Position numbers and translations under genes: made by a program. A stretch of 64,000 bases of DNA from Centroberyx gerrardi. Its lineage: Eukaryota; Chordata; Actinopteri; Beryciformes; Berycidae. Below, piece after piece: positions 1-64,000 of the stretch. The stretch spans positions 13,147,725 through 13,211,724 of the forward strand of contig NC_136012.1 of the NCBI RefSeq assembly GCF_048128805.1, given 5' to 3'. The notes under the pieces are model-generated. The model saw only the letters and a list, made by a program, of their open reading frames with translations. It had not been told where the DNA came from and searched no databases. The first letter of the stretch is position 1; each line of letters opens with the position of its first letter.

Positions 1-1340
1 ACTCTGAGCTGGGCTGCTGTGGTCCACACTGCAACACATTCTGGCATGCTTAATTGGAGTTGGAGATACTGTCTCAGACCATAAACAGATCCTGTGATGT
101 ATCCCTCCAAAATTGTCAGGTGGTATTAGCATTGTTTTTGTTCTTTAGTCACCCATAGCAGATAAGGGAGCAAGCAAATTAAAAGATGGAATGTCTAATG
201 CAATGGATCAGGTACACCTGTGGTTATTAAATGAGAACCTAGTTGTTTTGTCAGTCCGTGCTCACATTGCTTAGACAGCCTTCAGCAGCTCTCTCATTAG
301 GACCATTGTATTTTCTTTTTTTTTCTCATGCCATTACTGAGATGACTTTAGAGTAACAACTTTGAAAGGAAATGCATGACTATTCTGGAAGACTTTTCGT
401 AATGTAGGCTTGTAGGCTTAGCTGTTATTCCGTCAAATCACAAGGAGGCAAAGAACCTAGAAAGACCAGGATTCACCCTAACAGGAATTACACTCATTTA
501 TTTTTGGGGTTTGCCCAGCAGATTAGTTATTAGAATTAGAAACTTCATTGATACAACTATTTCATAGAGTTATCTGATGTGTCACATTAACATAAGATAG
601 CCTAGCGCTGCTGCTAAGTCTTAACATGGTTTTCTAAGGGTTAGAGCAGTAGTAGAACTCCATTGACCAATAGACTTCTACTGTGTCTGTGTATTCCCAG
701 TATAAAAGGGGAGAAGCCCCAAATATCCCGAGCAGGTGGCCCATTAACTGCAACCATGGGGGGCTGACTAGTGTTTTGCACATTGGTTTACAAATGGCCC
801 GTTAGTGGATGCCTACCAGCCACTGCCCAAGGGTCACCCATGGGTCTCTACTGGCATGCTGCTGTATCAATGGTGGCCGTCCTCCACCCACTCAAGAGTG
901 AAGGGCCAGCTACAGGCCTCTGATGGGTTCAGCTATGTCAGTGGCAATCCACCTTCCTCTAACAGTTCTACCCTTCTTCTAACAACTCTACCACCATTTT
1001 AATGACATTTACTTTGATCATCATATTGCTAATCATTAAATGTAGCGTGATATTAAGTGAAACATAATCATGAATGATTCTCAGTGCAGCATCCTTTGTT
1101 GCAGCCAGGGTACCAAGCTTGTCATTGCAGCCCAAAAAGGAGACATTTCAATTCACAATTTCAGAAATTAACATTTGTTATGTCTTGCTTGTAGAAGTGT
1201 TGTATTGTATGAAGTCCCGTATTTCAGATGGAGTTGGTGTTATCGTATTGGTTCCTATCTAATATGTGGACATACATTGAAATTACATACATGTCTATAT
1301 ATGTTACATAAGAATGGTTGTTTTTGTAGAAGTACCTTAT
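1..1340. other. Intergenic sequence, no gene recognised
   Basis: No supported coding exon is visible. The only promoter-like feature is a TATA-type word (TATAAAAGG) near position 701, followed by a short open frame at 805-1002. That frame has no recognisable domain, no splice context and no neighbouring exon, so I do not call a gene. Confidence 0.5.
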
Positions 1341-2414
1341 ACAGTGCCTTGAAAAAGTTTTCAATCCCCTTGCCTTTTTCCACTTTTTGTGGTATTGCAG
1401 CCTCAATTCAAAATGGATTAAGATTTGCCAACAATCTACAAAAAATACCCTGTAATGACAAAGTGAAAACATGTTTTTAGAAGTTTTTGCAAGTTTATTG
1501 AAAATAAAATACAGAAAACTCTCATTTAAATAAGTATCCAACCCCCTGACTCAATACTTTGTAGAATCACCTTTGGCAACGATTACAGCTTTGAATCTTC
1601 TTGAAAATGTATCAGCTTGGCACATATAGATTTCTCCCATTATTCCTTGCAGATACGCTCAAGCTCAATCAAGTTCGATGGGGAGCGTCTGTGAACAGCT
1701 ACCTTCAAGCCATTCCACAGAATTTAAGACTAGTCTTCGGCTGGGCCACTCAAGGACTTTCAATTCTTGCTCTGAATCTATTCCTGAGTTGATTTGTCTG
1801 TATGTTTTGGGTCATTTGCCTGTATGAACATAAATCTTTGCCCCAATCTAAAGTCTCTGAAGCAGGTTATCCTCAAGAATTTGGCTCCATTCAATTGTTC
1901 CCTCTATACTTACTGCCTCTCCTGCCACTGAGAAGCTGACTGTTGTCCTTGGTTGCTCAGTTTGGTTGCAGGACCAGCTCTTGGAAGAGTCTGGGAAGTT
2001 CCATATATATATATATATATATATATCAGTGCACTTGTGAACTCCCAACACTTTAGAAATTCTTTTATATCCTCCCCAAGGGCCTATGTCTCTGAATCCT
2101 TCAGACATTTCATTGAATTTCATGGTAGAGTTTCTGCTCTTATCTGTGAGACTTCATATAGACAAATGTGTGTGTAGAAACATCTTAGGAATCAATTTGG
2201 AGCATCACTGCTGAATGTTTAATGACTCAAAACATTTCAGCTTTTCAATTTTAATTAATTTGTAAAAAGGAAATGTAACTAAAATAAATCCACTTTGACA
2301 TTATGTGTTATTGTGTGTAGATCAATATCAAAATCCTAATTTAATCCATTTTGAGTTCAGGCTCTAACACCAAAAAATCTGGAAAGTTGTTTAAATGCTT
2401 TTTGAAGGCACTGT
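1341..2414. mobile_element. Decayed Tc1/mariner-type DNA transposon
   Basis: The left end starts ACAGTGCCTTGAAAAAG and the right end closes CTTTTTGAAGGCACTGT, so the outermost bases are inverted repeats of the type found on a very common teleost Tc1/mariner family. The interior resembles the antisense of a transposase from memory of that family, but no open frame survives. A (TA)n microsatellite at about 2003-2025 interrupts the interior. The ~1.07 kb length and lack of any frame suggest an old, internally shortened copy. Superfamily assignment is from end sequence only. Confidence 0.7.
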
Positions 2415-2880
2415 GTCTGCCTATATTCACATATATGTATATATATGTACTGTAAGATATAGGCATCCTCTTTCATAAATAGTATTGGCTACTTGGCTAG
2501 TAACTAAGCCGATATTAGACTTCTGTAGAGAGAAAATTAATTTTCCTGAGTCGCTACTCACAGACGCCATTTTGTGTTCTAGAATGAAATAAACGGAATA
2601 ATTACTGATGATCAATAATAATTATTGACAGGAACTGTTGATACAAAGTACACACTAGCAATAGATGGGAGCTGCATATCACGTTAAAAAAATAGACACA
2701 TGGCAATACTACAGAGGCGCAATGATGGGCGGAAAGGTGATTTAAAATAATTTTACCAATAAACCAATAAAGTAGGCTATTGGTTTTGTCTACAAGCAGT
2801 AGAAAACAGAGGCCAGCAGTACTTTCACTTATCACCGCTTCATGACGCTACAGCCAAACAGCGGCACACCATCCAAAACA
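2415..2880. other. Spacer between transposon relic and rlim promoter
   Basis: AT-rich sequence with (TA)n-like words near 2430-2447. No exon, RNA gene or clear repeat end was recognised. Confidence 0.4.
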
Positions 2881-2899
2881 AACATCCTTTTCCTTACTC

Positions 2900-3052
2900 A
2901 TGCTCTCCCCCAGTTTCCGGAAGATCATTGTAGCTACCCCAAAGATAGAAAATGGAATCCTGAGATCGCATTAAAATATTGAAGCGAATTTCGGAGGATT
3001 TCAGAAGAACAACTTGACAATACGATCACCTAACCGATAACAAAATCCAACA
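2900..3052 (+). promoter_or_regulatory. rlim: Probable rlim promoter and non-coding exon 1
   Basis: An ETS-type word (CCGGAAG) occurs near 2917, and an exon end CAACAG is followed by a good donor (GTAACG) at 3053. From here a ~1.4 kb intron leads to the acceptor just before 4442, upstream of the first rlim coding exon. No TATA box is evident, as expected for a housekeeping-type promoter. The transcription start is not determined; the upstream limit given is a guess. Confidence 0.45.
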
Positions 3053-4441
3053 GGTAACGTTAGAGTGATGTAGTTATGGACTGTATTTTCTTTTTGACTG
3101 CCTAAATTCTCACTAGCTAGCTTGTTTTCACTAGCTAGGTAGCGGTCATCAACGTCATTAGTTGACGTAGCTCACTTAGCACGGTAGCTTACTATTTTTT
3201 AGGTGTTTTTACGAAACCCTTGTGTTTTATATAATCTTACCGTAACGTTAACTAGGACAGATGTTCAGTTCACCTAATGCTTGTACATATCACGGAGATT
3301 GGTATTAGATAAATGTTGAACCTACTGATGTAACGTTACTGAGGGCACTTGTCAAGAAGTTACCAGCTAGCGTTAGCCAACGTTAGATAGCCTGTTGGTT
3401 AATTCGCTGAAGCCAGTTTAGCCACTTGGCTAGTTAGCGTGGTGGCTAACTATATTAAATGCTGGTCCAACATAACCGGCTATTCCGTCATCTATCGAAG
3501 TTTTTTCTCTAATTCGAGTAAACTAATGCTGTCATACTCGCTACCGGCAACACTACCTACATTTATGTTTAGCTAAAACGGCCCTGAGATGTGTTGTTTA
3601 TGTAGCATTGAGTCTTCCTGTTAGCTAACGTACCTTTAAGTAGCTAACGCGTTAGCTGATGTTAAGGTTAGCAACCGTGTTAGCATGCTAATAGCCGGCT
3701 AGGTGATGCCATTTTGTTTTTCTCGACTTTGACCAACCTATTGCTTTTACACAGGACTTTTAAAATGATAAACGACTACTCGACATACTGTTTGCACCAA
3801 ATTATAACTAGGTAGCTAACTTACATGTTTTCAATCTGGTTAGAGAAACCATACGTTCGGTGTTAGCGTTATACACTTACCGTAATGCCTTGGCTAGTGT
3901 TACGTTAATGTTAGCATGTCATTTGGCTGTGTAACCTGTGAACGTAAACTTAAGTGTAAACGTTAGGCCTATAATCATCCTTACATTTGGCCAGCTACTG
4001 GTGGATATTCCCCATCGTAATTTATTGTGGGTGTATCGTGGATACAATATTTTGACCAGAGTTTTCCCTTGGCAGCTCTGGCTGACGGGAATACGCTCAC
4101 AAGGCCATCACACTCAAATTTAGCAGAGCTCAGTGGAAATAGATTAAGGTGTTATAGTTCTCAGAGACTTTCCTCTAGCATTCTCGAGTACCTTTGGTAG
4201 TGAAACCTTGTTATGTGACCTCATTCTTAATCCATAATGTTAAGAGGCTTTCACATTGCCTTGGTTTTTGAAAGGTGTTGCATATAGAACAAATGTTAAA
4301 CAGCTGTCAGCATGTGATTGATTAGTGAAGGATGTAGGGATAAGTGAGTACTCCCAGTCTGTTAGGGTCAGCAAACTCATCATGTCTGTCTATTCATTAA
4401 AGGTGCAGCTGGTCAATCCTGTTTTTCATTTTTTGCTGCAG
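3053..4441 (+). other. rlim intron 1, dense in GTTAGC/TAGCTA/AACGTTA words
   Basis: This intron is full of short related words (GTTAGC, TAGCTAAC, AACGTTA, GCTAGC), in many places only a few bases apart, especially at 3050-3180, 3370-3450 and 3620-3710. They are dispersed rather than a regular tandem repeat. No coding exon is visible. Confidence 0.5.
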
Positions 4442-4492
4442 CAACTGGATCTTGGTGGAGAATATTTCTCAACTGCTCTCCCTTCAGCATCA

Positions 4493-7368
4493 ATGGAGGG
4501 GTCTGACAGCTTAGAGCAAAGTGGCAGTGACCAGTCAGAGTCGCAGCGCAGAAGGCAGCTGGACCGGCTGGACAGGGAGGAGGCCTTCTACCAGTTTGTC
4601 AACAATCTTAGTGATGAGGACTATCGCCTGATGAGAGACAACAATCTTTTGGGCACCCCAGGTAATAAACCCATGACCTAATGACGATAATGTGACTAAC
4701 AAAACTTTGACATATCTGTATTTCAAGCAAACTAAGCACACTCAAAAGGCCATCAGGTGCCCTGGACCAGTTTACACATTACAGTTAAACATTTTTTCAA
4801 TCAACATTTAGTTGTGAATTTTTTTGTCAGTCAGATGTGTATTATTGCTTATTCTATGACCAATAAAGTGGAAAAAAGTTTATTTCCTCCTTCACCTTTA
4901 CACATCTCCTGCTTGCCCACTTTAATAGAATGACTAGTCTTGAATTTTTGCTAAGTTAGCCGCCCCTGGATTTTCAAGTTTTGTCACTATGCTGGAAATG
5001 AAACGGTCTGCGGACTACTTAAGTCGCCCAATCCGTTTCTGTCCCTGTCCCAGGACAGTGGGAGGGGGAATGTAAGTTTGGAGCATCCTTTAGCGGAGCA
5101 TACTGCAAGGAGAGGGCATTCAATGGACAGTGGCGTGTCCTGGTAAGTCTGGTGGTTTTCGGTATTGTCCTGTTGCTGTGTTCAAAGGAGACCAAACAGC
5201 TCTATGGGCCAATACAGTACAAAAACAACCAGTCAGTTTTTTTCTCCTAAATTCTCTACCTGCTAGATAGCTGTTGAGAAGTGTGTCCACTGGCTGTGGC
5301 CTCCTCTCTATGTGCATTTAATCATTCCTCCTGGTGACCCACCATGTCTTTGTCACAGCTTCATGTTGGTGATCAGGCTGGAAAAGATGACGTGAATGAA
5401 TCTCTTGTTAATCCTCAGGAAAGGAAAACCTGGACTTCCAAAGATGCAGTACTCTTTTTAATAATACATTGTTTTTTTTTTTTTTTTTTATAAATATATA
5501 TACTTTAGGTGAGATAACAGAGGATGAGCTGTTGAGTCGACTTCAGCAAATCAAAGATGGCCCAGAACAGCAGAACAGCAACCCCAGTACTGAGAGTGGA
5601 GAAGGAACAGGCGGTAAGTTTCTCAATTTTCTCCCAGCAAGTTATTTGGTGTTAAATCCAGATATGCTTTTTCACCCCCTAACTCTGTCTACCTTCAGAA
5701 CCAGCAGAAGGCTCAGAAGATCCTGCCAATGGGGATAGTCTCCTGGACTGGCTGAACACAGTGAGGCGCACAGGCAACACAACTAGAACTGGTCATCGTG
5801 GTAACCAGTCGTGGCGGGCAGTAAGCCAGACCAACCCCAACAGTGGAGACTTTCGCTTCAGCCTGGAAATCAACGTGAACCGCAACCTGGCTGAACAGCA
5901 GGGAGTTGTCGAAGGGGAGCAGGAGGCTCCAGAGGCTCCAGAGGCTCCAGCAGTGATTCCAGATGCTGAGCCACAGGTCCCTATGGAGACAGAAGAAGTG
6001 GTGGAAGAACCAGTTGTAGAGGAGCTGGCTGTCATAGTGGAGCCAGAGCCTGAATTAGAAGAGGTTGTTTCACAGGAGGTGCAAGCAGAACCCCCCAGCT
6101 CACCTGCTAACCTGGTGGTCCAACCCCCAGTTTCTCCTGCGCCACGTAGAGGACAGAGGAGAGCCCGCAGCCGCAGTCCAGAACCACGTAGGACCAGGGC
6201 TCGTACAGCCCGGAGCCGGTCCCCTCTCAACTTGGATCGGCTGGATGGTCTCCCTAATCCCCGTCATACCCACCGCTCTCATGGCCCTAGCCCTCCTGCT
6301 AACTCTCCCCCTGTGCCCCCAGTGGAGGGCAGTTCCAGGACTCGACAACATGTTCTTTCCAGGCAAAGCACTGCTGACTATGATGCCCAACCATCCAGGG
6401 CTGGAACAGGGTCAGCCCCAGAGGCCCAGAACACAGGATCTCAGGAAGGAGAAGCCGCAGGTGGGGAAGGCGGGGCAGCTGGCCGCCGTCCCCCTACCAT
6501 CATGCTCGATCTACAGGTGCGTCGTGTGCGTCCTGGCGAATATCGCCAGAGGGACAGCATCGCGAATCGTACCCGTTCACGCTCCCAGAACTCAAACAAC
6601 ACCTTTCTTTACGAGAGTGAGCGTGGTGGCTTTCGCAGGACCTTCTCACGCTCGGAGCGCGCCGGTGTGAGGACCTACGTCAGCACCATCCGCATTCCTA
6701 TCCGGAGGATCTCTGATGCGGGTCTAGGGGAGGCAACCTCAATGGCGCTGCAGTCTATGATTCGACAGATCATGACAGGCTTTGGTGAGCTCAGCTACCT
6801 CATGGACTCGGACTCTGATTCTTCAGATTCAAACCGCGGAGCCAACACACCTGCGGATCTGGCCGAAGCCCTCAACAACCCAGATGCTGCTGCTGCTGCT
6901 GCTGCTGCCGCCGCCGCTGCTGCTGCAGTTGATGAGCCATCTGTAACAGCTGGAGGCAGAGCAAGGACAGTTGAGAGGGATTTGGAGGAGGGTCTTGCCA
7001 CCGGTCCAGCTGCCGCTGGTGGCAGGGCTCGACCTAGACCACCCATCAGCCTAGAGGAGCCCAGCTCACTGCCCTTCCTCCGGCTCGCCCACTTCTTCCT
7101 CCTCAACGATGATGATGAGGACCAGCCCCAAGGGCTGACAAAAGAGCAGATTGACAACCTCTCCATGCGCAACTTCGGGGAGAGTGACGCCTTGAAGACT
7201 TGCAGCGTCTGCATAACGGAGTATGCAGAAGGTAACAAGTTACGGAAGCTGCCCTGCTCTCATGAGTACCACGTGCACTGCATCGACCGCTGGCTGTCCG
7301 AAAACTCCACCTGCCCCATCTGCCGCAGGGCTGTCCTGGTATCTGCCAACCGAGAGAGTGTGGTGTAG
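4493..7368 (+). CDS. rlim: E3 ubiquitin ligase RLIM (RNF12)
   Basis: Coding exons are 4493-4661, 5509-5613 and 5699-7368, giving 647 residues; phases agree at both junctions. The start opens [14 protein letters not shown], matching the RLIM N-terminus, followed by the conserved [20 protein letters not shown] block and, in exon 4, the [20 protein letters not shown] block. A basic, RS/RT-rich nuclear segment and the RERGG-type [18 protein letters not shown] region follow. The RING-H2 domain spans about residues 593-635 (CSVC...CSHEYHVHC...CPIC, all C3H2C3 ligands present) and the protein ends NRESVV as in vertebrate RLIM. The family ubiquitinates LIM-domain cofactors (LDB/CLIM), REX1 and SMAD7 in the nucleus. 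A 14-alanine run replaces the long serine tract of mammalian RLIM. The single large last exon is typical of the family. rnf6 is the alternative but the ending fits rlim. Confidence 0.95.
6886..6927 (+). repeat. GCT/GCC trinucleotide run coding for 14 alanines in rlim
   Basis: A near-pure GCN run inside the last rlim exon encodes alanine repeats between NNPD and VDEP. Both GCT and GCC codons are used, so the tract is partly interrupted at DNA level. Confidence 0.9.
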
Positions 7369-10326
7369 CGCCAGGAATGGGAAGGGCATACACAGCTGGC
7401 TATGGCACTCATGGCAGACAGCAGGCCTTTCTCTCAATCGAACTGTGGTATCTAATACCTCAAACCCATGAGAAGTGGTTAGGACATCTATCTCCACTGT
7501 TGATGAAGTTTATTTTCCCTCATACCATTTGTGAGTTTTATCATAATGCAGTTACGGGTTTGATTTGGGGTGCTCCACACATTGGCATTGGCAGATATTC
7601 ACTCTCTATTAAGACAGTTGTGATTGGCCTACTGTGATATTACAGTCCAATGTTAGAAACAAACAACGCATGCTGTTTGCATCAACCCTTAGTGACCAAG
7701 CAATTTGTTGCATTGCACCAAGCCAGGCGCATAAACTCGGCTCTGCTGACCTGTGTCCCATTACAGAGAACTCCCTGTTTTGTATTAGCTCCAATATGCG
7801 CCTTAATATAAGGTGGGTATCGGTACAGATCTCTTATTTATTCACATCAGTTCAAAGTATTAGCTATTGTTTCTGTTTTACACAACTCCTAAGGTAAATA
7901 CTTTTTTATCAACAAGTTGGTATTGAATTGTAATGGCTGATCTTTTATGAAAATCAGGATTGTATTGGCCAGAAAAATTCTCAATCGGAGCATCCCTAGG
8001 TTTGGAGTTAAACATGCAGGTGGTATCTACAAACACTCAGCAGATTTATTTGGAGATGGTGATGCCAAAAGGACATAAGACTGAAAGTGGGTTGCCATTT
8101 ACAATGTGACTCATACTTTCCCTTCTTTGTTCACCTGAAAGAAACAAGCTATTTTGGAGTGGCATGGACTGTGAAAAATGTCAAAGCTTGCTGAATTGTT
8201 TTAAATTTAAAATGTAGAATGTTGTACAGGCTTTAGGGAAAAGATAGATGCAACTAAGATTACTTTTGGAATGCTTAAGTTTATTTTGGAATCATATTGC
8301 ATCTTTATTTTCATTATCATTAAAAATGATTGAGCTCTGTTCATACACAAAATTACAGATGTCCCAATACTGGCATTAGATATTGGGTTGATACCAGGTT
8401 AAAGTAAAGTGTGGGCATTTGAGTTTCCCCACTACTAAAATCCCATACTAACAGGCATGAGTAACATGTCAGAGGTTAAAGCGTAGTGGCATTTTCTTCT
8501 TTTTTCACACACAAAAGGATGTTTGCTGTCTTGAATGTAGAAGAATGAATGATCTCTCAATCATTTTGTCCTGTCATCCGTAATGTACTGGTCTAATTCT
8601 TTATTATTCTGTTAAAGTAATGGATTGGTTTAAATTATCGACTGATAAATTGAGTACTCTGAACTGGCATCGGCATTGAGTGGTATTGGTGTGTCCATAC
8701 CAGAAATGAAATGCAGATCAAGCTAGAATAGTTCTTCAGATGTTGGATTTAGGTCCACCTCAGCGTACCAGTCATACCTTTCATTATTGATCCAAAGGTT
8801 TTAGTGTCAGACATTTTACCAAGTCTGAAATAATTATGTCTTTGTCCTCGTCTCAGTAAATGAGACTCCAGTAGACGGTCAAGATGCTCGCCCACTGCGC
8901 CCTCCTCCTGCCTCCATGAGTAAATGCTTCATATCTGGAATGTCAGTGTGCAATACATTAAAATGCGAACCTGAAAGTAGGGAAATACAAACCATGATAT
9001 AAATGTGTATATTATTCTTAAACTGTTGTAGACTGTTAAAATCTCTCTTAAATGAAGACTTGTTAATTTTTAAAGTGTGTTGAAGCTTATTTTCTTTTAT
9101 TCAGAAGTTCTGTAGGTTTTGATAGCACTATGGGTGGAAAGGAACACTGGCTAAAGGAAGATGAGGCCACCAGTCTCATGCCATCCTGTCATGTTGTTGG
9201 TTTCACAGTTTGATGTCTTTGCCACGATTATTACTTCCCTTTGTGGGATATAAAGGTTTGAATGCTAGAAGTTGTCATTGTTGCATACCATACACTTGTA
9301 AATGAAATGTATTTTATCCTTTTGGCCGTGCTTCTGGCCTTGTTCCATGACCCAGTGCAGTATGTTGACTGGGTATTACTCACTTCCAACTAACTGCTTT
9401 TCTGAATTAAACAAGTTGTTATGCTACAAAATGCATTGTAGGCATGCATTTCATACCCTCACCGTGGTGTGTTATAATTAAGAAGACTGTTTTATTTTGC
9501 ATTCAGTTTTGCCCTAGATTCTAACAGGCCAAGTCTATAGCTGAACTAATTTCCCTATGAACACTCAATTACCGTGCAGTATACTTTTTTCAGTTCATAT
9601 GATAATTAGGGATTTTTTGTTATTTATTTATTTTTTATTTAATTCACGCTCCTCTAAAGCAGATTCTAAAGATGTTGAATTCTATGAGGCTGTTGATACT
9701 GTTGAGTGCACGTGGAGGTTGACTTCAGTAGCTGAAAGGTGGTTGAAGTGTTTTTTTTTTTTTTTACCACCAGTGTTATCAGTAGATTAAAGATCAGCCA
9801 CATTGCTTTACATGATTTATGGTCCATATGCATAACGAAAGCCATGGACGGTAATGGTGGGAAGGAAAGTTATTACTACCACCCCTATTGGTAGCTTTTA
9901 TAAAAATCTTAATTCATTTTCCCTTTTGACATAGAAGAGATTTTCTTAAATTATCTGCATGAACTTTGTTGTAACAGCTGTTTTTGAGTAGACATGAGCC
10001 TAAACTATAACCGCCATTAAATATAACAAACAATAAACCTTTTAAAACAGGAAAATAATTGTAACAGCCCGCAAGTAATACACCCTGAAGTAAGATTATT
10101 TTGTTTGCAATACCAGTCGTACTTAGTTTAGTTTAGTGATACAGTTGATGTTATTTTGAGTCAAACTATATCAGCGACGTCTTGTAGACAAAAGTCCTAC
10201 TGTAGGCATTTTTTTTTCTTTTTTCCCCATGTATATTCCATGTTATACGGTAAGACTGTATTGTAGTCCACAGTGGAGGTGAAAAATAAGGAAGTAGTCC
10301 ACAATCAGTTGTCGCTACCGACAAGA
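7369..10326. other. rlim 3' untranslated region and intergenic spacer
   Basis: The first part should be the rlim 3' UTR; its end was not located because no single poly(A) signal stands out. Homopolymer T runs lie near 9635 and 9751. Short open frames here (for example 7634-7897 and 9557-9790) show no domain and no splice context. No RNA gene was recognised. Confidence 0.5.
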
Positions 10327-12194
<1,868 letters not shown>

Positions 12195-12761
12195 GACCTC
12201 TTTGGCCTTGTTTGTGAATGCATGGAAAATTTTAACATCTCTGGAAAAGGTTTAGTCAGAGAGAGAGAATTATATCAAAATGCCTCGCTAACTCTGTCTA
12301 GTGGGCCCCTTTTGCACAATCGGTGTTTAAATGATGACTTTCCAACAACACATGCACTACTTTTAGACTGAGGTGGATAACATCAGCTGGCCATGCAGAG
12401 ACCCTATTACTGTGTAATTCTGCTGACCAGTGGCTGCTATTTTAACTATGCGTGTGAAAAGAAAACTGAGTGTTTTCTGTAGAAATACTCCCAACTCAGC
12501 ATTTGAGGTAAAACATTTTCCAGACCAGAAGTTCAAATGTAAATGGAGCTCACACAGTCAAATGAGTGCTTTGAACGAATATTGAAGAGAACAGTTATAT
12601 GTAATATCACCGATTCAGCCGAAAATGTTCAAAATGAAAAGGCCTGTTATTTCATTATTTTCCCCTGCTCTTTATATTATGTGGTGAAAATGTCTCAGCA
12701 CTTTGTTGTCAATGTTTTTGCTTGAGTGTTATTGAAATACACACACACCCTATGCAATTTC

Positions 12762-12767
12762 AATAAA
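12762..12767 (+). terminator. glod5 poly(A) signal
   Basis: AATAAA, 568 bases after the glod5 stop, is the first canonical signal that stands out downstream. It is followed by T/GT-rich sequence (TTTTTGTTTTGTGG), as expected for cleavage. Confidence 0.7.
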
Positions 12768-13336
12768 TATTTTGCTACTGTTTTTGTTTTGTGGTTTTTC
12801 ACATGGCAGTTCTTTTTGTATGAAATCTTTCTCCAATTTGAATAGATAAAATACTTTCAAAGACTCATGACCATTCTTCATCATGTTATCAATGATTTAG
12901 TGAGAAAATAAAAGCCATCATCATCATCATCAATTTATAGGTCAAGTACAGTTAATCTACAGATCTGTTTTCTTAGTTTCACTGAGGCAGAGATATTATG
13001 ATAACTTAGAGTTTGATAGTAGATACTGGCACAGACAAGGACAAGAGGACTTCATGTGTTGCCAAGGAACAGGGCAAGACTTGCAATCGACAGTAGACCG
13101 CACATATCACTGTGTGTGTTCATTCAAAATTCAATATCTATGTTGAATGTATGCATTCTGAGATGGGGTAGCTTGCATGCTCAAACACGCAATGTTTCCA
13201 TAATGTTTCTGAAAGTACCTGCTGCTGCCTGAAGACACATCCTGTCCAGCGCTACAAGAAGAAGAAAATGTGCTTTGAAATTGGTGGAGATTGTTATAAT
13301 TGTTATAATTGGTGTGTAGAAAATCTCAGTGAAATA
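12768..13336. other. Spacer before the satellite-like array
   Basis: Contains a short (CAT)n run near 12917-12933. No gene or recognisable transposon was seen. Confidence 0.4.
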
Positions 13337-16300
13337 GAAATAGGAATTCTAGTCAGATTGCCTGACATTTTCCCATCAATGCTAGCAGTTACATAATTAC
13401 AGTAAATAAAGATATGGCATCAAACGTGTAAACTTAAAAGTGTTGATATGATCACTGAAAGGTGATGACATAACCTCAAGATTTGGAACAAAAGAAATGT
13501 CTTTTATTCATATCTTGCAATTGGAGTTAAAGACTGATAGTGTCCCCAAAGTTCACATTGTTTTTGCTGTTTGGTGTTACCAAGGTGATAAAGCAACAAT
13601 GTTCATATTTGTGCAAGTCTCCAGTTTACTTTACTCCAGTAATCCCCAGTATTTATTTACAAGTTGTCTCCTTAGGTTACACGTGTAAGACTCAATGTGT
13701 TAAGATTTCCTAGAGAGTGACATGCATAATCAAGGGTGGAGGTATCTAATTATATTTACTCATGTTACTGTAATTGAGTAGCTCTTTTGTATTTTTTGAA
13801 GTCAGTAATTTTTCTTTTATTTCAGTACATTTTTACTGAAGTATTGTACTTAGCTACATTTTAAATCACATCCATTAGAGAATACAGATTGTGTGGCTCT
13901 CCATAAGCAACAGAAACTGGACCATGTAACCTGGCCAACTGTGGAGCCGTTCACAGCGAACAATTAGTCAGCAAAGAAGAGAAGAGAAATCTGGCTTTAC
14001 TTTGTGCATTTTATTTTGTAATTTCCAAATTTTCCAATTAAAAGAATCGAGTTTGAACTTTCAAACAAATTAAAAGAATCGAGTTTGAAATAGGAATTCT
14101 AGTCAGACATCAGATTGCCTGACATTTTCCCATCAATGCTAGCAGTTACATAATTGCAGTAAATAAAGATATGGTATCAAACGTGTAAACTTAAAGTGTT
14201 GATATGATCACTGAAAGGTGATGACATAACAACCTCAATGATAAAGCAAAGATGTTCATATTAGTGCACATCTAATCTCCAGTACTCCCCAGTATTTATT
14301 TATAAATTGGCTCCTTAGGTTACACGTGTAACACTCAATGTGTTATCTCCTAGAGAGTTACGCATAATCAAGGCTGGACTTATCTATTTTTAGTTATATT
14401 TACTCACGTGCAATTGAGTAGCTGTGTACTTGTACTTTTTGTATGTTTTTAAAGTATTTTTTTCAGTAATTTTACTTTTATTTCAGTACATTTTTACTGA
14501 AGTATTGTATTTAGCAACATTTTAAATCACATCCATTAGAGAATACAGATTGTGTGGCTCTCCATAAGCAACAGAAACTGGACCGTGTAACCTGGCCAAC
14601 TGTGGAGCCGTTCACAGCGAACAATTAGTCAGCAAAGAAGAGAAGAGAAATCTGGCTTTACTTTGTGCATTTTATTTTGTAATTTCCAAATTTTCCAATT
14701 AAAAGAATCAAGTTTGAACTTTCAAACAAATTAAAAGAATCGAGTTTGAAATAGGAATTCTAGTCAGACATCAGATTGCCTGACATTTTCCCATCAATGC
14801 TAGCAGTTACATAATTGCAGTAAATAAAGATATGGTATCAAACGTGTAAACTTAAAGTGTTGATATGATCACTGAAAGGTGATGACATAACAACCTCAAT
14901 GATAAAGCAAAGATGTTCATATTAGTGCACATCTAATCTCCAGTACTCCCCAGTATTTATTTATAAATTGGCTCCTTAGGTTACACGTGTAACACTCAAT
15001 GTGTTATCTCCTAGAGAGTTACGCATAATCAAGGCTGGACTTATCTATTTTTAGTTATATTTACTCACGTGCAATTGAGTAGCTGTGTACTTGTACTTTT
15101 TGTATGTTTTTAAAGTATTTTTTTCAGTAATTTTACTTTTATTTCAGTACATTTTTACTGAAGTATTGTATTTAGCAACATTTTAAATCACATCCATTAG
15201 AGAATACAGATTGTGTGGCTCTCCATAAGCAACAGAAACTGGACCGTGTAACCTGGCCAACTGTGGAGCCGTTCACAGCGAACAATTAGTCAGCAAAGAA
15301 GAGAAGAGAAATCTGGCTTTACTTTGTGCATTTTATTTTGTAATTTCCAAATTTTCCAATTAAAAGAATCAAGTTTGAACTTTCAAACAAATTAAAAGAA
15401 TCGAGTTTGAAATAGGAATTCTAGTCAGACATCAGATTGCCTGACATTTTCCCATCAATGCTAGCAGTTACATAATTACAGTAAATAAAGATATGGCATC
15501 AAACGTGTAAACTTAAAAGTGTTGATATGATCACTGAAAGGTGATGACATAACCTCAAGATTTGGAACAAAAGAAATGTCTTTTATTCATATCTTGCAAT
15601 TGGAGTTAAAGACTGATAGTGTCCCCAAAGTTCACATTGTTTTTGCTGTTTGGTGTTACCAAGGTGATAAAGCAACAATGTTCATATTTGTGCAAGTCTC
15701 CAGTTTACTTTACTCCAGTAATCCCCAGTATTTATTTACAAGTTGTCTCCTTAGGTTACACGTGTAAGACTCAATGTGTTAAGATTTCCTAGAGAGTGAC
15801 ATGCATAATCAAGGGTGGAGGTATCTAATTATATTTACTCATGTTACTGTAATTGAGTAGCTCTTTTGTATTTTTTGAAGTCAGTAATTTTTCTTTTATT
15901 TCAGTACATTTTTACTGAAGTATTGTACTTAGCTACATTTTAAATCACATCCATTAGAGAATACAGATTGTGTGGCTCTCCATAAGCAACAGAAACTGGA
16001 CCATGTAACCTGGCCAACTGTGGAGCCGTTCACAGCGAACAATTAGTCAGCAAAGAAGAGAAGAGAAATCTGGCTTTACTTTGTGCATTTTATTTTGTAA
16101 TTTCCAAATTTTCCAATTAAAAGAATCGAGTTTGAACTTTCAAACAAATTAAAAGAATCGAGTTTGAAATAGGAATTCTAGTCAGACATCAGATTGCCTG
16201 ACATTTTCCCATCAATGCTAGCAGTTACATAATTGCAGTAAATAAAGATATGGTATCAAACGTGTAAACTTAAAGTGTTGATATGATCACTGAAAGGTGA

Positions 16301-17450
16301 TGACATAACAACCTCAATGATAAAGCAAAGATATTCATATTAGTGCACATCTAATCTCCAGTACTCCCCAGTATTTATTTATAAATTGGCTCCTTAGGTT
16401 ACACGTGTAAGACTCAATGTGTTATCTCCTAGAGAGTTACGCATAATCAAGGCTGGACTTATCTATTTTTAGTTATATTTACTCACGTGCAATTGAGTAG
16501 CTGTGTACTTGTACTTTTTGTATGTTTTTAAAGTATTTTTTTCAGTAATTTTACTTTTATTTCAGTACATTTTTACTGAAGTATTGTATTTAGCTACATT
16601 TTAAATCACATCCATTAGAGAATACAGATTGTGTGGCTCTCCATAAGCAACAGAAACTGGACCGTGTAACCTGGCCAACTGTGGAGCCGTTCACAGCGAA
16701 CAATTAGTCAGCAAAGAAGAGAAGAGAAATCTGGCTTTACTTTGTGCATTTTATTTTGTAATTTCCAAATTTTCCAATTAAAAGAATCAAGTTTGAACTT
16801 TCAAACAAATTAAAAGAATCGAGTTTGAAATAGGAATTCTAGTCAGACATCAGATTGCCTGACATTTTCCCATCAATGCTAGCAGTTACATAATTGCAGT
16901 AAATAAAGATATGGTATCAAACGTGTAAACTTAAAGTGTTGATATGATCACTGAAAGGTGATGACATAACAACCTCAATGATAAAGCAAAGATGTTCATA
17001 TTAGTGCAAATCTAATCTCCAGTACTCCCCAGTATTTATTTATAAATTGGCTCCTTAGGTTACACGTGTAAGACTCAATGTGTTATCTCCTAGAGAGTTA
17101 CGCATAATCAAGGCTGGACTTATCTATTTTTAGTTATATTTACTCACGTGTAATTGAGTAGCTGTGTACTTATACTTTTTGTATTTTTTTAAAGTATTTT
17201 TTTCAGTAATTTTACTTTTATTTCAGTACATTTTTACTGAAGTATTGTACTTAGCTACATTTTAAATCATACAGTTTTAAATCATTGCTTTTCTCCATGA
17301 GCAATAGAAACTGGACAATTGTAAATTGGCCAGTTGTGGAGCCATTCGCAGTGAATGGTGAGTCAGCAAAGAAGAGAAGAGAAATCTGGCTTTACTTTGT
17401 TTGTGAACTTTATTTTGTAAATTCCAAAATTTCCAGTTAAAAGAATCGAC
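13337..17450. repeat. Tandem array of six monomers in long-short-short order
   Basis: Monomers start at the word GAAATAGGAATTC at 13337, 14087, 14748, 15409, 16166 and 16827. Lengths are 750, 661, 661, 757, 661 and ~624 (partial). The long type (1 and 4) carries an extra segment with a 63-codon open frame that recurs identically at 13497 and 15576, exactly 2,079 bases apart. The short type lacks it. Order is therefore L-S-S-L-S-S. Each monomer includes a stretch related to a common fish element with words like TTTTTACTGAAGTATTGTA. The last unit runs out into further sequence of that element up to ~17660. The repeated open frame is a by-product of the repeat. Confidence 0.93.
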
Positions 17451-17680
17451 TTTGAACTCTGTCCTCTCGTTCCTTCAGTTGTATCGGAAAGATCATGTAA
17501 CAATGTTCTCTTTTCTAAAAAGTAACTCAATAACTTTTACTCTGAGTACAAGCTACTTTTTACTTTTACTTAAGTAGATTTTTAAACCACTACTTTTACC
17601 TCTACTTAAGTAAAATATTAGTAAAGTTAACAATACTTCTACTTGAGCAGGACATTCTAGTACTCTTTGCACCACTGCGA
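17451..17680. mobile_element. Right end of a hAT/MITE-like element bordering the array
   Basis: The sequence has many ACTTTTACTTAAGTA-type words and ends near CTAGTACTCTTTGCACCACTG, the style of a widespread teleost non-autonomous element with ACTTAAGTA-rich ends. The monomers of the adjoining array contain what looks like its other half. Superfamily is a guess. Confidence 0.45.
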
Positions 17681-19270
17681 ATAATGGACAGAGGAATTTC
17701 CCTGGATCAAAGTAAATATTTTCCAAAATGATATCAGCTACAAGTGGGTTCAAGAAACTGGAAATGGAACACTTCCTTACTGAAAACTTATATAATTATA
17801 TCCCTAATCATATTATTATATCCTGCCATAAAAATGCATCTATCACTGGACATGCCATGAGTTGGGTTTTATACTTTTATGATAAACTTAACCCAGTTCT
17901 TTGCTGCTAGCAAGGTTCAAGATTCAGAGTCACCATAGAGATTAAAATGTATTTGTGCGGATTTCTATTGTTAATGCACTGACAAAGAAACAGGATGTTA
18001 AAAACCTATAGGTGTGAGTTCTGTCCAGACGTACCACTGAAGTAATTTAAATGACAGACATATTTTTTTTATCCAGCTCACAATTCCCCATATTCATCAC
18101 TTCTACTGAATGTTTCTGCAATATCCACAGATGAGACAATTATCTGCCCTAGAAACAGACCTCATTGTCCCATAATGTTTCTTGCGTCAGCCCTCCTTTA
18201 TGAATTCTCCCCCTCACTCACAATCAAACCACATCCTGGCCTTTGTGTGTGTGTGCCGTTTACGTCTGTTACAAGCTGACGTCACACTCGTGATCCAGTT
18301 ATTAGTCTGACCCATTCTGAAACCTGAGTGTCAAATAATATTACTGAGTGAAAAATGGGTTATCAGGTGTGTTATCAACACTCATGTGCAGACCACAGTC
18401 ACACCGTCATGACAAGGAAAGGACATCATGACTTGTGTAAAGAAACCTTAGCACTTGGGTTTCCCAACACGCGTCACATGCGACACGGTCATTGTGTCGC
18501 ACGGAAACCCCATCCGTTTCCCAGCTGTAGATTTAGATGTAGATGAGGCCAAAATAGCACAGAGTCTTTGGAGATCTGAGGGTCAGTTGTGCTATTACAA
18601 TGTGTTCGTTCTTTGCTGTGGGTGGAGAGAATTTGGATACTGTACACCTGCAGCTCACAGTTATTGTGGGTGAATTGTTCCCCATCTTTGTAGTGAGATG
18701 AGTGTGTCCCACTACAAAGGATTTGTGGTCATGTTACACTTGAACTCAAACGGATCTCTTTAGCTGACCAGAAACTGAAGGTCTGGTCTTGTCTCCATTT
18801 CCTCTTCATTGTCTAGCACTATGCTTTACCATAAGGATCTTGCCTGGTTACATCATGGCTAAGGGAAGACTTGACATAATTCAGCTTGCTTATTATCATT
18901 TTGAGGTAGTAGACCATTTCTTTTCACACTGTTGATATCACCATGTAGTTTTACAGCTTTGCAGGCAGAGGCTAATTTCTTTCCTGTGACAGAGCTCCTA
19001 TACAAAAACAGCAAATGGAACGACGGCGGCGATACCTTGGCAAAGCGCAGTTTATTTCCTCAACATTCATAAAACCCCCTTTAGTTCTTTATTAATATGA
19101 ACTGGGCACTTTGCAAGGCACTTCTTTGTTGATTCAACTGTGCCCAGACGGGGCTGGACCAGGCTTGTAAACGTGTTGGTTTCCCCTTTGTGCCATGCAG
19201 GGCAGAGCTGGGCAGACACAAGGAACCGAGCCCTCATGCCTTCCAGGCAGGCACTCCATGACCTCCTGTC
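17681..19270. other. Intergenic spacer, no gene recognised
   Basis: A short (GT)n run is at 18244-18253. Overlapping open frames at 18355-18673 have no recognisable domain or intron signals. I see nothing else supported. Confidence 0.45.
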
Positions 19271-19286
19271 CAGATTCATGGCCACA

Positions 19287-19500
19287 TAATAATAATAATA
19301 ATAATGATAATAATGATAATAACCTTTATTTGTATAGCACCTTTCATACACAACATGCAGCTCGAAGTGCTTTACATCAATAGAAGGCAGATAAAAGACA
19401 GATAAAAAGATAAAATTCATATAAAAGAACAAGCAAAATGCATTGCATTAAAAAAAAATCAAATCAATTAAAATAGAAAGATAAAAGAACACAACAAATA
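19287..19500 (-). mobile_element. L2-type LINE 3'-end fragment with (AAT)n tail
   Basis: A (TAA)n/(TGA)n run at 19287-19320 is followed by CCTTTATTTGTATAGCACC and AAGTGCTTTACAT. This is the inverted 3' end that also ends the L2 copy at 31.99 kb. The fragment is short and non-coding. Confidence 0.65.
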
Positions 19501-19727
19501 CTCCCACTTTTAGACAACACATCGTGAGTGAACCCATATGTTTTTCTTTAATTTTCTTTTCCCCTGTCCTTCCTGATTCTACTCTTGATCAGATATTTAT
19601 GTCAGATCTCACTGCCTAAGGCAGACAAGAATCATAGATTCTCCTCTTGGTCAAAAACCTCACCATCCACAGATGGATGAGAATCATACAGGGTAAAGCT
19701 CTGTCCCCCCCACATATAATGTTCAAG

Positions 19728-20077
19728 TACATCACTGCCTGTAAATCATTTCAAATCCAGGGGAAGTCCAGATAGGAAACATCTCTCCTCTTCCCAACAT
19801 TGCTCCACATTTAACAAACAGCATTTCAAATACTGGCCACTCGTTTTTGTTTGCACTGCAAACACTCACGCACATGAAGAAAACACCTGAGTTCAAGGTT
19901 TTGTATGCATAGCAATGACTGTGGAATTTATTGACTCAGGGATAACATTCTGTATGTACCTGTGTAAAGATAATGAATAGTCAATGTAAAAGACACAAGA
20001 GGGGTTTGTGCTCAAGGTGAAAACAAAACCTATCTGGACTTCCCCTGGATTTGAAATGATTTACAGGCAGTGATGTA
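19728..20077. repeat. 350-bp unit with perfect 49-bp inverted repeats at its ends
   Basis: Arms 19728-19776 and 20029-20077 are exact reverse complements over 49 bases with a 252-base spacer. Each end begins with TA then CATCACTGCC, so a TA target duplication flanking a small non-autonomous Tc1/mariner-like element is possible. The spacer contains no open frame or recognised gene. Confidence 0.85.
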
Positions 20078-20397
20078 TTTTGTGAGGCAGCGATATTAGC
20101 ACCCCAGTGGTCACCCACATTTTGTGGACATCCACTCTTCCAGCAGGCTTCATTAGCTTTCTATCTTTGCTGTTTGTGTTATTATAGATTCTGCATGCTC
20201 TCAGGTTGTGTTTATTATACACTTCTTGCTTTCATTCTTTGAATTTGACTACAAGCAATCAAAGTGTTGAGTGTTCATTTGAGTACTTATAGAAGAGATG
20301 TGGGCCTTCATATAAAGACACAATATCATTTTCTCATACTGTTTTCCTCTATTTTAAAGTAAATTGCTCAGAAAGGTTAGGGATCGTTTTCAGTGGT

Positions 20398-20403
20398 TTT
20401 ATT
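20398..20403 (-). terminator. Candidate acod1 poly(A) signal
   Basis: On the minus strand this reads AATAAA, about 675 bases past the acod1 stop. Other weaker signals exist between, so the 3' end is uncertain. Confidence 0.4.
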
Positions 20404-21077
20404 TAGTAATGAGAGCAAATATCTTACAAGTCATTCATTGTTGCACATTTACAAGCATCCAGCACTTACATTGTACAAATGAACATTTTCACAATCCATT
20501 GTTAAGTACAGTATTTTGCAAATACTTAACATATATATAACTTTGATACTTCAAATCATTCAATATATAATTACTCACATACTCACAGTATTGATTTCTT
20601 AGAAATTGTACAAACAAAATCCTCATAAAAGAGTACAATGACATGATTTAACATAGTATAACATAGGTAAACATGTACAATTGACAGGCTCAATGGAAAT
20701 ATCTGCTTTTTGCAGCAGAACTCTATTGTTGACAATGACATCTGGCAACAAAGACAGGAATGTGGAGAAGTAATATCTAAATTCTGTGTAGTTGTACAGT
20801 TGTTTTGCTGTGGTCCATTAGCTACACTTCAAGTGACACATCTATCAAGTGCAATTTGCTAATTGTTATACATCAAATGATACATTAGCATTATTATGGA
20901 TAAATGTGTAATTTTAGACCTTTAAATTAATTATTGTAACACCAAACACCAGTTCGAATTCCTGCTACATGCAAATGTATAAAGTGTAATTTTGATTTTG
21001 TGTTTGATTTTCCTTTTATGTACAATAATTGTTGCTTTGTTGTTGTTATTGTTGTTATTGTGTATGTGTGTGAGGAT

Positions 21078-23314
21078 TCACTGCAGCTGTGAGAGGAGGG
21101 GTGTGCAGTCTCCGACTCTGTCCAGCTCCTCCACCGCTCCGATCAGCCCTTCAACCTTCTCCGGGGGAAGCACCGCCCCTGCATTGTTCCGGAACTTCTT
21201 CCTCAGGCTCTCATTGGTCAGCGGGTTGCGCCAGTGACCGTAGAAGGTGTCACAGCGGCCCCTGAACATGTCTCCCCCGACGAGCGTCACCTGGACTTCG
21301 CCGTACATGCGATCGAAGTTGGCCGGGTTGTCCTGGGGATGCTCCACGCGAACGCGGCTCAACAGAGCCAGCAGGTCGGGGCGCCTCAAGGCAGCAGGGG
21401 AGAAGGACTGCACTGTCACCTCCCCATCCAAGAGAGCGCTGCAGGCGTTAAACTGGAAGGAATGGCGTGCCTGGTGTTCAGACTCAGGGAAAGGTCTGTT
21501 GATGTACTTGGAGTGGGGGACTCTGAGCAGGATGTCCTGGACCTGGGCAGGGGAGACGGTGCCAGACTCAATCCCGACGAGAAGCTTATGGACAGAGGCC
21601 GCGGCGTCTGCCACCCAGTGCATCCCCAGGTGGGCGGGGAAGCGCTTGAAGCCCATGTCCTGCTCCTCTAGCAGGAAGACATGGCCCTCATCCTTGGGAG
21701 ATTTCAGAGGTTGTGGCACGTAGTCTTCATAAAAGGCACTGAAGCCGGCCACTCCTGCCACCGCATCCAGGACCAGAGGACTGGCCTCGAGACCTCGGGA
21801 GGCCAGCAGAGCCGCCTCCAGCCCCAGCCGAGAAGCATTGCCGATGTGGAGGGGTTTGGACTGGGTGGCAGCATTAGCCATCGGGGCTCCAGACAGAGAA
21901 GCAGCGATGGCCAAGGCATGGCTGCACTGGGAGTGATCCAAAGACAAGAGGCGGGCACAGGCTGCTGCACTTCCCATGGTGCCAACCACACTGGGAGGGT
22001 GGAACCTGGTGATGAGAAAGACAGAAACACAGAGAGGGACAGAGAGACCTTGGTCAGATGTTTTGGTACTATTTGCTCTTGTGACTAAAGGGGCGTTTTA
22101 ACTGGGTGCACCAGCCGTCATTATGGTGTAAATATGTCTGTTGTACCCGCAACTATTCTGTGACAGAGCTCTCCGTATGCAGAGACAGTCTATTTCTGTA
22201 GTGTTAAAGGAAAAAACAGATTTTTAGTCATCTCAGTATTTTCTCAAAAAGCAAATAAAGTAGTGGGTCATTTGACTTTGTGTAAACACCTGCCAAATGG
22301 AGCCGTCAGTGATATTCCTCTCCACATGGCTAATTGTGCTAACACTACCCACAGAGCCTCTGCTATCCCCGAGAGAACACAATAACAAGCCTTTCACACC
22401 TCATTGACACCACTAAGAGACTTCACTTTACACTGCACAGGCCTCCTTGTGAACCGCAGGGATCAGCAGAGTCAAATATGGATCTCCTTAAGGACTCATG
22501 GGGCTACTTTTTCAGACATGTCAAAGGCTTGCTCCTACATGTAGAATATAAACAGCTTTATGTCCATGGAATAGGCACTTAGAGACATTGAATCTAGACT
22601 ACTGTGTGTAGGGCAAGCACACCCAAAACATCTAGACTGAAAGCTAGCTAACTTAGCTTCCTAACTTCCCTCTCCATTCACGCTCTGCGTTACTGACCTC
22701 TTGGGGATGTTGCGGGCCGCATTGGAGAACCGCATCAGTCGGCCCTGGATCTCGATGCCAACATTGAAAGCCAGCAGCAAGTCGAGGCCACTGGGCTTGC
22801 CATTTGCGGGCATCATGTCACCAATAGCTAACAGAGCAGGAAGGACTGCGCCGGAGGGATGGGTGGCAGGGTGCCACGTATCGTCAAAGTCCATGGAGTG
22901 AGCCTGCGGCAAACAGACAACAACAAAATAATTATTATTAACAGTAGCAAAGAATTATTGATAATGTTGAAAATAGTGACCAGTTTAGCATTAGTAGATT
23001 ATAATGCAACCATCAACATCAAAGCCCTAGGGTAATGTGGAGTGGATGAGGTCAATTCGGGGTTTGCACCAGCCCCTCCTGTGGTTGGCTAGTCAGGTTT
23101 CCCAAATTGTCTGGTGTTCAGGGGAAAACTGTGACACATCTGTTCCACCTATTTCTACTCACCGCCACTCCATTGACGAAGGCTGCGAGTGTCGGGGAGA
23201 GCCTGGTGCCCCTGCGTCCGTACACAGAGCTGATGTCATCAGGAGCATACACGTGCTGAGGGGAAAACACAAGGACAAAGACACATTAAATTCCAGTGTA
23301 TAAAGTCAGACTCA

Positions 23315-23355
<41 letters not shown>

Positions 23356-24855
23356 GTGAACTTTACTCTGAAAAGATTGGGCACATCACTCTTCAGCTGG
23401 TGTAGGGTGAATAAGTGTCTTTGTAAGTCATAAGTCACTCAGGGAAATCCAGGGAAAAAGGTCATCAGACAGTGGGTTATGGAGAAAAAAAAACTGTCTG
23501 TGCCCACGTTTTTATGACTAGATTTAGCATTTTCCCTTATCTTATCTGTCAGCATACAGCATTTGCACAGATTGGAGAGTACAGTTTATATAAGGTCAGG
23601 CATTTGCTTTCATCAGTCCTGTTGCCATTTAGATAAGCGTCAGAATATAATAAAAAGTTATTTGTTCTCCCCCCCTTTCCCTCCCTCTGCCTCACCTGGC
23701 AGTGCTGCAGGGCCAGTTCAAACACGTTGGTGGTGCTGCCGAGCAGGCCGACCCCGATGCTGTCCAGCACCATCCGCTTACTGCGGTGCAGCACGACGGA
23801 GGACAAGTGCTGGGGCTGCACCTCACTGATGAACCTCCCGAAGCTGCCCGTGACCGTGTCCTCAGGAGCCGGACGCTCCACGACTGCAGGAGACGAGGGA
23901 CGACGGGTGGAGGAGCGCAGTGAGGAGAAAGCGGAAGTCATAAACGGAGTAATGGAATGAGGAAAATTAGTGGAATGTTTAAAAACTGTTTCAGTTTCAG
24001 TTTATTCATAAACAGGTGGAGTAGAAGTAGAGCGTCAACATTAGCTGTATGTATAGAGTTTGCCAATATTTACAGTAAAAGCGCTGTTTCTTTATAGCTG
24101 AACCAGAGAGAAATATTTCTTTTATTCCATACAGTCTGTGTGACAGTGCAACAACCACTGTCACACAGACTGTATGGAATAAAAGAAATCTTAAAATAAA
24201 AGAAAGTTAAGTATATCAAAAGCTGAGTTTACCTTCCACTGCAGACTTGTGCACACTCCTGATGGCACACACTGGTCTAATGGTTTTCTGTGGAACACAG
24301 AGCACAGAAAGTTGAATATATTTACTGACACTTGTAAGCTACTGAGGGGAAAATCTATTGTAAAATGGTTTATTCTTTATACTTCATACTCTCACCATGA
24401 ATCTGACAGAGTAAGAGATCAATTAGAGGCAGTGGACATGTGCAATGGCTTTCTGCCTTTCTTCGTCAGACACACATCTTATTAAATCAGCCTTAATGAA
24501 TCTGCCTGTGTGCCTCTTGTGAAAGAGCCATTGTACAGGTGAGGTGGTGCTACCAGGTGTGGTAATGTGGTCAACATTAACCCAGAGCTCAGTGAAATTC
24601 ACCCCTAGAATTTAATCACAAAACTAACTGTGACGTGTCTATTTTGTGATTTTACAATTTTGTAATGAATCGTTCACTAGAGAGAATGGAAATTTCCTGC
24701 TCTAGAGATGCAGACAGTCAGTAGTTAGAGCTACAAGGAAAACCTCTGAGTCAAACAGAGGAATTTGTGCCCTTCATTGCATCAGGGTGAAATGGATCCC
24801 TATTAATCTAACTGCAAGAGATATTCTGAAGCTTTACCTGTAGCTTGGAGATCAT
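21078..24855 (-). CDS. acod1: cis-Aconitate decarboxylase (ACOD1/IRG1)
   Basis: Coding exons on the minus strand are 24838-24855, 24233-24287, 23696-23883, 23163-23255, 22698-22903 and 21078-22005; phases agree and give 495 residues. The enzyme decarboxylates cis-aconitate to itaconate in mitochondria of activated myeloid cells. It is an MmgE/PrpD fold protein. MDFDDTWHPATHPSG supplies Asp123, Thr127 and His133, KRFHPPS gives His189, and TQSKPLHIGNA gives Lys237. These equal human D93, T97, H103, H159 and K207 with a constant offset of 30, so the catalytic core has no gaps. FKRFPAHL and FYGHWR near the C-terminus are also family blocks. The first ~28 residues (MISKLQ...SVHKSAVE) are basic and probably a mitochondrial presequence. 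Some fish carry two such genes (irg1 and irg1l); I cannot tell which this is. Confidence 0.93.
23316..23353. repeat. (CA)n microsatellite in an acod1 intron
   Basis: An uninterrupted CA run of about 18 units lies between acod1 exons 3 and 4. Confidence 0.9.
24115..24189. repeat. Perfect 34-bp hairpin inside an acod1 intron
   Basis: Arms 24115-24148 and 24156-24189 are exact reverse complements with a 7-base loop (CAACAAC). It lies 44 bases from the donor of acod1 exon 2 on the transcribed side. A transcript would fold into a 34-bp uninterrupted stem. No coding content. Confidence 0.95.
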
Positions 24856-25050
24856 GGCTTCACTGTGGTGTTTCTGCAGTTGTGTTGCTTTACGCTGTTC
24901 TCTCTTCTGTAGTCTGTTTTGGCTTCTGTCCTCTTGTTGGTTTCTCCTCCTCTCTTTTGCCCACTGCCTGTCTTTTCTGTGTTGATGCAGAAGTTAGCAG
25001 TCAAGAAGTGGTGAAGGATGCTGATGTTTTTCAGGTGAGAGGCTGCCTGC

Positions 25051-25058
25051 CTTATATA
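25051..25058 (-). promoter_or_regulatory. acod1 TATA box
   Basis: On the minus strand the sequence reads TATATAAG, about 195 bases upstream of the acod1 ATG. A start some 30 bases downstream would give a 5' UTR of roughly 165 bases without needing an extra intron. Confidence 0.7.
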
Positions 25059-25139
25059 GCCCAGGACTGACAAAGGCTACTGATACTGACCTGGGAGGAA
25101 CAGGAAAGGGCAGGCGTATCCATCACAAATGTTCCAATT

Positions 25140-25216
25140 AAAGGGAGGGATTTCCACAGTGGTCACCATCATCATCATCACCATCATCAGAGGAGGAGGA
25201 GGAGGAAGAGGAGGAA
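25140..25216. repeat. (ATC)n and (GAG)n simple repeats in the acod1 upstream region
   Basis: Runs of CATCATCAT and GAGGAGGAGG lie between the two divergent start regions. The purine-rich strand could adopt unusual structure. Confidence 0.85.
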
Positions 25217-25286
25217 GCTGATTGTCAGAGGCGGTGAGGTGAGAGGCGGTGATGTCATTTCTCAGGTGGCAATTAGGTAAGTGTTG

Positions 25287-25302
25287 GGGAATTTTCACGG
25301 AA
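25287..25302. promoter_or_regulatory. STAT (GAS) motif overlapping a kappaB-like motif
   Basis: TTCACGGAA at 25294-25302 fits the STAT consensus TTCNNNGAA exactly. GGGAATTTTC at 25287-25296 is close to the kappaB consensus with a weak 3' half. Both sit between the acod1 TATA box and the predicted exon of the divergent gene. Motifs this short occur by chance; the value is in the location next to an interferon/NF-kappaB-type target gene. Confidence 0.45.
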
Positions 25303-25326
25303 CTCCTCCTACACCAAGGATAGGCA

Positions 25327-25396
25327 TATTTATGACAAACTTACAAATCTGCTTCAGAACAACTCAACTCTTCATCCCTCTGAGCATCTTCACCAG
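25327..25396 (+). promoter_or_regulatory. Predicted promoter and 5' UTR exon of the transporter-YrdC gene
   Basis: A TATTTA box-like word at 25327-25332 is followed about 30-65 bases later by an exon ending CTTCACCAG with a strong donor (GTAAAGC) at 25397. A ~1.1 kb intron would lead to the first coding exon at 26518. If right, this gene and acod1 start about 330 bases apart in opposite directions. Exon extent is inferred. Confidence 0.45.
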
Positions 25397-26517
25397 GTAA
25401 AGCCTTGCTTACTTTTTTTCCCCCACCTACTTCACTACCGGCTATCACAATGCCTACTGAATATATTTTGCATGCAAGTTTCAATATGCTACATTACTGG
25501 TGGTGATAATAACAGGTTTTTCATATGTCAGCTTGATATGTGAATATTACTTTACATTATGCTACAGAATAAATCTTGCTGCTCTAGGCAAGATTATTAT
25601 TGTTATGAAAAGCTGTTATTTGCCATATTAACATGAATACATTGACTACCAAACCTACAATTTAGAGAGGTTGAAACTGACTCATAAACATTACCTTAGT
25701 ATGCTGTGCATCTCTTTTGGCTTGATATCAGTGTATTAGTTCCAGCTGAAAGGCTTAGGCAGAAACCTGCTCCTGCTCCTTTCAAATTACAGCAGTAAGG
25801 CTGAATACAGCCACCTGTGTGTTTCTCTGTGTCTCTTGCCACTGTCTCTCTACAACAATGGATCATGAAAGCCGGCCCTCCTGTTACTGGGCAGGGCCAG
25901 ACACTGACAAGTTTCTGTAAATGCTTAGAGTGATAAAACAGAAAAAAATGAGCCTGACGGAGTGAGAATTTATTAATGTCAAGCTCAGTTATTACAACCT
26001 AACCATATTTTCTGCCCTTCATTATTCATTTGCTATTAATTTTTATCCTATTTTCTGTTTGTATAATTTTCAAAAATCTTTGCATATAGAGGGCGCTCAG
26101 GTCATTTTGTTCACTGTAGTAAAGCTTTCCAGGTTTGTCATTAAAGTATTTTTCTGAGGCACCAAACAGGCCATGTTGCTGTTTCCTACCACAAATAACA
26201 TTTGCCAGTGACTTCACTCTGCACATGAATTTATTTGACTGTAGTGCATTTGTAAATTTGTAACATAGCCATACTCATATGTCCCTTTGGCAAATAGATT
26301 ATAGCAATAAATTAGCCAGGATCAAGACAGTATACTGCTCTGAGTTGGTCTGTTGGATGATTCATATTATATTGCATTATAGTCTCAACGAAAGATATAC
26401 AGACTGCATATATACATTTGAATTGCAAATTTGTTGTCTGTGCCATTTGTTTCATTGCTTCATCTGCCCATTGTTTCAGCTGAAAAAACAAACCTATAAT
26501 TTGACAACGAAGACACT
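25397..26517 (+). other. Presumed first intron of the transporter-YrdC gene
   Basis: No coding exon or clear repeat is visible. A pyrimidine/acceptor signal (CCATTGTTTCAG) ends at 26479, which could mark the start of the coding exon that includes the ATG at 26518. Confidence 0.4.
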
Positions 26518-29500
26518 ATGGCAACACCAGATGGTTTTCCAGCCAGTTTCTATGGCGAGCCAGGAGTGCTAGGCATGTTAGCCAATGGGATCAGTGCATT
26601 CCTCGTACTTCTACAGAACTTCAATACAGCACACACTGGCATCGCACCAGTGGGGGTGGAGAACATCCTTGCAGGTAAAACTTAGAACAAATATAGTATT
26701 TTCATTACATTTCAGTTTTTTAACCTGTGCATTGTTTCGCTTGCCTACACATGAGCTGACAGCTACCAACCAAGAACATTGTGATCCTTGACATTTAAAC
26801 ATTTAAACTCAAATACAATTTTGAATGCATCCAATATGTTGGCTATAATCTTATTGGCATAAGGATTGTTCATGTTTGCCTTACAGTAACTTACTCAACA
26901 ATGCTTTTGCAGGTGTTCACCTCATCCTGATTGGCGGTATATGCCAAGTGGTAGCCGGCCTGCTCTCCTTCAGAAAATACGATCATCTGAGTGGCACTTC
27001 CTTCATGGGCTATGCTGCTCTCTGGGGCAGTTATGGTGCCACCCGAATCTACTTTGGTGCAGTAACTGAAACTCCCACTACAGTACTCCTACCCCATGAG
27101 ATGATGAACAATATGTCTCTGTCCACTAACCTGATGAGCAACATGTCTCTGAATGCCACTACAGACACCCCTGTTTGCCTCTCATGTCTGTCCCTAAAAG
27201 AGTCGGCCATCTCTGGTCTGGTACCCTATATCCTTCTCTCTTTTCTCCTTGCTTTCTGCTCCGCCACAGTCAACTTCATCATGCCTTTTGTTTTTGGGGC
27301 GATCACAGCCACCTTAGTGTTTGAAGCAGTGGCTCTGGTGGCCACCTCATGGGCTCTCGTGGTCTCTGGGGTCCTGGAGTTTCTCATCCTGATCTTTGCC
27401 ATCTACGGCTCGGCTGCACTGCTTGTCAAAGGCCTGACTCAACGTCTAGCCCTCAAGGGCTTTGGGACCCCCCTCTTCAATGTCCTCCTGCTAGGGACCA
27501 CCAACGTAACAAGTGCCCAGAACATTGGCCAGGAGAAGAAGAAGAACACAAAATATGCAGAGCCAATGGCCTTGGGTTTCTTCTGTGACACTATTGCTTC
27601 CTTCATCTTCGCTTTCTACAGCTTTGGGTACATTAAGTCCTTTGCCTTAGGAGTTGCATGGGTCTCAATCATCATTGCTGCCCAGCTGTTCTCCAGCTAT
27701 TATGCCCATCTGCGGCAAGATTGCTACTACACCACAAAGTTTGGTCTTCATGCTACATATTGGCTGATCAAGGCTTGGGGTGAGTTTGTGGCATCTGTTC
27801 TGATTGTGGAAGACAGTAAAGTGGCCTCTGGGAGGGAACCAATGGTGGGCGATTGGTTCTTTGTGGTGGCAGCCTTGGTGCTCTGCGTGGGAAGCCTGAA
27901 CACAGATACCCTGGAACTCATCCACAACATGCTGTTCCTCCTGCTCACAGTCTCCACCATCCCCCAGATCCCTCTCCAGGGATACTATATCTTCTTTGGT
28001 GTGGCCTGTTCCCTGTTCACCGCAGTCTCCCTCTATGGCACCTTCTCTCGGCTCATCAACACCATAGCAGAGAAGTCCCTGATCCCCGTAGGCCCCCAGC
28101 CCGTCTCCACCAGCCGGCTTCAGAAGGCTCTGAGTTGCGGCAGGTCCAAAGGGAGAGACCAGGGGGCGCTGCTCCATGCTGAACAGACCCCAGATGCACT
28201 GTTCTACCTTTGCAATGGGGTGGCAGCTCTCTCAGCACTCCATGCAAGTGCGTCCAGCATGAACTCCTTCTTCCTCCATCTGACTGTCCCTTGGGTCCTC
28301 ATCTCTGGAGCCATCATCCAGGCCTATGTCAGCCGGCTGCAGGTCACAGGAGGTGGGCGCTTTGGGTCAGTCATCCCGTCCTTCTATGTAGCAGTATGGG
28401 CAACCTGGACCTGGTTCAGATTTGCAGGTATGTCTGTAAAAATTTGAAATTAGAAGATAGATTTGTTGACTGAATTTCATTAATTAAGTAAATTAAATAG
28501 ATTTAATTATTATTATTCTTCCAGGTGACCTGCTCCAGTTTTCCACAGAGGCAGCTTATGGCTTTACAGCGGGAGCAATTGCTTTCCTGGTCATTAATGC
28601 TTTCCTCATGCTGATTGGTAAGGTTAATTCGATTCTTTATAATAGAGCAACAAATTATTTTGTTTGTTTTTCAGCTAATGGTCTTATGCTTCTTCCATGG
28701 TTTCTGTCAGCTGCATATAGGAACCTGGTTTTGCTGTTTCTAACAACAATCATGGAGATCGTATTGGTCTGTTTCCTGCTCTCCACCCTGCAGCGACTGC
28801 CATACCAACTAGAAAGTAAGGATGGATTAAGTCTAGTCCCAAACTCATAATTTCCACTGAAATAGACTGTTACATCTAGAATTATATTTACTTTTAATCT
28901 CTATCTACACTAGCCTTTCAGTTACTAAAATATTGTGAAATTATTTTCTTTACAGTGGCCATGCTTGCAATCTTTTCAATAATCTGTGTATATGGAGCGC
29001 TGGCATCATTGGTAAACTGCATCTTCTCAGAGAGACTGCTACCTATGGGCCCACCCTTATTAAAGGTGACTTACTGAGAGACCCATATTCTATTTTATTC
29101 TATTCTGTTCTGTTGTGTTTTGTTCCTTTAATGACAATCTCCCTCCATCTATGGCCTGTCTCAGGAAGTGAAAAAGCAGGAGAAAACTCCAGAACTGCCA
29201 TGTCCTGTGGCTGACTCCCGACTTACCAGCAGTCTTCTGAAGATCGCTAGCCTACTGGAGGAAGGCGGGGTGTGTGGTATTCCCACTGATACAGTGTACG
29301 CCCTGGCTGCCTCCTGCAAGAATCCCCAGGCTATCGAGAAGATCTACAACATTAAAGTAAGATTGAAAATAAGCGGCTAGTTGGTGCCACTTTGTATTGT
29401 AATGTGAGACAGATCTATGGAACAACAGCTGTATCACGATAGGCCTCACTATCGACGTCAAACTCATGAACCTGTTGTCTGTGACCTTTTCCAGGACAGA

Positions 29501-30579
29501 CCGGCGGAGAAGCCCATCTGCATTTGCATCTCCAGCGTGGAGCAGCTAGTGGCAGCCATGCCTCCCTTCAGCCCTCTGCTCTGGGAGTTTATGAGGAACG
29601 TGTACCCTGGAGGCATCAGCTGCATCGTCAGCAAAGGAGACTGGCTGTTCAAACTAGGTAAAGAGGCCATGGCTGCTGCGATCGAACACCTATTTGCTGT
29701 ACTAGCGGATTCAGTTTAGAACATCCTTAGCTTACCTTAAAAATGGCAGCAGCTACAAGCATTCACTTCACTTTTTAATTTTAGGCGTGGGACCAGCTTA
29801 TGACCGCGTTGGTACCAAGGACAGCATCATGATCCGCGTCCCTGACCACACTGTGACCGGGCACCTGTGTGACATCACTGGACCCCTTGCCATTACCTCA
29901 GCCAATCCCAGTGGAGAGACAGACAGCACCCACCACAGCATGGTCATCAGGTAAGCGTCTCCTCACAGAACTCCACTGTACGCAAGTCCTCAAGCATGTC
30001 TCTTGCTATTCAACTGACCCACTATTACACCGTGTCATGTTTCAGTTTGGAGGAGAGATTCATAAAGTTTGATGCTGGGATAATTCCAAAAGAGTGATGC
30101 ATTCCTGAGGCTTGTATTGGGGCAGAATGATCTGATCTGACCTATGATACAGGATTTAATAAATCCTCTTACAGCAAATTAATTTTAGTGTGTCTAGTGT
30201 ATCAGAGTGACAAATGTGTGGTTTATCAGTCTATTATAGTATATTGGTAATCGTGGATGACATGCACATTCATTTATCCTCTCTTCTACCATCTATTTTT
30301 GCTGCAGTCGACTGGGACACAAGATCCAGGGGGTTCTGTGTGACGGAGACTCTAATGAAGTGGTGGCCTCCACCGTGGTTAACTGCCTGAAGATCAATGA
30401 AGGTACAATGCAAAATCTTTACCAGTAAATCGTCTTTGTTCCTTTGTTTTAACAAGCACTATCTCATTCAAAACTATGTTTCTATTTCCACAGGGACCAT
30501 AACCATTGTGAGAGAAGGCTGCGTTCCTGCAGTAAAAGTCCAGCAGATCTTTGACAGAGTGAAAAGCACTATGCTGTGA
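26518..30579 (+). CDS. Three-module Gpr1/Fun34/YaaH-like membrane protein fused to YrdC/Sua5 domain
   Basis: Ten coding exons: 26518-26674, 26913-28427, 28525-28617, 28675-28815, 28956-29065, 29165-29356, 29495-29657, 29785-29950, 30308-30402, 30494-30579. All phases agree; 905 residues. Residues ~10-260 open with EPGVLGMLANGISAFLV and GGICQVVAGLLSF...SGTSFMGYAALWGSYG, the acetate/succinate channel signature. The pattern recurs at ~266-465 (EPMALGFFCDTIASF) and ~478-670 (DALFYLCNGVAAL, then GGRFGSVIPSFYVAVWATW). An early loop has three N-glycosylation sequons (NMS, NMS, NAT). Residues ~673-905 form a YrdC domain: GIPTDTVYALA, KDRPAEKP, IRVPDH, ITSANPSGE, VASTVV. YrdC enzymes make threonylcarbamoyl-AMP for tRNA t6A; here the usual Gly of YGL is Ala. 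I know no named function for this fusion. A convergent paralogue lies at 42865-46914. Confidence 0.88.
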
Positions 30580-31443
30580 TTTTCACTTGGACCTTTTCTC
30601 TCCCTCATCCAGTCTCTTCTCTCCTGGTTCCTTACAGTTTCTGCTCCTCTATCCCCCTTTGCCCACTCAGGGACACTATATGAAGAATATCTATTTATAT
30701 ATATTATTTTAAGTACTGAATGTTAATAAGTGAAAACTAGTTTGGTGCTGGTTACATGCTTACCAGCTGTGATTGTTTTTGAAAATAATGTAATTAAATC
30801 AACAATAGCTCACTACTACAACTTAACAACTAATGTCGCTGCTAACATACACTTGACAAACTATGATAACTTTACAACCTCAACAAAGCATTAAGCCCAC
30901 TTACAATGAAGAAGTCCAACAAACAACATGCAAAATCTAGATAATGTTGTAAAAATAACACAACTTACCAGGAAACCAGGAAAACTGAAATTAATCCTCT
31001 ACTACTAGCTAGCGAAACACTTCCACGAGCAATCTGAATTGTAGAGAAATGTGAAATGGGGAAAAGCAATCTTCCAATGCACCTGCAGTGCAAAATAGCT
31101 GCAGCAGGAACAGCAACTCAACAAGGAGTCAGTTTGCGACTTCAGGACATGTAGATGCTAACCTTTCTGGCAATGACAAAAATATCTCTGTAAACTGACT
31201 TTTACGTTTTCTCATATGTACATAACCAGTGAGTTTGTTAGTTTCAAAGAATATCAAGGGAGGGTTCAATTATTGTAATAAAAAGTAATAATTCTGTAAA
31301 TATGTATTCATAAGTTTGAATTATACTGTACATTGACATGAATTGTGAATTTTAAGGGTCAAATTGAATCTCTTTAACCGTTTCTCCTGTTACTGTATGT
31401 GTTCCAGCTCATTGTATATTCTTGTATTGAATAATTCTTTGTG

Positions 31444-31559
31444 AATAAATGTTTTTTGTTTTTTTTTGTCTAATGTGGTATAACTTATATTTTTTAAAAC
31501 TGAATTTGTCCGCATGTATTGAAAATTCTCTGTAGTGTTTGCCACAATTTCCCAATAAA
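31444..31559 (+). terminator. Candidate poly(A) signals of the transporter-YrdC gene
   Basis: AATAAA occurs at 31444-31449 and again at 31554-31559, each followed by T/GT-rich sequence. They lie 0.87-0.98 kb past the stop, with no other gene between, so the stretch 30580-31560 is probably 3' UTR. Confidence 0.5.
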
Positions 31560-31839
31560 AGTTTACCATTCATGTATGCATGTCCTCATCTTGTGTTTTG
31601 CATTTCTGATAAAGGCCAATGTATAACCATGTCCTATATCATATTATGGGAAAACTGTCAACTTTCTTCTTCATAAAATAAATAAAAACTCAGTGCAGCA
31701 TGTTGCAAAAAAAATAAAAATAAAATAAAATAAAAAAAATAGTACTTTTGTAGCCAGTCTCAGAGCAGCTGAAAATGACATGGTGGCAGACAGAACAAAT
31801 AATTGTCATTCAAAAGAAAGCATTCAAACAAAGGGCAGG

Positions 31840-31985
31840 AAACAGGGGGGACAGGACAGCCTCTATGTGTCCTGTCCTATCCCACGTACTGCATGTCCTG
31901 TCCTGTGCTCGATGTGTCATGTTTCTTGAAGTTCTTGTTCTACGCTGTGCTGTCATGTCTTATAATTACACAGGACAAGACACAA
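31840..31985. repeat. GGACAGGACA/TGTCCTGTCC minisatellite-like sequence, left side
   Basis: Several copies of the word GGACAGGACA or its complement (CTGTCCTGTC) occur here and again at 33240-33325, on the far side of the L2 insertion. The two sides may be one repeat patch split by the LINE. Confidence 0.55.
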
Positions 31986-31989
31986 GATG

Positions 31990-33065
31990 ATTTGACCCCA
32001 AGGCATGGCAAGGCAAGGAAAGTTTATTTATATAGCACATTTCATACACAACAGCAATTCAAAGTGCGTTACATAAATAAAATAAAAATAAAGACATAGA
32101 TAAAAAGACAGTGTAAGAAGATTAAAAAGATAAAGCAAAGTGAAAGTGCATTCAAATCACATTTAAAAGAAAATGTAAAAGATAAAAAATAAATAAATAT
32201 TCCAGTGCAGATGAATGTTGCCCTAAGTTTCTTAAAAAGCCCTGGTGAACAGAAAAGTTTTAAGCCCTGATTTAAAAGATTCTAAAGTGGAGGCAGACCT
32301 CAGATTTTCAGGAAGTTTGTTCCAGGCATGAGGAGCATAAAAACTAAAAGTTGCTTCTCCATGCTTTGTTCTGACCCTGGGAACAGTAAGCAGACCAGGA
32401 GGGGTCTGGCGGGTTCATAACATTGAAGGAGATCAGAAATGCATTTTGGTCCTAAACCATTTAGTGCTTTATAAACATGCAACAGAAATTTAAACTCAAT
32501 TCTTTGGCACACAGGAAGCCAATGCAGTGATCTCAGCACTGGAGTGATGTGGTCCATGTTCTTAGTCCTGGTTAGGACCCTGGCAGCAGCATTCTGGATG
32601 AGCTGCAGTTGTCTAAGAGCTTTTTTAGAGAGACCTGTAAAGACACTGTTACAATAGTCAAGCCTACTAAAAATAAATGCATAATAAAATAAAATAAATA
32701 AATAAATGTTTTTCAAGATCCTGCTTGGACATGATTTCTTTAATTCTTGCGATATTTTTAAGGTGATGGTAGGCAGATTTTGTAATTTTTGGCTATTAAA
32801 GTTTAGGCCAGAGTCCATAACTACACCAAGATTTCTGACTTGGATTTAATCTTCAGTGAGAGGGCTTCAAGGTGAACACTGACTTTAAGTTTCTCCTCTA
32901 TGGCACCAAAAACAATTATTTCAGTTTTATCTTTATTTAGTTGCAGAAAATTGTGGCACATCCAGTCATTGATTTGTTCAATGCACTTATTTAGTGAGTC
33001 TATTGCCATGTAGATGATTAAGCAGTTGTTCTCAATATAAATCCCAGTCACATTTTCAAGACACC
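31990..33065 (-). mobile_element. L2-type LINE, 5'-truncated, minus strand
   Basis: Minus-strand frames 33051-32821 and 32818-32300 encode the end of an L2-family reverse transcriptase. Blocks include INDWMCHNFLQLNKDKTEII and later FSRLDYCNSVFTGL, AARVLTRTKNMDHITPVLRS and LHWLPVCQRIEFKFLL, typical of L2 in vertebrates. The two pieces are in different frames with one A-rich insert in the second, so the copy is dead. The 3' end lies near 31990, reading out as the TTTATATAGCACATTTCATA tail also seen at 19.3 kb. Only the last ~1 kb of the ~5 kb element is present, as usual for target-primed insertions. Confidence 0.85.
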
Positions 33066-33239
33066 CAATACCGGATTCATTATTTATTCTATTCTAAATG
33101 CTAAAAAGCTGCAAATGCAATGTAATTAATGGGCCCAATCCAATAACATTTTGCTTTTGCTATATGCATACAAAGATATGGCATGAAAAGACAATAGCCA
33201 CCTACTGATAGGGCGCACATCACACAGAAAAAGACACAG

Positions 33240-33325
33240 AAATGGACAGGACAGGACACAAAGGACAGGACAGAGCAGCTATCTAATGGTACAAGACCCT
33301 CTGGACAGGACAAGACAGGACACAA
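33240..33325. repeat. GGACAGGACA minisatellite-like sequence, right side
   Basis: Copies of GGACAGGACA and AGGACAAGACAGGACA flank the 5' side of the L2 copy, mirroring those at 31840-31985. Confidence 0.55.
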
Positions 33326-34197
33326 AACTTAGATTATTACATTATTATACACTACATTGGTAGTGAAAACGTTTCTCTCCCACTAAGACGAGGTAATCTG
33401 AAAAAATTATTTACCTTACTCAGACAAGTGTGACAAGTGTTCATGATGTTCCCTAAAATGACTGATGTATTAGTTTCTATGCGTATCTATTGGAAATCGC
33501 TTTGTAAATATGTCAACTTTTGTTTTAATGTTAGCTTTATGATGTCATCATTTTGATTGGATGATTGGTCATCAGTTTGCAATCTCCACCAAGTGTACAC
33601 ATCTTTAATTTATAAATAGGCCCGCCTGTTGTTACATTCTCATTTGTCAGACCTAGAAGAAGGTGTTGTCAGTAAAAGATATTATGCATATGGAGCCAGA
33701 GTGTGCGGTGCTTTTTTCTTCTATTCAAGTAAAGTCCTATCATGCTGAAATAAAGGTTTTAGTCATCACATCAGAGTAGGTGTTGTCTTTGTTTTGGTGT
33801 GTTCCGATCACATAAATGGAAATAAGAAGCATGCACTGAAACACGTGGGCGCTTGAAGAGGGTGGGAATTCTAAAGATAGCAGTTTCTCGTAAACTTGAT
33901 AACCCTGTTCATTTTTATGTTTGTAGGGAGGGGCAATGGTACAGAGTATTGAATTACTGAACATACACTTCTTTTTCCTTGTTCCTTACAGCTCCCAACG
34001 CGGATGGTGTGTGCAGACAAAGCTGAGTAACTGTATGTTACTGGAATTTCCTTCCATCTGTTATGAGCCCGCCACTCAGTTTGAACAATGAAGAGACGTC
34101 ATGTGGAAAATAAAAGCAAAAATCAGTCCCAAAAGAGACTTGACCTTAGACAGTTAGACTGCATCTATGAACATGTTTCTCCCAAAGCTAGAAATAA
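33326..34197. other. Spacer, no gene recognised
   Basis: Nothing recognised except AT-rich sequence and short frames without domain content. Confidence 0.4.
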
Positions 34198-34818
34198 GAT
34201 TGATAAGATTGATTGAGAGAGCAATATATTGACAAATGTCTTCAGAATTATTTTCTGTGTGTTCTCAATAATATGCCAGTTAATGCATATCCTATGAAAT
34301 ATTATCCCTTATGAATATTTTGATAACAAAAATCTTAATCAGTCATACTATTTGTAAATATAATCAAGACATAATCAATCTAATAGGAGGTAAATATTTT
34401 TTTCTGGTACCTCACCCTGAGAGCACTTGAGAGATACACCGATGTATACAATGATAGAAGCAAATCATTAACAAATAAAAATAGGCTCATGAGGAAACTC
34501 CCTCCACTAAGTAACCCATTACCAGGAGAAGCTTCATAGAATACATAAAGGGGAAAAACTGGTGTCAATAAGGTGAAATATTAACCATTGCTTTCTGTTT
34601 CCTTATATGTTGCATGCTGTAGATAAACCAATCATAAATAAACAGCTGGTTACAAAAGAGTGAATTATCATCTGATCCTATTTGAAATTTTCATGTGCTT
34701 CCTCAAGGAGGGGGCACATGCACAAACTGCACGCACATGCACACACACACACCCACACCTGCACACACTCATGAACTTGAGCACAGTAGCAGAGTGTTAG
34801 CCCAACCATCATCATCAT

Positions 34819-35214
34819 CTGACATTTTATCATGCCTGCTATTACTCATGTTGGTTTTGATAACACTCCAGCATGGAACATGATTACAGACATTGATTAT
34901 AGACGACTTTTCTATGAAAGCAAATAAGGGCCATAAAACTTGAATTTTAACAGCCACTGTATACATAATGTTGAATTTTAAACACCGCTGAATTCATAGC
35001 ATTGAAATATTTTACTTTGAAAACCATGTATCTGATAGTCATGATTATATCACTAAACAGAGCAAGTTTTTTCACTTGTTGTCACAGTGGACTGACGTCC
35101 CACCTACTAGGAACAACAACAAGTACAGCCATCCACATTGTTTCAATCATTTTTCATGCTGGAAATATCATCAAAAACAACATGAGTAATAGCAAGCATA
35201 ACAAAATGTCAATC
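34819..35214. repeat. ~395-bp foldback with ~65-bp imperfect inverted ends
   Basis: The left end TGACATTTTATCATGCC...ACTCATGTTGG is mirrored by AACATGAGTAATAGCAAGC...AAAATGTCA on the right. The same arm recurs at about 36897 and 41088 (forward) and 39705-39770 (inverted), five copies in all within 7 kb. Consistent with a small non-autonomous DNA transposon. Confidence 0.7.
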
Positions 35215-35317
35215 AACCTTGTGTTGTGAAATGTGTTGTTCATTCTGTGGAAACCTGTGTAGATGGACACAAACAAAAGAGCATCACTCTTAGGACGAAA
35301 TTTCAATTACACTCCCT

Positions 35318-35418
35318 TTTTCAGAATGACTCAATTACATTCCCTTGTTCAGAATAACTCAATTACACTGCCTTGCTCAGAATAACTCAATTACACTCCC
35401 TTGTTCAGAATAACTATC
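35318..35418. repeat. ~28-bp minisatellite (CAATTACACTCCCTTGTTCAGAATA type)
   Basis: About four units with scattered changes. The duplicated block at 39863-39945 holds about three, so the number changed after duplication. Confidence 0.8.
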
Positions 35419-35695
35419 TAATGTCTGACACACCTTTCTTAGTAATCTAAAAGAAAATAATTGCATCATGTATGAAACAAGTTCATGGTTTTATTCCCAA
35501 GAGCTTTGGGATCTCTGATCTTTAAAGCAGATACTTTTGCACTCTGGATGAGTGGTAGAACGTAAAATCACAAGACAGAATAACAGAATTTATTTTGCAA
35601 CATTTGCACAATGTTCGCAACATCTGGGCTCCCAAGGACAGGCTAGGCAATCAAGCCTGAATGCAATCATGCCGCTTCTGGCCTATCAGAGCACG

Positions 35696-36723
35696 TTGTT
35701 TTACGTTTTCAGTTGGAAGGACCTTGTGCTGCGCAAGTTCAGCACCTCCAGTCGCAGACTACAGCTAATGCATTTTCTACTTAAGGTAACTTTTATGTAA
35801 GCTTGTGTAGGCCTAAATAACATTGTTATCGTGTGCATACTGGCCACTGACTGGCGTAATTATTTGGTATATGCAAATCCATGAAAATCCATGCCCCTGG
35901 GAGAGTGTTCTTTTTATTTAACATTCAGTCCGCAAATACGAACACAGCGAGATTATTTAGATATTTTGTCTGTGTTGTCAATTTGCTGTGACCTCGTTAT
36001 GTGTTACCTTATGTGTGTTTTGAGTAAAACATTTCGGTCAATGTAAAACGTGCGTGTCCTTGCATTTATTTACACCTAACTTAGCTAAGTGATTTCTCCT
36101 TGTGTTTTTAGTCAGATTATTAGGAAAGCGACGAGAATTCACTATTTTTTTGATTTTTTTTCTTAAAGATTTCTCCTGGGGAGCATACCACCGAATGGTT
36201 TCACTATGCACGACTACGTTGCCACTTGCCAGTAATTTGGTGCCCCTCCGCTATAAGCCTCTTGCCCCCCCTGGATATTTGTTCTAGCGCCGACACTGAG
36301 CCTAAGTCATTATAATGAGAAACTTTTTCAAAATAATGACTTAGTACCGGTATCTCAAAATAATGAGAAACGGTCTCAAAATAATGACTTAGTATCTCAA
36401 AGATACTAACTCATTATTTTGAGGTACTAACTCATTGTTTTGAGATACTAAGTCATTATTCCCGCGGTGATGTAGTAGGCTAATACTCACCACCTGTCAG
36501 ATTGTTTTTCGAATTCGAAGCCTCCGATGTAGAGCACTAGTGGAGTCTGTCCGAAATATTTTCAAAGCAGGCTGTAAGTTGGCAAAATAGCGCGTCAGCT
36601 GACATGCATTTTTTTTTTTGTGTGGATTTGACAGAGTGAGAAATAGGAGGTGTGGCGTGAGAGCGTGTGAAGAGAGTCATTTGTGTGAGTCTCACGCTCA
36701 GTGCGTGAGAGTTGGCAGCTCTG
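35696..36723. other. Unit-1-specific sequence between blocks C and B
   Basis: No coding exon is supported. It includes a palindromic repeat region at 36300-36465 listed separately. The corresponding position in unit 2 (40227-40912) has different sequence. Confidence 0.5.
36300..36465. repeat. Palindromic element built from TCAAAATAATGACTTAGTA words
   Basis: Forward words CAAAATAATGACTTAGTA on the left are mirrored by TACTAAGTCATTATT on the right. The core at 36375-36423 has 23-base arms with one mismatch and a 3-base loop. The structure resembles a MITE. No coding content. Confidence 0.85.
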
Positions 36724-38038
36724 ATTTCTGTGTCCTACCATATACGCAGGTTTCCTCAGAATGATCAAGGCATGACATTTCACAACACAAGGATGTTCAT
36801 GCCAGTAACTTCAATGACCATATTAAGCTAATATCATACATCCTGCCAGCTTCCGTGTAACATACTGATTACTGCAGCAGGTACAGTAGAGGTTGACTGA
36901 CATTTTATCATGCCTGCTATTACTCATGCTGGTTTTGATAACACTCCAGCATGGCACTAAAACTTGGAACTGAAACAGTGTGGATGGCTGTAGGCTACTT
37001 GCTCCTGCGGGACATTAGCCCACTGTGACTTAAGTAGTAAAATAACTGTGCTCTGTTTATTGATATAATCATGACTAGATGTTATCTTTAATGAAGTAAT
37101 TACTGATGCAAGTCTCCAACTTGTATCAGAGAACAGGCAATACTTGTACTACATGAGACAATTGACAAGGTTTGATTACAAAACCTCTGATGCAGTCAGT
37201 GTCAGGTCAACTAACATTTCACCTTTACAAAGAACAAAAGCAGAAAAAGTCCATATAACGTGTCTCGATAAATTAAAACAGCCTCTTTCCAGAACACGAG
37301 ATCTTCTTTGTGATTGATAAGATTGATTGAGAGAGCAATATATTGACAAATGTCTTCAGAATTATTTTCTGTGTGTTCTCAATAATATACCAGCTAATGC
37401 ATATCCAATGAGATATTGTCCCTTATGAATATTTTGATAACAAAAATCTTAATCAGCCATACTATTTGTAAATATAATCAAGACATAATCAATCTAATAG
37501 GAGGTAAATATTTTTTCCTGGTACCTCACCCTGAGAGCACTTGAGAGATACACCGATGTATACAATGATAGAAACAAATCATTAACAAATAAAAATAGGC
37601 TCATGAGGAAACTCCCTCCACTAAGTAACCCCTTATCAGGAGAAGCTTCATAGAATACACAAAGGGGAAAAACTGGTGTCAATAAGGTGAAATATTAACC
37701 ATTGCTTTCTGTTTCCTTATATGTTGCATGCTGTAGATAAACCAATCATAAATAAACAGCTGGTTACACAAGAGTGAATTATCATCTGATCCTATTTGAA
37801 ATTTTCATATGCTTCCTAGAGGAGGGGGCACATGCACAAGCTGCACGCACATGCACACACACACACACCCACACCTGCACACACTCATGAACTTGAGCAC
37901 AGTAGCAGAGAACAAGATGCTCAGTGATGTTCTGGTCTCAGTGTGAGACATCAACACACTGTCTGAGAATGTGGATGATGGTTGGGCTAACAGGAAAGAC
38001 ACATGGACCTGTGAGACGCATGCATGTAAATACACTCA

Positions 38039-38040
38039 CA

Positions 38041-38081
<41 letters not shown>

Positions 38082-38130
38082 ACACACACACACACACCCA
38101 TGCATGCACAAACACACACACACAAACAAA
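38039..38130. repeat. (CA)n microsatellite
   Basis: Long CA run with GACA and TGCA interruptions. Open frames across it on both strands are compositional. Confidence 0.9.
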
Positions 38131-38814
38131 CACATTAAAACCCTATTAAACCACAGTCTAGCACACACTGCTGTGACAGGTTAGTCTGAGGTCCAGAGTG
38201 CGGATATCCTCTCAGTCTATTCCCACTTCGCTCTACAGGCTGTTAGTCACTCTGGTTAGCAGTGTGAGGAGAATAAACTGTAGCCTTCAGTCCGGCCAGC
38301 CTGTGGATTAGGTGACTCCCTAAGAAGAAATGACAACAGTACTGTAAGACAAGACCCTGTGCTGGCCTGTGTTGGTTCTTGATTCCCAAGTCAAGCTACA
38401 TTCATATCAGAAAAGACTGAGGTTCCATCATAAGTATTTCTGGCACCACTTGATTTGGATAGTCCAATGTTGATCCTCAACTATTAGGCCACAAAATGTA
38501 GATGTTCAACAAAGGGTCACTTGCCTATTTGCTGCATCTCTACAGACTATGTAACCCTAACCATGACCCCATTTTTTAGACAACAAACAGTGACATATCC
38601 AAGATGTATGAGTGAACTGGTTTCTGATTTGACAGATTATAAGCAATATGCAAGACATATAAACAATAACAAGAACATGAACCAACCCTCAGTTCTATCA
38701 ACTCCTACCCAACCTTCACATACGCATTAACCCTTCCCACCCAAATTCCCAAATTCCTCCCACTGGCTATGGGAAAGTAAATATTAAGAGGAAAAAAATC
38801 TAGTTGTCTAGCAT

Positions 38815-39411
38815 CTAGTTGTCATCCGGGTGAATGATAGCCTTGTTCAGATACTCAATAAAGGGCTTCCAGGTCTTGTCAAAGGATTTACTGGAGTCTG
38901 TAAGTGAAAATCTAATCTTTTCAAGTTTGATGTGATTTAGGATCTCCTTGAGCCAACTATTGTGTGAGGGGGGAAGAGCATGCTTCCACTTAAATAAAAT
39001 GAGGCGCCTAGCTAGGAGAGTTGTAAAGGCCAAACCACGCTGCTTTATTGATGGGAAATTGGGTGCTGCAGGTGGTGGGACTCCAAATAGGGCCGTGAGA
39101 GGTTCAGGGTTAAGGTTCATACCGAACACTGTCCCAAGTGTGTTAAAGATTTGACGTCAGAAATCTGTTAAATTTGGACAGGACCAGAACATGTGAGTAT
39201 GGTTAGCGGGTGACTGTTTGCACCTATTGCAAATATCACTGGTATCCGGATAAATGTTCGCCAATCGGGCATTTGTATAGTGTACTCTGAAAAGAACCTT
39301 ACACTGCAATAAGCCATGTCTAGCACACATAGAAGCTGAGTGGACTAGATCAAGGAGTTGGTCCCACTGGTTGTCAGGTATTGGCACACCAATTTCCTGC
39401 TCCCAACCCAT
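38815..39411 (-). mobile_element. L1-type LINE ORF2 C-terminal fragment, minus strand
   Basis: Two minus-strand frames, 39411-39157 and 39129-38815, encode the C-terminal part of fish L1 ORF2. They include LVHSASMCARHGLLQCKVLF, the zinc-knuckle-like CNRCKQSPANHTHMFWSCPN and LLARRLILFKWKHALPPSH. The frame changes once between them, so the copy is dead. Nothing of the reverse transcriptase or endonuclease core is present. It sits exactly where unit 2 departs from unit 1. Confidence 0.85.
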
Positions 39412-39417
39412 TTTTTA

Positions 39418-39440
39418 TCCTAACCCTAACCCTAAAATGA
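39418..39440. repeat. Short telomere-like (CCCTAA) patch
   Basis: Two to three CCTAAC/CCCTAA units lie between the L1 fragment and the start of block C in unit 2. Very short, but at a rearrangement junction. Confidence 0.55.
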
Positions 39441-40226
39441 ATCCTAACACAGACATTGATTATAGACGACTTTTCTATGAAAGCAAATAAGGGCCATAAA
39501 AACTTGAATTTTAACAGCCACTGTATACTTAATGTTGAATATTAAACACTGCTGAATTCATAGCATTGAAATATTTTACTTTGAAAACCATGTATCTGAT
39601 GGTCATGATTATATCAATAAACAGAGCAAGTTTTTTCACTTGTTGTCACAGTGGACTGACGTCCCACCTACTAGGAACAAGTACAGTCATCCACATAGTT
39701 TCAATCATTTTTCCCGCTGGCAATATCATCAAAAACAACATGAGTAATAGCAAGCATAATAAAATGTCAATCAACCTTGTAATGTGAAATGTGTTCATTC
39801 CGTGGAAACCTGTGTAGATGGACACAAACAAAAGAGCATCACTCTTAGGATGAAATTTCAATTACACTCCCTTGTTCAGAATAATTCAATTACACTCCTT
39901 TGTTCAGAATAACTCAATTACACTCCCTTGTTCAGAATAACTATCTAATGTCTGACACACCTTTCTTAGTAATCTGAAAGAAAAGAATTGCATCATGTAT
40001 GAAACAAGTTCATGGTTTTATTCCCAAGAGCTTTGGGATCTCTGATCTTTAAAGCAGATACTTTTGCACTCTGGATGAGTGGTAGAACGTAAAATATAGC
40101 ACAAGACAGAATAACAGAATTTATTTTGCAACATTTGCACAATGTTCGCAACATCTGGGCTCCCAAGGACAGGCTAGGCAATCAAGCCTGAATGCAATCA
40201 TGCTGCTTCTGGCCTATCAGAGCACG

Positions 40227-40912
40227 GTCTGTCAGCGGCAAAAGTCTTGCTTTTTTTTTACCTTCCCATTACGGTTGATTATATAAGTATTATTACTATA
40301 CAAGCAAGGAGAAGAATGAGGAGATTTTGACATTGTTTGGACATCAGATTTTTAACTCCCCATTACGGTTGATTATATAATCATTATTACTGTACAGGCA
40401 AAGAGAAGAATGAGGAGATGTTGACATTGGATATCAGATATGCCTAGAGAATATGACCTATGATCAAGGAAATGCCACTAATATGAAAAGCACTTTTTGG
40501 AAGGCAGAGGCATGATGGATCCTGATGTCCAGTAACCATAAGGTGGTTCGAAATGCAAGTTGGTGGGAACAAATTGTAATAAAGGATAAGGTGTCTGGCT
40601 TCACAAATAGCACCAAATTCTGGTCATTGTGGTCACTCTAATATTTGTAAAATAAATTCTGTTAATTCTGTCTTGTGTTACATTTTACGTTTCTACCACT
40701 CATCCAGAGAGCGAAAGAATCTGCCCACAAAGCTCTTGGGAATAACACCATGATGGTGCCGTCTGGCCTGTTTCATATGATGGAATGCTTTTCTTTGATC
40801 TTACTAGGAAAGGTGTGTCAGACATTTAACAATTAATCCGAGCCAGAGAGTTTATTTGAAACTTCGTCCTGTGAGAGAGTGTGAAGAGTGACGCTCTTAT
40901 TGCTTTGTTTTT
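40227..40912. other. Centre of unit 2 with a 95-bp tandem duplication and inverted block-C partner
   Basis: CCATTACGGTTGATTATATAA occurs twice about 96 bases apart with the following ~90 bases conserved. From ~40640 the sequence is the reverse complement of block C (for example TCTTGTGTTACATTTTACGT), making a large stem with 39,950-40,140. No gene. Confidence 0.7.
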
Positions 40913-41212
40913 ATTTCTGTGTCCTACCATATACGCAGGTTTCCTCAGAATGATCAAGGCATGACATTTCACAACACAAGGATGTTCATGCCAGTAACTT
41001 CAATGACCATATTAAGCTAATATCATACATCCTGCCAGCTTCCATGTAACATACTGATTACTGCAGCAGGTACAGTAGAGGCTGACGGACATTTTATCAT
41101 GCCTGCTATTACTCATGTTGGTTTTGATAACACTCCAGCATGGCACTAAAACTTGGAACTGAAACAGTGTGGATGGCTGTACTTGCTCCTGTTGGGACAT
41201 TAGCCCACTGTG

Positions 41213-41591
41213 CATAGGCGGACAACGGGCCCCTGGGCACAGATACCTACTAAGGCCCCCCGCGCTACCACAACAAGAAATTATTGCAACAAGTAAACGG
41301 CACAAGTATACGCAGAGGCAATTGGACAATATCACCTGAATCTTAACTCAGGATTTACAGCTCAGTTTACACACTCAAAGCCAACAGCACGTTAGAAACA
41401 AAACAAATGTTTAGGTTATTATAGGGGGGATTTGGGGGCTTTGGTGTTGATATAAATGACTAAGCCCTTTGACTGCAGGGCAGTAAATGTAAAGTTAGTG
41501 ACAGCATCGTCATGTATCAGGCTCTGGCTTAGGGGCACCCCTAAGCATTGGGCCCCTGTGCCCGGTTGGCCCGTTCAGTAATCCATCCATG
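41213..41591. mobile_element. 379-bp hAT-like non-autonomous element with 8-bp target duplication
   Basis: The insertion is flanked by CCACTGTG at 41205-41212 and 41592-41599. Unit 1 has the uninterrupted site once at 37020-37027, an empty-site comparison within the same window. Ends are CATAGGCGGACAACGGGCCC on the left and, read inward, CATGGATGGATTACTGAACG followed by GGGCC-rich sequence on the right, partly complementary. An 8-bp duplication fits the hAT superfamily. No transposase frame. Confidence 0.88.
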
Positions 41592-41886
41592 CCACTGTGA
41601 CTTAAGTAGTGAAATAACTGTGCTCTGTTTATTGTTATAATCATGACTAGATGTTATCTTTAATGAAGTGAATTACTGATGCAGGTCTCCAACTTGTATC
41701 AGAGAACAGGCAATACTTGTACTACATGAGACAATTGACAAGGTTTGATTACAAAACCTCTGATGCAGTCAGTGTCAGGTCAATTAACATTTCACCTTTA
41801 CAAAGAACAAAAGCAGAAAAAGTCCATATAACGTGTCTCGATAAATTAAAGCAGCCTCTTTCCTGAACATGAGATCTTCTTTGTGA

Positions 41887-42864
41887 AATGTTTAATAGAC
41901 TTTGTAGTGAAATAAAATGAGATGTTTGATATGATTTGTATTTTTCCATGTGAGAGTATATCATATTATAAATACAATATTATCATATTTTATTATAAAA
42001 ACAATCAGTGTTTTCATATAAACTGCATGAACTGGAGACATTGCACACTCCTTGTTGTTGATTACTGATCTTACTTCACTTTGCAAATTTGTTGAGAAAA
42101 GTGCTTTACAAATATTTGTAAAATAAGATTTATTGGCATTTTATTTATTTATGTACACAGTATCCGTTCCTTCAATTAAGTTTATAAATAACGTTGCCCA
42201 TAATTTACAGTTCTAGTACATTCAGGTCACTTTCATGTTGAGCAGTGATCGGTGATTGCTATTATGAATATGTTACATGGTAAATAGGTTACAGATAACA
42301 ATAAAGCATCAAAACACATACTCAATTATAGCATTATACATATAGTATGTTACAATTGTAGATTTTGCACTCAATGACTATTGCTAGTCAATGTAATGCA
42401 ATTATATCTTGGAAGCATAAACAGTATATTAATTTTGTTAGTAATAGTACAGACAACTACAAACATAAATAATTAACACTGACAACAGCATGTATGTTAC
42501 ATAGCAAACATATAGGTTGTAATGAAAATCCATTCTTAGAAAAAATGCATTAGCATTTGCATGTACAATATACATTCTTAGAATTCACACATCAACAGAA
42601 CAAGAGAACAATGGTTCTCAACCTGGGGGTCAGGACCCCCCAGGGGGTCACGAGATAATCCATAAATAAACAAACCAAACAAAAGTGTACATTTGGCCAA
42701 AATAAAACACAAAGATATGTACAACTTCTATCTTCTTGGTAGTGCATTTTTTAACAGTGTTGGTCATCAGTGTCCGAGTTTTTTATTTCATAATTGCTAT
42801 GTCCGAACATCAGATTACAATGTTTATGTTACAGCTGGCAATATCTTTGAGCGATGCATTGATC
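41887..42864. other. 3' region of the convergent paralogue and spacer
   Basis: On the minus strand, AATAAA-type signals lie around 42125-42155, ~0.7 kb past the stop of the paralogue, so much of this may be its 3' UTR. A hAT-like terminal fragment with CAATGGTTCTCAACCTGGGG and a mirrored GACCCCCCAGGGGGTC lies at 42610-42665. No other gene. Confidence 0.45.
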
Positions 42865-43730
42865 CTATGACCCATTTCTGAGGACTGGACTCTGGTCAGG
42901 TGAAACTGTGCATGGTGTTGAGGTTCCTGATCCTCTTCCTGACTCTGCTGTGCTCTCTCTCTCTCCCCTTGGTGTGTCTGAGAGATCACCTTCAAAACCA
43001 AGATTCGTCTGCCCCTGCCTGTGCCGCTTCTGGACCTCCTCAAAGATTTGCAGAACCTTCCGAGCAGAGAAATAAAAGCAACAGGCATAGTGTGAACATA
43101 CACTGAATTTACATAATTTGTGTATAATGAGTGGGATGAGAAGGGGAATTTATAATACCTTGGATTTAGGGATGAGACCCACTCTGAAGAAACCAATATG
43201 TCCTGTTTCAATCTTGGTGCAGTCAACCACAGTAGAAGCAATATTCTCTGGGGAGGGTCCATCGCATAGCACACCATCCACCTAACCAAACAAAATACAC
43301 ATATGGTTTGCCAGAAAATCAAAATAGCATTGCCTCTTGTATTTAATAAAGCTGAAATATTGTCCCCACCTTGTCGCCCAGCTTGGCATAAACTTGGTTG
43401 TGGTGAGTTGTGTCTGCCTCGCCTGTAGGGTTGGCTGAGGTTACAGCGATGGGCCCCACCTGTATGGAAAAAAATGGTTGTATTCACTAGTTGGTCTGCT
43501 GACTAGTTTTCATTCACGAGGCTTTAAGACATGTAGCGATTCATATGACAACAGCATTGAAACATTACCAGATTAATGAGATGTGTGGCCACAGCGCAGT
43601 CTGGGTTTCTGATCGCAATGCTTTGTGGAGTTCCAATGTGTTTGGCTGCTTCCCCTAAACCAAAGGTGTCCATCCACGGGCCTATGTAAGAGAGGAAACC
43701 AATGTGACTCTCAAAATAAAAACCATCATG

Positions 43731-43768
<38 letters not shown>

Positions 43769-46700
43769 CACACAATTACCTCTGGGTATGACCATGCTGA
43801 TGGAGGAGGGCCACGCAGCCTGCATGAAGTCCAGGAGCAGAGGGCTCAGCAGGTGTCTGACTGGCTCCAGCTGCTTTATGGAGGAGATCCACAGGGACAT
43901 GGGCCGGTCCTGGGCCTGCTTCTTCACCCTAGAGTCAAATACAGCAGTTAGGGAGTAATGAGAATGAATCAATAAACGGATGCGGAAAGGGGGACCCGCG
44001 TGAAAATTGAAACTCACTTGAAAGCTTTGATGACAGCATCGGGCCTGTTGCAAGCTGCCACCAGCACATAGACAGTGTCAGTAGGCATTCCACATATGCC
44101 ACCATTTTTCATGATGTCTGCAGAAGGGAGAAGATGACAAATAAAGTGAGTCACATCATTTAGGAAACCAAAGGTTTAACTTCATAATCGTCTTTGACTT
44201 TTTCTCACCTGCGATCTGCTGGACAGAGGTGGCCTTGCGGGCTGGTACATGTGGACAGGCGCTGCTGGCTCCCCCAACCCCAGTCAACTTGACTAAAGGG
44301 TCTCCCAAGGGGATCTGCGGGGACTGGAAGGTGCTGTTGAAGAGGTGAGCCAGGAAACAATAGAAACTGACAAGGCCAAAGATGATGGTGACTCCTATGT
44401 CATAACCGTAAGGTAGTGCGTCTACTGCGTCCAGCAGGAAGCTAATGAGGATGAGCTGGAAGGTGAAGGCGTAGGCGAACCAGGCTACATTCAGAAACAG
44501 CGCTGCAACTGTCACTAAACAGTTAAACAGCATGAAGCTAATGATCCCGACAGCCACACTGAAGCTTCTGTTTTCACCGTACAGGCCCCCGTACCGCGTC
44601 AGCCCCCACACTGTCCACATCATCCCGTAGAGGATAAAGGCTGTGCTCTCTAATGTTTTACCACGAGAGAAAGCCACAGAGCCACAGAGCAGGTGGAGCG
44701 CCCCGCCAGCCACGACCGCCCAGGGAAGGATCAGCACAGAGAGAGGACTTCTGTCGCCAACAGTGGCTGTGATGGCAAAAGCAGCCAGCACGCTGCAGGC
44801 ATGGCCTAACACCTCTGCGCCTGCATATTTGGAGTAGCCCAGGTAAGGCGTGTGCAGGTCTTTATCATGGGGTCTGAGAGTGAGACCATTCATCCTGGTC
44901 ACTAAAGCCTTGAACCAGCCCTGCCCCGTGGGAATCTTCATAGTGGCGACCATATTGAATGTGGTAACTAAAAGCATGATGGCAGACACCACAAATATAG
45001 CTGCCTGTACGCCCTGGGCACCTCCGTGGAAGAAGCCTTGAGGCTGGGCGGCAATGGCAATGCAGTATGCCACAAAGAAAAGCTGGTAGAGCCCGTCCAA
45101 CAAGCTCTTCTGACAACTAAACACAGCCAGGATGAAGAAGAGCACAGAGAAGACGACAGGGAAAGGAACAGGGGAAAAGGGCTGGATGGAGTAGTTAGTT
45201 AGGAGAGCGCTGTAGCCCTCGGCAAATCTCAGCAGAGCCGTGAAGCCAAAGAAGGTGGCGGCAAGCGTGTCCATGGCGCGGTAGAGGAGGACGCACACGC
45301 CGAGCTGGAAGACCCCAGCTGTCCACAGCCAGGGGACGTGGCCTGTGAAGAGCTGAGGGACCACACCTAATAGAGGACAGGCTAACACACAGGCGGACAG
45401 CAGGTTCATCACCAGGCCCACTGACACTACATCACTGCAGTCCTGGTTCTGCGTTGTTTTCAGATCAATCTTTCCCTTTAGGCCAGTTCCCGGAGCTTCC
45501 ACTTTACCGTGGGTGATGAAGGACAGCAGGCGTCCAAAACCAAAATAAGCACCCACCAGACAGACAAGGAGGTAATTAGCAGCGGTGGCAGATTGCCCAA
45601 AGCCAGTGGCTGACAGACCGGCGATTTGATGGGCACAAGCTAAGCTAATGCTTAGAGCTATGATAAACAGAACTACTTTCTTTACTAAGAGTGCCGCTAT
45701 GCCTATGAGCAGCAGAGCCAGAGTGAACGCCGCCAGGCCGGGGACCAGAGAGGATCTCAGCTCTGCGGGCCGCAGCACCCTCTGCCCCAGCAGAATGTAC
45801 ACCAGGCCCGAGCCACACCACAGGGCAGACACAGTCAGACTCAGAGTGGAAAACAGCTGGGTGCGGGACAGACTACGATGCACACCTAAGAGGGAAACAG
45901 ATGGGAGGGGGTGGGAGGGAGGGAACAGAGAGCAAGTCAAGATGTTTACTCACAAAAAAAATCTACAAATTAGTTGAGCCAAAAACAACTTGTGATAACC
46001 ACATATAAAAACAAACCTGCATAAGCTAAGAGGGCAGCGATGATAAGGAGCAGGACCCCCAGTGCAGTAGGGGGGATGAAGTTTTCTCCAGGGGAGCTGG
46101 CATAGTCGTTCACCAAAAGCAGGAGAGAACCTGTCGTTGAAAACAAAACCCATTATCCTGAGGGGCCCTGAAAGTATTTTCTATTTAACTGTTCTATCAG
46201 GGACTGACTAAAACTAACTGAGACTTACTGTATTTAAAGGGTTTTTCAACATTTGCTAAGAATGAAAATCACTTGAAGCAGATGTGCTCTTGCCCCCTCC
46301 AATGGCATACATAGTACACTGCAATTTATTTGACAAGAGCAAGTGCATCTACCTATTAAGCACCAAGGTTTTGTTGAGAAGTTGCCCTGTTTATTTCCTT
46401 GCATTTATATATATATTTTTCACTAAATTATTAATTTAAAATATTTAAATATATATATGTATCTACAGCATTAATGAGTTCGAAATTATGCCTGGTTTTA
46501 AGTCTCTCTAGAGTCTATTTCTGGCCAATAATTAATTAATGATACTGTATCTATTATCTAAAGCTGCTGACTAACAGGATCAAGGAGATTTCATTTGCAA
46601 CACAAAACTTACACCACATGATCTACTTCACGGCCAATATTGACCTCTTTGCAGATTTAGATGATTCATCAGTGTTAGGCTATTATATTTATATAGTATA

Positions 46701-46914
46701 TGCTATATTTAAAAAGTAGAGGTCTGACATTGTGTTTTGTTTGTTTTGAGATTATTCTATAGCCTATGGCCTCGGTATGATTGTGGCAAATGCTTAAAAA
46801 AAACAAAAATGCAGACTTTTGAGCCAACTTCAAATAAAAAATGATAAAATATAGCTTACCAGCAGAGATGCCTAGAATGCCCACGGAAAAATGAAGCGAC
46901 TGGAGTTGAGCCAT
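42865..46914 (-). CDS. Paralogue: Gpr1/Fun34/YaaH-like membrane protein fused to YrdC-like domain
   Basis: Nine minus-strand exons: 46860-46914, 46017-46130, 44209-45885, 44018-44117, 43780-43928, 43569-43681, 43370-43459, 43159-43281, 42865-43056. Phases agree; 870 residues. The architecture equals the gene at 26518-30579. Three hydrophobic modules are seen, with repeats such as FQLGVCVLLYRAMDTLAATF and GSVAFSRGKTLESTAFILYG that match the family's GGxxQ...F(R)xGNTFGATAF pattern. The C-terminal YrdC-like part (from ~residue 616) keeps GMPTDTVYVLVAAC, TSANPTGE and ASTVVDC. It has lost PDH (here NPDCA) and the YGL glycine (Val), and ends in a hydrophilic tail of ~55 residues absent from the other copy. 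Catalysis by this domain is doubtful. The start follows a TATA box by ~40 bases. Confidence 0.87.
43736..43773. repeat. (CA)n microsatellite five bases inside an intron donor
   Basis: A CA run (GT on the transcribed strand) begins almost immediately after the donor of exon 5 of the minus-strand paralogue (donor GTAATTG at 43779-43773). Confidence 0.9.
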
Positions 46915-46949
46915 CGCTAGAATGAAGACTGAGGATGTGGAGGCTTCAC

Positions 46950-46973
46950 TTTATACAGCCGCGTGTGACGTCA
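46950..46973 (-). promoter_or_regulatory. TATA box and full cAMP-response element of the paralogue
   Basis: On the minus strand TATAAA lies at 46955-46950 and the palindrome TGACGTCA at 46966-46973, 10 bases further upstream. The ATG is at 46914. A perfect CRE this close to TATA is a classic CREB/ATF arrangement. Confidence 0.75.
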
Positions 46974-47202
46974 GCGTGTAGGCTACCTGAGAGAAAGGCT
47001 GCGCCTCTCCGGGAAAAAACCCCGTTAAAACAAAATCCTCCCCAGCGACAGACTGATGTTCCTGTAATGTTCCTTAACGGACCTTTGGGGGGTCTGTGGT
47101 AATACAACGATACTCTATTGGGACCTTATTGTATTTTATGGCTTTTTTTTTTTTTAATGGCACCACAGTGATATAGGCCCTATAGGATATTATTATACAG
47201 TT

Positions 47203-47249
47203 CATTGTTTTTCTGCGGATATACTGTATGTATCCGCAGAAAAACAATG
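47203..47249. repeat. Perfect 19-bp hairpin upstream of the paralogue
   Basis: Arms 47203-47221 and 47231-47249 (CATTGTTTTTCTGCGGATA and its complement) are exact, with a 9-base loop. It lies ~290 bases upstream of the paralogue's ATG. Confidence 0.9.
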
Positions 47250-47689
47250 TAGGCCTGTATGGTGTCTTTCTAAAATTTACCATAGCTTTACTATTGTTCT
47301 TTTTCATAAGGATTACCAACCATTGGTCTAATTCCAACAAAACAAAACCTACTTTTGTATTGTATTGTAATTTTGTATTAGGCAAAGTAAAAGTAAAAAT
47401 CAGACATCTTTCATGTAGTATTTTCAATCATGAAATAATTATATAATTTGGCATTATAGATGCCAAAAAAAAAACGCTATTAAAGTCAAGTAGAATAACG
47501 CTATGTGAATATATGTCGAAAATATTCCAAATTATGAACCTATTCGAACAAATTCATGTCAATATTTTAGACATAGCCTACTGTATGTGTACATGTGCTA
47601 TTAACAAATATATTAGCTTGGCAAATGTATTTAAGGTATACTTACATACATCAATTACTAAAGCTATTGTTGGTTTAGTATTAATGATT

Positions 47690-47850
47690 TATTGGACACA
47701 CCACATTTTTCCATATTTTAGAATAAAGACATCAAAACTATGACATAACACAAATGGAATTATGCAGTGACCAAAAAAGTGTTAAATCAAAACTATCTTA
47801 TATTTCAGATTCTTTAAAGTAGCCACCTTGATGGAAAGGCAAAGGCTGTG
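47690..47850. mobile_element. Tc1-like transposon end fragment
   Basis: The stretch with GACATCAAAACTATGACATAA and AAAAAAGTGTTAAATCAAA, then TTCTTTAAAGTAGCCACCTT, resembles one end of a widespread fish Tc1 family from memory. No transposase or opposite end is visible. Confidence 0.5.
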
Positions 47851-47971
47851 GAAAGAAATGTATATAGGCATCAACTTCACTTTATATTTATCTAAGTAAC
47901 AAATTTCAAGCATTTAAGCATAAGCTTTAGATCAAAATGGCTTTGAGATAATGAAAAACATAGTGCATTCA

Positions 47972-48035
47972 AGTGTGAACATGTTTCAGAGGAGGTGGTG
48001 TGCTGGTTGAACTCTGAAGCACACTCTTTATACTC
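47972..48035 (-). promoter_or_regulatory. Inverted second copy of the ES1-like promoter and 5' exon start
   Basis: On the minus strand it reads GAGTATAAAGAGTGTGCTTC and onward, matching 48417-48478 over ~62 bases with about five substitutions and one 3-base insertion. It keeps an intact TATAAA and points away from the ES1-like gene. (TA)n sequence follows at 48036-48066. Confidence 0.85.
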
Positions 48036-48416
48036 ATATATATATATATAGATATATATATATATATTTACAATTTTTTAATTTTTTAAATTTTTTAAAT
48101 AAAATTTAACTTCTAAAGGTTTTAAATATATTTGAACACACATATGCACATAAGTGTGTTTATTAAAAACTCCACCACATAAGATATTCTAAGTATTGGC
48201 TCTCAAACACACAGCTTTAATGCCATGAATTATAATATGCTGTTTAAATGCTGTTTTATTGTTCTTTGAAAACTGAATTTCGGTGGGGTGGGGAGTTACT
48301 GACAGGAATGATTCAGCAGTTTGTCTCGAAGGCTAGATAAAACACACTCATTTTCCTCCTGCATGATGTCAGCCTGTGGACAGGAGGGTGTGGGCGGGGA
48401 CAGCAGAGGCAGGCAG

Positions 48417-48509
48417 GAGTATAAAGAGTGTGCTTCAGAGTTCAGCCAGCACACCTCCTCTGAAGCACGTTCACACTCAGCGTAAAGCCAGGCCACCGAC
48501 CTCCTCCAG
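48417..48509 (+). promoter_or_regulatory. Promoter and non-coding exon 1 of the ES1-like gene
   Basis: TATAAA at 48420-48425 is followed by a ~60-base exon ending CTCCTCCAG with a strong donor (GTGAGAC) at 48510. The acceptor TGTTACAG ends at 49137, six bases before the ATG. Confidence 0.75.
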
Positions 48510-49142
48510 GTGAGACTATCTACACACAATATCTTTACACCTGTTATCGAAACATGGCAACTTTAGCAACATTGTCATTCATACTTTACAGAGGAAGAAA
48601 CATTGAACACATGTTGAACATAGACAAAACTCTTGTGATGAAACACGAGGCACCATTGTCTTTGCATGAGTGAAGCTGTGTAAAGTTTGTGAGAAGCTCT
48701 ATTTTAATTTGTGTCTGCTTACACACCCACTGTAAGTACTGCTTACTGATTCACACCGGTGGGGTTTTTGCACAGAAGACTCCAATCTCTTCCTGTTTAG
48801 CTTGTGTTTACTGAGGCCTTTCTGCGTCAGCGATGTGTTACCTGGCAGCTGCACTGCTGTGGGTTTTCTATTACCTGGCTTTGTAAATGTTTAATATTAA
48901 CATGAGCAGCAGGTGGCTGATGAATAGTGCTAAGTCATGCTAATATTTCCCTCACTGCTGAAATCGGGAAATGAATGGGTAACCAACACTTTATCTATGA
49001 TATGAAAGTAATGAGAACTGATAGTCATATTTGCATATCGTTACTCACACTAAGAGCACAACTGCCTTTTGTGCACCTCCTATTACTTCTCTTGGAAAGA
49101 CTCCAGATGTCTAAATGTGTGTGTGTGTGTGTTACAGGAACC

Positions 49143-50385
49143 ATGGTGAAGCGTGTTGCAGTTATTCTCTCAGGCTGTGGAGTGTATGATGGCACAGAGA
49201 TCCATGAGGCATCCGCTGTCCTGGTCCATCTGAGTCGCGCTGGAGCAAAAGTAAGACACCTGGACACCTAGTTACAGAAGAGAGACAATGACCATTACAA
49301 TGAACTTACTGTATTATCTTACAAGCTGTCAGGATTTTCCCCAGTCCCATTTTTAAGCTCTTTGTGCTTTGAATGGAGGCCAGGCTCAAGAGCTTGCACA
49401 CCGTCTACTTTTATTTCCAATTATTTCAGTGAACCAGAGAACTGTGATTTAATTAAATGGTAATCTGGCCCCACTGAGATACACTTGGCCTCCATAACAG
49501 CTCTGGTGGGACTCCAGCCCCACACACCTAGCTGCGGAAGCTGCTGGTTCATCCGACCCACATAGAAACTTTTACTTATTTGCGTTTCATCTCCCTCCTG
49601 ACCCTCCCAGGTGCAGATGTTTGCTCCTAATGCAGATCAGATGCACACTGTAAATCACTGCGAGGGGAAACCCACGGAGGAGAAGCGAAACATCCTGCAG
49701 GAAAGCGCCCGCATCGCCAGGGGGGCTGTGACCGATCTGGCCAAGCTGGACGTTGCAGCATTTGACGCCGCCATCATTCCAGGTGAGATCGGACTCAGAC
49801 TCAGCCATAAAAGACAGTATGACGTTGATGTACAGCTTTCACCTCCACTTTTGTAATATGCTAAAAGAATCCTCCTTGTATGTGTTTTTATTCAGGGGGC
49901 TTCGGTGTGGCGAAGAACCTGAGTGACTGGGCAGTAAAGGGGAAAGAGTACACCATCCAGCCCGATGTAGAGAAGCTCATCAAGGCCTTCCACAAGGCTG
50001 GCAAGCCCCTGGGCATGTGCTGCATCTCCCCTGTCCTGGCCGCCAAAGCCCTGCCTGGCTGCGAGCTCACCGTGGGCCAGGATAAAGAGTGTGAAAAGTG
50101 CGTGGCATTGTGATTAACGGTCAATGATCAGAGTATTGAAACGTGCGATTTACAGTCCTAACTCTCCCTTTCCTTATCCTTCCTATCAACAGATGGCCGT
50201 ATGCCGGGACGGCCAGTGTCATGAAGGAGATGGGCTGCAAACATGTGAACAAGAACGTCGGGGAAGCGCACGTCGATGTCAAAAATAAGCTGGTCACCAC
50301 CTGTGCCTTCATGTGCAACGCTCCCTACCATGAAGTTTTTGATGGAGTGGGTGCCATGGTTAAAGAGGTGCTGAAACTGGCTTAG
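49143..50385 (+). CDS. gatd3: ES1/GATD3-like protein (ElbB family, DJ-1/PfpI superfamily)
   Basis: Exons 49143-49250, 49611-49782, 49896-50097 and 50193-50385 give 224 residues, all in phase. The sequence follows bacterial ElbB and vertebrate ES1 from end to end: [17 protein letters not shown] at residues ~7-23, [59 protein letters not shown] and [10 protein letters not shown]. Cys136 in GMCCISP aligns with the nucleophile-elbow cysteine of ElbB (FMCIAP). Fish ES1 is known as an abundant mitochondrial protein of cones; this copy starts directly at [11 protein letters not shown], with no presequence, so it is probably cytosolic unless an upstream alternative exon exists. ElbB-type proteins have been linked to glyoxalase-like activity. 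Symbol is by homology; it may be a paralogue rather than the cone gene. Confidence 0.88.
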
Positions 50386-50555
50386 AGAATGTGGAAAGTC
50401 ATGATGGATGTTTGTATTTATTTACCACAAAATGATCCATTCTCTCTGATTTTACTGTACTGGCATTTTGGCAAGTTACAGCATCATTTACACCACTCTC
50501 ACCTTAACTGAGCATTCATCTGATGCTGTATTGTATGTGTTGTTTTAAGATCGTC

Positions 50556-50561
50556 AATAAA
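50556..50561 (+). terminator. ES1-like poly(A) signal
   Basis: AATAAA 171 bases after the stop, with T-rich sequence after it. Confidence 0.75.
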
Positions 50562-51064
50562 AGTTGATTTACTCTTAAGACTACAGTATTGCAGTTGGTT
50601 TATTCTCTTGAAATAATAATTATTTTTCCTGGAAATCATAAAAGTTCATAAAGGTTCTACACCATAAATGTGGTGGAAAGATGTTCTCATATGTGTGTGC
50701 TTGTGTATGGAATATAACCATCTTTAGACTTGAATAAATAATGAGCAAGACTGAATGGTCACTCAAGCCCATATTTAAATGTCTCCGTGGGTCAAGTTTC
50801 AATCTCTTGTCCAGGGAGAGATCCACACTGCTTCTGCCTGTCTAAACAAAGTGGAAATGCCTGTGAAGGGTTGATAAGCATTTTTACCCACCAAATCCTT
50901 GCATGGTTCAGTCATTAAGTGGTTTAAGCATCTAACTTTGGAACAGCATTAGTTTTGCTTAAGTACCATGAAGTACCATTATTTAGTTTTGACCTTCCAT
51001 CTAAATTGTAATGCACCATCTTTAAATAAACACTGCGCCATTTCTGGTAGTAGATGGTAGTAAC

Positions 51065-52056
51065 TACACTGAACAAAAATATAAACGGAACACTTTTGTT
51101 TTTGCTCCCATTTTTCATGAGTTGAAATAGAAGATCTAAGACTTTTTCTATGCACACAAAAGGCTTATTTCTCTCAAATTTTGTTCACAAATTTGTTTAA
51201 ATCCATGTTGCCAAGATAATCCATCCACCTGACAGGTGTGGCATATCAAGATGCTGATTAAACAGCATGATTATTGCACAGGTTTTGCCTTGGGCTGGTC
51301 ACAATAAAAGGCCACTCTAAAATGTACAGTTTTTAATCACACAACACAATGCCACAGATGAAGTGTGCAATTGGCATGCAGGAATGTCCACCAGAGCTCA
51401 TGTTGCAGCATGATAATGCACGGCCCCATGTTGCCAGGATCTGTACACAATTCCTGGAAGCTGAAAACATCCCAGTTCTTGCATGGCCTGCATACTCACC
51501 AGACATGTCACCCATTGAGCATGTTTGGGATGCTCTGGATCGGCGTGTACGACAGCGTGTTCCGATTCCTGCCGATATCCAGCAACTTCTCACAGCCATT
51601 GAAGAGGAGTGGACCGACACTCCACAGGCCACAATCAACAACCTGATCAACTCTATGTGAAGGAGATGTGTCGCACTGCATGAGGCAAATGGTGGTCACA
51701 CCAGATACTGACTGGTTTTCAAAAAATGCATATCTGTAGCCCTAGTCATGTGAGATCCATAGTTCAGTGCCTAATAAATGTCTTTATCATGCACATTTTA
51801 GAGTGGCCTTTTATTGTGACCAGCCCAAGGCACACCTGTGCAATAATCATGCTGTTTAATCAGCATCTTGATATGCCACACCTGTCAGGTGGATGGATTA
51901 TCTTGGCAAAGGAGAAGTGCTCACTAACACGGATTTAAACAAATTTGTGAACACAATTTGAGAGAAATAAGCCTTTTGTGTGCAGATCTTTTATTTCAAC
52001 TCATGAAAAATGGGAGTAAAACCAAAAGTGTTGCGTTTATATTTTTGTTCAGTATA
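51065..52056 (+). mobile_element. Internally deleted Tc1-like transposon with ~240-bp inverted repeats
   Basis: The ends read TACACTGAACAAAAATATAA and its complement, and the similarity continues ~240 bases inward (for example AAACAGCATGATTATTGCAC is mirrored near 51845). TA flanks both ends. Between them a plus-strand frame at 51349-51660 encodes the last ~100 residues of a Tc1 transposase: HDNARPHVAR, WPAYSPDMSPIEHVWDALDR and a normal ending. The final Asp and Glu of the DD34E triad are present; the DNA-binding region and the first catalytic Asp are missing, so the copy is non-autonomous. Confidence 0.93.
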
Positions 52057-52669
52057 GTATATACAGTATATATAACCAAAAGCAATTGTGACTTTTGGTT
52101 TTGTTAAGCACTTTACCTTCTTAGGTTGTATAGTAAATATATCAGTATTATGACTTAAGTGTCCTAGGTTCAAATCCAGACACTCAAATGACTTGCAGCA
52201 GCAGCTCTGGGACACACTTCACTCTATCATTGCTTCCTGTTGACATGGCATGTCGACCAGGTAGCTGTTGCTATACTTGCAGCGTATGTTTAAAATTTTG
52301 ATTGGAGATATGCAACGCTGCTCATAGACCATAAAAAGAAGATTCCTGCATGCGTTGCATCATTGGTTGACTGCACAGACTGAGCAACACGCATTTTTTC
52401 AATATAGTTAGTGTGTTTGCTTCAGAGCCCGATGGGTGTGAATGGAAAAATAAATTAAATCATTGGAAAAAAAATAAATAATAATCAGCCAAGCATAAAT
52501 GAATGGCAAAATTGTAAAATGTCTGTTTCTACCTGAGAGATTGCTCTTTTGTATAATATATTAAGTTTTGTTTTTATGGTTTCCCAATGGTTTAACCATG
52601 TTTTCCTTTTCATAATTTCATAGTTGTCAAACATAATTGTTCAAACAAAATGTGGCAAATCCACATTTA

Positions 52670-52749
52670 TTGTATTTACATTAGTAAATATTAGCCTACA
52701 GAAATTTGGCTCCTCCTTGCTCCTGCTCTCAGTGGTAGTTCATATTGGT
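52670..52749. repeat. 80-bp direct repeat, copy 1
   Basis: Nearly identical to 55363-55442 (two or three changes). Contains TTAGTAAATATTAGCCTACA and CTCCTCCTTGCTCCTGCTCT. Family unknown. Confidence 0.85.
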
Positions 52750-53260
52750 ATTGCAATGCCTGCTGGGTAACCCTCACTTTTAAGCCAGCACTTTAAATGC
52801 CTCATTTTCGAGGGAATGCCCTCGCTTCATTTGGCTCACTTGGTAATGGGACACCCTCCATCATGGCGGCAGCTTGCGGGAACACGCAAATTCAAGGGTT
52901 AGTGTCTAGGCAGAGTGTTCAGGGGCCGAATTGGGACTGGGGGTGTCAGTCCAGCTGCAGGGCTGCTGTTCTGTAGCTGACCTGACCTCTGACCTCCCTG
53001 CAGCAAGGGATCAATAAAGTATCGTAGTCCTAAAGTGGCAAATAGAGAAACCTGTTAAGTAGTAAAACTTTTTGTTTGAGTATAATATGTCACTTAATGT
53101 GTCACATTTTGATAGCTTTTGAGCTTGTTGATAAGGGTTAAATATGTATTTGATTAATGTAAAACAAGCTTGAAGAAGAATACTGCTTGGTGTAAGAATT
53201 CACGTCATTTCCACGTCATTACAGAGTTCAGTCTGAGTTTGTGACAATCTAGTGAACCAT
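52750..53260. mobile_element. Possible LINE/SINE 3'-tail remnant in spacer
   Basis: GGGATCAATAAAGTATCG near 53007-53024 resembles the 3' end shared by several fish LINEs and SINEs. Upstream GC-richer sequence (52850-53000) may belong to the same element. No coding content. Confidence 0.35.
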
Positions 53261-53779
53261 GAATCTAATATGCCTCATCCTACAGTCTTGAGCTGCTCAA
53301 TTGACTTTGACTTTGTTGGCACATATTGTTGTGATTTCACACTAAAAGAACTGTTTCTGAGGCCTCCACCCCAGATGAGACCTTGCGGGGTGATCAGAGG
53401 TCGTCCCTCCCTCATCTGGCTCGTGAGGGGTTTGTATTTCATGACAGTGTTATCAAGACTTAATAAGAACATATACACTTACAGTATCCTTGGAATAATT
53501 CTGGATACATTTACAATTATATTTTTCCTTGATGTAGGCTACTGTTAGTGAAGCTGTACATCAGCTGTTATGCAAAACTGGAAAACGATTCTGAATCATG
53601 TGAATCTCAAAGAGATTCAGCAGTATTTCCCTTAATACAACTTTTAAGCAAGTTCCGCTGTCAGTTTATTTGGACATTTACAGCAAAGCTTTGTGAAACA
53701 GTATGAAAAAAGTGCTCCAGCTAAATCTGCATATGGTATAAAATAATAATGCCCAAACCGCATGTACATGAAAACAAAT

Positions 53780-53785
53780 TTTATT
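53780..53785 (-). terminator. Candidate poly(A) signal of the PhyH-like gene
   Basis: Reads AATAAA on the minus strand, ~265 bases past the stop. Confidence 0.5.
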
Positions 53786-54047
53786 AATTACTAAACAATT
53801 CACAGTTGATACATTTCAAGGCTTTTGATGAAATCACCAGAATTGTTTGCTTTTAATTAAATTGCTATAGATCTACACTTCACATAAAGATATATTTTGA
53901 CAAATAACAATATTAAACATACTACATTATTACATTGTTAAACACATACTAAACATAAAATTACCATTTACCATTCCAAGTATGAGATATTTCTGAAAAG
54001 TGCGTTAGTAGTAGTAGGTCAGCAAGCAGAGAGAAACCAGTTAATAT

Positions 54048-55913
54048 TCATTGGCTTTTGTTAGAGAAATTATTGAACTGGTCCGTTCCACTGGCCAACA
54101 TTGTCGCGTGGAATTTTCTGGGACGGTCAAGATCCTGCCGGGAACACGAAGAGAGTCAGCACTTTAGAAGTCAGGTACAATACACAGTCTTACACTGTGA
54201 AATCATATTCCACGCTGAATATTGGAATAAAGTTGTGTTGAGGTTCTTTTCACCTGTATGGGGTATGCACAGGTGGGGACATAACGTATCACGAAGCCAC
54301 ATCGCCTTCTCTGGGATGTGTTAGGGTCACTGGCATGGACCAGGAGTCCATCATGGATCTATCAAAACACATACAAAATCATAATTAATCTAATGAGTGT
54401 AGTCCTCAAGCCCATTAATAACCTGGCCATCCTCGAAAAAATGAACTTACAGACATCTGCCCAGCTAACAGAGGGCAAAACACAGCGTCCTCAGCCTCCA
54501 CCAGGTCCTCTGGGATCTCCTGATTGACTGACAGCATGTTGCCAGGGCGGGTTGCTAGGTGATGGGGCAACACGCCAGAGCAGTGGCTACCTATGGGAGC
54601 ACAAACACACTTGTAAACATTCACTTATTACTTTTATAGTGCAGGTTGTTGATTTCAGAAAGTACATCTTATTTGCAATGGCTGTTCCACGCTGGAATGA
54701 ATGAAAGACCTTTTTATCGTCTTGGGAGTCTGGAAAACATTTTCATGGAGATATTTAGCTATGGTCCCATTGGGAGGCTGCAGTAGGTAATGGCATACAC
54801 CTGCATGAAAAGCATAAAAGCATAAAAACAGAGGAGTCGTGGTACCTGGGATGACCTGTAGGGCACCGTTCTCTTTCACTGAGTCATCTAAAGCCAGCCA
54901 CACGGAGAGAACAGGACCTCCAGCAATACCCCAGTACCTGTGACCACAGAAAGTTACACATTAATAACAAATCAGTTTTGTTTCATCCAGGAACCTATCC
55001 AGATTTCTTTAATCGGTATTGCCAGTTTCCACTATGACTGCGACATTGGTCATTTAAATTTTAAAATCTACCTCATGTCCTGATGCCAGGCCACATATGG
55101 CAGTCCGTTGGGTTTCACTTCCTCTTTCTCACTGGACACAGTGATGAGCTCAGACTCGGCAGTGGCGGGGTTGAGTGTGGGGTATTTACAGATGAAACGG
55201 GAGTCCAGCAGGATGACATCAGGGCCCAGGATGGCTTGGACCACTTGTAGGACACGAGGATGTTTGGCCAGGCCCATCACCCACTGATACTGAAGGTGAA
55301 CATTATGGAGGCTGTACTGGGTGTACTCTTCACCTGCAGACAAAGACATAAGTAATGTACCGTTGTATTTACATTAGTAAATATTAGCCTACAGAAATTT
55401 GGCTCCTCCTTGCTCCTGCTCTCCATGGTAGTTCATATTGGTTCCATCTAAATATCACGCAGCACCTGTACGGCAACACTTATTTGCAATCCCATCATGT
55501 CTTTCTCATCCTCTTTTATTCTGTTTTATATGGAACGTCAAGCTGAACTGTACAGAAATGCAGGGAGCTGCTTGTATCCATTACATTACAGTGGATCCAC
55601 TGTCTGGAGGCTGTATATTGTACTACAAGTCCCATCCCTATTCACCTACTTGGGACTTATCGGTTACTATTTCCACTCACTTCTTCTCCCCATCTTTTTT
55701 CTCTGTCTGACTCCCCTCTTTTTTTCCATCCTCATCTCTTCCTCCCTCAGCCCCAGACTCCCCCATCTGCCGCTGGCACTTACCAAATTCCTTCTCCAGC
55801 TCAGAGAAGGCATGCCTGGCCTCCCTCAGCTCTGTCTCGTCCAATATGGGCAGCGCTGAGAGGTAGCCCTGCTGGTTGTAGGTCTCCTGTAGCTTGGCCA
55901 TGGATGTAGTCAT
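54048..55913 (-). CDS. Phytanoyl-CoA dioxygenase-like Fe(II)/2-oxoglutarate oxygenase
   Basis: Minus-strand exons 55784-55913, 55072-55333, 54846-54937, 54451-54590, 54254-54358 and 54048-54134 give 271 residues, phases agreeing. The double-stranded beta-helix motifs are clear. AWHQDMRYWG has the HxD iron ligands His127 and Asp129, and VWLALDDSVKENGALQVIPG is a core strand block. HDGLLVHASDPNTSQRRRCG gives the distal His216 and the arginine region that binds 2-oxoglutarate, and it is followed by FVIRYVPT. This set (WHQD, ENG, HGSxPN, IRYxPT) is that of bacterial and fungal PhyH-family oxygenases, such as ectoine hydroxylase and halogenase relatives. It is not the pattern I recall for vertebrate PHYH or PHYHD1. 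Having Asp rather than Ala/Gly at the HxD site argues for hydroxylase chemistry, not halogenation. Substrate unknown. Confidence 0.85.
55363..55442. repeat. 80-bp direct repeat, copy 2, in intron 1 of the PhyH-like gene
   Basis: Second copy of the repeat at 52670-52749. Together they bracket 2.6 kb containing the last five coding exons. Confidence 0.85.
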
Positions 55914-55990
55914 CTCTATTTCTCTGCTGCTGCTGCTGCTTCAGGCTTTCTGCTGCTGCTTCACTTTAACTTCTCTTCCAACCCTGCCAA

Positions 55991-55996
55991 TTTATA
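55991..55996 (-). promoter_or_regulatory. Proximal TATA box of the PhyH-like gene
   Basis: TATAAA on the minus strand, 78 bases upstream of the ATG at 55913. CTG triplet repeats lie in the predicted leader (55927-55971). Confidence 0.6.
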
Positions 55997-56006
55997 ACCT
56001 CGAGAC

Positions 56007-56009
56007 TGT

Positions 56010-56042
<33 letters not shown>
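56007..56042. repeat. (TG)n(AG)n microsatellite
   Basis: A GT run passes directly into a GA run just upstream of the PhyH-like proximal promoter. Confidence 0.9.
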
Positions 56043-56043
<1 letters not shown>

Positions 56044-56590
56044 AGGGGGGTGGGGGTGGGGGGGATTAGGCAAAAGGGAAGAGAGAGAGAGAATAGAGCG
56101 TGATCTGTCAAATGGCCTGTGATGTGTAATGTGTCCAATATTGTGCAAGAATGTCTGGAGGAGACATAGAGAGGAAGTTAGCTCTACCTGGCTGGCTTGA
56201 TGGGAAATATAACATTATAACCCCAGAGAATATCCTTAGTACCCTTAGTAGCCTATCTCTGAACCAACTGCCCATGTTAATACGACTCACTTTTAGAAAC
56301 AAATACGGTCTGTTCACCTAAGGCAGGTCAGGTCAGAAAATGAACAATGCTGTACCCTTGTTAACAGGCAAGGCGAAGAACACTAATAGCACATCAGATA
56401 TCCTTATTTAGCCTAGGTGTGCCTGTGAGAAACATATCAACACTCCACCTGTGCAAGGAAGAACTGCACTCCATCCTACCTGCTATGACTGGTCTAATAA
56501 TATAGAGGAGAGAGAGGATAGAGAGGACACACTGCACAGTAGAAGCATGCCAGTGAAAACCTTTGAGTAATTATTTGCTCTGCTCCATAC

Positions 56591-56695
56591 CTGTCTGCTG
56601 CTCAGTTGGTCTTCTCTTCTCTTGCTCCCTTTCTGGCTCCGAGCTCGAACAGATACTGCCTTGCTCCTGCATGCCAGGCATTATATATACTGCAC
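56591..56695 (-). promoter_or_regulatory. Possible distal promoter and 5' exon of the PhyH-like gene
   Basis: On the minus strand a TATATATAAT box near 56690-56681 is followed by an ~80-base stretch ending AGCAGACAG with a good donor (GTATGG) at 56590. An acceptor-like CAG just before the coding exon (near 55987) could receive it. Prediction only. Confidence 0.35.
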
Positions 56696-56699
56696 AGAC

Positions 56700-58370
56700 G
56701 GGTTGGGAACTCTAATCTCTTTGTCAGTCATGTCCTAAAATTGAATTCCAGGTGACAGGTGTGGCCATCAATTCTCAAGAAAAACTTAAGCAAGAGGAAA
56801 AACCCATCATATGTTATGACGCACACTGCCTTTACACTGTTGTGATGATGTGATTTTCTAGTAAAAGGTGTGGACAACATACAAAGACGTAAATAACCGA
56901 AAGTAACATGAAACCTCCCTTTGGGCTACCTGTGCTATTATTAGCCACATTCACAGGGCTTGTGCAAGTCAGCACAAAGAACCAGATATTCAATGATTTA
57001 TAGACAAATTAGCTGTTTTAGTGCTGTCTTTCATTTTGAAAAATATAAAATAAAATTTAAAAAATGCAATTATTGTTTTTTTTATTTGAAAATTGTGGCA
57101 AAGGTACAGGCATCAATCATACAGTTACAATTTTTACAGTTGCTATTCCGCCAAAATTCATTTCATTTTGAAACTGATATAAAACTTTTGGGACCAATAA
57201 GTTACATATTAAATTAAAAGTTCCCCCACAGTGACTCATTATTCCTTCAGACCAACCTTCCCAATCATCACAACCTTATGCAACTCTCCTGTTTCTTTTC
57301 AGGAACTCAGAGAGTGAAAGAGTGATGATCGGTAGGACAAAGGCACTTTTCATATTGTGTGTGTGTGTGTGTGTGCGTGTGTGTGTGTACGTGTGTGTGA
57401 ACAGGGTTGGGTAGGGTCTAGATAAGGAATGTGTGCTAAATGACATCATATAAACTTGAGTGCTGGTCTAATTGAAATTGACTTTTCAAAGATAAAGAAT
57501 GAATAACTTACGGGGAAAACCCCACGCTCTCAGATTTCAGCCGTCTTCAAAGGATAAGTCCTATTATTTGGTATGTTTATTATGATTTATGATTAACAGA
57601 GGGAGACACAGATCCAGACATCACCGAGTTGTCGACCCACATTCAAATAATGATTACTTTTCCTAATACTAAACTTTCCCACTAATTGAGGAAGCTCATT
57701 GTATTGGCTGTATGGTATCAGGAAACAACAGTGTCCAGTAAGAGAGTAAAAACATCAACTTCCTTTACTGAAACCATAAATAATAAATATGTTGCCTGGC
57801 ATCCTTAGAAGTGATGGAGTCACAGATTATGTGTCACCCAGCTGTTGGCCCATTCAGTCATTCCCATTTCCCAGGGTCTAAACTCACACCTAATTTCATA
57901 CTCTGTTTGTGTGTGTATGTGTGTGAATATCACTTGTTAGAAACACAAAAGGCAAGAAATATATTTTATGGAAAAGAACACTTTATGACACATTGTAAAA
58001 AATCATTATAGTAAATTACCATGTAATATAACAAAAATACATAAAATAGGCCTATTGAATATGTTTAATTGCTATGTTCTTACAACTGCACAATAAAATG
58101 ACATAAGTCAATAAATTAATAGACTACGAATATTTTGACTATAAAATTGTATAAAATCTTATTAAAATGCACTTTATTTCATGTGTTTTAATATTTAAAA
58201 GAACAGTAAAGGAATCCCACAAGGGCAAAAACAAGCTTAAACAGAAACATTGCAAGGATGTTGAATAACTTAGTGAAAACTCCAGATCCACCAAAGGACC
58301 AAGGACTAATGACCAGGAAACAGTGTCAAGTAAATATTTCAGCTTCCTTCACTAAACAGCAAATTCTGTT
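56700..58370. other. Spacer, AT-rich, with (GT)n at ~57357-57400
   Basis: No gene recognised. Short frames at 56960-57217 and 57811-58011 have no domain or splice context. Confidence 0.45.
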
Positions 58371-58779
58371 GCTTGGTTCAGAGCAGAAGCGTTCTAGAGC
58401 CCCCTAGCGGCCATGTTGGGACACTTGTAATTCCAGCGCAACGGCCTGATAGTCTGACTTGCTGCTGTCAACAGTGTAACATCACGGTCAACTCTTGTTA
58501 TGTGGATGGCTGTTCCAATCACAGACTGTAAAAATAAGTTTCCAATACAGCAGGAAAATCAAAATCACATAGACTTCCAAAAATGGCCGTACACGAAGGA
58601 GAAAGAATAAAACAATTATCAGAGAAAAAAGATGACTACGGATATATCCTCAATCAATTGGAAAGACCATGCAAGACAGACAATAGCCCACAGGGTCTGC
58701 TCAGATCATTTAATATCTGGTGAGTAATTTTAACGAGGGAGGCCTAGCTATAGCTTTCCAAATATGAAGTTAACTCGTT

Positions 58780-59190
58780 AACCTAGGTTCGGGAGCAGGG
58801 CCACGCCTCAACCACACCTCTAATCACCTGCCCAGCCTACTTATACCTGGTCAACCCATCCTGCCGTTTGTCTCAGATCTCTCGACCCACCCTCCCTTCC
58901 CTTCCCTTCATCCATCCACCTTCCTACCTCGTCCCTATCCCATCCCTCCCTCCGCTCATCCCTACCCACATCCCTTCATCCTCTCTTCCCTCCTCCCCTC
59001 ATCCCTTCTTACTCAATCCAGTGCATACCTCTCCCACGTGTCTAGATACAGTCTGGGGGCCTGTAATCAGCTCGGCTGGAAACACGCCTGAGACGGAACC
59101 CCCACACTGAGTCTCCCTCCGCCCGGTCTTCAGTACGTCCTCCCAGAATTTCCATTAAACCTTTAAATGACATATTGTTGTGGCGTGGTC
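58780..59190. mobile_element. Possible solo LTR of a gypsy-like element (fossil)
   Basis: The stretch begins in GGGAGCAGGGCCACGCCTC, has a TATA-like CTTATACC ~60 bases in, a long CT-rich part, and a late ATTAAA signal. This layout is similar to long terminal repeats of teleost gypsy-like elements as I remember them. No internal genes flank it. Boundaries are approximate and family is uncertain; age looks moderate to old. Confidence 0.3.
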
Positions 59191-59638
59191 CCTGCTAGTG
59201 AAACAAGGCTTGGTAGGCTAAGTAAGAGTGAAAACAGATTTGTTTACACAGCTGTTGATTTACCTAGCATAACTAACTAGCTACCAAGATTGGTAATGTT
59301 AACTATCTAATGCATTTGGCCAAAGTTATAACGTTACTTCCCTAAACTTTGACTGCAATTGCTATTTTCTCCCCAACACTAATCAGATGTCACTGCCGTT
59401 TTAAAGAGTGTGAAAGACGAACTGAAAGGGTGACTTGAGTCAGTATTCCTGGGTTCATGTTGGTTCACCAGCAAGACCAGCTGCTGGTTTTCCACTTGTC
59501 AGATAACTTGTCAGTTCCAACAGAGCGGTGCGTATGGTTGCTATGGTATTTAGAACGCTTCTGCAAAGGTACTGAGGGAGTTAGGATGTGTGTGTGTGTG
59601 TGTGTTTGAGTGGGCCTGGTCGTGGTTTTCTCTCAGTC
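59191..59638. other. Spacer and presumed 3' UTR of the TNIP-like gene
   Basis: A (TG)n run lies at 59587-59604, just past the stop. No clear poly(A) signal was identified on the minus strand. Confidence 0.4.
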
Positions 59639-60282
59639 TCACTCTTCGTTGTCCTCGCTGCAGTGCTTGGGGCAGAGTGGGTGGTGCTGTTTTCGTTGCG
59701 GCTGTGTGTGAGCTCTCTCTCCGCTCGGTGTGCTCTTGTCTCCCCGCGGTGGTTGCTGCTCGTTATTGCAGCGGTGGATGAGCACAGGGTCCTTGGTCGG
59801 AGGAGTTTTCTTCAACAACAGCCGCTGCAGCATCTGTTTGTCTGACCGCTCCCGTCGGAAGTCATCCTCGTAGACCTTCAGCTGCAGCAATGCCAACGTC
59901 ACAGATACAGAGTCAGGAAAAGGACATTTCAATGAGAAACGTATTTAGAAGACATCAGGCGAGCAGCGCAAAGTGAATTCATCCCCATAATTTGGCAAAA
60001 ATAGACAACATGTCAATGTGTATAAACATCTCAACAAGTCCCCAGGGGTTATTTATTTAAATGAGGCTTCATGAGACCATATGGTTACTATGTCAAAACT
60101 GCCAATGCCCGTCCAGTCCATATTTAACTCAGTCAAAAAAGACAGTCTGTCCTTGTTTGCTGTGATACATGATAGTGAAGTCTCAAACATTGCATTATCT
60201 TTACGGTCTGGCAAGCACATTAATCTTTTGTTGTTTGTTTTAGGATCAAGATTAGGCTACAGATTAAGATTAATATATCTGT

Positions 60283-60337
<55 letters not shown>

Positions 60338-62235
60338 TGAGTGTACATGCATGTGTGCATTTGTGCAAACGATAAAAACACTGCCAGTTCATGGCTCTAA
60401 CCTGCTCTTGCAGTAGTGCCACCTGTTGGCGCATCTCCTCCCTCTTCTTCCTCAGCCTCCGGTTCTCCTGCAGTGTGTGTTTGTGGTCCTTGTGCTCCGT
60501 CTGATAGTCTGCCTCATAAATCTGGGTCTGCTGACACAAGACATCAATATGGCAATGGGCCAATACCAGAGTCTTATCTTGTGATCTCTTGATAGATCCT
60601 GTTATGCTGTGTACAAATTTCAGATGGTGAAGAGCCACCACTTGGTGGTGCAGTTTACCATCTAATTCAAGTGCCCATTTAAGCATGAACATGCAGAATA
60701 TTCCCCCACAAATCTTCCCCTGGCAACAGTGTGTTGACATCAGTTCTGCTCTCATCACAAAAGAAACAGTAACATTTGTGGATACTAGACTGAAGGGAAC
60801 CACCCACCTGACATCTTAACGCCTGCAGCTGCTCTTTTAGGTCCTGCACCTCTTGGTGGTCTCCCAGTGCTCCCAGTTGGGTGCTGCTGCTGTGGCTTTT
60901 GACCCGCAGCCTTGCCTCTGGGCTGAAAGAAGTTGGGGAGAAGCAGGGTGGGGGGGCGTGGTCAGCGATGTGGCTGGTTGCCAAGTCGGGACCACCGGGA
61001 GCACCGGCGTTTGGGCAGGACTCTGGGCCGCGTATCATAACACCAAGGCTGCCCTTTAGGGGGGGCATAGGGGACACCAAGAGAGGAGTGCTACTTTAGT
61101 CAAAGATTAGAGAATATAGACAGACATAAAAACAGACAAACGGATTAACTGGCAGACATACAGACTTAATGACAGATAAACTTGAGAGGCAGAGTACCTG
61201 TTTGGCCAGTGTCCAGTCTCTGGCAGTGTCTGCGTGGTGCATTCTGCTCTCCAGCGTTCGGATGTATTCCTGCAGGTCTTGGTTCTTCTTTAGCTCCTGC
61301 ATCAGCGCCTGCTCATAGTACTCCTTTGCACTCTGCAATCCCAAATGCACTCAGTGTAGATAGCATGCAAGTGTACCAGGTGTATGTTATCTAGCACCAT
61401 CTATACCACATATACCACCTTCTAGTGCAAAAGACATCACCCAGCTGTTGACGCTTTCGATCATCTCTATTTTTCAGGGTCTATACACTGAACTTCAAGT
61501 GTATGTGTGTGTGTGTGTGTTTACCTGTTCGTGCTCTACTTTGAGCAGCAGTCGGTTGTTGAGCTGTTTGATGGCGGAGTTCTCCTGCTCCACAGCCTCC
61601 ACTCTGCGCTGTAGGCCCAGCGTGGCACTGCGATACACATGGTCCCAGTCCTCGTTCAGCTTCATCAGCTGCAGCACATCATCATCACATCACCTTCGTC
61701 ATTGCCATGGTTGTCATCACCATTGTCATCCCCACCACCATCATTCACATCATCATCAGCGTCATCTTTATCACACTATCCCAGCGTAGGCAAATTCAGG
61801 TCAGAGGTGAGACACTTCACTCCTCTATACCTGTGCGCACTTGATAGCACTTGAATCATTTTCTACAAATCATGTCTCTAATTTATGGGGCAGTATCTGA
61901 TTAATAACAGGAAGTAAAAGACTTTATCTATGAATCTTCACAGCTTAGCAGCAATTTTCACACAACGCCCACAACGGCCTCTTCTGCTATTCAAAAAGAA
62001 TGACACAAAATCTCCAACATCAGCAACACAAATGGGCCGTGGGGCTGTGCAGAATCTGTACTGTAGTTTTCGGTGATGTTGTACCTCTTTGTTGACTCTG
62101 CGTAGCTCAGTGTTCTTGTTAAGGAGCAGCAGCTTCTCCTGGTCAGTGGAGGTGACCGTCATGCTCTCAGTGATCAGAGTGACCTGCTCCTCTCCGGACA
62201 GCAGCCTCTCCCCCACAGGACCCACATCCTCTACC
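59639..62235 (-). CDS. TNIP/ABIN-like coiled-coil protein, 3' six exons (5' end outside window)
   Basis: Minus-strand exons 62085-62235, 61525-61668, 61198-61332, 60808-61053, 60402-60530 and 59639-59881 join in phase and give ~348 residues to the stop. Nearly all is heptad-like coiled coil. LMKLNEDWDHVYRS resembles the ABIN homology domain 1 of TNIP1 (LLEVNKQWDQHFRS). Two consecutive segments, QTQIYEADYQTEHKDHKHTL and LKVYEDDFRRERSDKQML, each resemble the ubiquitin-binding UBAN motif shared by NEMO, optineurin and ABINs. In between is a Pro/Gly-rich linker exon (PNAGAPGGPDLATSHIADHA). The C-terminus has CN and CPKHC residues but no full zinc finger. Family members bind A20 and ubiquitin chains and damp NF-kappaB. 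The first exon seen begins mid-codon, so more exons must lie at >62235, probably beyond 64000. Paralogue not assigned. Confidence 0.68.
60281..60336. repeat. (GT)n(GA)n microsatellite in a TNIP-like intron
   Basis: GT units pass directly into GA units between the last two exons. Confidence 0.9.
61686..61775. repeat. (ATC)n-rich simple sequence in a TNIP-like intron
   Basis: Imperfect CATCAT/CACCAT repeats directly beside the acceptor side of the exon at 61525-61668. Confidence 0.8.
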
Positions 62236-64000
62236 CTACAGAACACACACACACACACACACCCACATACACACAGAATATGTGCCATAAATAAAATCAT
62301 GATGGAGAACATTAGCAGAGGATTTCCATTAATAAGCACACACACGTACGCTCTCGTTAGAAACGTCAAGGTACTTTTGAACACCCACTCGCATAGAGTG
62401 CACTTACAGAGAATCGAATCGGAGCTATTATGCACACCCACGCACACGCATGCATGCACAGTCACATCATGCACTCAGACACTCACACACACACACACAC
62501 ACACACACACATAATCATTTCTCCGCTTCTGCTCCTCTGGCCAATCAAAATCTTTGTTTACGATCAGATGTATTTGCATAGCCTCTGGAAACAATGGGGC
62601 GATGATCCCTTGAAAATGTTGATTTCTGCTGAACCATTTGGATAATACCACAAGAAAAATATTTGCAAAACACTAATTAGCCAGATCAGCCTCCTTTTCA
62701 CCAATCCTGTTGTGATGTCTTGTGTAAAAGAATCAGCCGACGGGGGGAGAGCGGGGATGTAAAGCCCAGAGGAGATGTGCTCATGGAGGAACACACAAGG
62801 AGATGAAACTGTGTATGCGGCCCCCGGGGTTTCTGTTCACTAACGCAGGACTGATGTAACCTAAAAGAGAGCTAAGTACAACGGGAAATCACAATCTGCA
62901 ATCACCTCTCATCCCCCTTAAGGCTAAACTCCCCCGCAAACACATGCTTTCATCCACTCATGAACAGTGTCTTGCTATGTGAAAAACAATGTTACGCAAA
63001 CTCAGAGAAATGTATTCTCAGGTCAGGCTATACAAATAGGAAGATATAGGCTTAGGGCCTTGTCATATCCAACTCCTATAATACGCAAGGTTGTTTTCTC
63101 TGCTAACATGACATATAAGGAGTTCTTTTTCCTCACAGGCTATATGTTCCTCTGGAGATTTCTTACCAGTAGCATATAGTACAGTAGGCATGCCATCATT
63201 ATCGTGATCACATCTGTAAGGTGCTTGTTGCTGTTGTCGTGTGAAGACCTTGTAACTCCAGTTTTGGTGATTTTCATGTTTTCACTGCAGTTGAAGGATT
63301 ACATGGTCGCCTATGGGTTGAGAAAATTGTCCGATGTCTTGGGCTTATGAAACCCTTTCAAAATGGATACCATCAGAAATGCATCGCTATCAAGCTAAAA
63401 CACAAGCTTGTTTTTCTTAGTTCCTGAAAATGTGACATTTTTGTTTTATCCAAGAGCGACGTTATGTTCCTCATGAAATACAGTGCTAGTTTCCAGAGAG
63501 ATATAAAGAGATATTGTAGTGTAAACCTACATGGCTTTATCAAAAGAAACAAAAAAGAGTTATTATGTAAAAAGAAAGTTTAATATTTTTCTAAATCTAT
63601 GCTCTATACCATCTGTCATCCCTCTGGGTTCAACAAACCAGGAAATGGTTATCCAAACGATGTATGTGTCCTGTGCGCAGCTGTGCATTTCTTTTAAAGT
63701 GCTGCTGACTGCAGGAGTAAACAATGTCCATAAGTGATATGTTCACAGCACACTAAAAAGTAATCTGACTGACTTTTTATTATTTTAGTAAAGTTTGCGG
63801 AGCAAACAACATGTTTCACATCTGCTTCCTCAGGTTTGCTCTTAACTTGCTGAAAATGAAAATAATTTAAAAAAAAGAATATTACATGAAAAAGAAGACA
63901 GCCAGATTACTTTATAGTCGGCAATGAACATATCATTTATAAACCAGGAAACGGCTCGAGTGAAGGCTCTTTTTGTTCTCTAATGTGAATGAATCATTCC
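62236..64000. other. Presumed 5' intron of the TNIP-like gene, no exon found
   Basis: CA microsatellites at 62246-62262 and 62484-62511. I searched the minus strand for a coiled-coil exon with matching splice signals and found none, so the next exon upstream is probably outside the window. Confidence 0.4.

What the first reader, a model, noticed from the sequence alone, without database searches (positions are those of the whole stretch)
26518..30579. Triple acetate/succinate-channel-like module fused to a YrdC/Sua5 domain
Seen: one 905-residue model with three repeats of the Gpr1/Fun34/YaaH pattern followed in frame by a YrdC domain, through ten in-phase exons. Known: Gpr1/Fun34/YaaH proteins are single-module (six-helix) channels forming oligomers in microbes; YrdC/Sua5 makes threonylcarbamoyl-AMP from threonine, bicarbonate and ATP. 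Inference: a pseudo-oligomer channel in one chain tied to a carboxylate/bicarbonate- and nucleotide-binding domain could be a regulated monocarboxylate or bicarbonate channel. I know no described vertebrate protein of this design.
Basis: partly seen in the sequence, partly recalled or inferred. Interest (0 to 1): 0.88.

Follow-up and report, generated by a model that had tools for sequence, protein, structure and literature searches.

The report
Fish carboxylate channel beside itaconate gene
A fish gene joins a triple copy of a microbial-type small-acid channel to an ATP-using enzyme domain and sits next to the gene that makes the immune acid itaconate, which makes it a candidate itaconate transporter that can be tested.

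Summary
Ten exons at 26518-30579 (+) with GT-AG introns encode 905 residues: 18 inferred membrane helices (3 x 6) and an in-frame YrdC domain (Pfam E 1.8e-36). Module 1 is a Gpr1/Fun34/YaaH (AceTr) member above Pfam's cut-off; modules 3 and 2 are placed only through profile chains. The design is no longer undescribed: PMC13316224 (iScience, June 2026) reports vertebrate Ato proteins with three modules plus Sua5/YrdC, absent from mammals.

Found here: (1) a second fusion gene in the window (46914-42865, -), and no third in the own-genome search; (2) an ACOD1 (itaconate synthase) gene head-to-head with copy 1, start codons 1,663 bp apart; (3) the hydrophobic gate Phe, present in 80 of 80 enteric and 11 of 11 other bacterial SatP relatives, is Asn/Asp/Asn in copy 1; (4) copy 1 keeps the YrdC K-x-R pair, copy 2 does not. 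In zebrafish, irg1l rises together with a gene labelled YrdC-domain.

Best reading: an infection-induced carboxylate channel serving ACOD1, most likely passing itaconate (0.4). Transport, catalysis and the itaconate link are inferred, not shown.

The parts
26518..30579 (+). Copy 1: ten-exon gene, 905 aa, three AceTr modules plus YrdC domain (exons 26518-26674, 26913-28427, 28525-28617, 28675-28815, 28956-29065, 29165-29356, 29495-29657, 29785-29950, 30308-30402, 30494-30579)
   Evidence: splicing; Pfam
26518..27529 (+). Module 1, residues 1-258; gate residue N23 at 26584-26586 in place of SatP F17
   Evidence: Pfam PF01184 E 2.6e-7; hhalign to SatP profile E 1e-6, 0 of 30 shuffles as good; gate
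27530..28141 (+). Module 2, residues 259-462; gate residue D278 at 27587-27589
   Evidence: hhalign to module-3 profile E 5.6e-6 over 188 columns; gate
28142..29053 (+). Module 3, residues 463-668; gate residue N487 at 28214-28216
   Evidence: hhalign to copy 2 module 3 E 2e-9; alone against SatP profile not significant; gate
29252..30519 (+). YrdC/Sua5 domain, residues 702-886; K736 and R738 of the K-x-R pair are split by the exon 6/7 junction
   Evidence: Pfam PF01300 E 1.8e-36; PDB threonylcarbamoyl-AMP synthase 9d3h E 1.9e-19; residues
42865..46914 (-). Copy 2: nine-exon second fusion gene, 870 aa (exons 46914-46860, 46130-46017, 45885-44209, 44117-44018, 43928-43780, 43681-43569, 43459-43370, 43281-43159, 43056-42865); K-K-Q in place of K-x-R
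   Evidence: Pfam PF01184 on its big exon E 6.2e-4, 19.9 bits, below the cut-off of 25
21078..24855 (-). ACOD1/IRG1 (cis-aconitate decarboxylase) gene, six coding exons, 495 aa, head-to-head with copy 1
24856..26517 (.). Interval between the ACOD1 and copy 1 start codons; TATA-like element at 25053 and a kappa-B-like GGGATTTCC at 25147 on the ACOD1 side
   Evidence: one such site, 0.01 expected, but eight patterns were tried

Best explanation
Copy 1 is a vertebrate Ato-type transporter: three six-helix AceTr modules in one chain with both ends in the cytosol, and a threonylcarbamoyl-AMP-synthase-like (YrdC) domain hanging from the last module. Two chains, either two of copy 1 or one each of copy 1 and copy 2, make a six-module ring like the SatP hexamer. 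It is switched on together with ACOD1 in infection or inflammation and lets a carboxylate, most likely the itaconate that ACOD1 makes, cross the plasma or phagosomal membrane; the hydrophobic Phe gate of acetate channels is Asn/Asp/Asn here, which would suit a more polar or larger acid. The YrdC domain binds ATP and a small carboxylate or bicarbonate on the cytosolic side and either gates the pore or chemically uses what passes. Shown: gene structure, domains, charge pattern, gate and K-x-R residues, ACOD1 adjacency. Inferred: substrate, membrane, ring, regulation in this species, catalysis.
For: Triple AceTr plus YrdC architecture and N-inside charge pattern in both copies. ACOD1 head-to-head, start codons 1,663 bp apart, E 6e-165 to a solved cis-aconitate decarboxylase with the recalled active-site residues in register; only two ACOD1 loci and two fusion loci were found in 779 Mb. 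Gate Phe replaced by N, D, N under four alignment settings; PMC13316224 section 8 says that gate changes alter activity and specificity and that L219A in yeast Ato1 lets cells grow on succinic acid. Zebrafish: irg1l listed beside si:ch211-153b23.4 (labelled YrdC domain-containing protein-like) and .5 among the top 50 genes in Shigella sonnei infection; same WGCNA module as .3 and .5; up together with .4 and .5 in one exposure; correlations 0.90, 0.88, 0.86 with .4.3.5 over 18 conditions, next gene outside the top five 0.62, 62 genes compared. Copy 1 keeps K736 and R738.
Against: No transport, binding or localisation data. Zebrafish data are another species; orthology to these copies was not tested, and the correlation table holds only genes already called as altered. 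sult5a1 (0.91) and si:ch211-207n23.2 (0.90) correlate with irg1l as well, so co-induction is not special to these genes. Main-text searches of two other zebrafish infection papers that report acod1 found no mention of the fusions. Adjacency may reflect shared regulation only, and linkage was seen in one genome. Copy 2 modules 1 and 2 could not be placed in the family, so a six-module ring with copy 2 is unproven. Mouse macrophages move itaconate by MCT1/4 (abstract of PMC12658120), so a dedicated channel is not required in principle. Copy 2 upstream region shows no kappa-B or AP-1 match.
Confidence: 0.4

Rival explanations
1. A general acetate/monocarboxylate-proton channel, or one that shifts pH, whose place next to ACOD1 is chance or only reflects shared inflammatory regulation.
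For: Characterised family members move acetate and other small carboxylates; C. albicans Ato1 is an acetate-proton symporter (abstract of PMC13316224). Module 1 keeps Pro9, Leu12, Gly13, Tyr72 and Trp76 of SatP.
Against: The gate Phe is replaced by polar residues in 3 of 3 modules of copy 1; ACOD1 adjacency and zebrafish co-induction.
Confidence: 0.25
2. The enzyme is the point: a membrane-held threonylcarbamoyl-AMP synthase or acid-adenylating enzyme in the cytosol, fed by the channel with bicarbonate or a carboxylate, used in inflamed cells for tRNA modification or for making a modified acid.
For: YrdC domain complete by Pfam (E 1.8e-36), with K-x-R, PTDT, TSAN and STVV segments in copy 1; PMC13316224 suggests that the fusion could couple import to metabolic use (passage).
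Against: A separate YRDC-like gene lies on C12, so ordinary t6A does not need it; copy 2 has lost the Arg of the pair.
Confidence: 0.15
3. A decayed transporter kept as a scaffold or sensor: the pores no longer conduct and the chain signals through the YrdC domain.
For: Modules 2 and 3 of copy 1 and modules 1 and 2 of copy 2 have drifted far from SatP; the AceTr signature is only partly kept.
Against: Open frames, GT-AG splice sites, charge pattern and helix spacing are kept in both copies at low identity, which suggests selection on the membrane part.
Confidence: 0.1
4. Two adjacent genes wrongly joined by the first reader's model (a channel gene ending before exon 6 and a YrdC gene after it).
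For: No transcript was available; a possible alternative last exon with its own AATAAA lies at 30046-30163.
Against: Copy 2 shows the same order and in-frame joins; the same fusion is reported for almost all vertebrate sequences examined in PMC13316224.
Confidence: 0.03

Closest known systems
Vertebrate Ato proteins fused to Sua5/YciO/YrdC (Ghasemi et al., iScience 2026, PMC13316224; outline, sections 8 and 14 and passages seen)
   Same: About 900 aa, three Gpr1/Fun34/YaaH six-helix domains and a C-terminal Sua5/YrdC domain; two vertebrate clades; absent from mammals
   Different: The paper's main text does not mention itaconate, ACOD1, IRG1, synteny or zebrafish. New here: both copies beside ACOD1, gate residues, and loss of the Arg of the K-x-R pair in copy 2. 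Whether copies 1 and 2 are its two clades was not tested
Bacterial SatP (YaaH), succinate-acetate channel
   Same: Six-helix fold family; P-x-x-L-G start and Y...W in TM3 of module 1; LPxG-like module ends in modules 2 and 3
   Different: Single module: open frames of 188-231 aa in the 12 of 200 sampled genomes with a match; Phe gate; no YrdC domain
YrdC/Sua5 threonylcarbamoyl-AMP synthases (PDB 9d3h, 6f89, 2eqa, 1jcu)
   Same: Whole domain aligns; copy 1 keeps K-x-R
   Different: Attached to a membrane channel; canonical YRDC-like gene is separate on C12
MCT1/MCT4 as itaconate transporters in mouse macrophages (PMC12658120, abstract and outline seen)
   Same: The job proposed here: itaconate across plasma and vacuolar membranes during infection
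   Different: MCTs are SLC16 major-facilitator proteins, another fold (recalled); itaconate transport by the fish protein is untested

Membership tests
AceTr / Gpr1-Fun34-YaaH (PF01184) | Profile match above the curated cut-off | tested here: met
   Module 1 only: 30.9 bits against 25; copy 2 big exon 19.9 bits, below the cut-off
AceTr / Gpr1-Fun34-YaaH (PF01184) | Six helices per module, three modules in copy 1 | tested here: met
   Hydropathy and charge, helix ends adjusted by me; modules 2 and 3 placed by profile chain; no structure model could be made
AceTr / Gpr1-Fun34-YaaH (PF01184) | NPAPLGL signature at TM1 | tested here: inconclusive
   Copy 1 reads EPGVLGM, EPMALGF, TPDALFY: Pro9 and Leu12 kept in 3 of 3, Asn8 in 0 of 3
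AceTr / Gpr1-Fun34-YaaH (PF01184) | F-L-Y hydrophobic constriction | tested here: not met
   F17 position is N, D, N in copy 1; Y72 position Y, H, Y; L131 column not stable between alignments. PMC13316224 shows that some Ato proteins also depart here
AceTr / Gpr1-Fun34-YaaH (PF01184) | Carboxylate transport | not testable with these tools
   Needs expression and flux assay
YrdC/Sua5 TC-AMP synthase (PF01300) | Whole-domain match | tested here: met
   Copy 1 Pfam E 1.8e-36, profile 2-178 of 178; PDB E 1.9e-19. Copy 2 PDB E 6.6e-19
YrdC/Sua5 TC-AMP synthase (PF01300) | K-x-R pair (role in ATP binding recalled) | tested here: met
   Copy 1 K736-D-R738; copy 2 K-K-Q, so not met there; five printed PDB sequences have K-x-R
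YrdC/Sua5 TC-AMP synthase (PF01300) | Makes threonylcarbamoyl-AMP | not testable with these tools
   Needs enzyme assay
Vertebrate Ato-Sua5 fusions (PMC13316224) | About 900 aa, triple Ato module, C-terminal Sua5/YrdC | tested here: met
   905 and 870 aa, same order; for copy 2 only module 3 and YrdC are placed by sequence
Vertebrate Ato-Sua5 fusions (PMC13316224) | Falls in one of the two vertebrate clades of the tree | not tested
   No vertebrate protein collection was on hand
Itaconate transporter (function class) | Moves itaconate across a membrane | not testable with these tools
   Only indirect evidence: adjacency, gate residues, zebrafish co-induction

The most novel reading that the evidence does not exclude
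Non-mammalian vertebrates carry an inflammation-induced itaconate module: ACOD1 makes itaconate, and the two neighbouring Ato-YrdC genes build one heteromeric six-module ring (copy 1 plus copy 2) with a polar-gated pore for itaconate, one complete and one Arg-less YrdC domain reading or using ATP and bicarbonate on the cytosolic side. Mammals lost the ring and rely on transporters such as MCT1/4.
Probability: 0.2. Interest if true: 0.88.

Novelty: new member of a known kind. Interest (0 to 1): 0.6.

Why it matters
The protein design has been in print since June 2026 but without a known job. ACOD1 next door, gate residues unlike those of acetate channels, and co-induction with irg1l in zebrafish give a concrete and cheap hypothesis: these could be itaconate channels of fish and other non-mammals. 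If true, it would name a transporter for a central immunometabolite, suggest why a channel is fused to an ATP-using enzyme domain, and mark a step that mammals lost. If false, acetate or pH control by an animal Ato would still be a first function for this family.

Tried and rejected
Rejected: (a) a joining error of two genes, since copy 2 repeats the order and the fusion is published; (b) the fused YrdC as the genome's only t6A enzyme, since a separate YRDC-like gene lies on C12; (c) more fusion genes elsewhere: none found beyond the two in the window (only the best candidates are scored, so this is a lower bound); (d) a mitochondrial presequence on copy 1: its first 16 residues hold no Lys or Arg, whereas ACOD1 starts with a basic stretch; inference only.

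Led nowhere: PF01184 against the own genome gave 0 matches, exons being searched one by one. phmmer of the membrane part against PDB found no SatP, only one match at E 0.21. hhalign of single modules was mostly uninformative. Copy 2 modules 1 and 2 stayed unplaced. Promoter motifs (eight patterns): on the ACOD1 side one kappa-B-like site against 0.01 expected; single AP-1 and STAT sites, palindromes counted on both strands, not far from chance; upstream of copy 2 no kappa-B or AP-1, one STAT-like and one C/EBP-like site near or below chance. Two zebrafish infection papers (PMC10846535, PMC9858863, passages only) name acod1 but not the 153b23 genes in the main text. YrdC with itaconate gave two papers, unrelated by title and abstract start; Fun34 with zebrafish two, likewise; a four-term search was swamped by ACOD1 papers. 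Five of 80 enteric SatP proteins plus 11 others went into the SatP profile.

Rows dropped: of 66 genes in the zebrafish table, one search used 55 (irg1l and 54 others) and one search added 8; three with missing values (tfr1b, hbbe1.2, fkbp5) were left out.
Full report
What is there. The window lies in a genome of 779 Mb in 278 contigs, C16:13147725-13211724; gene content suggests a ray-finned fish (inference). Pfam places YrdC at 702-886 (E 1.8e-36) and Gpr1_Fun34_YaaH at 12-98 (E 2.6e-7, above the cut-off); the other two modules are not seen by Pfam.

Are there three modules? Hydropathy gives 18 segments in copy 1, one of them inside the YrdC domain. For the topology count I left out one segment between modules (231-249), shifted one, and added TM3 of modules 1 and 3 by hand, which makes 18; in copy 2 I shifted three of the 17 membrane-part segments and added one. 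With the N-terminus inside, K+R number 27 of 219 loop residues inside and 5 of 139 outside in copy 1; 20 of 164 and 5 of 109 in copy 2. These counts lean on my helix ends. Three of four N-glycosylation sequons of copy 1 fall in one outside loop and one inside; in copy 2 two of three fall outside. By profile, module 1 matches 16 bacterial SatP relatives (E 1e-6) and copy 2 module 3 does too (E 3.1e-7), each with 0 of 30 block shuffles as good; copy 1 module 3 alone does not (1 of 30 as good) but is homologous to copy 2 module 3 (E 2e-9). Module 2 matches SatP weakly (E 0.0088, 0 of 30) and the module-3 profile end to end (E 5.6e-6, 188 columns, score 42.4 against a best of 19.1 in 15 shuffles). 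Modules 1 and 2 of copy 2 do not: 28 and 27 of 30 shuffles score as well.

A second copy and ACOD1. On the minus strand, 46914-42865, nine exons encode a second fusion of 870 aa, 35% identical over 394 columns that span module 3 and YrdC. The two genes converge, stops 12,286 bp apart. A search of the own genome with copy 1 gave 15 matches: ten for copy 1, four for copy 2, one exon on C12; the C12 locus reads as an ordinary YRDC-like gene (by eye). Left of copy 1, reading away from it, is a six-exon gene for cis-aconitate decarboxylase: E 6e-165 to PDB 7br9, with the Asp, Thr, two His, Lys and Tyr that I recall as its active site identical in the alignment. The start codons are 1,663 bp apart. 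The genome has one other ACOD1 locus, on C10, 57% identical over the last exon; no fusion match was found on C10.

Residues that speak to function. The narrowest constriction of the family is the FLY element (PMC13316224 section 8); F17, Y72 and L131 is its SatP numbering as I recall it. F17 is Phe in 16 of 16 proteins of the profile set and 80 of 80 enteric proteins, five being in both sets, many closely related. In the fish modules it is N, D, N (copy 1) and I, N, S (copy 2), the same under four alignment settings. The columns for copy 2 modules 1 and 2 are not trustworthy, since those modules have no significant match. Y72 is Y, H, Y in copy 1; the L131 column is unstable. A polar ring in place of a hydrophobic gate argues for a permeant other than acetate; the paper notes that mutations of FLY residues alter activity and specificity and that L219A in yeast Ato1 allows growth on succinic acid. 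In the YrdC domain the K-x-R pair, seen in the five PDB sequences printed, is K736-D-R738 in copy 1, K-G-R in the C12 gene and K-K-Q in copy 2.

Expression in zebrafish. These are other authors' data on another species; orthology was not tested. si:ch211-153b23.4, labelled YrdC domain-containing protein-like, and .5 follow irg1l in the gene list of the top-50 heat map of Shigella sonnei-infected larvae (PMC6980646, section 7 read). irg1l.3 and .5 are hub genes of one module (PMC11140123, passages); irg1l.4 and .5 are listed as up together in one PFOS exposure (PMC9228135, passage). In 18 conditions of PMC8877790 (section 33 read) irg1l correlates with .4.3 and .5 at 0.90, 0.88 and 0.86; sult5a1 (0.91) and si:ch211-207n23.2 (0.90) are as high, the sixth gene is at 0.62, and 62 genes were compared. 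The table holds only genes already called as altered. That these genes are the fish fusions rests on the YrdC label for .4 and on my recall for .5; what .3 is I do not know. Two other zebrafish infection papers (passages only) name acod1 but not these genes.

How it most likely works. A chain with three modules gives half of a SatP-like six-module ring; PMC13316224 proposes that two chains close it (section 14). Two co-located, unequal copies leave a 1+1 heteromer open. By charge the YrdC domain lies in the cytosol. Itaconate made in mitochondria must cross further membranes to reach bacteria or neighbouring cells; in mouse macrophages MCT1/4 do this (PMC12658120, abstract). The fusion is a plausible non-mammalian counterpart, since mammals lack it. 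The YrdC domain may sense ATP and bicarbonate, or adenylate or carbamoylate a substrate. Shown: sequence, charge pattern, neighbours. Inferred: substrate, membrane, ring, gating, catalysis.

Novelty. The paper's main text has no occurrence of itaconate, ACOD1, IRG1, synteny or zebrafish. In the held library, YrdC with itaconate occurs in two papers that look unrelated from title and abstract start, and irg1l with YrdC only in PMC6980646. In those searches I found no statement of the ACOD1 link; subscription papers and preprints are not held.

Noticed in passing
30046-30163 (+): A possible alternative last exon after exon 8: acceptor, in-frame end SLEERFIKFDAGIIPKE-stop, and AATAAA at 30158; it would drop the C-terminal part of the YrdC domain.
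   Followed up: partly
54655-55373 (-): Phytanoyl-CoA dioxygenase-like exons (PhyH E 9e-6 on the exon at 54655-54960). [quoted passage not shown] identity with this gene was not tested.
   Followed up: no
34198-41886: Between the two convergent fusion genes, a tandem duplication of several kilobases, most blocks repeated at about 4.2-4.6 kb spacing and 93-99% identity.
   Followed up: no
48975-49271 (+): Exon reading [27 protein letters not shown]..., which I recall as ES1/GATD3-like; no Pfam match.
   Followed up: no
59639-62474 (-): Coiled-coil exons; one gives a weak match to the NEMO CC2-LZ profile (E 8.1e-5, below the curated cut-off), perhaps an ABIN/TNIP-like NF-kappa-B regulator.
   Followed up: no
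5683-7368 and 10806-11093 (+): A RING-finger gene (RNF6/RLIM-like by recall; zf-RING_2 E 7.9e-14) and a glyoxalase-domain exon (E 2.8e-5).
   Followed up: no
51337-51660 (+): Fragment of a Tc1-type transposase by recall (DDE_3 E 1.2e-10).
   Followed up: no
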